Assembly (NCBI RefSeq): GCF_034531395.1
Contig: NZ_JARVCO010000010.1
Coordinates: 682,001 to 746,000 of the forward strand
Direction: 5' to 3'
DNA from: Pontiella agarivorans
GTDB lineage: Bacteria > Verrucomicrobiota > Kiritimatiellia > Kiritimatiellales > Pontiellaceae
DNA: 64,000 nt
Shown: positions 1-64,000 of the stretch, in pieces
Layout: each line of letters begins with the position of its first letter
Numbering within the stretch: position 1 is the stretch's first letter
Program-made: the position numbers and the translations under genes
Notes under the pieces: model-generated
What the model saw: only the letters and a program-made list of their open reading frames with translations
Database searches by the model: none
Told to the model about the DNA's origin: nothing

Positions 1-952
1 GCTTATCGGACATAATTTTGAAGGCCAGAGCAGAGAACACTTCGTTGTCATCCACTTTGCGCTGATTGTCCGGATTCTTGGTGCAGATGATCGGCGGAAT
101 TTCGTTCGGGGCCGGCAGGATTTTGATGACGCCGTCAAGCACCTGCTGAACGCCTTTGTTTTTGAAGGCGGATCCGCAGTAGACCGGCACCACCTGCCGG
201 GCACAGGTGGCCTTGCGGAGGATGCCCCAGATTTCGTCTTCGGAGAGGTCGCCTTCTTCGAAATATTTTTCGAGCAGCTCTTCGTCCATTTCAGCACATT
301 TTTCAACGAGGTTGTTGCGCCATTCTTTTGCGTTTTCGAGCAGGTCGTCCGGAATATCGATTTCGTCCCACTCAGCACCCTTGGCATCGTCGTTGAAAAT
401 CAGGGCTTTCATCGTGATGAGGTCGATGACGCCTTTAAAGTCGTCGGAAGCACCGATCGGAATAACCACCGGAACAGCGTTGGCTCCCAGCATATTCTGG
501 ATGCCGTCAACCACAGCGTAGAAATCGGCGCCGATACGGTCCATTTTGTTTACGAAAGCGATTTTCGGCACTTCGTAGCGTTCGGACTGGTGCCAAACGG
601 TTTCGGACTGTGGCTGAACGCCGCCGACTGCGCAGTAGAGGGCAATCGCGCCGTCAAGTACGCGCAGGGCGCGTTCCACTTCCATCGTGAAGTCCACGTG
701 GCCGGGGGTGTCGATGATGGAAATCATGTGGTCCTTCCACATGCAGGTGGTCGCCGCCGAAGTGATGGTGATGCCGCGTTCCTGTTCCTGTTCCATCCAG
801 TCCATGGTTGCGGCACCGTCGTGTACCTCACCGATTTTATGGGAACGGCCTGTGTAATACAGAATACGTTCGGATACGGTTGTTTTACCGGCGTCAATAT
901 GCGCCATAATGCCGATGTTACGGACTTTACTTAATGGAACTGTTCTAGCCAT
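1..952 (-). CDS. fusA: Elongation factor G, N-terminal part (cut by window edge)
   Basis: Reading the minus strand from the ATG at 952 gives about 317 residues of EF-G, the GTPase that moves tRNA and mRNA through the ribosome after peptide bond formation. The G1 loop HIDAGKTT lies near residues 18-25, followed by G3 IDTPGH and G4 NKMD, plus the switch region with ERGITI. A GAGGAAGAG ribosome binding site sits just before the start. The gene runs off the left edge, so only the GTPase domain and the start of the next domain are present. It is divergent from tatD, with about 220 bp between the starts. The order of motifs is that of EF-G rather than EF-Tu or LepA. Confidence 0.97.
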
Positions 953-1056
953 TGCTCTTCCTCGTTAATAATTACCTGAAAAAAACGCGCCGCATTCGGC
1001 ACCTGATCAGAAAGTCAAAAATTGTTCTAACCTATAAAGGCGCGCAAATATGCCCA

Positions 1057-1083
1057 TTGGCTTTCATACCTTCAAGGTATAAT
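1057..1083 (+). promoter_or_regulatory. Possible promoter for tatD
   Basis: A perfect TATAAT lies at 1078-1083 with a weak TTGGCT at 1057-1062, spaced 15 bp, about 90 bp before the tatD start and inside the fusA/tatD divergent region. The short spacer makes this uncertain. Confidence 0.3.
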
Positions 1084-1171
1084 TCGTTAAAAGTTGGTAA
1101 TTCGGGGCATACGCATTTTCGCGGAATATTTCTCGAGACCGCCGGTTGGTTCCGCTTTACTGCCGCGCATT

Positions 1172-1948
1172 ATGTTTATTGATTCCCATGTCCATTTTGA
1201 CCGTTTCGAAAAAGACGGCACGCTTGACGAGGTTTTGGCCGCGGCAAAAGAGGCCGGTGTTCTGGAAATGATCGCCATCGGCGGATCGGCCGAGGCGAAT
1301 GAACGTTCGGCCCGCCTCGCCGGTGAATATGCCGGACAAATTTTCGGCTGCGCGGGCTATGACCGCGACGAAGCTGAAAAGGATCTCGATTTTGATGCGC
1401 TGCGTGAGCTGCTCGGGCATCCGCCGGTGAAGGCCGTCGGCGAAACCGGGCTGGATTATTATTATACTGCGGACACGGCCGAGGCGCAGAAAAAACTGTT
1501 TAACGAAAACCTGGCGCTGGCGGTCGAATTTGAAAAGCCGGTGGTGGTGCATTCGCGCGATGCCGACGAAGACACGATTGATCTGTTGCGCGATTTTTCC
1601 AATGCCTGGAAGGGCGATGAGCTGCGCCGCGGTGTGCTGCACTGTTTTACGCGCGATGAAAAATTTGCCCGTGCAGTGCTCGATTTGGGGTTTTATGTGA
1701 GTTTCAGCGGGATCATGACCTTTAATAATGCCGGTCCGCTGCGCGAGGTGGTGCAGCATGTGCCCGATGATCGACTGCTGATCGAAACGGATTCGCCGTA
1801 TCTGGCGCCGGTGCCGATGCGCGGTAACCGGTGTGAGCCGGCTTTTGTGGTTCATACGGCTGAAAAACTTGCGGAACTCAAGGGGTATTCGTTAGGCTCC
1901 GTGGCAGAATTAACCGCAAAAAATGCGCGTACCCTGTTTGCGCTCTAA
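1172..1948 (+). CDS. tatD: TatD family metal-dependent hydrolase
   Basis: This is a 258-residue cytoplasmic TIM-barrel hydrolase of the TatD family, associated with 3'-5' DNase activity and DNA repair. The metal ligands are visible: SHVHFD at the N-terminus, the ETGLDYYY strand, HSRDADED, the HCFT histidine and the ETDSPYLAP aspartate near the C-terminus. The ATG at 1172 was chosen because the reading frame upstream of it (to 1094) shows no family similarity, while the protein from MFIDSHVHFD onwards starts exactly as the family does. It heads a run of same-strand housekeeping genes. Confidence 0.93.
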   Translation: MFIDSHVHFDRFEKDGTLDEVLAAAKEAGVLEMIAIGGSAEANERSARLAGEYAGQIFGCAGYDRDEAEKDLDFDALRELLGHPPVKAVGETGLDYYYTADTAEAQKKLFNENLALAVEFEKPVVVHSRDADEDTIDLLRDFSNAWKGDELRRGVLHCFTRDEKFARAVLDLGFYVSFSGIMTFNNAGPLREVVQHVPDDRLLIETDSPYLAPVPMRGNRCEPAFVVHTAEKLAELKGYSLGSVAELTAKNARTLFAL

Positions 1949-1967
1949 TGACTTCTAAGGGGTGAAG

Positions 1968-2789
1968 ATGAAAATTTTAATGATGATTCTGGCAGTTGCC
2001 GCAAGCACCGCATTTGCACAGTCGAATGTCTATCGGCGGGTCAAGGTGACGGGAGATCGGGTGAGTCTGCGGGCACAGCCCGGGCTTGAAGGCGAACTGC
2101 TCGATCGCGCAATGCGTGGCGAGGAGATGCCTTATATCGACCACACCAACGGCTGGTATGCCGTCCAGGCTCCGAGTAATTTGAATTTCTGGGTTTTCGG
2201 GAACTATGTGGATAACGGAAAAGTGCTTCCCAAAAAACTGAATGTGCGTTCGGGGCCGAGCCAGAACTATAATGTGGTGACGATTGTGCTGCGCGATGAG
2301 CTCGTTGATGTGCGCGGAGAATTTAACGGCTGGTTGAAAATTGCTCCGCCGAAAGGTACGCGGGTTTGGATCAGTTCCGATTATTCCGAAATTCTTCAGC
2401 CGGCGAGGCCGGAAACTGCAGCGGCCCCCGAAGAGGAGCCCCAGCCGGAACCGGTGGTTGAAGAGGAGCTGAAAGAGGAGGCGGGTGCGGATCAGTCGGC
2501 GTCTGAGGCTCCCGCTTTTTTGATGTCGTTGGATAAATCGCGTAAACAGGGTGTAAATGACGAATATCCGGGCATAATCCGCCGCGCCAATCCGGGGCTT
2601 TATAAGCTGGTGCTTAAGACCGATACGTTTGAAGAGACCATTTGTCTGATTCGGGGGGAGATTAATCAGATGGAGAAGTTCCTGAACTATCCGGTGCTGC
2701 TCAAAGGGCGCATTTACTGGGTGAAAGGCGTGGACGTTCCGGTTATGATTCCAACCCATATCATTCCGAATCCCATTCTTTCCGAATAA
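1968..2789 (+). CDS. Exported protein with two bacterial SH3 domains
   Basis: The 273-residue protein has a Sec signal peptide (positively charged start, hydrophobic stretch, AFAQS cleavage area near residue 18). Two SH3b domains follow (about 25-80 and 85-140), each with the V-S-L-R or L-N-V-R-S-G-P-S signature, which usually bind cell-wall peptides. An acidic, proline-rich linker (about 145-180) and an unrecognised C-terminal part of about 90 residues complete it. The ATG at 1968 is preceded by AAGGGG at good spacing, better than the GTG two codons upstream. The likely role is in the periplasm or cell envelope; the exact function is unknown. Confidence 0.8.
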   Translation: MKILMMILAVAASTAFAQSNVYRRVKVTGDRVSLRAQPGLEGELLDRAMRGEEMPYIDHTNGWYAVQAPSNLNFWVFGNYVDNGKVLPKKLNVRSGPSQNYNVVTIVLRDELVDVRGEFNGWLKIAPPKGTRVWISSDYSEILQPARPETAAAPEEEPQPEPVVEEELKEEAGADQSASEAPAFLMSLDKSRKQGVNDEYPGIIRRANPGLYKLVLKTDTFEETICLIRGEINQMEKFLNYPVLLKGRIYWVKGVDVPVMIPTHIIPNPILSE

Positions 2790-2795
2790 AGGTAG

Positions 2796-3500
2796 ATGAC
2801 CGGCTGGCTGGATATGCTGTATCCCCGCAACTGTATCGGCTGCGGGGTTTCTGCTCCTGAAACCTTTCGGTTTATCTGCTGGGACTGTTGGTCCGACGCC
2901 TCCATGGTTGAGCCGCCCTTCTGTGCGCTCTGCGGGGATCCTGTTGCAGGCTCTGTGGAGCACGATTTTATCTGCTATGCCTGCTCCGCGGAAAAACCCG
3001 CTTTCGATGCTGCACGTTCGGCCGTGCGTTATGAAGGGGTGGCCGGCGAGGCGCTGCGTCAGCTCAAATATGAACATGCACTTCATCTTGTTCCGGATTT
3101 GGCGCAGATTCTGTTTAACTGCCTGCAGGCTGAATTTCCGGGACTGGAAGTGGACCGCATTGTTCCGGTTCCGCTGTTTCATGTTCGCCGCCGCGAGCGG
3201 GGCTATAATCAGTCGGGCGAGCTGGCCCGGGCTCTCGGATCGCTGCTTCGCGTGAAATCATCGGCGGGAATACTGCGTCGAATTCGGCCTACGGCTACGC
3301 AAACAAATTTGACAGCTCCCCAGCGGCTTAGTAACGTCAGAAACGCTTTTGAGACTAGGAGAGAGCAACAGCTGGCGGGAAAACGCATTCTGCTGGTTGA
3401 CGATGTAATGACCACGGGGGCGACTGTAAATGCATGCGCAAAAGCCCTGAAAAAGGGTGGGGCGGCGTCAGTACATGTTCTGACGGTGGCGCGCGGATAA
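2796..3500 (+). CDS. comF: ComF family phosphoribosyltransferase-like protein
   Basis: This 234-residue protein has the ComFC/GntX layout: an N-terminal cysteine cluster (CIGCG, CWDC, CALCG, CYAC within the first 70 residues) that should bind zinc, then a type I phosphoribosyltransferase fold with the RERGYNQS signature and the PRPP loop VDDVMTTGAT near residue 195. Family members are linked to DNA uptake in transformation. dprA, another competence gene, lies 4 kb downstream. It starts 6 bp after the SH3 gene stop, consistent with one transcript. The true substrate of ComF proteins is unsettled. Confidence 0.9.
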   Translation: MTGWLDMLYPRNCIGCGVSAPETFRFICWDCWSDASMVEPPFCALCGDPVAGSVEHDFICYACSAEKPAFDAARSAVRYEGVAGEALRQLKYEHALHLVPDLAQILFNCLQAEFPGLEVDRIVPVPLFHVRRRERGYNQSGELARALGSLLRVKSSAGILRRIRPTATQTNLTAPQRLSNVRNAFETRREQQLAGKRILLVDDVMTTGATVNACAKALKKGGAASVHVLTVARG

Positions 3501-3515
3501 CGAGAGGATCTGATA

Positions 3516-4364
3516 ATGGCTTTGTTTGGCGGAAGTAAAAAAAATTATTCGACCATCACAGTGAAAAAACGTGATGTGCCGGACGGGCTATGGATGAAAT
3601 GTCCTTCGTGCGGAGAAATCGTTTACAAGGAAGAGGTCACCGCAAATTTGGAAGTCTGCATTAAATGCGGGCACCATTTTACGCTGCCGCGTCAGGCGCG
3701 TATTGAACTGTTGTCAGACGAAGGTACGTTTACAGAATGGGCCGGCGGCATTAAATCGGTCGATACCCTCGGGTTTACCGGGAAGCTGTCCTATATCGAT
3801 AAACTGGAAGCCAATCAGAAAAAGTCGGGTTGGGACGATGCCGTCACGGTAGGCGGCTGCACCCTTGACGGCCGGGAAATCGGGCTGGGTGTGATGGATT
3901 TTTCTTTTCTCGGCGCATCGATGGGCAGTGTGGTCGGCGAACGGATCACCTATCTCATTGAGCGCTGCACGAAAGAAGAACGTCCGGTGCTGCTGGTCTG
4001 CGCCTCCGGCGGTGCCCGCATGTATGAAGGTCTGCTGAGCCTGATGCAGATGGCGAAAACTTCCGCCGCACTCGCACGCCATGCAAAAGCCAAATTGCCG
4101 TTTATTCCGATTCTCACACACCCGACCATGGCTGGGGTGATGGCTTCATTTGCCACACTGGGGGATCTGATTGTGGCGGAGCCGGAAGCATTGATCGGGT
4201 TTGCCGGTCCGCGCGTCATCAAAGAAACCATTCAGCAGGATTTGCCGGAAGGGTTTCAGCGTTCTGAATTTCTGCAGGATCACGGCCTGATCGATAAAGT
4301 TATTCCCCGTTCGGAAATGCGCGAGCAGATGAGTCTGATTCTTGACTATCTTTGCGACGATTAA
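3516..4364 (+). CDS. accD: Acetyl-CoA carboxylase carboxyltransferase subunit beta
   Basis: The 282-residue protein is the beta subunit of the carboxyltransferase that moves CO2 from biotin to acetyl-CoA, giving malonyl-CoA for fatty acid synthesis. The four-cysteine zinc ribbon (CPSCG then CIKCG, residues about 29-51) is intact, and the crotonase-like core carries SGGARM, the oxyanion glycine motif. Length and order match the family. It works with AccA, AccB and AccC, none of which is in this window. Transcribed with comF and followed 92 bp later by folC, the common accD-folC order. Confidence 0.97.
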
Positions 4365-4456
4365 AATTGTACGGGCAGCGAATATAAGCAAAACAGTGAA
4401 TCAGCGGATGACCGATCCGTTGTTTTTCCTGTCATTGCGGGCTGAGTATTTTTGAC

Positions 4457-5710
4457 GTGAGCGAACCCTATAAAAAGCTCTTCTTAAGGACTGCCGCCGG
4501 CATTAAGCCCGGTCTTGAAGTGATTTCCGCCCTGCTTGAAGCATTGGATAATCCGCATCAGAAACTGGCGGTCATTCATGTGGCCGGTACCAACGGAAAA
4601 GGTTCCGTCTGTGCCATGATTGAATCCGTGTTGCGTGCATCGGGGTTTAAAACCGGGCTTTACACCTCTCCGCATCTGATCCGTTTTTCAGAGCGTTTTC
4701 GCATTAACGGGGAGGAAATTTCTGAAGAAAAACTCAACGACTATATTCGGGCGTTGGAAAAAACAGCGGATAAGGTGGAGGCGTCTACCGGTCTGCGCGG
4801 GGCCACATTTTTTGAGATTTCCACGGCTTTGGCTTTTCAGTATTTCGCTGCCGAAAAGGTCGATATCGCCATCATTGAAACCGGCATGGGCGGACGCTGG
4901 GACGCCACGAATGTGGTTATTCCGTTGCTTTCTGTGATTACGCATATCGATATTGACCACACCAATTTTCTGGGGAATACCCTGGAAAAAATCGCCGCCG
5001 AAAAAGCGGGCATCATCAAGCCGGGGCGTCCGGTGGTTTCTGCGCCGCAGAGCGATGCGGCGATGGGCGAGCTGGAAAAGACCGGTGTTCCGATCATTGC
5101 AAGTGCTGAGGCTGTTTCGGTTAACCGAATCGGCGCTCCGCAGAAACTGAAGATTGAGACACATTCGCAGAATCTGCCGCCGATTAATCTTCCGTTACTG
5201 GGGGGGTGTCAGCGTGAAAATGTGGGGGTGGCAGTGGCGGCTCTGGAAGTTTTTTCGGATATCGTTGGTGTCGAACTGGCATTTAAGAAGGGGTTGGAAA
5301 CCGTCGAATGGGGGGCGCGTTTCCAGACGTTGGAAACGGAACCGCTGATCATTCTCGACGGTGCGCATAATCCGTCGGCCGGCCGCGCATTGGCAGATAC
5401 GCTCAAGGAACTTTATCCGACAAGGCAGATCGGCTTTATCGTTGGTTTTTTGGACGACAAAGAATCTGTGGAATTTCTGCGCGAACTCAAACCGCTGGTT
5501 TCCAAGGCCTGGACGGTGGGTATTGATGCCCCGCGGGGGACTTCCGCTGAGCAGGCGGCGCTGCAGTGCAAAGTGGCCGGGATCGATGCTGAAGCCCGCC
5601 CTGTGGCCGAGGCCTGGTCTTCCGCGAAAAGGTGGGCGTCTGAAGCGAACCGTCTCGTTATTGTGACCGGTTCGCTCTATCTGAAAAGCATGCTTGAGAT
5701 GAAGGTATAA
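4457..5710 (+). CDS. folC: Bifunctional folylpolyglutamate/dihydrofolate synthase
   Basis: A 417-residue Mur-ligase-type enzyme that adds glutamate to dihydropteroate and folates. The ATP loop HVAGTNGKGS lies at about residues 40-50, followed by the Mur-ligase Mg-binding region (ETGMGGRWDATN) and the C-terminal domain starting at LDGAHNP. The start is GTG at 4457; there is no in-frame ATG before the conserved N-terminus and the ribosome binding site is weak. A strong terminator directly follows the stop. The gene contains one exact copy of the TTCCA-N5-TGGAA palindrome at 5321. Confidence 0.94.
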   Translation: MSEPYKKLFLRTAAGIKPGLEVISALLEALDNPHQKLAVIHVAGTNGKGSVCAMIESVLRASGFKTGLYTSPHLIRFSERFRINGEEISEEKLNDYIRALEKTADKVEASTGLRGATFFEISTALAFQYFAAEKVDIAIIETGMGGRWDATNVVIPLLSVITHIDIDHTNFLGNTLEKIAAEKAGIIKPGRPVVSAPQSDAAMGELEKTGVPIIASAEAVSVNRIGAPQKLKIETHSQNLPPINLPLLGGCQRENVGVAVAALEVFSDIVGVELAFKKGLETVEWGARFQTLETEPLIILDGAHNPSAGRALADTLKELYPTRQIGFIVGFLDDKESVEFLRELKPLVSKAWTVGIDAPRGTSAEQAALQCKVAGIDAEARPVAEAWSSAKRWASEANRLVIVTGSLYLKSMLEMKV

Positions 5711-5714
5711 AAAA

Positions 5715-5745
5715 AGGCGGAAGGATACGCCTTCCGCCTCTTTCT
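5715..5745 (+). terminator. Rho-independent terminator after folC
   Basis: A perfect 10-bp stem AGGCGGAAGG/CCTTCCGCCT with a 5-nt loop is followed by a short T-rich run. The A run before it means it may also serve the minus-strand gene remnant that ends at 5761. Confidence 0.85.
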
Positions 5746-5760
5746 GTGTATATTCGCAGA

Positions 5761-6096
5761 TTAGATCTGGAAAATACGGCGCAATCCAAAGGCCGCGATC
5801 AGGGTCAGGGCGGACAGTGTGATTGAGGAGGGTTCCGGAATGCTGACCTGGACCGGGGAGAAGCCGGTGTCGGCAAGAACTTCACTGGGGTCCCTGAATT
5901 CAAACATAAACAATGCGTTTCCAGTGCTGGCTTGTTTGCCTATTTCAAACTGATGGGAAGCGGTGCCGGTGGTCATAAACTGAGCTGCTGTTTCCGGATT
6001 ATCAAATTCCGAGTTTTCACCGTTGTCCTTGATTGTGAGCATACCTGTGGTTTCATTCAGGCCTGTATGTATTATGCCGAATGAAAGTGAAATTCC
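5761..6096 (-). pseudogene. Truncated PEP-CTERM protein
   Basis: The minus-strand frame ends with a textbook PEP-CTERM sorting signal: an I-PEPSS motif, a hydrophobic helix of about 18 residues and the basic tail LRRIF. Exosortase/EpsH systems recognise such tails. The frame is open upstream of the only ATG (6042) back to a stop at 6097-6099, and this upstream part reads like protein interior. No signal peptide is present, which a PEP-CTERM protein needs. I read it as the 3' end of a gene that lost its 5' part. No exosortase is in the window. Confidence 0.6.
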
Positions 6097-6175
6097 TTAC
6101 ATTCACCCCGCGAAGTGGATAGGTGCAGAGGGCGGTATAACGGCGATACGAAGATGGCGCTTTGGGAGAGGGCAC

Positions 6176-6202
6176 AAAAAAACCGCCTGGCAATGGGCGG
6201 TT
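6176..6202 (-). terminator. Terminator of the 54-residue gene
   Basis: Read on the minus strand, a 7-bp stem AACCGCC/GGCGGTT is followed by a run of seven T. It lies about 28 nt after the stop at 6230. Confidence 0.75.
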
Positions 6203-6229
6203 CTTCAGGCTCAGATTGAGTCGTTCGGC

Positions 6230-6394
6230 TTAGTGACCTTCGTCAACAATATTGCCGGATTCAACCTGTTCGATGATTTTTGCATAGTCATCGTTCAGCG
6301 GGCAGCCGCATTTGTGGCCTTCTTCGACGGTGGCGTGAAGACGTGCCTGTTCGATGTGCCACGTAGCGACTTTCAGATGCTGATCAACATTCAT
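6230..6394 (-). CDS. Small hypothetical protein, 54 residues
   Basis: A minus-strand frame from the ATG at 6392-6394 to the TAA at 6230-6232 encodes 54 residues. It has a strong ribosome binding site (TTAAGGAG, 7 nt before ATG) and its own terminator, which together make a real gene likely despite the size. The protein is soluble, acidic, probably helical, and carries a CGCPLNDDY segment with two cysteines spaced C-x-C; the C-terminus is EGH. I do not recognise the family. It is divergent from aroB. Confidence 0.7.
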   Translation of the reverse strand: MNVDQHLKVATWHIEQARLHATVEEGHKCGCPLNDDYAKIIEQVESGNIVDEGH

Positions 6395-6560
6395 GGTATT
6401 TCTCCTTAATTTCTTGGTTAGATCTCAATTAGTACTAATGCGGTCTAGAATAGCGTCCGGAATCCTGCAGGCAACTCCGAAATGTGAGAAATCGCAACAC
6501 CTAATGCGCCGATGGTGCTTATAGAACAGGCTTATAAAGAATGACTGATTACGTTTTAGT

Positions 6561-6590
6561 TTGACTTGCCCCCGTTTCAACCCCTACACA
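6561..6590 (+). promoter_or_regulatory. Possible aroB promoter, nearly leaderless
   Basis: TTGACT at 6561-6566 and TACACA at 6585-6590 are spaced 18 bp. Transcription would begin around 6597, almost at the aroB ATG (6600), and no Shine-Dalgarno is visible there. Confidence 0.35.
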
Positions 6591-6599
6591 CTCCGAGCT

Positions 6600-7688
6600 A
6601 TGTTATACGACGTTCCAGTAAATCTAGGCGATCGCTCCTACACCATCCATATCGGAGCGGGAATTTTGGACTCGATCGGCGCATGCTGTGCCGATGCGGG
6701 GCTCAAAGGTAAATGTTTAATCATCACCGATGAAAATGTCGGCGGGCACTATGCCGAAACGGTTTTCCAATCGTTGGAAAAATCGGGTTTTGCTCCGTCG
6801 GTGGTGACGCTTCCACCCGGTGAGCAGACCAAGTGCGGCGACCAGGTTTTTGCGTTATACAGCGAATGCATCAAGGCGGGGCTCGACCGGAAATCGTTTA
6901 TTGTTGCGCTTGGCGGCGGGGTGATGGGCGATCTTGCGGGGTTCGTGGCGGCTTCGTTTCTGCGCGGCATTCCATTTGTGCAGGTGCCGACATCGCTGCT
7001 CGCGATGGTTGACAGCTCGGTCGGCGGAAAAACCGGCATCAATATTCCGGAGGGTAAAAACCTCGTTGGCGCATTCTATCAGCCTGAACTGGTGATGGCC
7101 GATCTGGATACCCTTAAAACGCTGCCGCCGCGTGAATATGCCGCCGGATTGGCGGAAATCGTGAAATACGGAATCATTTACGATGCGCCGTTTTTCCAGA
7201 CGCTGGAAGAGCATGTGGAAAAACTTCCAGATGTTGGAAACGCGGAACTGCTGGCGAAAATGGTCGGTCGTTCATGCGAGGTGAAGGCCGAGGTGGTTGC
7301 GCAGGATGAGCGCGAGGGCGGGCTTCGGGCTATTTTGAACTTCGGACACACGGTGGGTCATGCCATTGAAAAGGTGGCGGGTTACGGCGAATATGTGCAT
7401 GGTGAAGCGGTGGCGATCGGGTCGGTTTATGCGGCACGCGCTTCGGTGGAATTGTCCGGGCTTCCGCAGGCTGATGCGGACCGCATTGAAAAGCTTTTTA
7501 TTGATCTGAATCTGCCGGTTCGCGCACCGGGGCTGGAGTGGGCCAAATTGCGTGCGGCGCTGGCGGTCGATAAAAAGACGATTGGCGGCATGCCTAAATT
7601 TGTGCTGGCTTCCGAAATCGGAACTGTGACCTTTGGCAATGAAGTGCCGGAAGAGCTGATGGAACGAATCTGGAATGAAATGGGCTAA
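6600..7688 (+). CDS. aroB: 3-dehydroquinate synthase
   Basis: A 362-residue enzyme that converts DAHP to 3-dehydroquinate, step two of the shikimate pathway for aromatic amino acids. The NAD-binding stretch GGGVMGDLAGF, the VPTSLLAMVDSSVGGKTGIN signature and the zinc ligands (E in the GLAEIVKYG region, H in FGHTVGHAIE and H in YVHGEAVAIG) are all present. The start at 6600 (MLYDVPVNLG) fits the family; the frame extends upstream only by a TTG. The gene holds three exact copies of the TTCCA-N5-TGGAA palindrome. It overlaps dprA by one base. Confidence 0.96.
   Translation: MLYDVPVNLGDRSYTIHIGAGILDSIGACCADAGLKGKCLIITDENVGGHYAETVFQSLEKSGFAPSVVTLPPGEQTKCGDQVFALYSECIKAGLDRKSFIVALGGGVMGDLAGFVAASFLRGIPFVQVPTSLLAMVDSSVGGKTGINIPEGKNLVGAFYQPELVMADLDTLKTLPPREYAAGLAEIVKYGIIYDAPFFQTLEEHVEKLPDVGNAELLAKMVGRSCEVKAEVVAQDEREGGLRAILNFGHTVGHAIEKVAGYGEYVHGEAVAIGSVYAARASVELSGLPQADADRIEKLFIDLNLPVRAPGLEWAKLRAALAVDKKTIGGMPKFVLASEIGTVTFGNEVPEELMERIWNEMG
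6765..6779. repeat. Dispersed palindrome TTCCA-N5-TGGAA (representative copy)
   Basis: Exact copies start at 5321, 6765, 7194, 7225, 10688, 23415, 25964, 36857, 36982 and 61341; near copies lie at 23290, 62944 and 63958. Many extend to TTTCCA/TGGAAA. Seven are read as F-Q-x-L-E, but those at 7225, 36857 and 61341 are in other frames, so it is not simply a protein motif. This copy extends to TTTTCCAA-N3-TTGGAAAA. Confidence 0.75.
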
Positions 7689-8815
7689 TGCAGGAGCGCC
7701 TCGCCTATATTACCTTGAATATGATCGAAGGGCTGGGGCCGGTAAGTGTCCGGCGCCTTATCGATTGTCTGGGGTCGCCGCGGGCGATTCTGGAAGCCGA
7801 CCGTGAGGAGCTGATGAAGGCGCGGGGGGTGGGCGAAAAGCTGGCTTTGAAAATTATTACCCAACGCGATTCGATTGATGCCGAGGCCGAAATTGATCGG
7901 GCGGCGGCGTTGGGGGCGCAGATTATCACTCCGATGGATAAGGGGTATCCGGAAGCGCTGAAAGCGATTCATGATCCGCCGCTGGCTCTTTATATGAAGG
8001 GTGATTTGGTTCCGGAGGATGGAAAAGCTCTGGCGATTGTCGGTTCGCGCTCAACGTCGCAGTATGGACTGAAAGCGGCAGATCGCTTTGCTTTTCAGTT
8101 GGGGCAGACCGGATTTACGGTGGTCAGCGGTTTGGCACGGGGTACGGATACCGCCGCGCACCGTGGTGCATTGAAAAGCAGCGGGCGGACGGTTGCGGTG
8201 CTGGGCGGCGCAATTGACCGGCTTTATCCGCCGGAAAATGCGGAGCTGGCCGAGCAGATTGCAAAACAGGGTGCAGTGATTTCGGAATATCCGCTGGGGC
8301 GCCAGGCCGACCGCATGACGTTTCCGTACCGGAACCGGATTATCAGCGGACTGAGCATGGGCGTGCTGTTGATTGAGTCGGATGTCAAAGGCGGTTCGAT
8401 GCATACGGCCGATGCGGCGACGGAGCAGGGGCGTACGGTTTTTGCGTTGCCGGGGCGGATTGATACGCCGGGTGCAAAAGGTCCGCATCTTTTAATTAAG
8501 AACGGAGCCAAGCTGGTCCAGTCGCTGGATGATATTTTAGAGGAATATGAACTGCTGCTTCCGGCGGAGGAGCTGGAGATGCCGGCGTCGGCCACTGCGG
8601 CGAGGCCGGATGTTCCGCTGACAGAGCAGGAAAGCAAAGTGGTGGAAGCCCTTTGGCAGGAACCGCTGGATGTCGATGCGCTTGCGCGCAGAATAGGTAT
8701 GGCGAGTCATGAGCTGAGCGGTTTGCTGCTCGGTCTGGAAATGAAGCGGGTCATTAAGACGCTCCCCGGAAAAGTCGTGGAGCTGTCAGATGATTTGAGA
8801 ACAGGATTTAGGTAA
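7688..8815 (+). CDS. dprA: DNA-processing protein DprA
   Basis: A 375-residue cytoplasmic protein that binds incoming single-stranded DNA and loads RecA during natural transformation. It has an N-terminal helix-hairpin region (about 1-60), the Rossmann-like core with VVSGLARGTDTAAHRGAL and the FPYRNRIISGLS motif, and a C-terminal winged-helix domain (about 300-375). The ATG overlaps the aroB stop (TAATG), so translation is probably coupled. With comF nearby it suggests the organism keeps a competence apparatus, although DprA is also common in bacteria not known to be competent. Confidence 0.96.
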   Translation: MQERLAYITLNMIEGLGPVSVRRLIDCLGSPRAILEADREELMKARGVGEKLALKIITQRDSIDAEAEIDRAAALGAQIITPMDKGYPEALKAIHDPPLALYMKGDLVPEDGKALAIVGSRSTSQYGLKAADRFAFQLGQTGFTVVSGLARGTDTAAHRGALKSSGRTVAVLGGAIDRLYPPENAELAEQIAKQGAVISEYPLGRQADRMTFPYRNRIISGLSMGVLLIESDVKGGSMHTADAATEQGRTVFALPGRIDTPGAKGPHLLIKNGAKLVQSLDDILEEYELLLPAEELEMPASATAARPDVPLTEQESKVVEALWQEPLDVDALARRIGMASHELSGLLLGLEMKRVIKTLPGKVVELSDDLRTGFR

Positions 8816-8816
8816 G

Positions 8817-8865
8817 CACTGATCTGCGCTGATTGGCATGAATTCCAAATCAGCGAAAATCAGTG
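8817..8865. repeat. Intergenic imperfect inverted repeat before topA
   Basis: Arms 8817-8834 and 8848-8865 (18 nt each) pair except for three positions around a 13-nt loop. The words are of the CGCTGATT/AATCAGCG type; another ATAATCAGCGG follows at once. It ends 35 nt before topA. Confidence 0.6.
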
Positions 8866-8899
8866 ATAATCAGCGGTTTGAATAACAGTAGGAATAACA

Positions 8900-11455
8900 A
8901 TGAGTAAAAATTTGGTAATTGTGGAGTCGCCGGCAAAGGCGAAAAAGATCAACCAGTTTCTGGGCAAGGATTACAGTGTGATGGCCTCGGTGGGTCATGT
9001 GCGTGATCTGCCGGCAAAAAAACTCGGTGTTGATGTGGAAAAAGAATTTGAGCCGGAATATGTCAGTACAGCGCGCGGTAAAAAGGTGTTGAAGGAGCTG
9101 AAGGATGAGGCGAAGAAATGTGAAAAAGTCTATCTCGCGCCTGACCCGGACCGCGAAGGGGAGGCCATTGCGTGGCATCTCTATGAGGCGCTGAAGAAAA
9201 CGGTCGGCGAGGAAAACTTCTACCGGGTCACCTATAACGAGATCACCAAGCCTGCGATTCTGGCTGCGTTTGAACAGCCGGAGCAGATCGATATGGATCG
9301 TGTGAATGCACAGCAGGCCCGCCGTATTCTGGACCGGCTTGTCGGTTTCCAGGGCAGTCCGGTAGTGCGCAAGCAGATCCGCGGAGCCCAGAGTGTCGGC
9401 CGCGTACAGACCGTGGCATTGCGATTGGTTGTTGAACGCGAGAACGAGATCGAAAATTTTAAGCCGGAAACGTATTTCACGGTCGGTGCCCAGGTGCGCA
9501 AACAGGAGCAGCCGCTGGATCCTTTTTCAGTGAAACTTGCACGGATTAATAATGAACCGATCGGCGTGAAAGACCGTAAATTGCTGCCGGGAGCCGTGAA
9601 GACGCAGGAGCAGCTGGAGGCTATTCAGAAAGAGCTCGATTCCAGCGCCATGAAAGTCAGTGATGTCATCACGAAAGAAGTGACCCGCCGGGCGCGTCCG
9701 CCGTTCATCACGTCCACGCTTCAACAGTCGGCTTCCGGTTCGCTGGGGTTTGCTCCGGCGCGTACGATGGGGATTGCGCAGAAGCTGTATGAAAGCGGAT
9801 TGATCACTTATATGCGTACTGATTCGTTCAACATTGCAAAATCGGCGCAGGAGGAAGGCCGCGAGTTTATCAAGAGCAATTACGGCGCAGAGTACCTTCC
9901 GGAAAAACCGAATTTCTATAAGAGTAAAGGGGCCGCGCAGGAAGCCCATGAAGCCATCCGTCCGACGGATGTGACGGTTGAGCCGGGGCGGGAAGGGATT
10001 AAACTGGAAGCTGCTGAGCAGAAGCTCTATCGCCTGATCTGGGAGCGTTTCGTGGCCTCGCAGATGGTACCGGCAAAAATCAACCGACGTACGATTGAAG
10101 TCGAGGCCGGTTCGGAAAATACCTATCTGTTCCGCGCGACGGCATCCGAGATTGCGTTTCCCGGTTATATGAAGGCCTCCGGTATTGAAGCGGCTGCGGA
10201 TAAGCCGAAAGAGGGAGAGGATAACGCCGAAACGGAAAAAATTCCGCCGCTCACCAAAGGAGAGGGGCTGGATGTGCTGGACTGGCTGACGGAACAGAAG
10301 GAAACGAAGCCGGTTGCCCGCTACACCGAGGCCTCGCTGATTCGGGCATTGGAAGAAAATGGTGTGGGCCGTCCGTCGACCTATGCGGCGATTATGTCGA
10401 AGCTCGACGAGCGCGAATATGTAATTAAGGAAAAGCGCTCGCTGATTCCGACGGATCTGGGCAAGGAACTGGTTACCCTGGTGCTGCGTACCGAGGCCAA
10501 ACTGAAGCACGAGAATAAAATCGATTTGTTCGAAGCCCGCTTTACAGCCGATATGGAAACGAAGCTTGATGAAGTGGAGGAAGGTAAAATCGAGTGGACG
10601 GAGATGATGAAGGAGTTTTATCCGTCGCTCCTCGAATGGATCGAGCATGCGAAAGAAACGGCGGAGCCGGCTTTTGTTGAAAAATGTTTCCAGGCATTGG
10701 AAAATGTTACCGAGTGGGCGCCGGCGGTGAAGTCCGGTCGGCGTACATACGACGACAATAAGACCTTTCTTGATCTGAAAGAGAAGGTGGCCGAGGGCGA
10801 GCTGCTTTCCAAACGCCAAGGGGAAATGCTGCACAAAATGTGCTGTCGTTATATGAAGCAGGTTCCGGAGACGCTGGTGAAAGAACTTGAACTGGTGGAA
10901 CCGGAAGCTGTGCGGGGCGATACGCCGCGTAAACTCGAACTGCTGGCCAAGGTGAAATTTGATGAGCCGCAGAAGGTGGGTAAGCGTACCTATGATGATA
11001 AAAAATTTGTGACCTCGCTGGGAGATCAGATCACCATGGGCAAGCGTCTGTCGGAAAGGCAGGTGGCCTATCTCGATACACTGCTGACTAAATATTCGGA
11101 CCAGATTGAAAATTTCGAAGCGGTTAAGGCCGAGTTCAAACTGGGAGAAAAGGTGGAGGTTGAAGCTGATCCTTCCACCGCGCCGGTGCTGGCCATGATG
11201 GAACAGGTTACAGAATGGGCGGAACCGACCAAGCGCGGGAAACGCGAATTCAATGATAAAACATTCTATGAATCGCTATCCTCTCAGTTTAAGGGCAAGG
11301 GGTCATTATCAGACCGGCAGCTGGCGGCCCTGAAGAAAATGGCGGCGCGTTATGCGGACCAGATTCCGAATTATGCGGAAATGCAGGATCAATATGGCCT
11401 GCCTGCCCCCCGCAAGCCCAAGCCGAAAAAAGAAGAGGCCGCTACTGAGGAATAG
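8900..11455 (+). CDS. topA: DNA topoisomerase I
   Basis: An 851-residue type IA topoisomerase that relaxes negative supercoils. The TOPRIM domain starts at residue 4 (VESPAKAKKI, E9) and contains D82-P-D84-R-E. The catalytic tyrosine is Y304 in the LITYMRTDS motif. After the core ends near residue 590 there are no zinc-ribbon cysteine clusters; instead three related units of about 60 residues occur (about 600-660, 686-745, 770-830), each with a (V)GKR-x-Y/F-D/N-D start and LS-x-RQ-x3-L in the middle. The tail is lysine-rich. The start ATG has AGGAATAACA before it. One TTCCA-N5-TGGAA palindrome lies at 10688. Confidence 0.96.
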   Translation: MSKNLVIVESPAKAKKINQFLGKDYSVMASVGHVRDLPAKKLGVDVEKEFEPEYVSTARGKKVLKELKDEAKKCEKVYLAPDPDREGEAIAWHLYEALKKTVGEENFYRVTYNEITKPAILAAFEQPEQIDMDRVNAQQARRILDRLVGFQGSPVVRKQIRGAQSVGRVQTVALRLVVERENEIENFKPETYFTVGAQVRKQEQPLDPFSVKLARINNEPIGVKDRKLLPGAVKTQEQLEAIQKELDSSAMKVSDVITKEVTRRARPPFITSTLQQSASGSLGFAPARTMGIAQKLYESGLITYMRTDSFNIAKSAQEEGREFIKSNYGAEYLPEKPNFYKSKGAAQEAHEAIRPTDVTVEPGREGIKLEAAEQKLYRLIWERFVASQMVPAKINRRTIEVEAGSENTYLFRATASEIAFPGYMKASGIEAAADKPKEGEDNAETEKIPPLTKGEGLDVLDWLTEQKETKPVARYTEASLIRALEENGVGRPSTYAAIMSKLDEREYVIKEKRSLIPTDLGKELVTLVLRTEAKLKHENKIDLFEARFTADMETKLDEVEEGKIEWTEMMKEFYPSLLEWIEHAKETAEPAFVEKCFQALENVTEWAPAVKSGRRTYDDNKTFLDLKEKVAEGELLSKRQGEMLHKMCCRYMKQVPETLVKELELVEPEAVRGDTPRKLELLAKVKFDEPQKVGKRTYDDKKFVTSLGDQITMGKRLSERQVAYLDTLLTKYSDQIENFEAVKAEFKLGEKVEVEADPSTAPVLAMMEQVTEWAEPTKRGKREFNDKTFYESLSSQFKGKGSLSDRQLAALKKMAARYADQIPNYAEMQDQYGLPAPRKPKPKKEEAATEE

Positions 11456-11462
11456 CTGAAGC

Positions 11463-11511
11463 ACACGAAATACACGACTGCGCTAAATGAGCTCTTTCGT
11501 GTGTTTCGTGT
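11463..11511. repeat. Intergenic inverted repeat between topA and xerC
   Basis: Arms 11463-11477 and 11497-11511 (ACACGAAATACACGA and its complement with one mismatch) can form a hairpin with a 19-nt loop. There is no T run, so a terminator is unlikely. Confidence 0.6.
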
Positions 11512-11526
11512 AGTTCGCGGTTAATT

Positions 11527-12483
11527 ATGATCGACCCGTGTGTTAAACATTTTATCCAGTATCTGGAGGCGGAAAAAAATGCCTCGGAGCACACGATCAG
11601 CAATTATCTCATCGATATCCGGCAGTTCTGTGAAATTGTCTGGGGCGAGGAGGCGACGGCACCTTTCAAGTGGAAGAGTGCGGATCGGTTTTCCGCGCGT
11701 AAATTTCTGGTCTTTTTTCAGAAGCTGGAAATGGCACCAACCACGACAGGCCGAAAGCTTTCCGCCCTGCGATCATTTTATAAGTTCCTGTTGCGGGAGG
11801 AGTATGTGGATCAGAATCCTTTCAGTGGTCTCAACTTGCCCAAGAAGGGAAACTATCTGCCGCAGATTCTATCCGTGGATGAAGTGGGCCGTCTGCTGGA
11901 TGCGCCGGTTCAATTTGATGAGCAGCAGACTGGTTCTTCAAACCCGAAAGTGAAGATCTGGCGCGAATATATGGTGGCGCGCGATTCCGCGATTCTGGAA
12001 ATGCTCTATTCCACCGGAATGCGTATCAACGAACTCGTTCAGTTACCGGAAGAAAGTGTGGATTTACTTTCGGGTGTCGCGCGTGTGCGGGGAAAAGGGA
12101 AGAAGGAGCGGCTCTGTCCGCTGGGCGCGCCGGCAACGCGCACGCTGATGAAAAATCTCGAATTGCGGGAGAATGTGTGGTTGCTCGAAGGAAAAAAGAA
12201 TGTGCGCAGCCCGGTTTTTCTGAATAAAAACGGCGGACCGATTACGGCGCGGTCGATTGAACGCATGATGAAGAAATATGTGCTGTTTTGCGGGCTCAAC
12301 GCCGAGCTGACCCCGCACAGTCTTCGGCACAGTTTTGCGACCCACCTGCTGGATGCCGGCGCGGACCTGCGCAGTGTGCAGGAGTTGCTCGGTCATGCCT
12401 CGCTCTCTACGACCCAGATCTACACGCACGTTTCCGTCGAGCGCCTCAAAGAGGTTTACCAGCTGGCTCATCCTCGCGCCTGA
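11527..12483 (+). CDS. xerC: Tyrosine recombinase XerC/XerD
   Basis: A 318-residue site-specific recombinase of the kind that resolves chromosome dimers at dif during division. The SAM-like N-terminal core-binding domain covers about 1-95. The catalytic set is complete: R in STGMRINEL, HSLRHSFATHLL (H-x-x-R), LGHASLS and the nucleophile tyrosine in QIYTHVS. The length is typical of Xer proteins rather than phage integrases. A family assignment to XerC or XerD cannot be settled by eye. Neighbouring topA and tRNA genes do not suggest an integrated element. Confidence 0.92.
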   Translation: MIDPCVKHFIQYLEAEKNASEHTISNYLIDIRQFCEIVWGEEATAPFKWKSADRFSARKFLVFFQKLEMAPTTTGRKLSALRSFYKFLLREEYVDQNPFSGLNLPKKGNYLPQILSVDEVGRLLDAPVQFDEQQTGSSNPKVKIWREYMVARDSAILEMLYSTGMRINELVQLPEESVDLLSGVARVRGKGKKERLCPLGAPATRTLMKNLELRENVWLLEGKKNVRSPVFLNKNGGPITARSIERMMKKYVLFCGLNAELTPHSLRHSFATHLLDAGADLRSVQELLGHASLSTTQIYTHVSVERLKEVYQLAHPRA

Positions 12484-12546
12484 AGGACGGAATGTCCGGT
12501 TTTTATAGGGGTTTTGGCGCGTTTTAAATTTATCCTTTTTTCCCGC

Positions 12547-12574
12547 TTGCCATTTAAACGCGGATTCGTACACT
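12547..12574 (+). promoter_or_regulatory. Likely promoter for the tRNA pair
   Basis: TTGCCA (12547-12552) and TACACT (12569-12574) are spaced 16 bp and end 20 bp before tRNA-Pro. The xerC gene ends at 12483, so the tRNAs probably have their own promoter. Confidence 0.5.
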
Positions 12575-12594
12575 ACGCTCTTCTTTGGTCGATA

Positions 12595-12671
12595 CGGGGT
12601 GTGGCTCAGTCTGGTAGAGCGCTACGTTCGGGACGTAGAAGTCGCTGGTTCGAATCCAGTCACCCCGACCA
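12595..12671 (+). tRNA. tRNA-Pro (CGG)
   Basis: A 77-nt cloverleaf: acceptor CGGGGTG pairs with CACCCCG, the anticodon arm CTACG-TTCGGGA-CGTAG gives anticodon CGG, the T loop has GGTTCGAATCC, and CCA is encoded in the DNA at 12669-12671. Confidence 0.96.
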
Positions 12672-12722
12672 TATTTACAGGTTTTGAACCTGTCCGCCGG
12701 AGTTCCCGAGCCGGTGGAAAAA

Positions 12723-12798
12723 GGCGAGATAGCTCAGTCGGTAGAGCAGCGGATTGAAAATCCGCGTGTCCCCAGTTCGATTCTGGGTCTCGCCACCA
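12723..12798 (+). tRNA. tRNA-Phe (GAA)
   Basis: A 76-nt cloverleaf: acceptor GGCGAGA pairs with TCTCGCC, the anticodon loop TTGAAAA gives anticodon GAA, and CCA is encoded. It lies 51 bp after tRNA-Pro, probably in one transcript. Confidence 0.96.
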
Positions 12799-12803
12799 CT
12801 TTG

Positions 12804-12840
12804 AACCCCTTGTCCTTTCTGTGATGAGGGGTTTATTTTT
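12804..12840 (+). terminator. Terminator after the tRNA pair
   Basis: AACCCC/GGGGTT stem followed by TATTTTTT. The 250 bp from here to the kinase gene show no gene; I see no clear promoter for the kinase. Confidence 0.65.
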
Positions 12841-13089
12841 TACAAAAATTCTTGCGGCTTCAGGAGTTGCAATCAGTCTCAGAATACGATCCTCAGTAAT
12901 ATTCAAGATTTTTATATCCCGCGGTTCTTGAAGGAGTTCTAATGATTATCCTGATAAAGAAGGAGGGCTGTCCTTCAAAAAACGGGCCGTTTCGCGCGAC
13001 GGTTGGTTTCCGGATATCACATGGTGCTTATGGACCTGCTCCATGTTTTATTTGTCATGTAGAGTACTGCGTATTAACCTGAAAAAAGT

Positions 13090-15180
13090 ATGGATAGCGA
13101 CTACAAAGACCTTGGGGAGGAGTTTGCAACGCGATGGCGGGCGTTAGGTGACTTCTTCGATCCGGCTAACTGCACTTTTGATCCGGGAGAGCAGCGGGAC
13201 TTGAACCCTATTCTGGAAGGGTTAAAACGTGAATCGAAACATTATACAGAACCGGTTTTTGTATGTGAAGGGGGGGAAAAACAGATTTTTAAGGTGCGGG
13301 ATCTGCGGACCGACCGACTCGTGGCGATGGCCAAGCCGCTGAAAAGAGCGAGCGATTCAGATAAGGAGCAGTTTCTGCGGGAAGCGCGGCTGACTGCTTG
13401 TCTGCAGCACCCGAATATCATGTCTATTTATGATCAGGGAATTGATGAAGAGGGAGTTCCTTATTTCACCATGGAGTTTGTCCCCGGGGACAATCTTAAG
13501 GAGATTGTGGAGAAGCTTGTTGGCCGTGATCCCGAATATGTGAAGCGCTATCCACGTGAGCGTCTGCTCGAAATCTTTATCAAAATCTGTGATGCGGTTT
13601 CCTACGCCCACTCGCGGGGCGTAGTGCATCTGGATGTCAAGCCGGCGAATATTAAGGTGGGGCCTTTTGGCGAGGCGGTTCTCTGTGATTGGGGGCTTTC
13701 GAAAATTTTATCGAACGGATTTGATGAGGAGGGGATTGACGGAGGGCGTGCCGACGACCTTCCGAACAGCGATCTGCTTAACGATCTCACTCCCAGCGGA
13801 ACCGTGAAGGGTACACCCGGATTTATTGCGCCGGAGCAGGTTGACGGTTCTGCTGTCATTTCGGAGCAGACTGATGTCTATGCCCTCGGGGCGGTGCTCT
13901 ATTTTATTCTGGCCTATAGCCCGCCGATCAGTGGTGGCTCATTTCATGACATTCTCCGAAAAACCGTCAAAGGTGAACTGACTCCTTTGTCGAAATCGGC
14001 TTCGGGACGGTTTATTCCCAAAGGGCTGGATGCTGTGGCCATGAAAGCACTTGAGTTGAAACTGGCCGATCGCTACGGCTCGGTACGTGAACTGCGGGAG
14101 GAGCTCGATCGGTTTCTTTTAGGCTTTGCCACCGAGGCCCAGCACGCGGGCTGGCTGGATCGAACCGTCTTGCTGTTTAAGCGCAGGCCGGTGGTATTCA
14201 GGGTCATCGGCATCTCCTGTGTTCTTCTTGTGCTGGTGTTGATTTTTTCGTTTGCGCGGGTGGTTCATGTCAAGCAACTCGCCGTTGCTGCCCGAGAGCA
14301 GGCCGAGGAAAATCTGCGCTTATACAAAGACGAATCCTCACGTTCAAAAATGCTTGCTGACAGTATCAGTGCCGTTGCGGTGGATCTGCATAATCGTGAT
14401 AACTATCTTGAAGCGTCAGGAAAGGCACGTCTTCTGGCGGTGCAGCTTGATCAGGAGACCGATCCCGATAAACGAGCCTTCCTTGCTCATGATCTGGCCA
14501 TGCTCAATTTTGTTCGCCAGAATTTTAGAAAGGCCACTAATTTTTTTGAACTTTCCGAGGTTCTTCCGGAGCACGATATTTTCTATGAGCTATCGCTCAA
14601 GTATGCGCCTTTCAAGTCGCGCGACAGGGATTGGCTGGATCCGGTCGAGCTGCGCGATATCATTCTGGCCATTCCGGCAAGAAACGACAATGTGGCCTAC
14701 TCGATGGCGTTTTACTATCTGCGTACAAAGTCGAAGAATCTCATCAAGGAGAAAGAGGTTCTTCCATTGATTGAAACTCTGCTGGACCGCCTTAACCATC
14801 AGGGATGGTATGCGGAACAAACGGATACGCTTTCGTTGGAGCCTACGGATAAGGGGTGGGCATTATCGCTGGCGCGGAGTCCTTATGTTGTATTCAATCT
14901 TCCGCTTCCAGTGGCCAAAACTGAAACCAATGTTCTCAATCCGCTTGGTCTCTATTCGCTGGATATGAGTTATAGCGCATTGTCAGATCCAAGTCATTTG
15001 AACGGAACGGGAATCAAGGTGCTGGATATTCGCGGCATCACCACGTGGACGCGTCCGCAGATTCGTCTGCTGTTCGGATTACAACTTGAAACGCTGATTC
15101 ATTCACTGGATGAGTCAGATGAGTTTCTTGCTGAAATTCTTCCGGATGTTGAGCTGATCCGCGTGAATGCGGCTTTGTAA
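13090..15180 (+). CDS. Membrane Ser/Thr protein kinase (pair 1)
   Basis: The 696-residue protein has a Hanks-type kinase domain (about 55-345), a single membrane helix (about 369-389), a short coiled coil with TPR-like helices (395-500) and an unrecognised C-terminal domain of about 200 residues that should be periplasmic. Catalytic lysine K82 (VAMAK), helix C glutamate E98, the catalytic loop H180-L-D182 with K-P-A-N, D200-W-G and the GTPGFIAPEQ segment are present. The HRD arginine is leucine, so it is a non-RD kinase, and DFG is DWG. It ends 3 bp from the stop of the convergent sigma gene. A close paralogue of the same length and residue numbering lies at 39215. It probably senses something outside the membrane; ligand unknown. 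Confidence 0.9.
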   Translation: MDSDYKDLGEEFATRWRALGDFFDPANCTFDPGEQRDLNPILEGLKRESKHYTEPVFVCEGGEKQIFKVRDLRTDRLVAMAKPLKRASDSDKEQFLREARLTACLQHPNIMSIYDQGIDEEGVPYFTMEFVPGDNLKEIVEKLVGRDPEYVKRYPRERLLEIFIKICDAVSYAHSRGVVHLDVKPANIKVGPFGEAVLCDWGLSKILSNGFDEEGIDGGRADDLPNSDLLNDLTPSGTVKGTPGFIAPEQVDGSAVISEQTDVYALGAVLYFILAYSPPISGGSFHDILRKTVKGELTPLSKSASGRFIPKGLDAVAMKALELKLADRYGSVRELREELDRFLLGFATEAQHAGWLDRTVLLFKRRPVVFRVIGISCVLLVLVLIFSFARVVHVKQLAVAAREQAEENLRLYKDESSRSKMLADSISAVAVDLHNRDNYLEASGKARLLAVQLDQETDPDKRAFLAHDLAMLNFVRQNFRKATNFFELSEVLPEHDIFYELSLKYAPFKSRDRDWLDPVELRDIILAIPARNDNVAYSMAFYYLRTKSKNLIKEKEVLPLIETLLDRLNHQGWYAEQTDTLSLEPTDKGWALSLARSPYVVFNLPLPVAKTETNVLNPLGLYSLDMSYSALSDPSHLNGTGIKVLDIRGITTWTRPQIRLLFGLQLETLIHSLDESDEFLAEILPDVELIRVNAAL

Positions 15181-15183
15181 CTG

Positions 15184-15807
15184 TTACTGCAGATCCTCGC
15201 GCAACTGTTGGATTTCTGCAAAGAAACGGGACTTTACCCGGGCTTTCAGGGTATTGATTGAGTTGCGGGCAATGCCGGTTCGCCGTGCGATTTCATCGGG
15301 AGGGACTCCCTCTATGCTCAGCCGGAAAACCTCCATCGCCTTTTTGCTGAAGTGCGGTTCTATTTTTTTCAAGGCCAGATTGGTAAGGTGAATCTGCCAC
15401 TCTCTTTCGGCAATCTTCTCGATTTCGGGCAGGCGGATTGAATTAAGGTAATTCATCGAGGCATCAGCCACCGCCCGGGTTTCCCGATCCTGTCTGCGCG
15501 ACCGTGAACGAATGAACTGTTTGACTTCATTTTTGGCGACCATTGCCAGATAACTGCGGAAGCGACGAATCTGATCCGTATCCATTTGAGGCAGCTTTTT
15601 CCACAGTTTAACCATCACCTTCTGGTGAATTTCCTCGGTGTCGTGTTCGGAAATATTCATGTTTCGGATCACGGCGTAGATATAGTGCGTGTAGATATTG
15701 GCAAACTCTTTCCACGCGGACTCGTTATACTGATCCTTCACCCGTTCAATCAGTGTTTTTCGGGTTGAGTAGGTTTGGGTGCTGTTATCTGAATGATCCA
15801 TCTTCAT
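15184..15807 (-). CDS. ECF-like RNA polymerase sigma factor (pair 1)
   Basis: A 207-residue sigma-70 family protein with region 2 (about 30-100, core AVIRNMN...EEIHQKVMVKLWKKLP...RRFRSYLA) and region 4 (about 150-200, helix-turn-helix DEIARRTGIARNSINTLKARV). No region 3 is present, as in ECF factors. No anti-sigma factor is adjacent; the neighbour is the kinase, tail-to-tail. The sigma at 41306 is the same length, with the YSTRKTLIERV segment identical, supporting the ATG at 15807. The acidic pair of the region 2.2 helix is kept (DTEE). Regulation by the kinase is an inference from gene pairing. Confidence 0.88.
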   Translation of the reverse strand: MKMDHSDNSTQTYSTRKTLIERVKDQYNESAWKEFANIYTHYIYAVIRNMNISEHDTEEIHQKVMVKLWKKLPQMDTDQIRRFRSYLAMVAKNEVKQFIRSRSRRQDRETRAVADASMNYLNSIRLPEIEKIAEREWQIHLTNLALKKIEPHFSKKAMEVFRLSIEGVPPDEIARRTGIARNSINTLKARVKSRFFAEIQQLREDLQ

Positions 15808-15930
15808 GTCATCAACTTAATCAAAAGTGTTTTGAACGCAAATGAAATCGAGACGCCTGCATCATTTTGATTTATGAAAAATTCAGCCATCGGTACAGAT
15901 GAAGAAAGTTGTTCACCGCAGGAAGGACGG

Positions 15931-15937
15931 CGGCATC
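15931..15937 (+). promoter_or_regulatory. CGGCATC motif before GH-A gene
   Basis: One of ten upstream copies (see findings), 164 nt before the start at 16102 and preceded by GGAAGGACGG. The 294-bp region between the divergent sigma and hydrolase genes also has a 6-bp hairpin GCGAAA/TTTCGC at 16040-16056; otherwise nothing is seen. Confidence 0.4.
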
Positions 15938-16101
15938 TTTAAATCGAACTGGCTCTGTAACGCTGCAGCAGCGCGTCAGAAAGAGGATGGATGATAATCA
16001 GGAAATAGAAACTTGGAACCCTCATATATTGAAGTCCTTGCGAAATAAATTTTCGCGAAAGAGGGCGGATTGAAACCATCACCGTTAAGTAGGCAGGACG
16101 A

Positions 16102-17685
16102 ATGAATTGGATAAGAAAAATGGCGCTGTTGATCGTGATGACTGTTGCGGTTTTTCAAGGGTTGGTCAGTGTTGCCGATGAAATCTTTAAATCCGGGACC
16201 GGGACGCTGTCTATCGAGCTGCCGTTGGATCAGTCGCATCCACTGCAGAAAGCGGTTTACGGGGTGAACAATCTGCTGATTTCGCGCCCGCTTGGGTATC
16301 AGCATCCCGGGTTTATAAAAGCGTATGAATACGCCGGCTGTCCGGTGATTCGTTATCCGGGTGGAACATCGGCCAATTATATTAACCACATGACCGGCTA
16401 TTTCGATATTCATAAAGCAGCGGGGTTTCATGTCCCGGAATATGAGCGGGCGAATCGTGGAATTCTGAAACAAAAGGACGGTTTTCAGGTGGAGGAATTC
16501 CTTGGGTTTGTGGCGGAGACGGGAGCCCGTTTCAATCTGGTGCTGAACATTTGCACGATGACCTACGCGGAAAATGAAGCCTATATGCAACGTCTTCAGA
16601 GGGCTGGAGCAAAACTTGAATTTGTTGAGTTGGGAAATGAGCTCTATTACGGCGGTCCCAATCGGGGGTATGGGTATTTTTATCCGGAGGCCTCAGATTA
16701 TGCCGTAGGTATGGAAAAGTATGCTCATATGATTCGGTCCTATTTCCCCGAAGCAAAAATCGGTGTTATTATTCCGGCTGAGATTTTCCAGCATCTGGAT
16801 TTTACGACAGAGAAGCAGAATCGGTTTGGTCAGTGGGTTACTGCACTTCAGAAATACGACTACTACGATGCGGTGATCATGCATATGTACAGCAAGATCG
16901 GGGTGTCACTGAAGGATGGCAAACAGCCAGCCGGTTATGAAGAAGCCTATCGTAATGCACTGAGCTACATGGATAGCCGGTTTGGTCATGCGGTTAAAAA
17001 AGTGAAAGGCTATTTTCCGGGGAAAAAAATATGGGTCACCGAATATGCGTTGGCTTCTGTTTTCGGAAAAGATGCAAAAACCGCACCGTTTAAGGATATC
17101 AGCCAGACGCATGCGGGCAATCTTGGGGCATGTGCCTTTACACTTAAGCTGTTTTCTGAAGCGTCGATTGAACTGGCCAGCCGTCATTCTTTTTCAGGAA
17201 TGGTTGATCTGATGGATAGGAAGAATCTGATGTCCGGAGGAGGTCGTGTCGTGCCGAATTCCGTTCTTGATTTTTTTAAACTCTATTCAGAAGTTGTTCA
17301 GGGGGGAGACCGGTTCCTGACCCCTCTTATTCAAGGGGGACACACCTATACCGGGAATGAAGACGGTGAGTATCCGGATATTGCCGCAGGATATTTTTTT
17401 ACTGAAAATTACGGAAGGCTGGTGCTGATCAATAAAGGTGTAATGGAGTATACGGTCGGGCCGATAACTTCAGATAACACTCCGGCAACGATTGTTGCAT
17501 GCCGTCAAATTTCACCGAAACGGAACCTTTCCATTGAGGAAGCCCTGGCATCGAAAGATGCCGTTAAGCAGCATGAGTTGGCTCAATCTGAACTGAGAAA
17601 TATTATTCTGCCTCCACTGTCGGTAACACTTATTACATTAGAGCAGGAGCCGTTAGCTCCTGATTCTATCGGTCTTTTAAAATAA
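16102..17685 (+). CDS. Exported clan GH-A glycoside hydrolase, family unclear
   Basis: A 527-residue protein with a Sec signal peptide (cleavage near residue 25). The TIM-barrel signatures of clan GH-A are visible: RYPGGTSANY near residue 84, the acid/base in ELGNE180LYY and the nucleophile in WVTE314YAL, with a beta-sandwich-like C-terminal part from about 420. The pattern recalls GH39/GH51/GH79 enzymes (arabinofuranosidase or glucuronidase types) but I cannot assign one. A paralogue at 19131 keeps both glutamates; a sulfatase lies between them. Intergenic gaps are 16 bp and 4 bp, so the three form an operon, presumably acting in the periplasm on a sulfated glycan. Confidence 0.75.
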   Translation: MNWIRKMALLIVMTVAVFQGLVSVADEIFKSGTGTLSIELPLDQSHPLQKAVYGVNNLLISRPLGYQHPGFIKAYEYAGCPVIRYPGGTSANYINHMTGYFDIHKAAGFHVPEYERANRGILKQKDGFQVEEFLGFVAETGARFNLVLNICTMTYAENEAYMQRLQRAGAKLEFVELGNELYYGGPNRGYGYFYPEASDYAVGMEKYAHMIRSYFPEAKIGVIIPAEIFQHLDFTTEKQNRFGQWVTALQKYDYYDAVIMHMYSKIGVSLKDGKQPAGYEEAYRNALSYMDSRFGHAVKKVKGYFPGKKIWVTEYALASVFGKDAKTAPFKDISQTHAGNLGACAFTLKLFSEASIELASRHSFSGMVDLMDRKNLMSGGGRVVPNSVLDFFKLYSEVVQGGDRFLTPLIQGGHTYTGNEDGEYPDIAAGYFFTENYGRLVLINKGVMEYTVGPITSDNTPATIVACRQISPKRNLSIEEALASKDAVKQHELAQSELRNIILPPLSVTLITLEQEPLAPDSIGLLK

Positions 17686-17701
17686 ATAGGAATTATGAAT
17701 T

Positions 17702-19126
17702 ATGAAGCCCGGATATACACTTGTTGCATTATGTTTGATATGCACTTCATCATTGGCATCACGCCCGAATATTTTATTTATAGCCATAGATGATCTGCGG
17801 CCGGAGTTGAATTGCTATGGCGCAACGCAGATTATTTCGCCGAACATTGATCAGCTGGCCGAGCGCGGGCTGGTGTTTAACCGGGCCTATTGCAACGTGC
17901 CGGTTTGCGGAGCATCTCGCGCCAGCTTGCTCACGGGACTTCATCCTTTACCTGATCGTTTCACTACCTATGGGTCACGCGTCGATGAGGATGCTGCCGG
18001 AATTGTTACGCTTCCCCAGCATTTTAAAGAGAACGGGTACTATACCGCCGGTGTAGGAAAGTTGTTTCATCATCCCGATGATGGACTTAAAAGCTGGACG
18101 GTTCTTCCTGTTCGGCCGGACTATCCAAATGATCTGGCGGTGCAGGAGGAGTGGCGCGATTACCGCAGTGCGGAATATGTCGGACTTCATGAACTGGAAC
18201 GTCCCGGCGGAGCAGTGGGGCCGGCCTGGGAAGCTGCTGATGTGGAGGATGATGCTTATTATGACGGGAAGACCACAACGTTAGCGCTTTCACGACTTGA
18301 GATAATGGCAAATCAGGATAAACCCTTCTTTTTGGGGGTAGGGTTTATTCGTCCGCATCTCCCATTCAATGTTCCGAAAAAATATTGGGATCTTTATCCC
18401 GAAGAAAGTATTACGCTGGCTGATAATCCGACCATGCCGGAAGGGGCTCCGAAAGAAGCGGACTTTAATTCGGGAGAGTTGCGGTCGTATAGCAATATTC
18501 CTCGTGGAAAAAATGAGTTGGTGCTGGACCCGGAAACCGCAAAGAATCTGCGCCGCGGCTATTATGCCTGTGTAAGTTATGTGGATACGCAGATCGGAAA
18601 GATCATGAAAAAACTGAATGCACTGGGGCTTGCTGATAATACAATCATCATCGTATGGGGGGATCATGGCTGGAGTTTAGGAGAGCATTCGCATTGGGGT
18701 AAGCATACCTGTTTCAATAATGCGGTTCAGACGCCGTTGATCATGCATGTTCCGGGAGGGGTGTCGGGAAAGAAAAGTGAATCATTAATTGAGTTTGTAG
18801 ATCTCTATCCAACGCTTTGTGATTTGGCTGGACTTCAAAAACCGGATCATCTGCAAGGGCGCAGCCTGGTTCCGGTGCTGAACGATCCTGAAGCTCAGGT
18901 GAATGACTATGTTTTTGCTCGCTGGCATAATGGGGAGACCATTGTCTCATCCCGTTTCAACTATACAGAGTATTATAATAAGAATGGAAAGATGATATCG
19001 AATATGCTGTACGATCGGTTTAAAGATCCCGAAGAAAACGTAAATATTGTGAATAACCCTGAATACAAATCCATTGTGAATAAACTGTCGGCTGCACTTG
19101 AAAAACATATTTCTGAAAGACGGTAA
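17702..19126 (+). CDS. Family S1 sulfatase (iduronate-2-sulfatase-like)
   Basis: A 474-residue exported sulfatase with a Sec signal peptide ending near residue 19. The metal-binding start RPNILFIAIDDL is typical of iduronate-2-sulfatase-type S1 enzymes. The FGly site is C69-G-A-S-R, the alanine variant of C-x-P/A-S-R, followed by LLTG. Also present are GKLFHH, an RPHLPFNVP segment and WGDHGWSLGEH. AGGAATT precedes the ATG. The cysteine must be oxidised to formylglycine by a maturase not found in this window. It sits between two paralogous GH-A enzymes, suggesting that both work on the same sulfated substrate. Confidence 0.92.
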   Translation: MKPGYTLVALCLICTSSLASRPNILFIAIDDLRPELNCYGATQIISPNIDQLAERGLVFNRAYCNVPVCGASRASLLTGLHPLPDRFTTYGSRVDEDAAGIVTLPQHFKENGYYTAGVGKLFHHPDDGLKSWTVLPVRPDYPNDLAVQEEWRDYRSAEYVGLHELERPGGAVGPAWEAADVEDDAYYDGKTTTLALSRLEIMANQDKPFFLGVGFIRPHLPFNVPKKYWDLYPEESITLADNPTMPEGAPKEADFNSGELRSYSNIPRGKNELVLDPETAKNLRRGYYACVSYVDTQIGKIMKKLNALGLADNTIIIVWGDHGWSLGEHSHWGKHTCFNNAVQTPLIMHVPGGVSGKKSESLIEFVDLYPTLCDLAGLQKPDHLQGRSLVPVLNDPEAQVNDYVFARWHNGETIVSSRFNYTEYYNKNGKMISNMLYDRFKDPEENVNIVNNPEYKSIVNKLSAALEKHISERR

Positions 19127-19130
19127 ATAT

Positions 19131-20651
19131 ATGCGATGCACGTTTTTGTTAATGGGAATGTGGGTGTTGCTTCTTGGAGGAACGTTCACTTATGGGAGGT
19201 CTGAATCCAAATTGGATATAACGTTGCGACTGGATGAACGGACCGATTTGCAGAAGAGTGTTTTCGGAGCGAACTGTCTCCTGATCGGTCGCCCGGTTTG
19301 GTATGACCATCCGGAATTTATAAAACGCTATGAAGAAGCAGGAACACCTTTTTTCCGTTTCCCCGGTGGTACACCGGCAAACTATTACAATCCCTTCAAA
19401 GGGATTAACGATGAAATCCCTGAGTCCGGTCGCGATTATGCGCGCAGGAATCAGGAGATTCTGGAGCGGACCAATGGTAAGGGGCAGACGCCTGCCGGCT
19501 TTTTTCGTTTTGCAAAAAAGACCGAGGCCCGTTACAGCGTCGTGGTGAACATGAGTACCCTGAGTGTCGAGGAGAATAAAAAGTGGTTAACCGAAGCAAA
19601 ACGCAGGGGAGCGGATATCGCCGCCTTCGAACTGGGCAATGAGCTCTATTTCGGCAGTTACCGATGGGCGTTCCAAACACCGGAGGATTATCTGGAGTGC
19701 GCAAAGAAAACGACGGGAATGCTGAGGCGTATTTATCCCAAGGCCAAAATCGGTGTTCTGGTGCCCAGTCATATCTATACCGATGAATCGTTTCTAAGCG
19801 ATGATGTTCCGGCGGGATTAAGACGACAGGAGGAGTGGATGGAGATGTTGCGGGGAGAGGATTTTTTCGACTCCGTGGTTATCCACCTTTATAATACGGT
19901 CGGGATGGATGGAAAAACGAAGCGAAAGAATTTTCTGCCTTACCCGGAAGCGTATAAGCATGCGCTGGCGCATCTGAATCACAGTCTGGATATTACCTGT
20001 GATCTGCTTGAAAACGAATTTCCCGGCAAGTCGATCTGGATCACGGAATATGGTCTCGGCGGTTTTTCCGGGGATCTTAGAAGTTATAAGCTGCGGGGTT
20101 CGCATTTGGGCGGTTTGTTCAGCGGGCTGATGCTGATGAAGTTTTTTGAACGTCCGTCTGTGGAAGTTTCCAGTTGGCATTCGTTCAGCCATTTTTTCGA
20201 CTATATCGGCGGAGAACAGGGATTGGGCGAAGAGCCGCATTTGCTTTACCACCATTTTAAGTTTTTCGCGGAGCCCGTGAATAAGAGCGATTATTATGCC
20301 CCGGTGAATATTGCAGGATGCCGGAAGCGGGAAGGCACCCCGCGGCATCCCGGTCAATATCCTGAAGTGGAGGGGGGCGGTTTTTTCAGTCGTTCCGGCG
20401 GGTATCTGGTGTTGATTAATAAACTGGATACGCCGTATCGCCTGGATCAATTCGAGGCTTTGTATAAAGGCCGGCAACGAAAAGTAACCTTTGTGAGGGG
20501 ACTGCAGCTTCGTCCGAGGGAAGATCAGGAGCTTTCCACGGCGCTCAGGGATCAGGTTAAACTTTCGGAAGTTGAGTTTGAGGGTGCTGATTTGAATGCC
20601 GTTGAAATTGCACCGTATTCCATTACGCGTCTCGAATTTGAATGGCGCTAG
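19131..20651 (+). CDS. Exported clan GH-A glycoside hydrolase, paralogue
   Basis: A 506-residue paralogue of the protein at 16102. It shares the RFPGGTPANYYNP segment, the acid/base glutamate in ELGNELYFG and the nucleophile glutamate in WITEYGLGG. The ATG at 19131 gives a good signal peptide (CTFLLMGMWVLLLGG); the alternative TTG at 19098 lies inside the sulfatase gene. The two copies have diverged well beyond a recent duplication and may have different linkage preferences. No enzyme family could be fixed by eye; GH39/51/79 types are the nearest impressions. Confidence 0.72.
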   Translation: MRCTFLLMGMWVLLLGGTFTYGRSESKLDITLRLDERTDLQKSVFGANCLLIGRPVWYDHPEFIKRYEEAGTPFFRFPGGTPANYYNPFKGINDEIPESGRDYARRNQEILERTNGKGQTPAGFFRFAKKTEARYSVVVNMSTLSVEENKKWLTEAKRRGADIAAFELGNELYFGSYRWAFQTPEDYLECAKKTTGMLRRIYPKAKIGVLVPSHIYTDESFLSDDVPAGLRRQEEWMEMLRGEDFFDSVVIHLYNTVGMDGKTKRKNFLPYPEAYKHALAHLNHSLDITCDLLENEFPGKSIWITEYGLGGFSGDLRSYKLRGSHLGGLFSGLMLMKFFERPSVEVSSWHSFSHFFDYIGGEQGLGEEPHLLYHHFKFFAEPVNKSDYYAPVNIAGCRKREGTPRHPGQYPEVEGGGFFSRSGGYLVLINKLDTPYRLDQFEALYKGRQRKVTFVRGLQLRPREDQELSTALRDQVKLSEVEFEGADLNAVEIAPYSITRLEFEWR

Positions 20652-20758
20652 CAGGGCGTCTTATATAGCCCTTCACGCGTGGCAATCACGTGGCAGGTCC
20701 GGGGAGATTCTGACCCAAACCGATTTCATTCGACCGAAACGGCAAATGTCGTTCATGA

Positions 20759-20776
20759 ATGCCGTTTAACGGCATC
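20759..20776 (+). promoter_or_regulatory. CGGCATC motif within a palindrome, before CBM6-sulfatase
   Basis: ATGCCGTT-T-AACGGCAT is a near-perfect 17-nt palindrome; its right half contains CGGCATC (20770-20776), 34 nt before the ATG at 20811. CGTTCA precedes it. Confidence 0.45.
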
Positions 20777-20810
20777 TACTATTAAACGAAGGTTTAAAAA
20801 TGAGGTGGAA

Positions 20811-23666
20811 ATGAATGTTAGCCGTTTGTTGTGTGCTGCAGGTGCATTGCTGGTTTCAGCCGTCTGGGCGGAAGCGTATACCAATGTAATTATCGTTATG
20901 GCCGATGATTTTGGTTATGAATGCGTTGAGGACTATGGCGGAGAATCTTATTCTACTCCTGAAATGTCTGAAATGGCCCTTGAAGGAGTGCGGTTTGAAC
21001 ATGCGCATTCGCAACCCATTTGTACACCTTCCCGCGTTCAGATTATGTCTGGAAAATACAACGTTCGGAATTATACCAAGTTTGCCACGCTGGATCAGAG
21101 TCAGGATACGTTCGGGAATCCATTTAAGAATGCAGGTTATGAAACCTGTATTGTCGGTAAATGGCAGTTGGGAGGAAATCAACAGACCCTTGAAAACTTT
21201 GGTTTTGATCATCACTGTGTCTGGCGTATGGGTTCGGCCAATCAGGAACGGTATTGGGGACCTATTTTTGAAGTGGATGGGGAAAGTAAGTCGTATCCAG
21301 GGCAATATGGCCCTGATATCCAGCAGAACTATGTCACAAATTTTATTCAGGGATGTATTGATGAAGATAAACCGTTTTTCCTCTACTACCCCATTTTGTT
21401 GACGCACTCTCCCTATCAGCCAACCCCTGACTCCGCCATTGTGAGTACACCCGGATGGGATTCTACGTATTGGACGGAGGCTCAGTCGGAGACCAATTAT
21501 TTTGGTGATATGGTTGAATATATGGACAAGCAGCTGGGGGAGCTGCGTGATTTCCTGGAGCAAAAAGGCATCGATGATGAAACGCTGCTGATTTTTACGG
21601 GGGACAACGGAACCGGAATGTCGATTTATTCGATGCAGAATGGGGTATTGGTTCGAGGAGGCAAGGGGCAGACGAAAGAGTCGGGAACGCGCGTTCCATT
21701 ATTTGCCGCCATGCCGGGGACCGTGCAGTCCAATCTGGTTGTTTCTCCGATTGTTGATTTTTCCGATATCTATGCAACGATTATGGATATTACAGATCTT
21801 CCGTACATTCCCGGGGAAGAGGATGATAAAGATGGAGTCAGTTTTCTTCCTCAACTGAAAGGGGATGCCGGCACACCACGGGATCACAGCTATTGCTGGT
21901 ACATGAAGCGTACGGATATGACGGATATCCGTCAGTTTGTTCAGGATGAAACCTATAAACTGTATATAACCGGTAAGTTTTACAATAAAACAAACGACGT
22001 GCTGGAAACCACTTCGCTTGCGGATGGGGTGCTTACTCCCGGTGAGCTGGCGCTGAAATCCTATTTCAACAGTCTGCTGATGCAGTACGATGCATTGCGG
22101 CCGGACGGGATTCCCTATAACAACAGCATTCCATATCCAATCCCTGGAAAGATCGAGGCCGAGTACTACGATTATGGCTTGGAAGGGATCACCTATCATG
22201 ATTCCACCGAAGATTCCAATGCAGGAGGAGATAAGCGGACTGATGATGTTGATATTCATACGGTTGGCGGAGCGACTGTTATTGATGAAATTTCAGCAGG
22301 AGAGTGGCTGGAATATACCGTGAACGTCGAAACGAATGGTACGTATGCGATCGTTGTTCGCTACGCTGCCGAATCTGCGGGAGGTCGTCTTCATTTCGAG
22401 GTGAATGGTGTGCCGGTTTCCGGAACGCTAGAACTGCCGGCTACCGGCTCTTTTTCGACATATTCAACCGTTGAGATCAACGATGTGCAGCTTTCAGGCG
22501 GAACCCGCAAGCTGACCATGGTGTTTGATCAACCCGGAATGAGTATAGACCGTTTTACAGCGAGTTATGTCGGCCCTCCGGGTTCCTTGCCGCAACCTCC
22601 GGTCAGTGCCACTTTAATCGATTATCAGCATGAAGATTCAGACCGTAATACCACCTTGCCGAATTTGGAAAATGGCGGTACTGATCAAACGGGCTGGAAT
22701 GCCGATTCTGTCTACATCAACCCGACCGGGTCCGGAGATCTAAAGATCGAAGAGCCTGCGAGTGGCGGTAATATTCAGTTCAATCTTTCTGCTCCGCTGA
22801 CCAATGGGATGGTTGAAGTGGAATTTCGAATTTCCAGTTATGACCTTACGGGAATCTCCAATATCCGTGATGGCATGGGCTTTGAACTGTGGAGCGCAAC
22901 GCAAAGCGCGAACCAGTCCGTTAAAATGAAAACGGAATGGTTCACCTCCGGAGCGCGCTTGAGAATGGCCGGGCCGAATGCAGATGGAAGCGGCTTTCAA
23001 TATCCTTCGGTTTCTCTGGGATCAGATGCTTCCACCAATGGAATTATCTACCGTTTCGAAGCTGATCTCGATGCCGGAACATATCAGGTCTTTTCCAAAC
23101 GGGATTCTGATACGGAATTCAGTGCAATGGGTGTTCCCGGCGTATGCAGCAACATCACGCAGGTGCGCCTGCAAACCACGGCGAATCCGGCCTGGCCTTC
23201 CGGCACCTTTGTGAATATTGATTACTTTACGTTGAAACAAATACTGCCGGAGACCGGAGGACTTGTTTTTGCAGACTGGGCGGCGCAATTTCCAACTCTT
23301 GGAGCTCTGACGAACTCTACCGATAATCCCGACGGTGACGCATTCAACAATCTCTATGAATTCGCATTTGGAGGCATTCCGACAAATCGTGAAAATCTGG
23401 GACATTTACCGGTTTTCCAGGCATTGGAAGACAGTACCGGCCACTGGTTTGAGTTTGTTTACGCCCGCCGCATCAATCCGGAACAGTCGGGTCTCGTGTA
23501 TACACTTGAAAAAAATACAAATCTGGTAGACGGCATCTGGAACAGTGCCAGTAACGAGCTGGTTGCCGTTGGAATCCTTGATGAAAATTTTGAGGTGGTC
23601 ACGAATCGTTTTCCAACTGCCGAACTTGGGGCCCAATTTATTCAGCTTCAGGTTGATGAGCTGTAA
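20811..23666 (+). CDS. Multidomain sulfatase with CBM6 and C-terminal modules
   Basis: A 951-residue exported protein. Domains in order: Sec signal peptide (1-22), S1 sulfatase with FGly site C71-T-P-S-R (23 to about 430), a CBM6/CBM35-type carbohydrate-binding domain starting at IPGKIEAEYYD (about 443-587), a jelly-roll-like module beginning LIDYQHED (about 600-810), and a C-terminal module with DNPDGDAFNNLYEFA (about 818-951). The last two recur in other proteins here. The ATG at 20811 has AGGTGG and a signal peptide; the longer frame from 20679 has neither. Linking sulfatase to binding domains suggests action on insoluble or surface-bound polysaccharide. Confidence 0.9.
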   Translation: MNVSRLLCAAGALLVSAVWAEAYTNVIIVMADDFGYECVEDYGGESYSTPEMSEMALEGVRFEHAHSQPICTPSRVQIMSGKYNVRNYTKFATLDQSQDTFGNPFKNAGYETCIVGKWQLGGNQQTLENFGFDHHCVWRMGSANQERYWGPIFEVDGESKSYPGQYGPDIQQNYVTNFIQGCIDEDKPFFLYYPILLTHSPYQPTPDSAIVSTPGWDSTYWTEAQSETNYFGDMVEYMDKQLGELRDFLEQKGIDDETLLIFTGDNGTGMSIYSMQNGVLVRGGKGQTKESGTRVPLFAAMPGTVQSNLVVSPIVDFSDIYATIMDITDLPYIPGEEDDKDGVSFLPQLKGDAGTPRDHSYCWYMKRTDMTDIRQFVQDETYKLYITGKFYNKTNDVLETTSLADGVLTPGELALKSYFNSLLMQYDALRPDGIPYNNSIPYPIPGKIEAEYYDYGLEGITYHDSTEDSNAGGDKRTDDVDIHTVGGATVIDEISAGEWLEYTVNVETNGTYAIVVRYAAESAGGRLHFEVNGVPVSGTLELPATGSFSTYSTVEINDVQLSGGTRKLTMVFDQPGMSIDRFTASYVGPPGSLPQPPVSATLIDYQHEDSDRNTTLPNLENGGTDQTGWNADSVYINPTGSGDLKIEEPASGGNIQFNLSAPLTNGMVEVEFRISSYDLTGISNIRDGMGFELWSATQSANQSVKMKTEWFTSGARLRMAGPNADGSGFQYPSVSLGSDASTNGIIYRFEADLDAGTYQVFSKRDSDTEFSAMGVPGVCSNITQVRLQTTANPAWPSGTFVNIDYFTLKQILPETGGLVFADWAAQFPTLGALTNSTDNPDGDAFNNLYEFAFGGIPTNRENLGHLPVFQALEDSTGHWFEFVYARRINPEQSGLVYTLEKNTNLVDGIWNSASNELVAVGILDENFEVVTNRFPTAELGAQFIQLQVDEL

Positions 23667-23687
23667 ACTTAGTTGAAAGGAATAGAA

Positions 23688-25385
23688 ATGAATCGTAGGA
23701 GTTTTGTAGCAGGAGTTGGTGTTTCAGCGGTCGTGGTACCCCGGGTGTGGGCTGGGGCAGCGGAGAAACCGAATATTATTTTTGTGATGTCGGATGATCA
23801 TACCTCTCAGGCGGTAGGGGTGTATGGTGGCCGGCTGGCGAAACTGAATCCTACGCCGACCATTGATGCACTTGCAAACGATGGGATCGTGATGGAAAAC
23901 GCATTCTGTACCAATGCCATCTGTACGCCCAGCCGGGCCTGCATCATGACCGGGCAATACAGTGCGGTGAATGGCTGCCCGACCCTTAACGATGCACTTC
24001 CGCCCGAGCGGCAATACCTTTCCATGGAAATGAATAAGGCCGGCTATCAAACGGCCATTGTTGGGAAATGGCATCTGCATAAACGACCTTCAACTTTCGA
24101 TTACTATAAAGTACTGCCCGGGCAGGGAACCTATTTTGATCCGGTTTTCTATGAAAAGGGCGCCAGGGGAACGATTCAGCAAGGCCGGAAAAAGTATGGG
24201 CCTGACGCGGTGCAGATGAAGGGACATTCTTCGGACTGCATTGCCGATTCCGCATTGGAGTGGTTTAAGACGAAGCGCGATCCGAACCAACCCTTTTTCC
24301 TGAAGTTGCACTTCAAAGCACCGCATGATTATTTTGAATATGCGCCGCGCTATGAATCCTACCTGGCCGATGTGGATATTCCGGAACCGGCCAATATGTG
24401 GGACCAGAAAAGAAACGGATCGATCGCCACGGGCGGTGCCAACGATGAATTGCGTCACATCATCGGAACTTCCGTGGGTCGCAGGAATCATCGGCGCAAC
24501 TATGCTGAGGATCCGCACACCCCCTGGGCGGATAAGATTGATCATAATTTGAGCGACGAGGAGATCACGAAACAGGCCTATCAACTATACATGAAGGCCT
24601 ATTTGCGTTGTGTGAAAGGGGTAGATGATAACCTTAAGCGAGTAATAGATTATCTGAAAGCGGAAGGGCTCTACGACAATACGGTCATCATGTATACCGG
24701 AGATCAGGGCTTCTATCTCGGCGAACATGATCTGATTGATAAACGCTGGGCTTACGAAGAAGCAATGCGCATGCCGTTTGTTATGCGTTATCCGCAATCG
24801 ATCAAGGCGGGGCAACGTTCGGATGTCATTATTGAAAATGTCGATTACGCACCTACCATGCTGGACTTTGCCGGAGTACCGACTCCCGGCTATATGCAAG
24901 GCCGGAGTTTTAAAACTATTCTGGAATCGGGTGTTGAACCGAAGACGTGGAAAAAGGCGGCCTACTATCATTACTGGATGCATATGGCGCATCACGACAA
25001 CCCCGCGCACATTGCCATCCGTACCAAACGGTATAAGCTGATCTTTTTCTACGGAACGGACTGGCGAAAAAATGCCGATACGCCGGATACACCGCCAGCG
25101 TGGGAGCTTTACGATCTCAAAAAGGATCCGCATGAAGATAACAACGTCTACGATCATCCGGAGTACGCTGAAATTGTCACTCAGCTGAAAAAGGACCTGA
25201 AAGCGTTGCGTAAAGAGTATCGGGAAGATGATCCCAAATTTGCGTTCAATAAAGCCATCAACGACTACTGGGAGTATGGTGATGAGGCGCGTGCCAAAGC
25301 CGTTGAAATTTCGCATTCGGTGGTGCAGAAAGTGAAAGACGGAACCTGGCCGCATAATACGCCAGCGCAGATGAAAGCCTATTAA
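23688..25385 (+). CDS. Family S1 sulfatase with Tat signal
   Basis: A 565-residue sulfatase with a twin-arginine leader (NRRSFVAG, hydrophobic stretch, VWAGAAE). The catalytic start is KPNIIFVMSDDHT, the FGly site C79-T-P-S-R-A-C with IMTG, and GKWHLHK plus YTGDQGFYLGEHDL are in place. A C-terminal region of about 50 residues after the usual ending is helical. The start at 23688 follows AAAGGAATAG at good spacing; an upstream TTG is less likely. Tat export suggests folding before transport. It lies 21 bp after the CBM6-sulfatase gene, so they probably share a transcript. Confidence 0.92.
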   Translation: MNRRSFVAGVGVSAVVVPRVWAGAAEKPNIIFVMSDDHTSQAVGVYGGRLAKLNPTPTIDALANDGIVMENAFCTNAICTPSRACIMTGQYSAVNGCPTLNDALPPERQYLSMEMNKAGYQTAIVGKWHLHKRPSTFDYYKVLPGQGTYFDPVFYEKGARGTIQQGRKKYGPDAVQMKGHSSDCIADSALEWFKTKRDPNQPFFLKLHFKAPHDYFEYAPRYESYLADVDIPEPANMWDQKRNGSIATGGANDELRHIIGTSVGRRNHRRNYAEDPHTPWADKIDHNLSDEEITKQAYQLYMKAYLRCVKGVDDNLKRVIDYLKAEGLYDNTVIMYTGDQGFYLGEHDLIDKRWAYEEAMRMPFVMRYPQSIKAGQRSDVIIENVDYAPTMLDFAGVPTPGYMQGRSFKTILESGVEPKTWKKAAYYHYWMHMAHHDNPAHIAIRTKRYKLIFFYGTDWRKNADTPDTPPAWELYDLKKDPHEDNNVYDHPEYAEIVTQLKKDLKALRKEYREDDPKFAFNKAINDYWEYGDEARAKAVEISHSVVQKVKDGTWPHNTPAQMKAY

Positions 25386-25413
25386 AACGATTTAAAAACA
25401 AGTTTTCATTCAA

Positions 25414-25433
25414 GATGCCGTGCGGGCGGCATC
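25414..25433 (+). promoter_or_regulatory. CGGCATC motif in an inverted repeat, before GH29 gene
   Basis: GATGCCG-N6-CGGCATC is a perfect 7-bp inverted repeat, 59 nt before the fucosidase start. TTTCATTCAA precedes it. A second small hairpin, CGGTctctgatACCG, follows at 25446-25460. Confidence 0.45.
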
Positions 25434-25492
25434 CTAATGGTATTCGGTCTCTGATACCGATCACCTACACTTTGTTCAGGAGAAAATAACGC

Positions 25493-26989
25493 ATGAAAAA
25501 AAGTAGAATCCTATTAACAATTGCCGTGATGGCAACCGGACTGGCGAACGCAGCAGAGCAGGTTTATTTGCCTACGGAAGAATCGCTTTCAACGCATAAT
25601 GCTGAGCCGGAATGGCTGAAGGATGCCAAGCTGGGCATCTATTTCCACTGGGGCGTCTATTCCGTTCCGGCCTTTCATGACGAATGGTATCCGCGCCGGA
25701 TGCATCAGCCCGGCGAGGATTGTTTCGAGCATCATAAGAAAACCTATGGCGATCAGTCAGAATTCGGCTATCACGAGTTCGTAAAGGATTTCAAAGCCGA
25801 GCATTTTAATCCGGAGGAATGGGCCGACCTGTTCCAGAAAGCCGGTGCACGGTTTGCCGGTCCGGTGGCTGAGCACCATGATGGTTTTTCCATGTGGGAC
25901 AGTGATGTAACGCCTTGGAATGCGATGGATATGGGGCCGAAGCGTGACATTCTCGGCGAACTCTTCCAGTCTTTGGAAAAGCGCGACATGAAGACCATTG
26001 CCACGTTCCATCACTCGCGCAATCTACAACGCTATGACGAGTCGGAATGGAATAAAAAGAAGGGGCAGAAGTTTAAAGATAGCCATTTTCCTTATAAGAA
26101 GGAATGGTTCACCGGTTCGGACGACCCGAAGCTTCAGTATATGTATGGGAATATGCCGGAAGCCCAGTGGAATGAAGAAGTCTGGTTAGGAAAACTCAAG
26201 GAAGTGATTGATACCTATCACCCGGATATCATCTGGTTTGATACTTGGATGGACAGCGTCCCGCTGGACTACCGCTATGCGTTTTCCGCCTACTATTTAA
26301 ACGCGGCCGAAAAGTGGGGTAAGGACGTTTGCATAGTTCGTAAACAACAGGATCTTCCGCTTAGTTTTTCGATTAATGATCAGGAAAAGTCCCGGGAGCC
26401 GAAGGCATTGCCGCAGCTCTGGATGACCGACGACACGATCAGCACCGGAAGCTGGTGCTATACGACCGACCTCGAAATCAAACCGCTCTATAAAGTGGTG
26501 CATGCGCTGATTGACACCATCAGTAAAAACGGGGTGATGCTGTTGAATGTATCACCGATGGCGAATGGGATTATTCCTGATGAGCAGCGTGAGTCCCTGT
26601 TATCTCTGGGTGCCTGGCTGAAAAAGAACGGTAAAGCCGTCTATGAAACACGTCCGTGGATCGAAGCCGCAGAAGGGCCCACGGCAGAACCGGGCGGCGG
26701 ATACAGCGACCATAAAGTATTCCTGGCACTGGAATATTCCGTAAAGGATATCCGCTACACCGCTTCAAAGGATGGGAAAACGGTCTACGCTTTTACCATG
26801 GGGATTCCGGCCAAAGGGGAAACCATTCTGTTGGAAACCTTCGCGAAGAAAAAAATTGCTGTGGCGGATGTCACGTTGCTTGACGGCAAAAAAGTGAAAT
26901 GGGCAATGACCGATAAAGGGTTGGAGATCAAACTGAAGAAAGCTGTAGATAATGAGTTTGCTGCGATCTTTAAAATTACACTGAAATAA
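25493..26989 (+). CDS. GH29 alpha-L-fucosidase, first copy
   Basis: A 498-residue exported enzyme (signal peptide 1-20) that should release alpha-linked L-fucose by a retaining mechanism. GH29 signatures: LGIYFHWGVYS (48-57), AEHHDGFSMWDS (H128-H-D130) and the nucleophile D250 in IIWFDTW. The C-terminal beta-sandwich domain starts near 400. Acid/base residues are poorly conserved in GH29 and were not assigned. The gene has its own terminator and is followed by a paralogue of identical length. It has one TTCCA-N5-TGGAA palindrome at 25964. Confidence 0.93.
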   Translation: MKKSRILLTIAVMATGLANAAEQVYLPTEESLSTHNAEPEWLKDAKLGIYFHWGVYSVPAFHDEWYPRRMHQPGEDCFEHHKKTYGDQSEFGYHEFVKDFKAEHFNPEEWADLFQKAGARFAGPVAEHHDGFSMWDSDVTPWNAMDMGPKRDILGELFQSLEKRDMKTIATFHHSRNLQRYDESEWNKKKGQKFKDSHFPYKKEWFTGSDDPKLQYMYGNMPEAQWNEEVWLGKLKEVIDTYHPDIIWFDTWMDSVPLDYRYAFSAYYLNAAEKWGKDVCIVRKQQDLPLSFSINDQEKSREPKALPQLWMTDDTISTGSWCYTTDLEIKPLYKVVHALIDTISKNGVMLLNVSPMANGIIPDEQRESLLSLGAWLKKNGKAVYETRPWIEAAEGPTAEPGGGYSDHKVFLALEYSVKDIRYTASKDGKTVYAFTMGIPAKGETILLETFAKKKIAVADVTLLDGKKVKWAMTDKGLEIKLKKAVDNEFAAIFKITLK

Positions 26990-27008
26990 ATGGTTGTTTC
27001 GCTTGAAC

Positions 27009-27048
27009 TCCGCATGCATCCGTTACCGGACTGCGTGCGGATTTTTTT
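27009..27048 (+). terminator. Terminator between the two GH29 genes
   Basis: TCCGCATGC/GCGTGCGGA stem with one G-T pair, an inner TCCG/CGGA stem and seven T. It separates the tandem genes, but the second gene has little room (15 bp) for its own promoter, so read-through or attenuation is possible. Confidence 0.8.
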
Positions 27049-27063
27049 GGAGAGATAGGTCGG

Positions 27064-28560
27064 ATGATAAAGAATATTATAAGCGGAATAGTCGTGGGAT
27101 CCTGCCTGGCTCAGGCGGACGTTTTCGAGCCGACGGTGATATCGTTGTCTCAGCATGAAGCGGCGCCGGAATGGCTGCAGGACGGCAAGCTGGGTATCTA
27201 TTTCCACTGGGGAGTCTATTCGGTGGCGGCTTATGGCAATGAATGGTATCCGCGAAGCATCCATTTTGAAGGAAGCGGCCCGAATAAATTTCATCGGGAG
27301 AAATACGGCGAACTCAATGAGTTCGGTTATCACGATCTGATTCCACTGTTTAAGGCAGAACACTTTGATGCGGATGAATGGGCGGCCCTGTTTAAGGCTT
27401 CAGGGGCTTGTTTCGCGGGGCCGGTGGCTGAGCATCACGATGGGTTTGCGATGTGGGACAGTGCAGTCACTCCGTGGAACGCCATGGATATGGGGCCGAA
27501 GCGCGATCTGGTCGGTGAGATCCTGACGGCGGTGCGTAAGCAGGATCTGAAAACGATTACGACGTTCCATCATGCCCGGAATCTACAGCGGTTGAATCGT
27601 TCGTGGAAAAAAGAACATGCGAAGGGGATTCATAAAGGGTTCAAAGGAACTTTTTATCCCTACCATCCGGAGTTGCCGACAGGCAGCGCGGATCCGAAAC
27701 TTCGCATGCTGTATGGAAACATGCCTGAGGGGCAATGGCTGGAGGAGCTGTGGCTGCCTAAACTGAAAGAGGTCATCGATGCGTATCATCCTGATCTCAT
27801 CTGGTTCGATAGCACGCTGGGGAAAATCCCAATGAATTATCGCCTTGAATTTGCGGCTTATTATCTGAATGCGGCAGAACAATGGGAGGGTGCTCAGGTG
27901 GGTATTATTCGGAAGCTTGCAGCTTTCCCTGATTCTTTTTCGATTCGCGACCATGAAAAATCGCGTGAGCCGGATATTCTTCCGGACGTGTGGATGACTG
28001 ATGATACCTTGAGTACGGGCAGTTGGTCCTATACGGAAGATCTTCAAATTAAACCTCTTTACAAAGTAGTACATGCCTTGATCGATACTGTAAGTAAAAA
28101 CGGCGTCGTGTTATTGAATATTTCGCCCAAGGCCGATGGGACAATTCCGCAGAATCAGAAAGATGCATTGCTGGGGCTGGGGGCGTGGCTGAAACAAAAT
28201 GGTGAGGCCATTTACGGTACCCGGCCGTGGATCAATGCGGCAGAAGGGCCGGCTGCAGCTCCGGAAGGGGGGCTTAAAAATGCTAAAAAGTTCCTGGCGT
28301 TGGAATATTCCGCGAAGGATATTCGCTACACCGCTTCCAAGGATGGGAAAACAGTTTATGCCTTCGCACTCGGTATTCCTGGGAAAGACGAATCGATTGT
28401 GCTGAAAACTTTTTTGGAAAAAGGAATCGAAGTGGATCGTGTGGAGTTGCTCAACGGAGATGCGGTTCAATGGGAAATGTCAGACACCGGTCTGGAAGTT
28501 CATCTCATAACACCTGCAACGGAAGATATGGCGGTCATTTTAAGAATTTCACTGAACTGA
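27064..28560 (+). CDS. GH29 alpha-L-fucosidase, second copy
   Basis: Also 498 residues, exported (signal peptide to about residue 18, CLAQA). It keeps LGIYFHWGVYS, AEHHDGFAMWDS and the nucleophile D249 in LIWFDST. The nucleophile context differs from the first copy (FDSTLGK against FDTWMDS), and so do the stretches around residues 60-85 and 180-210, which could change substrate choice. The gene is a tandem duplicate; the two copies clearly align end to end. GGAGAG lies before the ATG. Confidence 0.92.
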   Translation: MIKNIISGIVVGSCLAQADVFEPTVISLSQHEAAPEWLQDGKLGIYFHWGVYSVAAYGNEWYPRSIHFEGSGPNKFHREKYGELNEFGYHDLIPLFKAEHFDADEWAALFKASGACFAGPVAEHHDGFAMWDSAVTPWNAMDMGPKRDLVGEILTAVRKQDLKTITTFHHARNLQRLNRSWKKEHAKGIHKGFKGTFYPYHPELPTGSADPKLRMLYGNMPEGQWLEELWLPKLKEVIDAYHPDLIWFDSTLGKIPMNYRLEFAAYYLNAAEQWEGAQVGIIRKLAAFPDSFSIRDHEKSREPDILPDVWMTDDTLSTGSWSYTEDLQIKPLYKVVHALIDTVSKNGVVLLNISPKADGTIPQNQKDALLGLGAWLKQNGEAIYGTRPWINAAEGPAAAPEGGLKNAKKFLALEYSAKDIRYTASKDGKTVYAFALGIPGKDESIVLKTFLEKGIEVDRVELLNGDAVQWEMSDTGLEVHLITPATEDMAVILRISLN

Positions 28561-28582
28561 TTTTTTTAGAAATAAATAAAGT

Positions 28583-28619
28583 CCGCATAAACTCGATTTA
28601 GAGGTTATGCGGTTTTTTT
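28583..28619 (+). terminator. Terminator after the second GH29 gene
   Basis: Perfect CCGCATAA/TTATGCGG stem followed by seven T. Confidence 0.85.
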
Positions 28620-28671
28620 GCGGTTAGACAAAAAAACATTTTTCAGAAATCCGTTGGGATTGGGAAGGCTG

Positions 28672-28678
28672 CGGCATC
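28672..28678 (+). promoter_or_regulatory. CGGCATC motif before the 1002-residue gene
   Basis: 79 nt before the ATG, preceded by GGAAGGCTG; the stretch GAAATCCGTTG lies 15 nt further upstream, as it does before the gene at 31961. Confidence 0.4.
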
Positions 28679-28757
28679 TGTAATGTGTTGGGGGGCAGTA
28701 TGGGAGATACGGGCTGCTCCGGGAAATGTCATTAAAACCAAACAGGAGGAGTAAAGG

Positions 28758-31700
28758 ATGACGAATCGATTGTTAATCGGATTGGCTATGGCCGGCGTGA
28801 TTGCGATAAGTGCGCAGGCGCAACTGTACTCAGAGGATTTTGAACAGCCAATTACACGGGTGGATGTTGGAAATGGTAATGCAAAATTGAATACTGATTT
28901 CCAGATTGGAGAATGGGCCTATACCGATTTGAACGCAGGAAATAATGGTAATATTACTACTGTTGACGGTTCAACAGCGATCATTCAGGACAGCGGTGTC
29001 GGCCAGCGTGGTATGGTTATTGCCATCGATGCGTCCACATGGAGCACAGGAAACAAGAGCCTCAGCTTCAAATCGACTTCTGTATCCGGAGCAAACTCGG
29101 TTTATTATGGGATTTTTTCCGTGAACGCAAACGCTGATCCAATTGTTGATTTGGGTAAGGGAGGCGGAGCTTTTGCTAATTGCGGAAAGCCGAGTCCGGC
29201 AGTTGCCGAGCTGAAAGAGATTGGGGCGTATGCGGCAACGGGAACCACATTAACAAACTTTACCTGGACGGCTGGTGCGGCTGATACGCTGATGCTTGTT
29301 TTTAATAGCGGAGATAATTCAGAAGTTGGTCTGGATGACATTGTGATTGATGATGCTGCGGCAACCGGTCCGGCAACGGTGGGACTTTCTCCTGACTCGG
29401 AACTGGTTATTTCGGTTACACATCCGGCAACCGTAGCGAACAATGATTTGGTTGTTACTTATATCGAAGGCGGAGCGTTGGCTGACGGACAAATTGAGTC
29501 CGTTAATATTTATTCGAACGGCTTTAGCCTGGTCGGCACTTATTCTTTTCCTATTGCGTTATCCGATTCCGATACCGCGCAGTTTGATATTCAGTTTGAT
29601 GCTGCGGCAGTTGGGGTTGTCAACGGGGCAAGCGCTAACCGGATTGGACTGGCGGAGGTCATTTGGTCCGAAAATGGAGGAGGCACTTACACCAATACAA
29701 TCGCACTTGATGGGGATTACAATAATCCGCCCTTTGATTTGGATATAGGCGATCAGGTTGGCGGTGCCGACCAGCCGATCATCATGACGATGATTGTTCC
29801 TGATTCGGCGGTAACGAATACCGTTGCGGTCAACTATACGGAAGGGCCGGCGCATACCAATGCGCAGATTTCTTCGATCGTGTTCTCAAATGCAACGCAT
29901 ATCGGGTTCTCTGCTGATCCTGCATCGTTCGAGTTGAGTGATCCGGCTCCATCGACGACGACGTTCAACCTTGTATTTGACAACAGTGTGGCCGGTTTGA
30001 CGCACAAGCAGTCGGCCTCTGCTGATATGGTGGTGACTTACAATGAGCTGGGCGGTCCCGACCAGACCTCGGTGATCCCGGTGTCGGTTTCCTATTACAA
30101 CCCGCCTGTCGGCGTTATTCAGCTGAATATGGGCGAGAGCGTGAATGTGGTGAATGACAGCGTTTACGGGAATAGAAAGTTGAACGAATTTGACGCTTAT
30201 ACTAATCAGTTCAATATTGCATCGGGCGGCAGTCAGGATACGTCCAATGGTCGCATTCAGGTCAATTCCGGGGCTACCAATATTCGAGCTCTGTGGAATC
30301 TGGTGGAATCCGGAACTGCCGGGATGGATAACTTCGGAGAAGTGGATACCGTTCCGTTGACCAACGGTCTTTATCAATATCAATTCGATTACGAAGTGGT
30401 GAATAACAGCGGTGCGGAAGCGTACTGGTCGATTGATGCGTATGCTTTGATTGATCAAGGATCAACCGGAACAGTTGATTATGTCCAATTGGATGATTCT
30501 GAGGGAACGCTGGAAAAACGGGTTCCCGTTGCTCAAGGGCTTGCCTCATTCAGCCAGCATTCCGGAGGCATACTTACAGGGTCAGGCAACGTGAGTCGCT
30601 CCAGTGGAGCGGTTACTGTTAATGTGACCAATGGGTATGATTCAATCTTTATTATCCAGGGTGCGGGCGGTACAGATGTCCGTATTTATGATCTCTCATT
30701 GGTTCGTATCGGTGACTTTGAAGTGGGGCCTCCTCCGTTCAACAGTCCCAATGCGGTTGTTGCCGCAACGTTCGATGATGCAAATTCCACGAATGCGATC
30801 ATCAGTGGTTTGGACTTGACGGATCTCAACAATGTGACCGATACAAATGGGGTTTCCATTGCAAATACATTCCGGGGTAATAATCTTGCCCGGGCAGGAA
30901 AAAGCCTGCAGAGCACAGTAAGTCCTACAGCGGGAAAAGTGAACATGTTACTGGTGCGTGCCGGCACATCCGGTTACGACGATGTGGGCTTTCAGGATAC
31001 AATTGCGCTGAGTGAAGGGGTTTATGACCTGACCTTTGATGTCGATACCACTCCGGGCAATTTTTCCACGAATACCTCTTCCGTTGGTGTTGATTTATAC
31101 GCTCTCTCAGGAATTGTGGTCGGTGATGCGAATAACACCGTTCGTATTGGTCATCAGAATAAAGATGGAAATGGTATTCAGACTTTTGGTGCCGCTTCAA
31201 AAACGCTACTGGCTTCTGTGTCCTATACGAATGATTTCACGGGAACGGTAACGTTGAGCAATATGAACGTTTTAGCCGGGCAGGATGTGCTGATCGTACT
31301 GCGTCATCAGGAAGGGCCGGATCCGATCTTCGACAACATTGAACTGGTTCGCACCGGGGATCTGGCATCGACCGGATATGATGCCTGGGTGATTCTGAAT
31401 GGATTATATGGACCCGATGCCGATCTGCAAGCGGATCTTGAAAACGGTGGTGCGGGTGACGGCCTCAATAATCTGATGGAATATGCTCTAGGCGGCGATC
31501 CGAATGTCGCTGATTCGGGTATTGTTCTCCAGCAAAGCGTGAGTGGTGGAGTTTTTCAGCATGTCTACAATGAACGTACGGATGATGAATCGCTGACATT
31601 CACGGTTGAGCTGGATCAGATACGCAATCTTTCTTATGCAGACTGGCAGGAAGAAGGGCTCACTGAAACCCGCGGGGTGGATGACGGTACTTTCCAAACG

Positions 31701-31766
31701 GTAACCAATACAACGGATACGCTTGAATCTGTTAACTTCATCCGGTTGAAAGTTGATAAAAATTAA
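28758..31766 (+). CDS. Large exported multi-domain protein, function unknown
   Basis: A 1002-residue protein with a Sec signal peptide (cleaved near residue 22, AQAQ). Domains by eye: an N-terminal jelly-roll domain ending in VGLDDIVIDD (about 22-200), two related immunoglobulin-like repeats (about 205-330 and 335-455, each with NTVAVNYTEG or NDLVVTYIEG), two more jelly-roll domains (about 460-655 and 660-870, both ending in a LVR-x-GD segment), and a C-terminal module with GDGLNNLMEYALGGDP. There is no catalytic signature. It probably binds polysaccharide or the cell surface. AGGAGGAG precedes the start. It has its own promoter region and terminator. Confidence 0.8.
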   Translation: MTNRLLIGLAMAGVIAISAQAQLYSEDFEQPITRVDVGNGNAKLNTDFQIGEWAYTDLNAGNNGNITTVDGSTAIIQDSGVGQRGMVIAIDASTWSTGNKSLSFKSTSVSGANSVYYGIFSVNANADPIVDLGKGGGAFANCGKPSPAVAELKEIGAYAATGTTLTNFTWTAGAADTLMLVFNSGDNSEVGLDDIVIDDAAATGPATVGLSPDSELVISVTHPATVANNDLVVTYIEGGALADGQIESVNIYSNGFSLVGTYSFPIALSDSDTAQFDIQFDAAAVGVVNGASANRIGLAEVIWSENGGGTYTNTIALDGDYNNPPFDLDIGDQVGGADQPIIMTMIVPDSAVTNTVAVNYTEGPAHTNAQISSIVFSNATHIGFSADPASFELSDPAPSTTTFNLVFDNSVAGLTHKQSASADMVVTYNELGGPDQTSVIPVSVSYYNPPVGVIQLNMGESVNVVNDSVYGNRKLNEFDAYTNQFNIASGGSQDTSNGRIQVNSGATNIRALWNLVESGTAGMDNFGEVDTVPLTNGLYQYQFDYEVVNNSGAEAYWSIDAYALIDQGSTGTVDYVQLDDSEGTLEKRVPVAQGLASFSQHSGGILTGSGNVSRSSGAVTVNVTNGYDSIFIIQGAGGTDVRIYDLSLVRIGDFEVGPPPFNSPNAVVAATFDDANSTNAIISGLDLTDLNNVTDTNGVSIANTFRGNNLARAGKSLQSTVSPTAGKVNMLLVRAGTSGYDDVGFQDTIALSEGVYDLTFDVDTTPGNFSTNTSSVGVDLYALSGIVVGDANNTVRIGHQNKDGNGIQTFGAASKTLLASVSYTNDFTGTVTLSNMNVLAGQDVLIVLRHQEGPDPIFDNIELVRTGDLASTGYDAWVILNGLYGPDADLQADLENGGAGDGLNNLMEYALGGDPNVADSGIVLQQSVSGGVFQHVYNERTDDESLTFTVELDQIRNLSYADWQEEGLTETRGVDDGTFQTVTNTTDTLESVNFIRLKVDKN

Positions 31767-31790
31767 TCACTGATTTTTCAGTGAATCGAA

Positions 31791-31825
31791 AAAGCCTCTG
31801 CTGCATGTCCGGCAGAGGCTTTTCT
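31791..31825 (+). terminator. Terminator after the 1002-residue gene
   Basis: Perfect 11-bp stem AAAGCCTCTGC/GCAGAGGCTTT and T-rich tail. A second hairpin, TCACTGA/TCAGTGA (31767-31784), precedes it directly after the stop. Confidence 0.8.
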
Positions 31826-31881
31826 CTTGTCCGCATTATAGATTTTTTTGAACTGAAATCCGTTGAATAAACGGATTTCAG

Positions 31882-31888
31882 CGGCATC
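31882..31888 (+). promoter_or_regulatory. CGGCATC motif before module-only protein
   Basis: 72 nt before the ATG at 31961 and just after the palindrome GAAATCCGT-N7-ACGGATTTC (31856-31880). It is followed by TATGCGTAAAGC. Confidence 0.4.
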
Positions 31889-31960
31889 AGGTATGCGTAA
31901 AGCGGATATGAGACGTGCCCTCAGAAGATTCGCTAAATAATGCATACAGGAGGAAAAGAA

Positions 31961-33739
31961 ATGAAAAAAATATTTATAATCAGCATGTTTGCCGGGTTGG
32001 TCTTACAGGGATACGCCGTATCTCTGATTGATTACCAACATAACGATCCAAGCAATACCCCGTTGAAGAACCTTCAGAATGACGGAATCGATACTTCCGG
32101 CTGGAACCTGAATCGAGACCATATTGTGGCCAATGGGGCTGGCGACTTGAGTTGCACGATTACCAATGCCTCTCAGACCAAGTTTATCTTTGCATCTGCA
32201 CTAACCAATGGCTATGTCGAATTTGAATATCGGATTTCCAGCTATGATCTGACGGGTATTCCGAATAAGGATGGCATAGGTATAGATCTTTTCACTTCCT
32301 CAGGGGTATCTGCTGAGGCCATCAAGCTCAAACTTGAAACATTCAACGATACTGTACGCTTGCGTGCTCCGTTTCCGAAGGCGGATGGATCGGGTGTGGC
32401 ATATCCAAATCGAACTCTTGGAGCCAAGGCATCCACGATAGGGGTTACGTATAAAGTCACCATCGATCTGGATGCGTCAACCAACCAGGTTGCCGTTTTT
32501 TCAAAGCTGGATACGGATACCGATTTTATCAAAATGGGTGGCGCCGCACTCTTCGGAGCCTGCACCAATCTGACTGAACTTCGTTTGCAACCCACGTATA
32601 CCGGTGAATGGCCCTCCAATAACTTCGTGAATATTGATTACATCACATTAACCTCCACCGTGGAGCCGCCTGCATATGCCGGCGAATCCTGGCAGTTTAA
32701 TGAAGCAGCGGATACACCGCTTTCCGGTTTAGTCAATGATCTGGGTGAAGCGAGTTTTGCCGATATCTCCACCGTTTTAACCGATGGGAATGGGGCCCTT
32801 CGTTTTGAACAGGATCCGGTGCTGGGTACCAGCGGATACGGTAAAGAAGCAACAGTTCCCAGTCAGACAGAAGGGGTTGTTGAAATGAACTTTAAACTAC
32901 TTGCACTGGATTTTAGCGGGGGCGATGACGCAGGGGCAAATGTGTCGTTCAGCCTGAGGGATTCGTCCGTGAATAAGGATGTGATGAATGTGCGTGTTTT
33001 CAAGCAGACCGGCAAAGCGCAGATCCAAAGCCGTTTCCAGAATGACGAAGGAGGAAGTAATATTCCTCTTTATAGATTTGGAACCAATGTGGTTGATGAG
33101 GCCATCGATGTACGCGTCCTGGCCAATCTGGATACCGATACGTTTGATGTCTTTTATACCCTCGATGGAGAGTCGGAAGTCAATGTGACGAACAATATGC
33201 CGATGAACTATCCGGACATGACGTTCGACCGGATTCGTATCTGGTCAACGGTGAATACGAATGATTTCGGTCCGTCTGATTTTGTGACAATCGATTATCT
33301 CCGTGTTGTTCCTGTTAGCAGTATGATTCCTGAGACGTATGAAACTTGGCTGGAGTTGTTCCCGACGCTGGGAGCGGCAACCAATAAAACCGATAATCCG
33401 GATGGTGATGCCCTGAACAATCTCTATGAATATGCCCTGAACGGTAATCCGACGGATGCCGCGGATATTGGATATATTCCGACTTCCCAGCTAGTGGAAG
33501 ACGGAGGATCCTGGCTTCAATATGTGTATGCAAAGCGGGCAGATGCCGATACCCGCGGGCTGAACTATTATCTCGAAACAGACACTGATCTGATGATTGC
33601 GCCCGGATGGACCAATGCATTTTATGATGTAATCGGAACCAATACTGAATTCGCTGTGGGATTCAATGCAATTACCAATCGGATTTCAACGGATACTAAG
33701 AGTCAGCAATTTATTCAGCTGCAGATTGAACAGCTGTAG
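31961..33739 (+). CDS. Exported module-only protein (modules A, B and C-terminal)
   Basis: A 592-residue protein with a signal peptide (1-17) and three modules: A beginning LIDYQHND (about 18-230), B beginning WQFNEAAD (about 240-450) and the C-terminal module beginning with FPTLGAATNKTDNPDGDALNNLYEYAL (shortened: DNPDGDALNNLYEYA, about 460-592). Modules A and B look like lectin-type beta-sandwiches and contain no catalytic pattern that I know. It closely matches the protein at 43171 in layout and also the tail of the GH10 protein at 51471. The ATG at 31961 has AGGAGG ahead. It may bind sugar chains as a free module. Function is inferred. Confidence 0.8.
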   Translation: MKKIFIISMFAGLVLQGYAVSLIDYQHNDPSNTPLKNLQNDGIDTSGWNLNRDHIVANGAGDLSCTITNASQTKFIFASALTNGYVEFEYRISSYDLTGIPNKDGIGIDLFTSSGVSAEAIKLKLETFNDTVRLRAPFPKADGSGVAYPNRTLGAKASTIGVTYKVTIDLDASTNQVAVFSKLDTDTDFIKMGGAALFGACTNLTELRLQPTYTGEWPSNNFVNIDYITLTSTVEPPAYAGESWQFNEAADTPLSGLVNDLGEASFADISTVLTDGNGALRFEQDPVLGTSGYGKEATVPSQTEGVVEMNFKLLALDFSGGDDAGANVSFSLRDSSVNKDVMNVRVFKQTGKAQIQSRFQNDEGGSNIPLYRFGTNVVDEAIDVRVLANLDTDTFDVFYTLDGESEVNVTNNMPMNYPDMTFDRIRIWSTVNTNDFGPSDFVTIDYLRVVPVSSMIPETYETWLELFPTLGAATNKTDNPDGDALNNLYEYALNGNPTDAADIGYIPTSQLVEDGGSWLQYVYAKRADADTRGLNYYLETDTDLMIAPGWTNAFYDVIGTNTEFAVGFNAITNRISTDTKSQQFIQLQIEQL

Positions 33740-33758
33740 TTGCAGCAGCCTGAGCGAT

Positions 33759-33780
33759 GGGGCAGGGTTGCACCTGCCCC
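33759..33780 (+). terminator. GC-rich hairpin between exported-protein genes
   Basis: GGGGCAGG-N6-CCTGCCCC, a perfect 8-bp stem without a strong T run. It may be a weak terminator or an mRNA-stabilising or processing hairpin between two cotranscribed genes. Confidence 0.45.
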
Positions 33781-33810
33781 TCATGTTTATACCTAAGAGG
33801 AGAGGTGCGG

Positions 33811-36800
33811 ATGAAGTTTTCAATGCTTAAAGCATGTGTTGCAGCAGGAGGGCTGGTTATTGCGGGACCAGCAGAAGCCGCTGATGTGGTATTATATGTG
33901 GACCAGAATCATACGGCTGCTTCGGACAGCAATATCGGAACCCATCCTGATTTCCCTCTTAAAACTTTTTCGGAAGGGGCTGCGAAGGCCTGGGATGAGT
34001 TAGACAGCGGAAATCCGGTGCTGCTGAAGGTGGGACCGGGAAAATACTATTCTGACCCCTATGAACAGTTTTGCGGCAGTAATACCGTCGAATACGTTAT
34101 TGAAGGGGATCCCAATCGGGAAACAATCATCAGCGGCTCCTTTACCAACGGTTTTGAATCATCCACCTGGACGCCGGTTCCCGGGAAACCCAATGTCTAT
34201 ATGCATGACTGGACCAACACCTATTCGCTGCGCTACGGGCCGGATAAGTTTGAAGACAGCGCGGCGATACGCAAGGAACTACTTTTCTTTAATGAGCAGC
34301 GGCTCAACCAGAAGGCGATCGACCTCTACAGTTATAACAGCACGACAGAAGAGTTTGAGTTTGCCGGGAATGCTCCGGCCGGACTGGATGTGCTGGATGA
34401 AGACTGGACCTATTGCGTGTCGGACAACGCATCCGCTGATGTGGCCTATAGGGATAAAATATTCATGCGCCTACCGGCAGGAGAGGTCCCGGTGGCGGAG
34501 TCCCTGATTGAGATCGGGCTGGATTGCGAATTCATGTTTAAGTTGGGGCAAAAACATAATGTAACCATGCGGTATATGAATTTTGAGAAGGCGAGCATTC
34601 GTTATGATTCCTTCATGGTTCAATTCAACGAGTGCGATAATTTTCTAGTTGAGGACTGCACGTTTAATCGTTGCAATGCGCATGGGTTTATCTGTGTGTA
34701 TCGCGATCCGCACCCTGATTGGACGGGAGTGATCAAACGTTGTGATTTCAATGGAAACGGCTACAAAGGGGTTAAGTATGCGCTGGAACGAGGAGGGAAT
34801 TCGTTTGCCGTTGACTGCGATTTTAATGATAACTGCTGGCGTGCCGAGATGGCCGATAAAGGAGGGTGGGGGGCGGCTGGCATCAAAGTGGCCAACCATA
34901 CCTTTAATGCACTGCTGACCCGCTGCAACACGCTCAATAATCAGCACAATGGATTGTGGGAAGATGTCGAGTGCAGCAATGTGGTATTCGATGCCTGTTT
35001 TTCGTATGGAAACTACGAGTCCGGTATATTCATGGAATATTCCTGGGTTGGGGGCGATGGCCGGGACTGCCGGACTGAAAACTCGGTGTCGGCTTATAAT
35101 CAGCGGGGGATTCAGGTGTGCACCTCCAGAAAACCGGTGGTGGATGGCAACCTCTGTCTGAATAATATCGAAAGTAATATACGTTTCCGGAAAAACAGCA
35201 GAGACCCTCATACGGCGGAGGGTTTTATTTCTCTTACCATGACGAATAACGAATTTGTGATGCAGCACAGTGGTGTGCCGCAGGTGGATCTGGAAGATTC
35301 TGGGGAAATGATGGAGGTACTGCTGTGTTCCGGAAACGACTATTACAGTTCGGATACGGCAAAGGCATTCCTGATCGATAATTCCGCATATAAAACGTTC
35401 AGCGGTTGGAAAACGGAACTGATCAATGGTGGGGCACCTGTACCGCAGGATAGCGATTCCGGCATGAGTACGGTTCCGGACATTGGAACCGATCCCTATC
35501 ATTTTGACCGCGGCTCGGTATACAGTGATAAAGCGCGTGGGCTGGGAACCCGGGTGCCCTGGAAAGAACTGGGCGGCTTTGATCGAGGAGTTTTTTCAAA
35601 GGATCTCACGTTGGGCGATACCATGCGCGGATCAGGCTATTTCGATTCGAATGCTAATGAATATGTTGTGGTCTCGGCTGGAACCGATATCGGCGGAACA
35701 CAGGATGAGGGTGCCTTTCTTTTTAACAGAACAGGGGGCGGTTCGACGTCAATTGTTGTGCGGGTAGATCATGTTGAAAATACACATGCCGACGCGAATG
35801 CGGGTGTTATGATTCGAGAAAGCAACCGCTCAGGGGCACGGATGGTCTTGGTCGGCGTGACCGCCGAAAACGGTGCCCGGTTGCGATACCGGACGGTTGA
35901 TGGCGGAACCGCTTCGGAGGTTACGATGCCGGGCATCTCGGCCCCGTACTGGGTAAAGCTGGAAATGGATGCCGCCGGACAGATTTTTGATGGCTCGGTT
36001 TCTTCTGATGGAATGACCTGGCAACCGGTCGGATCGACCATCGATATGGGCAGCCCGTTTGCTGATGATAAATATATGGGACTGGCCGCCTCCTCTCATA
36101 GCTCCAATGTTTACGGGGTTGCAACCTTTTCGCAGTTGAACGAGCAAGTAAACCCGCCGGAACCCGTCTCGATGCTGGTTGATTATCAGCATAACGATGC
36201 AGTCGATACGCCGTTGACCAGCCTTGCCAATTGGGGAACGGATACGACGGGTTGGAACAATGATGTTGACTATATCGCGGCCTCCGGTTCCGGTGATTTA
36301 ACCGTGGCTGCACCAACCAATGGATCAAGTGTGAAATTTAATCTGGCTGCACCGTTGACATCCGGAACCGTCGAGGCTGAATTTCGGGTCTCCAGCTATG
36401 ACCTGATCGGATTGAGTGCCAATCTTGATGCGGTTGGGATTGAACTATGGGGCGCAACGCAGAATGCGCAACAGGCGATCAAGATGAAGATCGAATGGTT
36501 TGCCAACGGAGGGTATGCACGCTTACGCATGGCGGGACCGAATGCAGATGGGTCCGGCCTTCAATATCCCAAATTCACGCTGCCGGCTGATGCTTCCACG
36601 AATGGTATCACATATCGGTTTTCAGCCGATCTGGATACCGGCGCTTATGAAGTACATTACAAACTGGATTCTGCATCCGATTTCACCCTGCTCGGCACAC
36701 CCGGGGTTTGCACCAACCTGACGCAGTTGCGGTTACAGACCACCGTGAGTACGCCTTGGACCTCGAACACCTTTGTGAATATTGACTACCTCACGCTCAG

Positions 36801-37239
36801 TCATGCCATCGATTTGGTGACCCCGGAATCTCTCTATATGGATTGGTTGGCGGAATTTCCAACCCTTGGAAGTTTTACCAATGTCACCGACAACCCGGAT
36901 GCCGATGCGCTGGATAATTTGGGTGAATATGCCATGGGAGGCATTCCAACCAATGGAACTGATATTGGATATGAGCCGGTTTTCCAACCGTTGGAAGCGG
37001 GCGGAACCAACTGGTTTGAATTTGTTTATGCGCAACGAACCGATGCCGATATACGGGGACTGGAGTATAGTTTGGAAACCAATACGAATCTGCTGAATGC
37101 CGCAGGTTGGACTAATGCGCATTATGAGATCACGGGAACGAATGCATCGTACGCAGCCGGTTTCGAAAGTATTACCAACCGGATATCGACTGCAACCGAA
37201 ACCAACCAGTTTATCCGGCTGCATATTAAAACGCGGTAA
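33811..37239 (+). CDS. Giant exported beta-helix protein, candidate polysaccharide lyase or hydrolase
   Basis: A 1142-residue protein with a signal peptide (1-23). Residues about 24-585 look like a right-handed parallel beta-helix, with repeated short strands of the NFLVEDCTFNRCNAHG, VIKRCDFNGNGYKG and NVVFDACFSYGNYESG kind, as in pectate-lyase-like and GH28/GH82/GH141-type enzymes. Then come a concanavalin-like domain with EGAFLFN and GVMIRES (about 594-780), module A (LVDYQHND, about 788-1000) and the C-terminal module (about 1006-1142). The active site is not identifiable by eye. AAGAGGAGAGG precedes the ATG. In this context it is likely to cut or bind the main chain. Two TTCCA-N5-TGGAA palindromes lie in the last module. 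Confidence 0.75.
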   Translation: MKFSMLKACVAAGGLVIAGPAEAADVVLYVDQNHTAASDSNIGTHPDFPLKTFSEGAAKAWDELDSGNPVLLKVGPGKYYSDPYEQFCGSNTVEYVIEGDPNRETIISGSFTNGFESSTWTPVPGKPNVYMHDWTNTYSLRYGPDKFEDSAAIRKELLFFNEQRLNQKAIDLYSYNSTTEEFEFAGNAPAGLDVLDEDWTYCVSDNASADVAYRDKIFMRLPAGEVPVAESLIEIGLDCEFMFKLGQKHNVTMRYMNFEKASIRYDSFMVQFNECDNFLVEDCTFNRCNAHGFICVYRDPHPDWTGVIKRCDFNGNGYKGVKYALERGGNSFAVDCDFNDNCWRAEMADKGGWGAAGIKVANHTFNALLTRCNTLNNQHNGLWEDVECSNVVFDACFSYGNYESGIFMEYSWVGGDGRDCRTENSVSAYNQRGIQVCTSRKPVVDGNLCLNNIESNIRFRKNSRDPHTAEGFISLTMTNNEFVMQHSGVPQVDLEDSGEMMEVLLCSGNDYYSSDTAKAFLIDNSAYKTFSGWKTELINGGAPVPQDSDSGMSTVPDIGTDPYHFDRGSVYSDKARGLGTRVPWKELGGFDRGVFSKDLTLGDTMRGSGYFDSNANEYVVVSAGTDIGGTQDEGAFLFNRTGGGSTSIVVRVDHVENTHADANAGVMIRESNRSGARMVLVGVTAENGARLRYRTVDGGTASEVTMPGISAPYWVKLEMDAAGQIFDGSVSSDGMTWQPVGSTIDMGSPFADDKYMGLAASSHSSNVYGVATFSQLNEQVNPPEPVSMLVDYQHNDAVDTPLTSLANWGTDTTGWNNDVDYIAASGSGDLTVAAPTNGSSVKFNLAAPLTSGTVEAEFRVSSYDLIGLSANLDAVGIELWGATQNAQQAIKMKIEWFANGGYARLRMAGPNADGSGLQYPKFTLPADASTNGITYRFSADLDTGAYEVHYKLDSASDFTLLGTPGVCTNLTQLRLQTTVSTPWTSNTFVNIDYLTLSHAIDLVTPESLYMDWLAEFPTLGSFTNVTDNPDADALDNLGEYAMGGIPTNGTDIGYEPVFQPLEAGGTNWFEFVYAQRTDADIRGLEYSLETNTNLLNAAGWTNAHYEITGTNASYAAGFESITNRISTATETNQFIRLHIKTR

Positions 37240-37289
37240 GTTTCCGGCTGGAAATATATTTGCGGGATCTATTCAGGCGGAAGGCTGCG

Positions 37290-37296
37290 TGGCATC
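37290..37296 (+). promoter_or_regulatory. Variant TGGCATC motif before sulfatase
   Basis: One mismatch from CGGCATC, 31 nt before the ATG; preceded by GGAAGGCTGCG as at 28672. Confidence 0.3.
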
Positions 37297-37327
37297 CTAT
37301 TGGAAACAGTAAAAATAGGTATTGCAT

Positions 37328-39130
37328 ATGAAAACAGTTCTGCTCGCAATAAGTTGCAGCATTATGGCGTATTGCACCATGGCAGCTGCACGCCCGAATG
37401 TTGTACTTCTGATTACCGATGATCAGGGCTATGGCGATCTGTCGTGCCATGGAAATCCAGTTCTGAAAACACCGAATCTGGATAAACTGCATGAGCAGAG
37501 TGTCCGGTTGACTGATTTTCATCTGGATCCCATGTGTGCCCCGTCACGTACAGCCTTGTTGACCGGGCGCTATTCCGCGCGTGCCGGCGTGTGGAGCACA
37601 TTAAATGGTTGTTATATTCCCCCCAGGACTGAGGTAACGTTGGGGCATTTGTTTTCCGCTAATGGATATGACACCTCCATGTTTGGAAAGTGGCATCTGG
37701 GCGATGCTTATCCGTATTCGGCAAGATACCGCGGGTTTAATTATGTTGTGCGGCATGGAGCCGGGGTGGTTGGCGAAGTGCCCGACCATTGGGGGAATAC
37801 CTATTTTAATGACACCTATCTGAAAAACGGGGAGTGGGAACAGTTTGATGGATATTGTACCGATGTCTGGTTCGAGGAAGCCATAAAGCATATTAAATCG
37901 GTTAAAGGAAAGCCGTTCTTTTGCTATCTGGCCCCCAACGCTCCGCATAATCCCTTTAATGTGGACGAACGGTATTCGAAACCTTATCTGAATGCCGGGG
38001 TGCCGGAACAGCGTGCCCGGTTCTACGGAATGATCGCCAACATAGATGAAAATGTAGGACGGCTGTTGAGTTTTCTCGAGGAGGAAGGGTTGGCCGAGAA
38101 TACAATCATTCTTTTCATGGGCGACAACGGCACGTCCGGTGGAGCGGACATCGTCTGGAAAACCAGCATGGTTAAAGATGGCTACAATGCCGGCATGCGG
38201 GGCAAAAAGATGAAGCCCTACGAAGGGGGACACCGCAACAGCTGCTTTATCCGCTGGCCGGCCGGCGGAATATCAGGAGGCCGTGATGTGGGGGGGCTTT
38301 CGGCTCATTTTGATCTTTTTCCAACCCTGGCGGAGCTTTGCGATCTGAACATTCCCTCGGCCGCCAAATTGGATGGAATCAGTTTAGCTCCGCAGTTGCG
38401 GGGGGACGAATCCGTTTGTCCGGAGCGAACATTGGTGACGCATAACATGCAACTGGTGGAACCCGTTAAATATAAGGATTTCTGTGTGATGGACTCCCGC
38501 TGGCGACTGGTCAGTCCGGGACTGTCTGAAAAAACGGAACTGTTCGATATTCAGGCCGATCCGGGGCAGCTGAAGGATTTGTCGGCAGACTATCCGGAAG
38601 TGGCGAAACGGTTACGGAAAAAATATGATGCCTGGTGGAATGAGATGCTTCCGGTCTTTGGAACGGTCAGTCGTCATGTGGTGGGTTCGCCTCATGAAAA
38701 TCCTATGGAGCTGAACTGTCATAGCTGGAAAACACCCAGTAAGGAAATGTCATACGATCAGCTGCATGTCCGGCAGGGAATTGCCATTAACGATGCGTAT
38801 TGGCCGATCGAGATTGAACGGGCCGGGCGCTATCGCATTGAACTTCGCCGATGGCCGCGCGATGCCGATGTTCCAATTGTTGGAACTGTGCCTGCGCTGC
38901 ATAAACCCTTCTGTGATCCGCTGCCTGCCGGCAAGGTGTACCCGATTGTGAAGGCCCGGCTGGCCGTGCAGGATTTTGATCTGACCATCCCGGTTTCTAC
39001 AGCGGATAAGGCGGCGGTTTTTGAGCTGGAATTCAAGGCGGGTCAATCCCGCCTTCAAGCTTGGTTTGCATTTGATGCGGATCAAACCATTAATGCATAT
39101 TATGTGACGGTCAGATGGCTGGGGCCATAG
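37328..39130 (+). CDS. Family S1 sulfatase with C-terminal extension
   Basis: A 600-residue exported sulfatase of arylsulfatase A type (Sec signal peptide 1-20). FGly site C70-A-P-S-R with [23 protein letters not shown] and MGDNGT are in place. After the sulfatase fold an extension begins near residue 452 (VGSPHENP), holding a beta-rich segment with [21 protein letters not shown]. The same extension, at the same residue number, occurs in the sulfatase at 59569, so the two form a subtype. Its ATG is 6 bp downstream of a TTG; AAAATAGG is the only upstream signal. Confidence 0.93.
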
Positions 39131-39214
39131 ATTGTTTTTAAAGTAGCTTACGGTCAGGAAATATAATGCAAAACCGGGCTTTCGGTTCAGTGCAATGCTA
39201 TAGTTTTGATACGC

Positions 39215-41302
39215 ATGAAGAACGACTATGAAAATCTTGAAAAGGAATATGCGGGGCTGTCAGACGAACTTGCCCGCTTGTGTAATGATGAGACGCTACA
39301 GCTTGATCCGGAAGAGGAGCGCAGGCTTACCCCGATTATTGAAGATCTGAAGGGAGATACTGCGCACTATTCAGAACCGGTGTTTGTGTGTGAAGGCGGC
39401 GAAAAGAAAATTTTCAAGGTGCGTGATCTTCGCACCGACCGCATCGTGGCCATGGCCAAACCTCTGGTGGATGCGGATAATCTAAGCAGAGAACAATTTC
39501 TACGAGAGGCGCGTTTGACCGCCTGCCTTCAGCATCCGAATATCATGACGATTCATGATCTGGGATTGGATAAACAGGGCATTCCTTTTTTTACCATGGA
39601 GTTTGTTCCCGGCGATACGCTTAAGGATATTGTTAAGAAACTTGCAAAAGGCGTTCCGGAGTATGTTGAGCGCTATTCCCGGGAACGGTTACTTGAAATT
39701 TTCGTCAAGATTTGTGATGCGTTGTCCTATGCTCATTCTCGGGGGGTTGTGCATCTGGACATTAAGCCGGCCAATATCAAAGTGGGGCCTTTCGGCGAAG
39801 TGGTGGTGTGCGATTGGGGCCTTTCGCGTATTTTATCCGGGGGGTTTGATGAATATCAGAATTTTGCAATATTGGATGATGACCGTCCGAACAGCGATTT
39901 GCTGAATGATCTTTCACCGAGCAGCATGGTGAAGGGGACTCCCGGATTTATTGCCCCGGAGCAGATTGATCATGCTCAGCCGACTTCAGAACAAACGGAT
40001 CTTTATACATTGGGGGCCGTACTCTATTTCATTCTGACGTATCGGCCTCCGGTTATTGGGGATTCAATGCAGGACATTCTTAAAAAAACAGTTAATGGTG
40101 AAGTCGTTCCTGTGGCCCGGGCCGCTGGTGGACGTTTTATTCCCCGCGGATTGGAATCTGTGGTATTGAAGGCCCTTGCACTGCATCCAAAGGATCGATA
40201 TGCATCGGTTAAGGATTTGCGGGACGAACTGGACCGTTTCCTGCATGGGTTCGCCACAGAGGCGCAGCAGGCCGGAGTTCTTGAACGGACTGGGTTACTG
40301 ATCAGACGGCGGCCCGTTGTTTTTCTGGTGATCGGTTTATTTCTTATTTTGCTGGCTCTTGTTTTGTCGTTTTCCTTTGTGAGAATTGTTCATGAAAAGA
40401 AGCTGGCGGTTGCTGCGCAGCATCAGTCGGAGGAAAATCTTCGGCTTTATATGAAAGAAACGGAGCATACCAAAGAAGTGGCGGCGAATATCAGGAATGC
40501 CACCCTGTCGCTTTTCAATCCCAGAAATCTTCTGGAGGCGGACACAAAAGCACAACTGCTTGATCTGCATCTCCGAGAGGAGACGAATCCGGAACGAAAA
40601 CAGTTTCTTGCCCGCAGTATTGCGGTGCTTCATTTTGTGAGACAGCACTTTGTTGCAGCCTTGGACTATTTTAGACAGACGGATATTTTGCCTGAAGAAG
40701 ATCTGTTTTATGCATTGTCGCTTAAGTACGCGCGAGTGAAAGGGACTGATAACGGGTGGCTGACCCCGGACGATCTCCGCCAGATCATATTAACACTGCC
40801 TGCTCAGCACAAAGATGTTATGTTTGCGATGGCGTTTTATTATTTTAAGGATCAGAAGGATGTGGTGATTCCCGAAGAGGTGCTTCCATTAATTGAAACA
40901 CTGCTGGATCGTCTAAATGCACAGGGACAGTATTATGCAGAAAGGACTACGCTGGTCCTGACCGATACGGAAAACGGGCGCATGCTTTCTTTGTCAGGAG
41001 ATCCCTATTCGATCTTCACTCTTCCGCTTCCGGCAGACCGGAACAATACGAATGTACTGCATCCGCTCAAATTATATTCACTCGATCTGACCAAGGGATT
41101 CCTGTTCGATCCCTCTGAGCTTTATGGGAGCGGCATCAAGGAGCTGAATATCAGCGGCATCAACTGGTTGAAGCGTTCACAAATCCACATTATCGCTATG
41201 CTGAAACTGGAACGTTTGATCCATTCATTGGAAGAGTCTGATGAATATCTTGCGGAAATCCTGCCGGGGGTCGAATTGGTTCGAGTGAAGAACCCTTTGT
41301 GA
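39215..41302 (+). CDS. Membrane Ser/Thr protein kinase (pair 2)
   Basis: A 695-residue paralogue of the kinase at 13090. Residues line up one to one at the N-terminus: K82, E98, H180-L-D182, D-W-G and GTPGFIAPEQ. The membrane helix (about 368-390), the helical stretch and the C-terminal ELNISGI/SLEESDEYLAEILPGVEL segment are shared. The ATG at 39215 matches the paralogue start; the frame extends 9 bp upstream to a TTG. The stop lies 3 bp from the stop of its sigma partner, as in pair 1. The kinase domain is more alike between the copies than the linker and the outside domain, which suggests different signals with related output. Confidence 0.9.
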   Translation: MKNDYENLEKEYAGLSDELARLCNDETLQLDPEEERRLTPIIEDLKGDTAHYSEPVFVCEGGEKKIFKVRDLRTDRIVAMAKPLVDADNLSREQFLREARLTACLQHPNIMTIHDLGLDKQGIPFFTMEFVPGDTLKDIVKKLAKGVPEYVERYSRERLLEIFVKICDALSYAHSRGVVHLDIKPANIKVGPFGEVVVCDWGLSRILSGGFDEYQNFAILDDDRPNSDLLNDLSPSSMVKGTPGFIAPEQIDHAQPTSEQTDLYTLGAVLYFILTYRPPVIGDSMQDILKKTVNGEVVPVARAAGGRFIPRGLESVVLKALALHPKDRYASVKDLRDELDRFLHGFATEAQQAGVLERTGLLIRRRPVVFLVIGLFLILLALVLSFSFVRIVHEKKLAVAAQHQSEENLRLYMKETEHTKEVAANIRNATLSLFNPRNLLEADTKAQLLDLHLREETNPERKQFLARSIAVLHFVRQHFVAALDYFRQTDILPEEDLFYALSLKYARVKGTDNGWLTPDDLRQIILTLPAQHKDVMFAMAFYYFKDQKDVVIPEEVLPLIETLLDRLNAQGQYYAERTTLVLTDTENGRMLSLSGDPYSIFTLPLPADRNNTNVLHPLKLYSLDLTKGFLFDPSELYGSGIKELNISGINWLKRSQIHIIAMLKLERLIHSLEESDEYLAEILPGVELVRVKNPL

Positions 41303-41305
41303 GCC

Positions 41306-41929
41306 CTACTGTAAATCCTTGCGCAGGAGTTTTATTTCTTCGACTAAACTGGATTTAACGCGGGCTTTTAGGGTGGTAACGGAGCTGGGTGCAATTCCGG
41401 TACGCTCGGAAATTTCTTTGATATCAATGCCTTCGAGATTAAGTTTAAAAACTTCCATAGCTTTTTTGCTGAATTGCGGCTTAACCCGTTCAATGGCCAG
41501 CCGGATGAGATGGATTTCCCATTCACGTTCTGCAATCTGATCAATTTCCGGCAACCGTATAGTATCAAGATAATTGATAGAATGATCCTGAACCGCTTTG
41601 TCTTCTCTATTACGTCGCCGTGTTCGCGAACGGATAAACATCCGGACTTCATTTTTGGTTACAACAGCCAGATAACTGCGGAACCGGCGAATTTCATCGG
41701 TATTAAGATCCGGTAGCTTTTCCCAAAGTTTCAGGATGACCTTCTGGTGAATTTCCTCTGCGTCCTCCCGTACTAAATTCATATTCCGGATTACCGCGTA
41801 GATGTAGCGGGTGTAGATTGCTGCAAACTCTTCCCAGGCGGCTTCATTGTACTGATCCTGAACCCGTTCAATCAGTGTTTTCCGGGTAGAATACGTGGGT
41901 ATGGTATCAGTCTGTATGGGTTCTCTCAT
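41306..41929 (-). CDS. ECF-like RNA polymerase sigma factor (pair 2)
   Basis: A 207-residue paralogue of the sigma at 15184 with region 2 (AVIRNMN, DAEEIHQKVILKLWEKLP, RRFRSYLA) and region 4 (KEISERTGIAPSSVTTLKARV). The recognition helices differ between the two (ARNSINTLKARV against APSSVTTLKARV), so -35 preference may differ. There is no adjacent anti-sigma gene. The shared YSTRKTLIERV N-terminus and final LRKDLQ/LREDLQ show recent common origin with pair 1. Confidence 0.88.
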   Translation of the reverse strand: MREPIQTDTIPTYSTRKTLIERVQDQYNEAAWEEFAAIYTRYIYAVIRNMNLVREDAEEIHQKVILKLWEKLPDLNTDEIRRFRSYLAVVTKNEVRMFIRSRTRRRNREDKAVQDHSINYLDTIRLPEIDQIAEREWEIHLIRLAIERVKPQFSKKAMEVFKLNLEGIDIKEISERTGIAPSSVTTLKARVKSSLVEEIKLLRKDLQ

Positions 41930-42015
41930 TCATTTCAACTTATCTGAAAACAAACTGAACTCAACCGGAAAATGAGATTCAGAATGAAGAAAGGTGCTAA
42001 GGGGTTCTGGGGGCC

Positions 42016-42282
42016 GTGACTCAACAGTGTAATGTCTCAGCTGCGGTTTGGTATACGACGGTGCTGACGGCGGGGGATTTTGCGATCAACTATGACAGTA
42101 TGAACAGCAATTCGTCTGTAGGTGCTGATCTCGTTCAGGCCACAGCTGGGGAAAGTCTGCTGACAGTAGATGAGGGAATTTATAGGAATGCAGCCGCGGC
42201 GCCTTCGGGGTTGACGAGTTCATATACCTTTAGTTCGGATGCAGTTGCTGGGCGGCTAACGGCAGTGTATCGGACAGTCTGA
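42016..42282 (+). pseudogene. Possible remnant of an exported-protein gene
   Basis: An 88-residue frame rich in Ser, Ala, Thr and Gly (GDFAINYDSMNSNSSVGADL) resembles a piece of an exported beta-rich protein. It has no signal peptide, no ribosome binding site and stops abruptly next to transposase debris. I do not recognise the family. Confidence 0.35.
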
Positions 42283-42303
42283 CTGTTAATGATGTGAACT
42301 CCG

Positions 42304-42831
42304 GTGCCGCAATGCGTATGGTCGCGAGTGGGACGGACCCGGCAGAGACTTCGTGGTGCTCGGGGACGAGGACGCAAACCTTCTCTTGCACCGGAGAAGA
42401 TTGAGACGGATATCATAAAATTCATGCAGCCTCCCGAAGGACGAACCCGGTGTGGTTTCCGGAGCATGAGCAAGGCGTTCGGTCTATCTTTTGGTGTTGG
42501 TTTCATTCAAATCAATACTCATGACTATTCCTTCCAAGGAACAATTCTGTGTTTATAGCTCTTGGCAATATCGAAGGCACTGTAATCGAATGAACAGAAT
42601 AGCGGTATACGTATGATGAATGCTTACGTTTATTAAAGGCCGATGGACCGAAAAACCCCGAAAGAATTGGAACTGTATCTGATTGTCAACACCGACTGCA
42701 CTGACAGGCACGAAGAGGTTAAGAGGTATTTATCAAAGCATTTCTGCTTTCATGTTCACTTTTCGCCAACCTCAAGTTCGAGGATGTATATTGTGAAGCT
42801 ATTCTTTTGGGATATCTCCAATGAATGAATT
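42304..42831 (+). mobile_element. Decayed IS630-family transposase remnant
   Basis: Two separated frames read as parts of one IS630-type transposase. The first (about 42360-42500) has the linker and helix-turn-helix pattern GRKPSLAPEKIE..PPEGRTR..RSMSKAFGLS. The second (42643-42828) has the DDE-domain end: ELYLIVNTDCTD..EEVKRYL..HVHFSPTSSS..VKLFF. In active members the second part reads IVDNY and VERFF; here the Asp and the Glu are lost. Stops and a deletion separate the parts, and no terminal inverted repeats were found. From 41930 to 43170 (1.24 kb) no intact gene is seen. Confidence 0.7.
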
Positions 42832-43088
42832 CCTGAAGGAGCTTCAACAGCGGCAAAAAATAGAGACAAGTATAAAAATACATCTCGTCGCGAAGCGTTG
42901 GCCCCAGGCCCTGTCATCGGGGTGCCCACGGCAATGACACCCTGAGAAAAAATAATCGGGCCAGAACTAAAATTCAATAAACCTATTTATGAATCAGAAC
43001 AGTAGATCGATCCCGATTTATGTTCACGAGAACCGTACATGCCTTGCATGGCGTTTTTTTATTTAATTCATTAAGCATGGGATTCCTG

Positions 43089-43095
43089 CGGCATT
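43089..43095 (+). promoter_or_regulatory. Variant CGGCATT motif before module-only protein
   Basis: One mismatch from CGGCATC, 75 nt before the ATG at 43171; preceded by GGGATTCCTG. Confidence 0.3.
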
Positions 43096-43170
43096 CTCTT
43101 TCTGAATGGTGCGTTGGTTGTTGGACAACTGGATGGCACGTAAGGGCAAAAAGGATGTGAGGAGGAAAAG

Positions 43171-44961
43171 ATGAAAAAAGGAATCATAATTACAGCCGCA
43201 ACGATGGGGCTTTTCATGCAGGCATTGGCTGCAACGGTGATTGATTATCAACATGATGATGCCGCAGGCACCAAGCTGAAGAATCTTTTAAATGACGGTT
43301 ATGATCAAACGGGGTGGAACTATAGTCAACCTTTTATCACTGCAGACGGTGATGGGAATTTGCAGGTGGGAGCCGTAACCAATGCATCAGTCACCAAATT
43401 CTTCCTGGCTTCACCATTAACCAATGGATATGCCGAACTGGAATATCGAATTGATGGGTACGATATGACGGGACTGGCTCATCAATCGAGTTTTGGCATT
43501 GAATTCTGGCCTGCCGGAGCAACCTGGCAATTGGCGACTAAAATGCGGCTAGAGGTGAATGATTCCAACCCGAACGGCATTAAATTAAGTGCACCTCGTC
43601 CTACAGCTTATCCGGATACAGTGGGCTACCCTTCTGCTAATTTAGATTCATTCGCCTCTACGACCGGTATTACTTATAAAGTTGAACTGGATTTGGATGC
43701 CGGCACTTTTGAGGTTAAATATAAGTTAGACACGGATGCAGATTTTTCAGTGTTTGGGCCCGTTGGCGTCTGTACAAATCTCGCTGAAGTGCGTCTGGTA
43801 CTTACGCATAAATCCGACTGGGGAACCACCAATTTTGTGGATGTTGACTATATCAAATTAACCACATCCGGAGATGCTCCTGCCTATCCCGGTGATGTTT
43901 GGCAGTTTAATGATGTGGCAGGAAAACGTTGGCCCGAGCTGGCTAAGGAGTCCGGCGCGGCTGCATTCAACTGGTTTTGGGAAAGCCCAAAGTCTGATGG
44001 TCTTGGTGCGTTGAACTATATCCAGGATCCGGCTCTGACCAATGGCGGCGGTCGCCAGGCTAATGCAACAGGCATGCCGGCGGTTTCGACGGGTAAGGTG
44101 GAGCTGAAATATAAAATGCTTCAGGCCGATTTAAGCGGCGGCGATGCGTCCGGGGCGATGGTGAGCTTTGGTTTCAGGGACAATACGGTAAATAAGGACC
44201 TGTTTGCTATTCGTCTTTATGAAAACAACGGAAACCTTCAATTACAGTCGCGAGTTTCGGGCGAGGTGAATTCAGATAATGTGGTGCATTATAACTTCGG
44301 TACCAATGTTGTTGATCAATCCATGGATATTCGAATTCTTGCCGATATGGATACCGATACCTTTGATGTCTTTTACACGCTCGAAGGCGGGTCGGAAGTC
44401 AATGCCACGAATAATATGCCTATGGGCACAGCCGGTTTAACGTTTAATGACTTCAAATCGTATGCAACCGTCAATACCAATGATTACGGTCCCTCCGACT
44501 TTATTTCTTTTGACTATCTGAGTTTCATTCCGGTGCAGGAAGTCGTTGTGGAGCCAACGTATGAAGGGTGGTTGTCACAATTTCCCGCACTGGGATCAGA
44601 GACCAATGAATGGGACAACCCGGATGGCGATGCTCTCAATAATTTTTATGAGTATGCATTGGGAGGAAATCCGAGCGATCCCGCAGATGTCGGCTATGTA
44701 CCTACCTATCGAAATGTAGAAGACCATGGAAACTGGATCGAATATGTCTACGCCAAACGCAATGACGCAGATGTGCGTGGATTGAATTATTATCTGGCAT
44801 CGGATACCGATCTGGTAGTGGCACCGGGTTGGGTTGCTGCTGATTATGAGGTCCTGGGAACGAATGTCGGATATGCCGTTGGATTTGATGCCGTCACGAA
44901 TCGCGTCTCAACCGATTTGGAAGACACGCAGTTTATTAAGCTGATTGTTGAAGAGCTGTAA
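43171..44961 (+). CDS. Exported module-only protein, second copy
   Basis: A 596-residue protein with a signal peptide (1-20), module A (VIDYQHDD, about 22-232), module B (WQFNDVAG, about 244-450) and the C-terminal module (from about 461, DNPDGDALNNFYEYA). Modules A and B are nearer in sequence to the tail of the GH10 protein at 51471 (shared DYQTG-like W-N, MRLEVND, YKMLQADLSGGDASGAMVS) than to the copy at 31961. No catalytic motif is visible. AGGAGG sits 7 nt before the ATG. It probably supplies binding modules for the following enzymes; this is inference. Confidence 0.8.
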   Translation: MKKGIIITAATMGLFMQALAATVIDYQHDDAAGTKLKNLLNDGYDQTGWNYSQPFITADGDGNLQVGAVTNASVTKFFLASPLTNGYAELEYRIDGYDMTGLAHQSSFGIEFWPAGATWQLATKMRLEVNDSNPNGIKLSAPRPTAYPDTVGYPSANLDSFASTTGITYKVELDLDAGTFEVKYKLDTDADFSVFGPVGVCTNLAEVRLVLTHKSDWGTTNFVDVDYIKLTTSGDAPAYPGDVWQFNDVAGKRWPELAKESGAAAFNWFWESPKSDGLGALNYIQDPALTNGGGRQANATGMPAVSTGKVELKYKMLQADLSGGDASGAMVSFGFRDNTVNKDLFAIRLYENNGNLQLQSRVSGEVNSDNVVHYNFGTNVVDQSMDIRILADMDTDTFDVFYTLEGGSEVNATNNMPMGTAGLTFNDFKSYATVNTNDYGPSDFISFDYLSFIPVQEVVVEPTYEGWLSQFPALGSETNEWDNPDGDALNNFYEYALGGNPSDPADVGYVPTYRNVEDHGNWIEYVYAKRNDADVRGLNYYLASDTDLVVAPGWVAADYEVLGTNVGYAVGFDAVTNRVSTDLEDTQFIKLIVEEL

Positions 44962-45079
44962 GAACGGATAACACGATTTCGGTGGAGGGTATTTGCGAAT
45001 GCTCTCCGCCGATCGGTTCAGGTTAAGTAATGATGTGTCGCGAAAATCGGCAGTAAAAAATAAAGAGAATAAAAACACT

Positions 45080-46435
45080 ATGGATGCTAAAACCAACCCA
45101 TCAAAATATTGCACAGAAATTGTCTGTTCCTTGTTGCTAATTCTTGGTTGCCGGGAAGTATCTGCGAGTGCATTTCCGGGGCGAATGCCGGCTGAAAAAC
45201 CGCCAAATCGCCCACTCAGTGCGGCGATGGAGCGGGCCTATGATTTTTGGGGCATTGAAAAATTAGCGTCTCCGCATGGAGCTGCTCAGAATGATCAGAT
45301 GGAGCTGCATAGTAATTTTATGTTCTCTCCTTTATCTGGTCTCAGTTATGAAAATAATACCTCTCGTCGTGATCCATCGAAGGTGATCAAAGTCGATGGA
45401 ACCTATTACGTCTGGTATACGCACCGTCAAACGGAAGCTCCGCCAAGTGGCCCCGAACTGGCCTCCGATACCGTTCCTTCGGCCGACTGGGATCTGGCGG
45501 AAATCTGGTATGCAACCAGTACGGATGGATTCACGTGGGAAGAACAGGGTGTTGCGGTGCCCCGTCCGCCGAAGCCGGAGTATGGTTGGCGTTCGGTCAC
45601 GACGACCGATATCCTCGTGTATAAAGGAAAATATTATCTCTACTATCAGGGCTTTAATGCCATTCCGTTCACCGGTGGCGGCGATGTGGCGGCGGTGACG
45701 GTTTCTGAAGCCGATTCGCCGCGAGGACCCTGGCGTCCACTGGGTAAGGTTGTCGTGGATTTCGGTGCCGAAGATGAGTGGGATGCCAAGGCGATTCATG
45801 ATCCATATCCCATGGTCTACAAGGGGAAAATTTATCTCTATTATAAAGGTCAACCGGTGTATTCACACGGGTCGGATGATGGATTGGAAATGGTGCGTGC
45901 CCAAGGGGTTGCTATTGCGGATCACCCACTGGGGCCTTTTACGAAGCACCCGCTTAATCCGGTTATTAATTCCGGACATGAAACGAGCCTCTTCCCTTGG
46001 AAGGGCGGCGTGGCAGCCATTGTCAGTCTGGACGGACCGGAAAAGAATACGATCCAGTATGCTCCCGACGGGGTGAACTTTGAAATTATGTCCACGATTG
46101 AAATGCCGCCTTTGGCTCCGGGCCCTTTTGTGGCGGATGCATTTGCGGATAATGGCGATGGGCGAGGAATAACGTGGGGACTTTGTCATATTCCTCAGGC
46201 TATGGGTGATAGTCAGGGTCTGAAGTGGGCGGAAGATGCGCATTTTACCCTGGCACGGTTTGACTGTGATTTAAGTTTGGATGTTCATCGTCCGGCATTC
46301 AAGCGTACCTATCCTGGACGCTATGATGCGGAGGCCTATTTTTCTTCGCGGGCGAAACTGAGCGGGAACCAGTTGAATCAGGTAAAGAAAGAGCAGCGGA
46401 AGATCGATAGAGAGACAATTATGGTTGCCGAATAA
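45080..46435 (+). CDS. GH117-like exo-hydrolase, probable lipoprotein
   Basis: A 451-residue protein. The N-terminal helix carries the S-x-A-x-x-R-A pattern (S47-R52, followed by YDFWGIE) that marks GH117, where it swaps between dimer partners. The five-bladed propeller follows with the likely catalytic base D98 in RRDPSKVI and HDPYPMVYKGKIYLYY. GH117 enzymes release 3,6-anhydro-L-galactose from red-algal oligosaccharides, but other specificities exist. The leader ends in ILGC (C24), a plausible lipobox. The ATG at 45080 was chosen over a longer frame from 44993 because the signal follows it directly; its ribosome binding site is weak. Confidence 0.78.
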   Translation: MDAKTNPSKYCTEIVCSLLLILGCREVSASAFPGRMPAEKPPNRPLSAAMERAYDFWGIEKLASPHGAAQNDQMELHSNFMFSPLSGLSYENNTSRRDPSKVIKVDGTYYVWYTHRQTEAPPSGPELASDTVPSADWDLAEIWYATSTDGFTWEEQGVAVPRPPKPEYGWRSVTTTDILVYKGKYYLYYQGFNAIPFTGGGDVAAVTVSEADSPRGPWRPLGKVVVDFGAEDEWDAKAIHDPYPMVYKGKIYLYYKGQPVYSHGSDDGLEMVRAQGVAIADHPLGPFTKHPLNPVINSGHETSLFPWKGGVAAIVSLDGPEKNTIQYAPDGVNFEIMSTIEMPPLAPGPFVADAFADNGDGRGITWGLCHIPQAMGDSQGLKWAEDAHFTLARFDCDLSLDVHRPAFKRTYPGRYDAEAYFSSRAKLSGNQLNQVKKEQRKIDRETIMVAE

Positions 46436-46540
46436 TGCTTACCGGCCTGTGAAGATGAAGATCACCTCATCCCTGTTTCCGGGCGTCCGGGCGAAATGTC
46501 GACGGGTTTTGTCTTAGATTTTAACAAGTAAGGAGTAGGT

Positions 46541-47935
46541 ATGTTTTTGAAGAAAAATTCCGTGACTTTACTGATGGGGTCAGCAATGGCCATGAGTGCG
46601 TTCTCCCAGGATTATGATCGACTGAAGATCAGTTATGTCGGGCTCGATAAAGGAAGTGCACAACCGGTGAAGTCTTTTCCTGTTAAAGTTTTTGATGGGG
46701 AACTGCGCTATCAGAATAAAATTGAAGTGATGCCGGATTTTACATTTCAGACGATTGAAGGCATTGGTGGAGCATTTAACGAAATCGGCGGCGAGGCGCT
46801 GATGAGCCTGGCTCCGGAGCAGCAGGCTGATGTGATGAACCGGTTGTTCGCTGATGAGTCTGCCGGTTTTACCTATTGCCGCACAGCGATAGGCGCGAGT
46901 GATTTTTCGAACGGTGCGTACAGTTACAGCGAAACACCGGAAGATTTTGAAATGGCCCATTTTTCGGTGGAACGGGATCAGCAGTATGTCCTGCCCTATA
47001 TCAAAGCGGCGCTGCAGGTGAACCCGGATCTGAAACTGTTTGCCTCTCCGTGGAGCCCGCCGGCCTGGATGAAGCAAAGCGGTGAAATGGCAGGAATTAA
47101 TGAGCTCGGAACATTGCGTGAAGAGAAGCGTGTGTTTGAGGCCTATGGAAAATATTTTGCGAACTATGTGCAGGCTTATAAGCAGAACGGAGTGAATATC
47201 CGCCTGGTGTGTGTGCAGAATGAGCCGGATGCCAGTACAAAATACACAAGCAATATCATGCCGGCGGATCAGATGCTGGATTTAGCAATTAATTATATCC
47301 GTCCGGAATTTAAGAAAAACGGAATCGATACCAAAATTTTTGCAGGCACATTTCGATCGCACGGAAATATGGAAATGCATCGTTTCGTCGCTTTGGATCA
47401 GGCGAAAAAGGTAGATGGAATCGGCGTGCAGTACACTGATCCCCGTCTGGTGCAGGAGGTGCAGCGGAAATATCCGGGCTTCACGTTTATGCACACGGAG
47501 AGTGCGTGTTTTCAAGGGGCTAATTCGCCGAAGGAAGCGGTCGGTCGTCTGGGAGAAGTCAGCGGGATGTTGGACGCGGGGTGCGTCAACTTCTGTTATT
47601 GGAACATGATTCTGAATGAAACCGGACTGAGCCATTGGGACTGGAAGCAGAACTCGCTGATCAATATTGATCGGGAAAAGAAAACCGTTCGCTATAACCC
47701 CGATTACAATGTGATGTACCTGATCAGTAAAATGGTGAAACCCGGCGATGTGCGGGTGGCTTCTTCTTTTTTGGCGGGACCGATTATTTCCGTGAAAGAC
47801 AAAGCCGGAACGCTGAAAGTGATCATTCAGAATGAAACCCGGCGGGAGCAGGGGATTCGGATGCGGGTGGATGACGATATCTTCCATTTCATGATTCCGG
47901 CCCGGGCAGTTTCCGCCATTGAAATCGGGAAATAA
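46541..47935 (+). CDS. GH30 family glycoside hydrolase
   Basis: A 464-residue exported enzyme (signal peptide 1-22). GH30 features: IEGIGGAFNEIGGEAL near residue 72-86, SPWSPPAWMK (169-178), the acid/base E228 in CVQNEPD and the nucleophile E320 in FMHTESA, then a C-terminal beta-sandwich. GH30 covers glucosylceramidase, beta-1,6-glucanase, xylosidase, xylanase and fucosidase activities; the subfamily cannot be named by eye. AAGGAG lies 9 nt before the ATG. The GH10 gene begins one base after its stop, so they are cotranscribed and probably translationally coupled. Confidence 0.92.
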   Translation: MFLKKNSVTLLMGSAMAMSAFSQDYDRLKISYVGLDKGSAQPVKSFPVKVFDGELRYQNKIEVMPDFTFQTIEGIGGAFNEIGGEALMSLAPEQQADVMNRLFADESAGFTYCRTAIGASDFSNGAYSYSETPEDFEMAHFSVERDQQYVLPYIKAALQVNPDLKLFASPWSPPAWMKQSGEMAGINELGTLREEKRVFEAYGKYFANYVQAYKQNGVNIRLVCVQNEPDASTKYTSNIMPADQMLDLAINYIRPEFKKNGIDTKIFAGTFRSHGNMEMHRFVALDQAKKVDGIGVQYTDPRLVQEVQRKYPGFTFMHTESACFQGANSPKEAVGRLGEVSGMLDAGCVNFCYWNMILNETGLSHWDWKQNSLINIDREKKTVRYNPDYNVMYLISKMVKPGDVRVASSFLAGPIISVKDKAGTLKVIIQNETRREQGIRMRVDDDIFHFMIPARAVSAIEIGK

Positions 47936-47936
47936 A

Positions 47937-49154
47937 ATGATGGCCTGGATGAAAACAGTACGATGCTGGGGGCCGGCTCTATTGGCAACGGCCGTTTCGG
48001 TGTCGGCGGATAAAGAAAAACCGCTTAAGGATGAAGGGTTGGCTTCTTTGGTTTCGATGATTCGGCCGGATATGAAGTTCGGATGTCATATGGGCTTTAA
48101 GCTGCAAAATGATTGGGATTCCGCTGATAAGGAACGCGCCGTGATCATCAAGGAATTCAATGTCGTATCAACTGGAATCTATCAGAAGTCCACGGAACGG
48201 ACTGCCGGAACGTGGATGTTATCGGATGTAGACCGTTCGGTAGAATTCGCCGCTGCGCATAATCAGGCCATCTATTTTCATCCGATGTTCGGACAGAATT
48301 TATATAACCCGCCCTGGTTATTGGAGGCGAACTATACGGATCGACAGATTCGCGCCTATATGGATCAGCGGATTGAAAAGCTCGCTAAACGGTATGCCGA
48401 CACGGTGACCTACCTCGATGTATACAATGAGCTGATCAAAAATGAGTGGCCGGATCCTGGGAATCCATGGAAAGAAGAGGGGACCGGAGCGATCTATCCC
48501 ACCGCATTAGAACACTTGTTTCAACAGTTAGGTTCCAGAACAATGGGCGGGTTTACCTGGCCGGTTGCATTGGAAGAGGCCTTTGTGAAGTGCCGCAAGG
48601 CGTTCGGTCCTGATGTGAAGCTGATTTACAATGAAGCGTATAATGTGAACGCGGATCATACGCAATCGCTGGGGTGCATTGCACTGTTCAATGCCTTTAA
48701 GGCGCGCGGAATACCGATCGATGGAATTGGTATTCAGCTTCATATGAACATCGGTCATCGTGGCAAAGAGGATCATCTCCGTGTCGGTGCCGGAGGCGAA
48801 CAGGGGCCATTGGATTTTGAATCCTTTTCTTTAAATATGGAACGCCTCGCCGCTACCGGAGCGGAGATATACATCACGGAATGTGATGTGAATCTCAAGG
48901 GAAGAAGTTCTAAGGAAGAACTCTTACGATGGCAGGGCGAAGTCTATGTAGAAGCGTTGGAACGCTGTCTGGATCAACCGGCCTGCAAGCTCTTTAAAAT
49001 CTGGGGCACAAGCGATCGCTATTCCTGGAAAGGCATGGATACGGAAGCCATGCTCTGGGATTTCGACTGTGAACCTAAGCCCGCTTATTTTGCCCTCAAG
49101 AAAAAACTGATAGAGCGTGTTCAAAAAAAGGCGTGTTTAGCTCCACGACTTTAA
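47937..49154 (+). CDS. GH10 family xylanase-like enzyme (operon copy)
   Basis: A 405-residue exported protein with the GH10 barrel. The acid/base is E165 in LDVYNELIK (usual xylanase text is DVVNE), the nucleophile E315 in ITECDV, with IGIQLHM before it. GH10 usually cuts beta-1,4-xylan inside the chain. A weak signal peptide spans 1-24. ATG 47937 is used; 47940 is possible. It stands between GH30 and a sugar permease. The stretch after the acid/base (residues 168-190, WPDPGNPWKEEG) differs from the other two GH10 copies and may shape the substrate cleft. Confidence 0.88.
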   Translation: MMAWMKTVRCWGPALLATAVSVSADKEKPLKDEGLASLVSMIRPDMKFGCHMGFKLQNDWDSADKERAVIIKEFNVVSTGIYQKSTERTAGTWMLSDVDRSVEFAAAHNQAIYFHPMFGQNLYNPPWLLEANYTDRQIRAYMDQRIEKLAKRYADTVTYLDVYNELIKNEWPDPGNPWKEEGTGAIYPTALEHLFQQLGSRTMGGFTWPVALEEAFVKCRKAFGPDVKLIYNEAYNVNADHTQSLGCIALFNAFKARGIPIDGIGIQLHMNIGHRGKEDHLRVGAGGEQGPLDFESFSLNMERLAATGAEIYITECDVNLKGRSSKEELLRWQGEVYVEALERCLDQPACKLFKIWGTSDRYSWKGMDTEAMLWDFDCEPKPAYFALKKKLIERVQKKACLAPRL

Positions 49155-49181
49155 TGACTGGGAAAAGGAGGTAATACGTTG

Positions 49182-50189
49182 ATGATTACTGGTGTGGTAT
49201 GGGCATTGTTGGCGGGAGTGATGTTGGGTTTATACGCACTTCCTGAAAAATATACGAAAACATTTCAGTATGAGAATACCTGGGGACTCTTCTTTGTTCT
49301 AACCATGTTTGTGGTTCCCGTGATTGCTTCGACTATGCTTTTAGGGGGATTTGAAGTTTTCAGTATGGTCGAGACCGACATCCTCATGAAGATGGCCGTG
49401 GCAAGTGTGCTCTGGGGAACCGGCGTAATGATGTGGGGCAGAGCCATCAACCATATTGGTCTTTCGCTCGGCTTTTCTTTGTTCATCGGCACTGTAATTC
49501 TTATTGGCTCCATCATTCCATTTTTTGTGAATGGCATTCCGGCTGACAATGTATTTGTAACGATTCTTGTCGGGCTTTTGGTCGTTTTGACTGGTGTGGT
49601 GATGAATGGCAAAGCCGGTTTGGTCCGTGAAAAAGATGAAAAAGACTCACGAGAAGAAAAGAAGGGTTCGATGTTGGCCGGAATCATCATTGCGGTGGTC
49701 GGCGGTTTGCTGGCGACTGGATTCAGCTTTGCCAACGCGGTCGGTTCCGGGCCGCTGGGCGAAGCGGTTGCGGAACTCGATTTGGCCCCCTGGAAAACCG
49801 CCATCGCGGTTATGTTGCCGATTTTTATCAGCGGCGGCATTGTAATGGGCCTGTACTTTATTCTGCAACTTTCACAGAAAAAATTATGGGGAGGTTTTAA
49901 GACCGTCCACTTTGTTCCAAACTTCGGACTCATCTTTATCATGGCGGTATTCCACTACGCAGCATCCGCACTGTTTGCATTTGCGGCCTCAAAACTCGGT
50001 GCCTCCGGAAATACGGTTGGCTATGCCATCTTTAATGCCTCCTGCGTGATTACCGCAATCGTCAGCGGCATTATGGTGGGCGAGTGGAAAAATGCCTCCG
50101 CCAGAGCGAAAGGATTTCTCTATACTGGACTCGCCTGTATGGTTACGGGCATTATCGTTATCGCAGTTGCCAATGGCCTCACAGCCTGA
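49182..50189 (+). CDS. RhaT-like sugar permease
   Basis: A 335-residue integral membrane protein with about ten hydrophobic helices and the N-terminal VVWALLAGVMLGLYALPEKY segment typical of the L-rhamnose-proton symporter (RhaT) branch of the drug/metabolite superfamily. Its polar loop at about 145-165 is highly charged (EKDEKDSREEKK). The substrate is unknown; in this operon a 6-deoxy sugar, xylose or a related monosaccharide is plausible. An excellent AAAAGGAGGT precedes ATG 49182. It is the only transporter in the window. Confidence 0.85.
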   Translation: MITGVVWALLAGVMLGLYALPEKYTKTFQYENTWGLFFVLTMFVVPVIASTMLLGGFEVFSMVETDILMKMAVASVLWGTGVMMWGRAINHIGLSLGFSLFIGTVILIGSIIPFFVNGIPADNVFVTILVGLLVVLTGVVMNGKAGLVREKDEKDSREEKKGSMLAGIIIAVVGGLLATGFSFANAVGSGPLGEAVAELDLAPWKTAIAVMLPIFISGGIVMGLYFILQLSQKKLWGGFKTVHFVPNFGLIFIMAVFHYAASALFAFAASKLGASGNTVGYAIFNASCVITAIVSGIMVGEWKNASARAKGFLYTGLACMVTGIIVIAVANGLTA

Positions 50190-50248
50190 ACGTTTCTGTC
50201 CAGTGAAAAAAATCCCAGTGTTTGATAACCCGTAAACAGGAGTTAACC

Positions 50249-51283
50249 ATGAATATTTCAAAAGTACTTTTTGGCTCGGTCGATGGCGTGGATGTTGATC
50301 TCTATACACTGGAAAATGATAACGGTATGATTGCAAAAATAACGAATTACGGGGGCATTGTCACTTCGCTCGTTGTTCCGGACAGCCATGGCGGATGCGC
50401 AGATATTGTATGCGGGTTCGATACGCTCGACGGCTATTTTTCCGAGGCCTACAAAGCTAATTCACCATACTTCGGTTGTATTGTCGGCCGTTACGCCGCC
50501 CGTATAAAGGACGCAAAGTTTATGGTCGATGGGGTTGAATATCAGGTGGCGGCAAATGACGGAACCAACCATATTCACGGAGGAATAAAAGGGTTCGATA
50601 AATGCGTTTGGCATGCGGAAATTATCAATAACGGATTAAAGCTGACTCTAACCAGTCCTGATGGCGATGAAGGCTATCCGGGAACAGTTAATGTGACGGT
50701 TGTTTATTCATTGACTAACGATAATGAGTTGGCAATCGCCTATGAGGCCACCACTGATAAGGCAACGCCGCTATCGCTGACGAATCACACCTATTTTAAC
50801 CTTAGCGGGTTTCAGGACACCGTTCTCAGCACAGAGGCCATGATTGTTTCCGATAAACTGCTCTCCGTGGATGAAACCAACGTACAGCTGGGTGAAGAGT
50901 TTCCGGTGGCCGGAACCGTTTGGGATTATAACTCGCCGAAACCTTTAGGAGAGGTGTTTGAAGAAAAGGCCATGGGCTTTGAAACCTATTATGTGTTCAG
51001 CAAGCCGGTAGGTTCTTTCGGTAGGGTTGCGGAATTTTCGGATGCATCCAGTGGGCGCAAGCTCACGGTTTCCAGTTCGGAGCCGAGTATGCTGATGTAT
51101 ACCGGGTTCTATACCTCCGACAGATTGAAGCGAGAAAGCGGCGCTCAATTCGGCCAGTTCAAAGGTTTTTGCTGTGAGACGTCCCGGTATCCGAATGGTC
51201 CCAATATTGAAGGTGCGCCGGACTGTATTTTACGTCCCGTGGATCCGTTTATCTCTAAAACGGTTTTTAAATTTTCCTGGTAA
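50249..51283 (+). CDS. galM: Aldose 1-epimerase
   Basis: A 344-residue cytoplasmic mutarotase that converts alpha and beta anomers of sugars released by the hydrolases. Family marks: GRYAARIKDAKF, NHIHGGIKGFDKCVW, LTNHTYFNLSG and the catalytic glutamate in CCETSRYPN with NPDCI-like PDCILRP near the end. No signal peptide. The start at 50249 has CAGGAG. It ends the GH30-GH10-permease operon and is followed by a strong terminator. Retaining its position there links the operon to sugar uptake and use. Confidence 0.94.
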   Translation: MNISKVLFGSVDGVDVDLYTLENDNGMIAKITNYGGIVTSLVVPDSHGGCADIVCGFDTLDGYFSEAYKANSPYFGCIVGRYAARIKDAKFMVDGVEYQVAANDGTNHIHGGIKGFDKCVWHAEIINNGLKLTLTSPDGDEGYPGTVNVTVVYSLTNDNELAIAYEATTDKATPLSLTNHTYFNLSGFQDTVLSTEAMIVSDKLLSVDETNVQLGEEFPVAGTVWDYNSPKPLGEVFEEKAMGFETYYVFSKPVGSFGRVAEFSDASSGRKLTVSSSEPSMLMYTGFYTSDRLKRESGAQFGQFKGFCCETSRYPNGPNIEGAPDCILRPVDPFISKTVFKFSW

Positions 51284-51298
51284 ATTCGGATGATTCGC

Positions 51299-51325
51299 CG
51301 CCCTTCATTTGAAGGGCGTTTTTTT
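51299..51325 (+). terminator. Terminator after galM
   Basis: Perfect CGCCCTTC/GAAGGGCG stem, ATTT loop and seven T. Confidence 0.88.
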
Positions 51326-51369
51326 GTCCTCAGCTTTATGAAAGAAATGCATTAAGGGATTCGTTGCAG

Positions 51370-51376
51370 CGACATC
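51370..51376 (+). promoter_or_regulatory. Variant CGACATC motif before GH10-module gene
   Basis: One mismatch from CGGCATC, 94 nt before the start; preceded by CGTTGCAG and followed 32 nt later by GCGTAAAGC, a word also seen after the copy at 31882. Confidence 0.3.
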
Positions 51377-51470
51377 CTTTTTTGTGCGGCCGTGTGTCGG
51401 GAAAGCGTAAAGCATTAGAATTTCTGTTGGGAATGACCATTTTCAGCATGAGATTGAGAGAGGAGATGAG

Positions 51471-54332
51471 ATGAGGCGAGTTTCGGATGTGATTTTTTTG
51501 ATCGGGTGTTGTGTGGCAGGGGTTGCCGCGGCGGTGCCGTATGATGATATGGGTTTAGCTGATCTGGCCGATCAAATACGTCCTGGTTTTTTGATGGGAA
51601 CACATTCAAAACACACGCAATTCTCGGGGAAGCCCAGTACCGTCCTGTTGAATAATTATAATATGATCTCCGTTGGAATCTATCAGCGAGCTTCGCAGAA
51701 AGATGGCGTGGATGATTGGGAATTCTGGAGTATTGACCAAGGGATCAATTACGCGGAAGAGAACAATTTAAAGGTCTATGCGCATCCGATGTTTGGATCG
51801 GACGGCTATCTGCCCGATTGGTTGGCAACGAATACGTTCAGCGATGTTGAGCTGCTCGAAATAATAGAGGATCGCATTGAAACTCTGTTGACCCGGTATC
51901 ATGGAAAAATCGACATCCTGGATGTGTATAATGAGGGACTGGGGCGAGAGAGCCATGGCTGGCGGAGTGGCCAGAATAAATTTTTGCAGTTGGGTTATAA
52001 CTCGAATGAAATCGGTGAGTGGCCGGTATTTCTGGAAAAGATGCTGATCTGGTGCCGGCAATATGGAGGTGATGACCTCAAGCTCATTTATAACGATAAT
52101 CACAACACGCTCGATTGGATGACGCAGTCGGAAGATTGTATTCAGCTCTTTAAGGCCTTAAAGCACGAGGGCATTCCGATCGATGGAATCGGACTGCAGT
52201 GCCATACTCATATTGACCGCGATGGAAAGCACTATCTGAGTGGACGTTGGGGAGGTAATAGTATTGAGTTTGATGAGATCTCATTTGCTGAGGGTTTGCG
52301 GAAGATGGGCGAAGCCGGGATTGAAACCTATATCTCTGAAGCGGATGTTCATTTGTATGGAACGATAGATGAGACCACATTGGCGCGACAGGCGGAGGCG
52401 TATCGTCAGCTGTTGAGAGCATGCATCAATGAACCGACCTGCAAATCATTTAAAACCTGGGGGTATTCAGATGCAAGCTGCTGGAAACCTGCAAAGGATC
52501 TAGAGGGGGACAATTATGAGCCTGAGCCGCTCCCGTTCGATTTCGATTATAATCCCAAGCCGGCTTATTATGCGATGCATGCTTTGCTGGCGGATACACT
52601 TGAACATACTGATTTCGATATCCTGGTTAATTATAAATTCGATGATGCTGCGGGAACAAAACTGACGGATCTTGCCAATTACGGCGATGATCAGACGGGT
52701 TGGAATGGTGATCAACCGCTTATTGAGGCAGATGGTGGCGGTAACCTGCAGGTGGGGGCGGTAACGAATACTTCAATTACCACGTTTGCATTGGAGTCTC
52801 CTTTAACGCGGGGTTATGCCGAACTGGAATATCGAATTGACGGATATGATTTGAGCGGTTTAGCCGACAAAACGAGTGTCGGGGTTGAGTTCTGGCCAGC
52901 CGGGGCTGGCTGGGAATTGGCAACGAAGATGCGATTGGAAGTTAAGGATTCCACTCCGAACGGTATACGCCTGGTATCGCCGCGTCCAACGGCGTTTGAC
53001 CCGGTAGTTAGTTACCCTGCGGTTGATTTGGATGCGATGGCCTCGACCACCGGTATCACCTATAAAATTGAACTGGATTTGGATGCCGGCACCTTTGAGG
53101 TAAAGTATAAATTGGATTCAGATGCGGAATTTTCAGCTTTTGGAGCAACAGGGGTCTGCACGAATTTGGCTCAGATCCGATTGGTCGTTGCACATAAGTC
53201 CGATTGGACCGTCGATCATTTTGTGGACATAGACTACATCAAGTTAGTCCGCCGGAAAGAGCCGGAGCCTGCGTACGCCGGTGATGTTTGGCAGTTTAAT
53301 GATGTGGAAGGAAATCGTCTTCCCGAATTGGTCAAAGCATCAGGAGATGCGACCTTTAATTATTATTGGGAAACCATCGAATCAGATGGATTAGGTGCCT
53401 TGAAATTTTATCAGGAACCTGGACTGGCTAACGGTCGTGGAGCTGAGGCTACAGGAATGCCGGATATTTCAACGGGAAAAATCGAGCTGCGATATAAAAT
53501 GCTTGAGGCTGATTTGAGTGGCGGGGATGCCTCGGGAGCGATGGTCAGTTTCAGCCTGAAAGACAGTACGGCGAATAAAAATCTGTTTGCGATTCGGCTT
53601 TTTGAGCAGTCCGGACACCTTCAGCTGCAGTCTCGGGTGACAGGCGATGTGAATTCAGAAAATGTCGTGCATTATGATTTCGGCACCAATGTGGTTGATC
53701 GGTCGATGGATATTCGGATTCTGGCGGATATGGATAGTGATACCTTTGATGTGTTTTATACGCTCGAGGACGGGATGGAAGTCAATGCCACCAACAATAT
53801 GCCGATGGGTACGGCCGGGTTAACCTATAACGACCTTCGACTTTACACCACGGTTAATACCAATGATTTCGGCCCGTCGGATTACATCACATTTGATTAT
53901 CTCGGAGTGATACCGGTGGAAGAAAATCTGACGTATGCAGGTTGGTTGGCGCAATATCCTTCGTTGGGATCCCTGACCAATGTAACTGATAACCCTGACG
54001 GCGATGCGTTGAATAATCTGGGGGAATATGCCTTTGGGGGGCATCCGGATGACTCCGCTGATGTGGGGCACCTTCCGACTTTTCAATGGGTGGAAAATGA
54101 GGGCGGATTCGACTATGTCTATGCCCGGCGAACGGATGCCGCTGCTCGCGGATTGAATTATTATATTGAAACCAATAGGGATCTGACCGATGCCTTCGGC
54201 TGGACCAATGCCGGTTATAATGTTGTCGGAACCAATGCCGCTTTTGCTGATGGCTTTGAGACGGTCAGCAATCGTATATCAGCCGCCGTGGATACCAATC
54301 AGTTTATTCGGATTACGGTCGAGCGTTTTTAG
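51471..54332 (+). CDS. GH10 enzyme with A, B and C-terminal modules
   Basis: A 953-residue exported protein: signal peptide (1-21), GH10 barrel (about 25-378) with acid/base E155 in LDVYNEGLG and nucleophile E290 in YISEADVHLYG, module A (VNYKFDDA, about 384-595), module B (WQFNDVEG, about 605-815) and the C-terminal module (from about 820, DNPDGDALNNLGEYA). The tail is close to the whole mature protein at 43171, which shows that these modules move between genes. Compared with plain GH10 xylanases the enzyme gains about 570 residues of binding modules. GAGAGGAG precedes the ATG. Confidence 0.9.
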   Translation: MRRVSDVIFLIGCCVAGVAAAVPYDDMGLADLADQIRPGFLMGTHSKHTQFSGKPSTVLLNNYNMISVGIYQRASQKDGVDDWEFWSIDQGINYAEENNLKVYAHPMFGSDGYLPDWLATNTFSDVELLEIIEDRIETLLTRYHGKIDILDVYNEGLGRESHGWRSGQNKFLQLGYNSNEIGEWPVFLEKMLIWCRQYGGDDLKLIYNDNHNTLDWMTQSEDCIQLFKALKHEGIPIDGIGLQCHTHIDRDGKHYLSGRWGGNSIEFDEISFAEGLRKMGEAGIETYISEADVHLYGTIDETTLARQAEAYRQLLRACINEPTCKSFKTWGYSDASCWKPAKDLEGDNYEPEPLPFDFDYNPKPAYYAMHALLADTLEHTDFDILVNYKFDDAAGTKLTDLANYGDDQTGWNGDQPLIEADGGGNLQVGAVTNTSITTFALESPLTRGYAELEYRIDGYDLSGLADKTSVGVEFWPAGAGWELATKMRLEVKDSTPNGIRLVSPRPTAFDPVVSYPAVDLDAMASTTGITYKIELDLDAGTFEVKYKLDSDAEFSAFGATGVCTNLAQIRLVVAHKSDWTVDHFVDIDYIKLVRRKEPEPAYAGDVWQFNDVEGNRLPELVKASGDATFNYYWETIESDGLGALKFYQEPGLANGRGAEATGMPDISTGKIELRYKMLEADLSGGDASGAMVSFSLKDSTANKNLFAIRLFEQSGHLQLQSRVTGDVNSENVVHYDFGTNVVDRSMDIRILADMDSDTFDVFYTLEDGMEVNATNNMPMGTAGLTYNDLRLYTTVNTNDFGPSDYITFDYLGVIPVEENLTYAGWLAQYPSLGSLTNVTDNPDGDALNNLGEYAFGGHPDDSADVGHLPTFQWVENEGGFDYVYARRTDAAARGLNYYIETNRDLTDAFGWTNAGYNVVGTNAAFADGFETVSNRISAAVDTNQFIRITVERF

Positions 54333-54489
54333 GTTGTTTGTGGCTGAGCGTGTGTGTGTTGCCTCCGGCCGCCGGGGCTCAAATGCGATCTGCATTTCCT
54401 GGATATCTGCAGGGGGGATTAGCGCAAAGAAACGGTCTGGAATCGTTCATTAATTTCATCGAAATATTCCGTTCCGTTTATCGTTCATT

Positions 54490-54509
54490 CGGCATCTATT
54501 GATTATAAT
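54490..54509 (+). promoter_or_regulatory. CGGCATC motif next to a TATAAT box, before GH10 gene
   Basis: CGGCATC (54490-54496) lies 7 bp before TATAAT (54504-54509), about 70 nt before the ATG at 54568. No good -35 box is found at 16-18 bp, so the motif may take the place of one or bind an activator. The rest of 54333-54489 shows nothing clear. Confidence 0.45.
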
Positions 54510-54567
54510 ACTAGAATCGGAATAATTTTTTGGGTGGGAAATCCGGTTGGAACAGGACTTATTTATA

Positions 54568-55758
54568 ATGAATAGAAACAGATTTAATATCATTTCGGCA
54601 ACCGGGCTGATGGCCTCCGTTCTGGGTGTAGAAGCGCGCCCGGGATATAGCAGGAAAAAACTGGAAACGGCGGGCCTGGCCGAGTTGGCCGGAATGGTAC
54701 GCCCGGGATTTCTGATGGGAGCCCACAGTGATGCGGCCTACATGGGGTCGAGTGAAAGGGATAAAAAGTATCAGCACATTCTTGCGGCGGAATATAACAT
54801 GATGTCGGTGGGGATTTATCATGGTCGAACCCAGCGGGATTATCGCGAAGACTGGCGCTTTGATACGATGAATCCACTTATAAAATTTGCGCAGGAGAAT
54901 AATCTCAAGGTCTATTTGCACCCCATGTATGGATCCAATGGATATATTCCGAAATGGCTGCTTGATGGGGATTATTCCAATGAAGAATGGCTGGAAATCA
55001 TTGAAGAGCGCATCAAAACGATTCTAACAAAATTCAAAGGAAAAATTGATATTCTCGATGTGTATAATGAGGGATTCGGCCGCGATACCCCCGGGTGGCG
55101 AGAGAGGGATAATCTATTTCTCCGGCTGGGTTATCGCGAAAATAAATATGGGAAGTGGCCGGTCTTTCTGGAGAAGATGCTGGTCTGGAGCCGGAAGTAT
55201 GGCGGTAAAAAACTTAAGCTGATCTATAACGATAATCACAATACGCTGTCGGGCATGCTACAATCCGGAGAGTGCATCAATTTGTATAAAGCGCTGAAAC
55301 ACGAAGGCATTCCAATCGATGGAATAGGAATTCAGTGCCATACTAAAATAACCGAAGACAATACGCATGAGCTCAGTGCGATGCCGGGGAACCGGGGAGT
55401 CCTTTTCGATCCGGATTTATTCGCTTTGAATTTGAAGGAAATGGGCGAGGCGGGCATCAATGTATTAATCAGCGAATGCGATGTTCATTTATATGGGGAA
55501 ATCGATGATGCAAAGCTGGCCCTGCAGGCCGACGCCTATCGGAATATCCTAAAGGCCTGTATAGAAGCTCCTGCCTGTAAATCTTTTAAAACCTGGGGGT
55601 TCACGGATCTTAAGTGCTGGAAGCCCATGAATAAAGGAAACCGGACCTTGAAATATGAACCCTGTCCCTTGATTTTTGATCACGATTTTCACCCCAAGCC
55701 CGCCTATTTTGCGATGAAGGAACTACTGATCGAGCTGATCGAAAAGAAACGCCTATAA
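54568..55758 (+). CDS. GH10 family enzyme, single domain
   Basis: A 396-residue exported protein that is closely related to the GH10 barrel at 51471. Acid/base E168 in LDVYNEGFG, nucleophile E303 in ISECDVHLYG, and shared IYNDNHNTL and KALKHEGIPIDGIGIQCHT stretches. The leader (residues 1-23) is hydrophobic but atypical, with an Asn-Arg rich start; a Tat motif is absent. The ATG at 54568 is preferred to a TTG at 54547, although no strong ribosome binding site is seen. It lacks the binding modules, so the two enzymes may divide soluble and bound substrate. Confidence 0.88.
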   Translation: MNRNRFNIISATGLMASVLGVEARPGYSRKKLETAGLAELAGMVRPGFLMGAHSDAAYMGSSERDKKYQHILAAEYNMMSVGIYHGRTQRDYREDWRFDTMNPLIKFAQENNLKVYLHPMYGSNGYIPKWLLDGDYSNEEWLEIIEERIKTILTKFKGKIDILDVYNEGFGRDTPGWRERDNLFLRLGYRENKYGKWPVFLEKMLVWSRKYGGKKLKLIYNDNHNTLSGMLQSGECINLYKALKHEGIPIDGIGIQCHTKITEDNTHELSAMPGNRGVLFDPDLFALNLKEMGEAGINVLISECDVHLYGEIDDAKLALQADAYRNILKACIEAPACKSFKTWGFTDLKCWKPMNKGNRTLKYEPCPLIFDHDFHPKPAYFAMKELLIELIEKKRL

Positions 55759-55807
55759 CCCCCTCTCTCAATATGCACTAAATATACGTTCAGAAATGAC
55801 CGGCGAC

Positions 55808-55814
55808 CGGCATC
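55808..55814 (+). promoter_or_regulatory. CGGCATC motif before the sulfatase operon
   Basis: 38 nt before the ATG at 55852, preceded by ACCGGCGAC and followed by TAAATGCGTCATATGATATAAAT, an AT-rich stretch that could hold a -10 box. Confidence 0.4.
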
Positions 55815-55851
55815 CCCTAAATGCGTCATATGATATAAATGGGGAAGTTTT

Positions 55852-56205
55852 ATGAAAGTCAGGGTTTGCAAACTTGTGCTGTATATCGGCATCGCCTTAT
55901 CGGCTGGATATACAGCGCGTGTTGCTGAAGATTGGCGCGCGGTCGAAGAGATTTCTTCCAAGGTCTGGAAAAATACGGACGGGTTGCAAAATCAGCTCAC
56001 TGCACTCCATACGGATTTAAATATTCATTCGGACAACCTGCTGCCATTCAGCGAAGGCGGAAGACGATCCTTTCTGCTGTGTGATGCAGGGCGGAATCAG
56101 GCATTATTTTATCTTGAAGGAAACCGGTTTCTGACTCTCCGTGTTTCCGAAATATCTGTATCCCGTTATTGTCTGAAGGAGAAAACGACGAATGATTATG
56201 CGTAG
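55852..56205 (+). CDS. Small exported protein of unknown family, first gene of sulfatase operon
   Basis: A 117-residue protein with an N-terminal hydrophobic stretch (about 6-22), either a signal peptide or membrane anchor, then a helical part and a beta-rich half with two cysteines (C77 and C107). I do not recognise it. Its last 14 bases overlap the start of the next sulfatase gene, which suggests coupling. It stands where an accessory factor for the sulfatases might be, but this is only positional inference. Confidence 0.6.
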   Translation: MKVRVCKLVLYIGIALSAGYTARVAEDWRAVEEISSKVWKNTDGLQNQLTALHTDLNIHSDNLLPFSEGGRRSFLLCDAGRNQALFYLEGNRFLTLRVSEISVSRYCLKEKTTNDYA

Positions 56206-58090
56206 ACGTTCCTTTTTAGTTGCTGTCGGTATCTCTGCCGCAGCTTTCGCTGTAGGAGAAAAGCCGATTGATCGACCGAATATTCTCTGGCTGACGTGCG
56301 AAGATAATAATGTGCATTGGGTGGGGTGCTATGGAAACCCATATGCCAATACGCCGAATATTGATCAACTCGCGGCTGAAGGTTTTCAGTATATGCATTG
56401 TTATGCCAATGCACCGGTATGTGCGCCATCGCGCTCCACTTGGATTACCGGCATTCATGCGGTATCAACCGGTACCCATGAGATGCGAAGCCGCAATAAA
56501 ATCCCGTTTAATCTGATTCAATATTATCCCGATCATCTAAAGGCCAACGGATATTATGTGGGGAATGACATTAAGACCGATTACAACATCGGCGGGCGCG
56601 ATGATAAGGAATGCTGGGATAATCCCGGCCGCGTGAAATGGGCTCAACTGAAGGCGAGCCAACCCTTTTTCCAGGTCATCAATAATACCAAGTCGCACGA
56701 GAGTAAGGCCCATGGAGATGTGGAAAATACGGAACATGATCCGGCCGATATTCAGTTGCGGGCTTACCACCCCGACCTTCCGGATGTACGCAAATCCTAT
56801 GCAAAATATCATGATGCGATGAAAAATATGGATGAGGACATCGGAGCGGCATTGGCAAAACTGGAGGAATACGGCCTGGCCGAAAATACGATTGTGATTC
56901 ACAACTCCGATCATGGCGGCGTGTTGCCGCGCAGCAAGCGATATGTCTTTAACAGCGGGCTGCACTGTCCGCTCATTGTGCGGATCCCCGAGCGGTATAA
57001 ACATCTATGGCCGGCGGAACGACCGGGCATGAAAGTCGATCGATTGGTCAGTCTGATTGATATGCCGAAAACGTGGCTGAGCCTAACCGGTACACCCATT
57101 CCGGATGTTATGCAGGGAACCATCTTCCTCGGACCACAGACCGAACCGGAGGCGCCATATCACTATGCCTTCCGGGGTAGGATGGATGAACGGACTGAAA
57201 GTGCGCGTGCCATTTGTGATAAGCAATTTCTCTACATTCGCAATTACATGCCCTATGTGCCATGGATGCAGAATCTGGAGTTTTTATGGCGAATGAAGGC
57301 GACGAAGGCGTGGGAAGAGCATGTGAAGTCCGGGAAGGCCACGGAAGTACAGAGCCGATACTTTAAGCCGAAGATGTTCAGCGAAGAGCTGTATGACAAT
57401 GTAAACGATCCGGACAGTGTGAACAATCTGATCGATAAGGTGGAATATGCAGAAATCGCCAAACGTATGAGAAAGGAATTACGGAAGTGGCAGATTGAAA
57501 TTTATGATTCAGGGCTGCTGCCGGAATTCGATATGATTAAACGGGCATCGGATCACAACATGACCATCTATGAAATGGTGCGTGATCCTGATATCTATAA
57601 TCTGCCGGCTCTGCTGGAAGCTGCAGATGTGGCTCTTATGCAGGATCCCTCCAATGCATCAAAATTAATTAAAATGTTGAAGCACTCTGATTCGGGTATG
57701 CGGTATTGGGGCATCGTTGGACTCTTTCTGATTAATCAGATGCCGGCTGAGGTGGAACCGTTATTGGCCGATGATTCCCATGAAGTTCGAGCCATGGCGG
57801 CGTGGTTGAATATTCGATGTGGCGACCGCGATAAGGGATTGCTTACGCTGGATATCATGCTTCGTGAGAACTCTTACGCCACCCTCAAAATTTTAAACAT
57901 CATTGACTGGATAGGAGATGATGCGATGTCTTTGATGCCTGCTGTAAGGCAGGTGGATCATAACCGTTATGAAAACGATATGCGTGATAATCTGTTATTC
58001 AAGTACGGCCTGATTGAGTCGAAGCAGGTTCGGGAAAAGAAAGTACATAAAGAAGCAAAGAAACAAGGAATGTCGAATGAAAAAAATTAA
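56192..58090 (+). CDS. Family S1 sulfatase with Tat signal and HEAT-like tail
   Basis: A 632-residue protein. The leader has RRRSFLVA, a good Tat signal. The sulfatase part has FGly site C77-A-P-S-R with WITG and NSDHGG. From about residue 450 an added helical region of 180 residues runs to the C-terminus, with alternating short helices and segments like SGMRYWGIVGLFLI and SHEVRAMAAWLNI that look like HEAT repeats. AAGGAG lies 10 nt before ATG 56192. It overlaps both neighbours by 14 bp, so it is translated within one operon. The helical tail ends in a lysine-rich, possibly disordered stretch. Confidence 0.9.
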   Translation: MIMRRRSFLVAVGISAAAFAVGEKPIDRPNILWLTCEDNNVHWVGCYGNPYANTPNIDQLAAEGFQYMHCYANAPVCAPSRSTWITGIHAVSTGTHEMRSRNKIPFNLIQYYPDHLKANGYYVGNDIKTDYNIGGRDDKECWDNPGRVKWAQLKASQPFFQVINNTKSHESKAHGDVENTEHDPADIQLRAYHPDLPDVRKSYAKYHDAMKNMDEDIGAALAKLEEYGLAENTIVIHNSDHGGVLPRSKRYVFNSGLHCPLIVRIPERYKHLWPAERPGMKVDRLVSLIDMPKTWLSLTGTPIPDVMQGTIFLGPQTEPEAPYHYAFRGRMDERTESARAICDKQFLYIRNYMPYVPWMQNLEFLWRMKATKAWEEHVKSGKATEVQSRYFKPKMFSEELYDNVNDPDSVNNLIDKVEYAEIAKRMRKELRKWQIEIYDSGLLPEFDMIKRASDHNMTIYEMVRDPDIYNLPALLEAADVALMQDPSNASKLIKMLKHSDSGMRYWGIVGLFLINQMPAEVEPLLADDSHEVRAMAAWLNIRCGDRDKGLLTLDIMLRENSYATLKILNIIDWIGDDAMSLMPAVRQVDHNRYENDMRDNLLFKYGLIESKQVREKKVHKEAKKQGMSNEKN

Positions 58091-59567
58091 ACGCCGCTCA
58101 TTCATGGGGGCCGGGCTGGCGCTGGCAGGTGTAACGGGAATCTCACATGCAGCGCCTGCAAAACGTCCGAATATTCTCTTTATTTTTTCCGATGACCAGT
58201 GTTGGGATACGCTGGGTTGCCTGGGCGGTGAGGTCATCACCCCGAATCTGGACCGACTGGTTAAGCAGGGTACACTCTTTACCAATGCCTACAATATGGG
58301 AGCCTGGCAGGGAGCGGTCTGTATGGCCAGTCGTACGATGCTGATGACCGGTCGGTCGGTATGGGGCGCTCATGCTTATTATGAATCCAACGTGCGCAAA
58401 AAGTCTGATTTCTGGAGTAACCAGTTTCAGCAACAGGGATACAAAACCTATTTTGCCGGGAAATGGCATATTGCGGGAATGATGCCTCCTGAAATCTATG
58501 ATGTGGCCGGTACGGTGCGTCCGGGAATGCCTGATTATTATGATCCCGCTACCGGAAAAAAGTTTCCGTGGAATGTGCGCGGCCCGGGATATTTCCGGCC
58601 TGAAGCTCCGGGGAAGGATAACTGGGATCCCAGCGATCCGAAATTCGGCGGTCATTGGGAAGGCGGTAAGCACTGGAGCGAAGTTTTGGGGGATGAGGGG
58701 ATTTCGTTTCTGGAGGATGCGGCCCAAAATGATAAACCCTTTTTCATGCAGTTGGCCTTTAATGCGCCGCATGATCCCCGGCAGTCGCCTAAAAAATATG
58801 TTGATATGTATCCGCTTGATTCAATCAGGCTCCCCGAAAATTTTATGCCTGAAAATCCGTATGCCGAAGCGATGCAGGCCGGCAAGGGAGTTCGGGACGA
58901 AGATCTTGCTCCATTCCCGCGCACCGAGTTTTCCATCAAGACACACCGCCAGGAATATTATGCGATCATCACCCACATGGATGACCAGATCGGGCGCATT
59001 CTCCAAACTCTGGAAGAAACCGGCCAGCGCGATAATACGCTTATCGTATTTACATCTGATCACGGATTGGGGTGTGGACGGCATGCCATGGTCGGGAAGC
59101 AGAATATGTTTGAACACAGCATGAAGCCGCCTCTGATTTTCTGCGGAGCAGGGATTCCGAAGGGGCGGATTATCGAAACCCCGGTTTATATGCAGGACCT
59201 GATGCCGACCACGATGGACATGGCTCATATACCCATTCCTTCGTCGGTAGAATTTCGAAGCCTTCGGCCGATTATCGAGGGGCGGAAACGGAAACAGTAT
59301 CCATCGATCTATGGGGCCTATAAAATGTCGCAGCGTATGGTACGTAAAGGAGATATGAAACTGATCTGGTATCCGAATGCCGATAAATATCTGTTGTTTG
59401 ATTTGAGTCGTGATGCGCTGGAAATGAACGATTTATCTGATCATCCTGAGTATGCCGGTGTCATGAAAAAATTGAAGGGCGAGCTGAAAAAGCAACAGCG
59501 GTTCTTTAAGGATCCTATGCTGACGGGAACGGCCGGGAATATGTCTGAAGAAGGAGTGGTGCATTAA
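58077..59567 (+). CDS. Family S1 sulfatase with Tat signal
   Basis: A 496-residue protein with a clear Tat leader (KRRSFMGAGLALAG, cleavage near AAPA). The FGly site is C82-M-A-S-R, the alanine form. RPNILFIFSDDQ, GKWHIAG, NAPHDPR and TSDHGLGCGRH are present. ATG 58077 has AAGGAATG upstream and overlaps the previous gene by 14 bp; the upstream frame from 58014 lies in that gene. Highly charged and rich in Lys near the C-terminus. Part of the four-sulfatase operon. Confidence 0.92.
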   Translation: MKKIKRRSFMGAGLALAGVTGISHAAPAKRPNILFIFSDDQCWDTLGCLGGEVITPNLDRLVKQGTLFTNAYNMGAWQGAVCMASRTMLMTGRSVWGAHAYYESNVRKKSDFWSNQFQQQGYKTYFAGKWHIAGMMPPEIYDVAGTVRPGMPDYYDPATGKKFPWNVRGPGYFRPEAPGKDNWDPSDPKFGGHWEGGKHWSEVLGDEGISFLEDAAQNDKPFFMQLAFNAPHDPRQSPKKYVDMYPLDSIRLPENFMPENPYAEAMQAGKGVRDEDLAPFPRTEFSIKTHRQEYYAIITHMDDQIGRILQTLEETGQRDNTLIVFTSDHGLGCGRHAMVGKQNMFEHSMKPPLIFCGAGIPKGRIIETPVYMQDLMPTTMDMAHIPIPSSVEFRSLRPIIEGRKRKQYPSIYGAYKMSQRMVRKGDMKLIWYPNADKYLLFDLSRDALEMNDLSDHPEYAGVMKKLKGELKKQQRFFKDPMLTGTAGNMSEEGVVH

Positions 59568-59568
59568 G

Positions 59569-61428
59569 ATGAAGTATGTATTGAAAACCGTCGCCGCTTT
59601 ACTGTTGGCGGTCACGGTGTGTCAGGCGGCCGACCAACCCAATGTAGTTATCGTGATGACGGATGATCAGGGGTATCCAAATCTCAGCTGCATGGGGCAT
59701 CCCTTGTTGGAAACGCCGAATATTGACACCCTTTATGAGCGTGGGGTGCGTTTAACCGATTATCATGTTGATCCCACCTGTGCACCTTCGCGGAGTGCAT
59801 TGATGACGGGCCGCTATTCAGATCGGGTGGGCGTTTGGCATACGGTGATGGGAAGGAATCTGCTTCGCGAGCGTGAAGTGACCATGGCGGATATTTTTTC
59901 AGCTTCAGGATATGCCACCGGAATTTTCGGGAAATGGCATTTAGGTGATGTTTATCCGTACCGTCCTGAAGACCGGGGCTTTCAGCAAACTGTTGTGCAT
60001 GGCGGGGGCGGAGTTGGGCAGACGCCCGATTTCTGGGGCAATGATTATTTTGATGACTCGTATCGGGTCAATGGAGAAATGACTCCCTTCACGGGTTTCT
60101 GCACGGAAGTGTTTTTCACTGAAGCCATGAAGTTCATGAAGGCTTCTGTTGAACAGGGAAAACCTTTTTTAACCTACATCACGCCGAATGCACCGCATGG
60201 TCCTTTTTATGCTCCCAACGGGAATAAAGAACGGGTGAAAAACCGGGCAAAAAAACGGGGCATCAAACTTGAAGGACCGATGACCGGTTATTATGGGATG
60301 ATTGAAAATATCGACGATCAGTTTGGGCGCTTGCAGGATTTTCTTGAAAAGGAGGGGCTTGCTGAAAATACGATTTTGGTATTCACCAGTGACAACGGTC
60401 CCGTGGTTCAGCAGGCAATGAACTTGTTTAATGCCGGATTGCGTGGAGGAAAAAATACCAATACCGATGGCGGGCATCGCGTGCCCTGGTTTATGCAGTG
60501 GCCGGCAGGTGGACTGGATAAGGCACAGGATATTAATCACGTAACGGCTCACATTGACATATTGCCGACCCTGATCGATCTCTGCGGCCTGAAAGCTCCT
60601 GATATCGATTTCGATGGCCGGAGTTTGGTGCCGCTGTTGAAAAATGCGGATGCAGCATGGCCGGACCGTCAGTTGGTGGTGGAAAGTCAGCGAGTCGTGG
60701 ACCCGATTAAATATCGGAGTTTTTCAGTGATGACGGATCGCTGGCGTTTAGTCGGGAATGAACATGTCAGCACGTTTAAGCTCTATGATATGAAACATGA
60801 TTTGGGTCAGCGTAAAGATGTTTCAGGGGCATATCCAGAGGTCTTTGAACGACTTCGTGAAAGCTATGATGCGCTATGGAATGATCTCTCGCAGGAACAT
60901 GACTTAGTGAGCCGCATGATTGTGGGGTCGGCTCACCAGAATCCGGTTTGTTTAACGGCGCACGATTGGCTGGGAAATACGCTTTGGAATCAACCGCATA
61001 TTCTTAAGCCGGCGAAAGCGAGTAAGTACGGACCACCGAAGGGACATTGGGCGGTTGATGTGGCGCAAGACGGCTGGTATCAGATTTCGTTGCGTCGCTG
61101 GCCGGCGGAGGCCGATCAAGGTATCAATGCAGCTTATGTTGGATCGGGCTATCGTCTGGATACCGCCCGCATTGAGGTTCAGGGACAGAAGCTGGAACAA
61201 AACATTCCGATTGATGCGAAGGAAGTCACTTTCCGCGTAAAGTTGAAGAAAGGGGAAGCAAAGCTGGACACGCTCTTCACCGGGGGCGGTAAACAGATCA
61301 GTGCCTTTTATGCCTATATTCTGAGGGAGGAAGGACGCGTTTCCAGGGATTGGAAAACGCGCGAAGGGCTGGGGCTTCCGCTGGCAAACTGGCCGAAGAA
61401 ACACGGGGCGGATCCGTCAGTTCGTTAA
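59569..61428 (+). CDS. Family S1 sulfatase with C-terminal extension, second member
   Basis: A 619-residue Sec-exported sulfatase of arylsulfatase A type, closest in the window to the one at 37328. FGly site C71-A-P-S-R with LMTGRYS, GKWHLGD, TPNAPHGPF and TSDNGPV. The extension from about 451 (VGSAHQNP) includes the YQISLRRWPAEADQ segment, as in its relative. It begins 1 bp after the previous stop. The last 20 residues are basic and likely flexible. One TTCCA-N5-TGGAA palindrome lies at 61341, read in a different frame from most copies. Confidence 0.93.
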   Translation: MKYVLKTVAALLLAVTVCQAADQPNVVIVMTDDQGYPNLSCMGHPLLETPNIDTLYERGVRLTDYHVDPTCAPSRSALMTGRYSDRVGVWHTVMGRNLLREREVTMADIFSASGYATGIFGKWHLGDVYPYRPEDRGFQQTVVHGGGGVGQTPDFWGNDYFDDSYRVNGEMTPFTGFCTEVFFTEAMKFMKASVEQGKPFLTYITPNAPHGPFYAPNGNKERVKNRAKKRGIKLEGPMTGYYGMIENIDDQFGRLQDFLEKEGLAENTILVFTSDNGPVVQQAMNLFNAGLRGGKNTNTDGGHRVPWFMQWPAGGLDKAQDINHVTAHIDILPTLIDLCGLKAPDIDFDGRSLVPLLKNADAAWPDRQLVVESQRVVDPIKYRSFSVMTDRWRLVGNEHVSTFKLYDMKHDLGQRKDVSGAYPEVFERLRESYDALWNDLSQEHDLVSRMIVGSAHQNPVCLTAHDWLGNTLWNQPHILKPAKASKYGPPKGHWAVDVAQDGWYQISLRRWPAEADQGINAAYVGSGYRLDTARIEVQGQKLEQNIPIDAKEVTFRVKLKKGEAKLDTLFTGGGKQISAFYAYILREEGRVSRDWKTREGLGLPLANWPKKHGADPSVR

Positions 61429-61441
61429 TTAAGGAGTTCCA

Positions 61442-62965
61442 ATGATTGGAAAGCAGATAGGGCTCGGCCTGGTATGTGCCGTCGGATGTTTTGCTGTGCA
61501 GCGACCGAATATTGTTTTTTTGATGGCAGACGATCAGGCCAGCTATTCGATGGGGTGTTACGGGAATGATGATGTGATTACTCCGCACCTCGACCGGCTG
61601 GCGGAAGAGGGCATGGTATTCGATCGGCATTATGCTACCACCGCCATTTGTATGGCCAGTCGGGCGACCGTGATGACCGGATTGTTCGAGTTTAAGACCG
61701 GGTGTAACTTTTTCCATGGGGATATGCTGCAGTCGACCTGGGATCAATCGTATCCTGTTCTGTTGCGGGAGGCGGGCTATCGAACGGGATTTGCCGGAAA
61801 GTTCGGCTTCGATATTAAAGACGGAGCCGACGGGGAACGCCTGCCGCTGCCTGAACACGATTTTGATCAATGGGGAGGCGGTCCGGGCCAGACCTCTTAT
61901 AGAACAAAGGCGAATAAATCCATGGCAGCTTATGCGGAAGAATTTCCGCATTCAACACTCGCCTATGGAGCCTTTGGGCGCGATTTTATCCGTGAATCAG
62001 TCGAGGCCGGAAAACCGTTCTGCCTGTCGGTCAGTTTTAAAGCTCCGCATAAACCGGCGACACCCGATCCGCGGTTTAATGCCGTGTATAAAGGCAAGAT
62101 CTTCAAGAAACCTGAAAACTTTGGGCGTGAGGCGGGGGAACATTTTGCGAAGCAGAGTAAATTGGACCGGCAGTATGACCGGTTTTACAGTTGGAATTAT
62201 GCTGATCAGTATGATGAAGTTATGGCCGTTTATCATCAGCAGGTGTATGCAATTGATGTTGCTGTCGGTATGATTCGGGATGCGCTGACTGCGCAGGGTG
62301 TTGAAGGAAATACTGTGATTATTTACACCTCGGACAATGGTTTTTTCTGTGGCTCGCACGGCTACGGTTCCAAGGTTCTGCCATATGAGGAATCAACACA
62401 TATACCTTTGATTATTTATGATCCCAGACATCCGAACTCCGGAAAAGAAATACGTTGTTCCTCCCTTTCCGGCAATGTGGATATTGCGCCGACGATTCTG
62501 GATTTGGCAGGACTTCCAATTCCAGAAAATATGGATGGAAAGAACCTCATGGCTTTGTATGAACATCCTGGCGAGACGCTTCATGAAGCGTTGCCCCTCA
62601 TCAACGTCTGGGGGCATCCGGCCAGTCACGTGCTGGGTGTGGTGACTAAAGATTTAAAATATATTAACTGGCTCTATGCCGACGACGGCATGCAACCGGT
62701 TGAAGAGTTGTATCATTTGGGAAAAGATCCGGGAGAACTGGTTAACCGGGCCGGGAATCCGGAAGACCGGGGGCGGCTGGAGGCCATGCGTAAACAGTAT
62801 GATGCTCTGGTTCAACAGTGGAAGTCGGAGGCTGTTCCTTACAATAGTTATCAGGAATACAGTACGGTCTTTGATCGACATGTCCCATGGAGCACTCGTT
62901 CGGAATCCTATCCTGTTCAGTTCGAGAAGGGCGAGGGCGGGCGACTTCCAAAGGCTGGAGAATAG
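61442..62965 (+). CDS. Family S1 sulfatase, fourth in operon
   Basis: A 507-residue protein with a short Sec signal peptide (1-19). The FGly site is C70-M-A-S-R with VMTG, then AGKFGFD in place of the usual GKWH, so the normally conserved lysine-tryptophan-histidine segment is altered. [12 protein letters not shown] is intact. AAGGAG precedes the ATG at 13 bp from the previous stop. The loss of the GKWH histidine and tryptophan may change substrate fit or metal contacts. It is followed 76 bp later by an aldo/keto reductase gene. Confidence 0.9.
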
Positions 62966-63041
62966 GCGTAGTATTTATCAATAAACATAGTTTGAATCGC
63001 TGTTTGGCTGATACTATGTGCATTTGTACGGGAGATGAAAC

Positions 63042-63950
63042 ATGCCTGAACTGAATCGTAATGAGGCGTTGAAAGCCCTGGCCGGCGTGGTTGTGGCAGG
63101 ATCTGCAATTGCGAAGGCCGAGGGGAAACAGGTGACGACAGCCGGATCGTTGCCTCTTGTTGAGTTGGGGAATACCGGAATTCGAACCTCGCGACTGGCG
63201 CAGGGCACCGGGACCGGCGGGGTGCGACGTCAGTCGAAGCACACCAAGGATGGGTTTGAGAATTTTGTGAACCTGATGATTCATGCCTATGATCGGGGCA
63301 TCCGTTTTTACGATCTGGCCGATCAGTACGGTTCTCATTTTTATTTCAGGGAAGCTCTGCGCACCATTCCGCGTGAACAGGTGACACTGTTGAGTAAAAT
63401 ACAGGTTAATTTTGACAGCGATAATCCAGCGAAGTTAACGCCCGCTGAGCAACGTCGTTTTGCAGCGAATGCGATTGATCGTTTTCGTTTGGAGCTGCAG
63501 GTGGATGTTATTGATGTTCTGCTGTTGCATAATGTTCAATCCGCCAACTGGGATGCGGAACTCGCTGGTTATATGGACGTGATGAGTGAATATAAGCAGC
63601 GCGGTGTGATCCGGGCTACCGGAATGTCCTGCCATACGTTAGTGGCTTTAAAACGCGCGGCTGAACTGGATTGGGTGGACGTTGCTCTGACACGGATAAA
63701 TCCCTATGGAAAGGCAATGGATGGTCCCGTTAACGAAGTCATGCCGGTTCAGCAGAAGCTGAAAGACCGCGGGGCTTCTGTGATCGGGATGAAAATTTTC
63801 GGAGCGGGGCGTTTGGTCGATAAACGAGATGAATGCATGGAGTTTGCTCAGAATCTGGATTATCTGGATGCCATGACCATTGGGTCACTTACTCCGGAAC
63901 AGATTGATGATAATATTCGGTTGATGGAAAAATATCCCGTCGCGATGTAA
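63042..63950 (+). CDS. Aldo/keto reductase family protein
   Basis: A 302-residue AKR-fold protein. The catalytic set is visible: FYDLADQYGSH (Asp and Tyr), TLLSK (Lys) and the LLLHN histidine. The N-terminus (about 1-30, LAGVVVAGSAIAKAEGK) looks like an export leader or anchor without a twin-arginine, which is unusual for this family though seen in PVC genomes. The enzyme probably reduces or oxidises a sugar or aldehyde released by upstream enzymes. Beyond the stop a near copy of TTCCA-N5-TGGAA lies at 63958, and an ATG at 63995 may start the next gene. Confidence 0.85.
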   Translation: MPELNRNEALKALAGVVVAGSAIAKAEGKQVTTAGSLPLVELGNTGIRTSRLAQGTGTGGVRRQSKHTKDGFENFVNLMIHAYDRGIRFYDLADQYGSHFYFREALRTIPREQVTLLSKIQVNFDSDNPAKLTPAEQRRFAANAIDRFRLELQVDVIDVLLLHNVQSANWDAELAGYMDVMSEYKQRGVIRATGMSCHTLVALKRAAELDWVDVALTRINPYGKAMDGPVNEVMPVQQKLKDRGASVIGMKIFGAGRLVDKRDECMEFAQNLDYLDAMTIGSLTPEQIDDNIRLMEKYPVAM

Positions 63951-64000
63951 ACCGGGTTTCCAATGGTGGGAATTCTGTTTAGTATGCTGTGCCGATGAAA

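Follow-up and report, generated by a model that had tools for sequence, protein, structure and literature searches.

In a 64,000-nucleotide stretch of DNA (hereafter the window) from Pontiella agarivorans, a marine bacterium that feeds on seaweed, two paralogous genes with the catalytic residues of clan GH-A, which we call A and B, closely flank a sulfatase gene, S, and we see slightly less than an even chance that the three encode a probably secreted three-enzyme module, in a cluster for a sulfated, fucose-containing and probably xylose-containing algal glycan, in which S desulfates and A and B then cut. Specifically, S would take off a sulfate that probably sits at O2 of a residue resembling xylose or a uronate, and A and B, as predicted retaining clan GH-A glycosidases that are probably exo-acting, would cut the linkage uncovered by S. 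The Asn that precedes the acid/base in clan GH-A usually binds the sugar through its 2-hydroxyl; catalysis should therefore fail while a 2-O-sulfate is in place, which would put S first in the order of steps. The parts of this triad, GH-A glycosidases and an S1 sulfatase, are of known kinds. Sulfated algal glycans are hard to degrade and slow the turnover of carbon in the sea, and the triad offers a compact test of 2-O-desulfation gating clan GH-A hydrolysis.

All three genes lie on the forward strand, with A at 16,102–17,685 (527 aa), S at 17,702–19,126 (474 aa) and B at 19,131–20,651 (506 aa). The gaps are 16 bp between A and S and 4 bp between S and B, the latter with the ATG at 19,131 as the start of B (506 aa) in place of the automatic ORF start, a TTG at 19,098 within S. 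The ORFs and the conserved glutamates thus confirm the layout described in the first-pass annotation, two GH-A enzymes flanking a sulfatase at gaps of 16 and 4 bp. The three genes may well be co-transcribed, and by eye a signal for secretion is apparent in A, S and B alike, the N-terminus of A being signal-peptide-like. Promoter-like sites (15, fewer than the shuffled mean of 20.6) and terminator-like sites (21, near the shuffled mean of 17.2) were not used as evidence.

A and B are 31–33% identical over almost their entire length (E = 5e-77), which makes them true paralogues, as the same annotation had proposed, and a search of the organism's own genome with A returned A and B only. All 31 aligned rows keep the Asn-Glu acid/base pair and the nucleophile Glu, which speaks for the module. 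In A, the predicted acid/base is E180, after N179 (codon at 16,639–16,641), and the predicted nucleophile is E314 (17,041–17,043), both assigned from the 31-row alignment; the same alignment gives E171, after N170 (19,641–19,643), and E306 (20,046–20,048) in B, all on the forward strand. The full set of invariant residues, in B numbering, is M1, R76, G80, E167, G169, N170, E171, H252, Y254 and E306. Compared with B, A has four additional residues just after the acid/base, and at position 361 it has an Arg in place of the Trp of B and its closest rows; this is the only Arg at that column among 31 rows, and it aligns with the last predicted barrel strand of B. Because of these differences beside the catalytic residues, which we also take in favor of the module, A and B probably differ in specificity. 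The idea that they are recent sister (tandem) duplicates found no support. In a quick tree of 55 of 56 rows (one row was removed by length limits), both fall within one eight-row set (98); there, B clusters with three further Pontiella rows (99) and A branches by itself, so that the pair does not have the appearance of a recent tandem duplication. This tree omits L057, L063 and L066, which are the same genes as L062, L058 and L019, and also L083, L084 and L088.

Up to an E of 0.01, neither A nor B matches Pfam or NCBIfam. With the limit relaxed to 10, the sole Pfam line is Glyco_hydro_cc for A (0.081, under its cut-off), and the GH51 Pfam domain appears for neither protein at either threshold, bearing in mind that HMMER filters drop most weak matches; phmmer searches with A or B against PDB sequences gave no match at E up to 1. 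The earlier statement that neither enzyme fits a GH family is therefore true for Pfam and NCBIfam models, and "unclassified" means here outside those two collections only, CAZy (dbCAN) models not being part of the comparison. Many CAZy families are absent from Pfam and NCBIfam.

An AlphaFold2 model of B built from 31 rows is confident (mean pLDDT 90.4), another point in favor of the module, and consists of a barrel and a beta-sandwich; the model of A, from two rows, was poor (pLDDT 46.5). The modelled (beta/alpha)8 barrel, the Asn-Glu pair and the Glu nucleophile place B in clan GH-A, and the placement of A in the same clan is supported by its alignment to B. Against the PDB, the B model ranked GH51 first (3ug3, Z 30.9, rmsd 2.8, 404 residues aligned, 14% identity), as it did in Foldseek, followed by GH79 (Z 28.6) and GH44 (about Z 24), all of them clan GH-A families. 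Sequence profiles matched GH51 at 3e-6 (7 rows) and 7.5e-17 (31 rows) and GH79 at 2.7e-5 (31 rows); a further GH51 match at 4e-25 was discounted, the alignment in question containing distant rows. The fold ranking and the profile matches together suggest a place for the A/B family close to GH51 and GH79 within clan GH-A.

GH51 being the nearest solved family both by profile and by the fold of B, A and B might be GH51 alpha-L-arabinofuranosidases that have diverged and attack a glycan bearing arabinose, with S a coincidental neighbor. We consider this quite improbable: besides the absence of the GH51 Pfam domain, identity to B is only about 14%, and the Asn of PGGN, which is present in the 2c7f sequence and has an active-site role in GH51, is found in 0 of 31 rows, the column reading T in 20, S in 7, D in 2, E in 1 and A in 1, so that the family mostly shows PGGT or PGGS. 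P. agarivorans is also reported not to grow on D-arabinose, a result that concerns the D-form and not L-arabinose (PMC10880615). Alternatively, A and/or B could be uronidases of the GH79 type, taking off a residue resembling glucuronate or iduronate once S has cleared the 2-sulfate, a reading to which we assign a low probability. It draws on GH79 as the second-nearest fold, on the profile match, on the kinship of S with iduronate-2-sulfatase (6.5e-71) and on the position of Arg361 in the alignment of A to the last barrel strand of B; however, the GH79 similarity is below that to GH51, and Arg361 is present in A alone, not B. It also seems unlikely that A and B are endo-acting and cut the backbone of a sulfated polymer, S being independent of them: the GH44 endoglucanases and xyloglucanases match the B fold too, the enzymes look secreted by eye and 6HHM, to which S is closest, is described as an endo-enzyme (PMC9096561), but the structural similarity to GH44 is below that to GH51 and GH79.

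It is tempting to speculate that A and B found a GH family of their own (or two subfamilies) not yet in CAZy, made up of retaining enzymes specialized for residues bared by 2-O-desulfation, with B taking a neutral pentose and A an anionic residue via Arg361, such that one sulfatase would feed two paralogous cutters; we hold this to be rather doubtful. If A and B do form their own family, the known route by which sulfated algal glycans are broken down would gain a step.

Returning to the desulfation-first module, S matches Pfam Sulfatase PF00884 at 1.9e-50 and contains CGASR at residues 69–73. The C/S-x-P/A-S-R formylglycine motif is thus present, and S is an intact S1 sulfatase whose formylglycine cysteine, C69 as read from the ORF translation, is encoded at 17,906–17,908 on the forward strand. 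Its best solved relatives are 6HHM (1e-87) and two iduronate-2-sulfatase entries (6.5e-71 and 1.3e-70), followed by choline-sulfatase (1.8e-49), and on this ranking S looks S1_7-like. 6HHM is P18_S1_7, described as an endo-2-sulfo-D-xylose sulfatase of ulvan in S1_7 (PMC9096561), and its rank as nearest relative favors the module; human iduronate-2-sulfatase has been placed in S1_7 as well (PMC6388578). The first-pass annotation had called S iduronate-2-sulfatase-like, which stands for its second-nearest solved relative but gives way to the nearer xylose-2-sulfatase 6HHM. With the best solved relatives of S acting on xylose-2-sulfate and iduronate-2-sulfate, the accompanying proposal, that a sulfated uronate or pentose unit is attacked in two steps, is plausible. 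Counting against the module are other activities in S1_7, among them a 4-sulfo-galactose kappa-carrageenan sulfatase (PMC9096561) and an endo-kappa-carrageenan sulfatase (PMC6388578), and with such enzymes for other sulfates in S1_7, O2 as the target of S is uncertain. In the two other Pontiella strains, S1_7 genes are reported as fused to GH10 or GH32 domains (PMC6388578); by analogy, such fusions would suit a xylan-like partner, though they are genes other than S.

Downstream of B, still on the forward strand, the cluster contains, by Pfam, a second sulfatase with CBM6/35 (GTG ORF at 20,679–23,666, for which the in-frame ATG at 20,811, preceding a signal-peptide-like stretch, is a likelier start than the GTG), a third sulfatase (23,673–25,385), two GH29 alpha-L-fucosidases (25,493–26,989 and 27,064–28,560) and, at its far end, a fourth sulfatase (37,322–39,130). 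Two fucosidases and three further sulfatases bring fucose into the substrate picture, from which the original proposal had omitted it. Among genes scanned in the 16–39 kb region, none has a GH10, GH43 or GH120 domain, which counts against the module; a second cluster, starting at 43 kb, has GH43, GH30, three GH10, RhaT, epimerase and sulfatase genes. Three large cluster genes, at 28,758–31,766, 31,940–33,739 and 43,171–44,961, match nothing in Pfam up to an E of 0.01, and the 599-aa product of the one at 31,940 shares its C-terminal part with proteins of a locus in P. sulfatireligans.

The host, P. agarivorans NLcol2, has a genome of 4,436,865 bases in 12 contigs and is reported to grow on xylose and on xylan (PMC10880615), which favors the module, while the results text of the same source gives no growth on L-fucose or Macrocystis fucoidan, both of which count against it. 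That source is itself inconsistent, in that fucoidan growth, denied in the results, is listed in the species description. A xylose-yielding, fucose-decorated sulfated glycan would fit both the cluster and these growth facts.

The A/B family is spread over several phyla, yet rare. In a sample of the phylum, 13 of 387 genomes matched a two-row alignment at E up to 0.001, mostly weakly; one weak match, behind L010, was rejected, as it contains two stops and an ORF on that strand there is unrelated and Cas9-like by eye. In a sample of the class, 9 of 288 genomes matched with B, and E fell below 1e-90 only in its own genome, P. sulfatireligans F21 and a second Pontiella (G458). A broader scan of contigs found no relative with A and B alone and 44 loci with a seven-row alignment, from Bacteroidota, Spirochaetota, Pseudomonadota, Bacillota, Chloroflexota and other phyla, at best-segment identities of 40–52% in Pontiella, 35% in Aquimarina, 30% in Saprospiraceae and 22–28% elsewhere, apart from one short segment at 32%. 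Our literature search found no paper naming the A/B pair or its family, which is weak evidence, most subscription journals lying outside that search.

Sulfatase pairing as a mark of the whole family was put to the test and found no support. A sulfatase lies within two ORFs of a family member at 7 of the 37 loci counted, and sulfatases make up 9 of 128 ORFs at distance 1–2 versus 4 of 114 at distance 4 or more (Fisher p = 0.26; ORFs of at least 150 aa only, with distance 3, where 3 of 51 are sulfatases, outside both groups). Seven of the 44 loci were dropped: L083 and L084 as presumed near relatives of L079, L088 and L096 (both Pedobacter) as presumed copies of L085, beside which the tree sets L096, and L089, L093 and L103 because none of their ORFs matched the family model. 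None of 56 other loci (L019–L024 and L056–L105, some places fetched twice) has family members immediately on both sides of a sulfatase. The two-step proposal thus loses ground on the layout, which is confined to the window among these loci, and on the missing enrichment, which counts against the module as well. Looser arrangements exist: L020 (G172) has family members on both sides of a sulfatase but separated from it by other genes, and two or more members occur near a sulfatase in L061 (G458) and L077 (Persicobacter). The copies most like B, in L056 and L057/L062, have no sulfatase detected within the stretch fetched, again to the detriment of the module. These closest relatives of B (51–54%; L056 10,206–11,657 and L057 8,698–10,314), present in both congeners, adjoin a gene that by eye resembles mevalonate decarboxylase. 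Distant family members in L068 and L070 lie in clusters that by eye resemble exopolysaccharide-synthesis clusters, so that catabolism may not be the role of the wider family in every case.

Upstream of A lie a Ser/Thr protein kinase gene, recognized by sequence match (13,090–15,180, forward strand), and, convergent with it, a gene for an ECF-type sigma factor (15,184–15,807, reverse strand; Pfam sigma-70 region 2, with a region 4 match under the cut-off). Such adjacent kinase and sigma genes border both clusters of the window (13,090–15,807 and 39,206–41,929), and a third pair (C10:746043–748697) lies just beyond it, in a stretch with a weak sulfatase match (25%). Genome-wide, nine of ten relatives of the kinase lie within about 2 kb of a relative of the sigma factor; the pair at C12:671893 has no sulfatase match in the surrounding 20 kb. 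It is possible that the kinase at 13,090–15,180 regulates the cluster. By eye, acidic residues are retained in the sigma factors where region 2.2 is presumed to lie, which suggests that they are not plain ECF43 members. EcfP/PknT is described as a case of a sigma factor controlled by phosphorylation (PMC8999054), and control of the present sigma factors in this style is only an idea, by analogy.

Among known systems, the best solved relative of S is P18_S1_7 (6HHM, 1e-87), the ulvan xylose-2-sulfatase of Formosa agariphila. With the GH51 alpha-L-arabinofuranosidases (2c7f/2c8n, 1pz3 and 3ug3), A and B have in common the barrel and beta-sandwich, the Arg of R-[FY]-P-G-G, the Asn-Glu pair and the Glu nucleophile, but their family is only about 14% identical, mostly has PGGT/S for PGGN and is without the Pfam GH51 domain. 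The GH79 beta-glucuronidases and heparanases (7psj, 7pr9 and 5la4) have the same two-domain fold as B (Z 26.2–28.6), whereas identity to B is 12–17% and the profile match is weak (2.7e-5). The closest counterpart of the whole region is the partly syntenic locus of P. sulfatireligans F21 (L058/L063), which shares with the window the kinase/sigma pair (59% and 80% identical), a B-like GH-A gene (40%), an S-like sulfatase (43%) and a GH29 gene (78% identical to that at 25,493–26,989). It differs in having a single GH-A gene, with a gene for a GH120-like beta-helix protein (match to the GH120 insertion domain, 1.5e-20) between the GH-A gene and the sulfatase, and then GH10; by adding GH120-like and GH10 genes to the shared set, this locus lends further support to the two-step attack and to the module formed by A, S and B.
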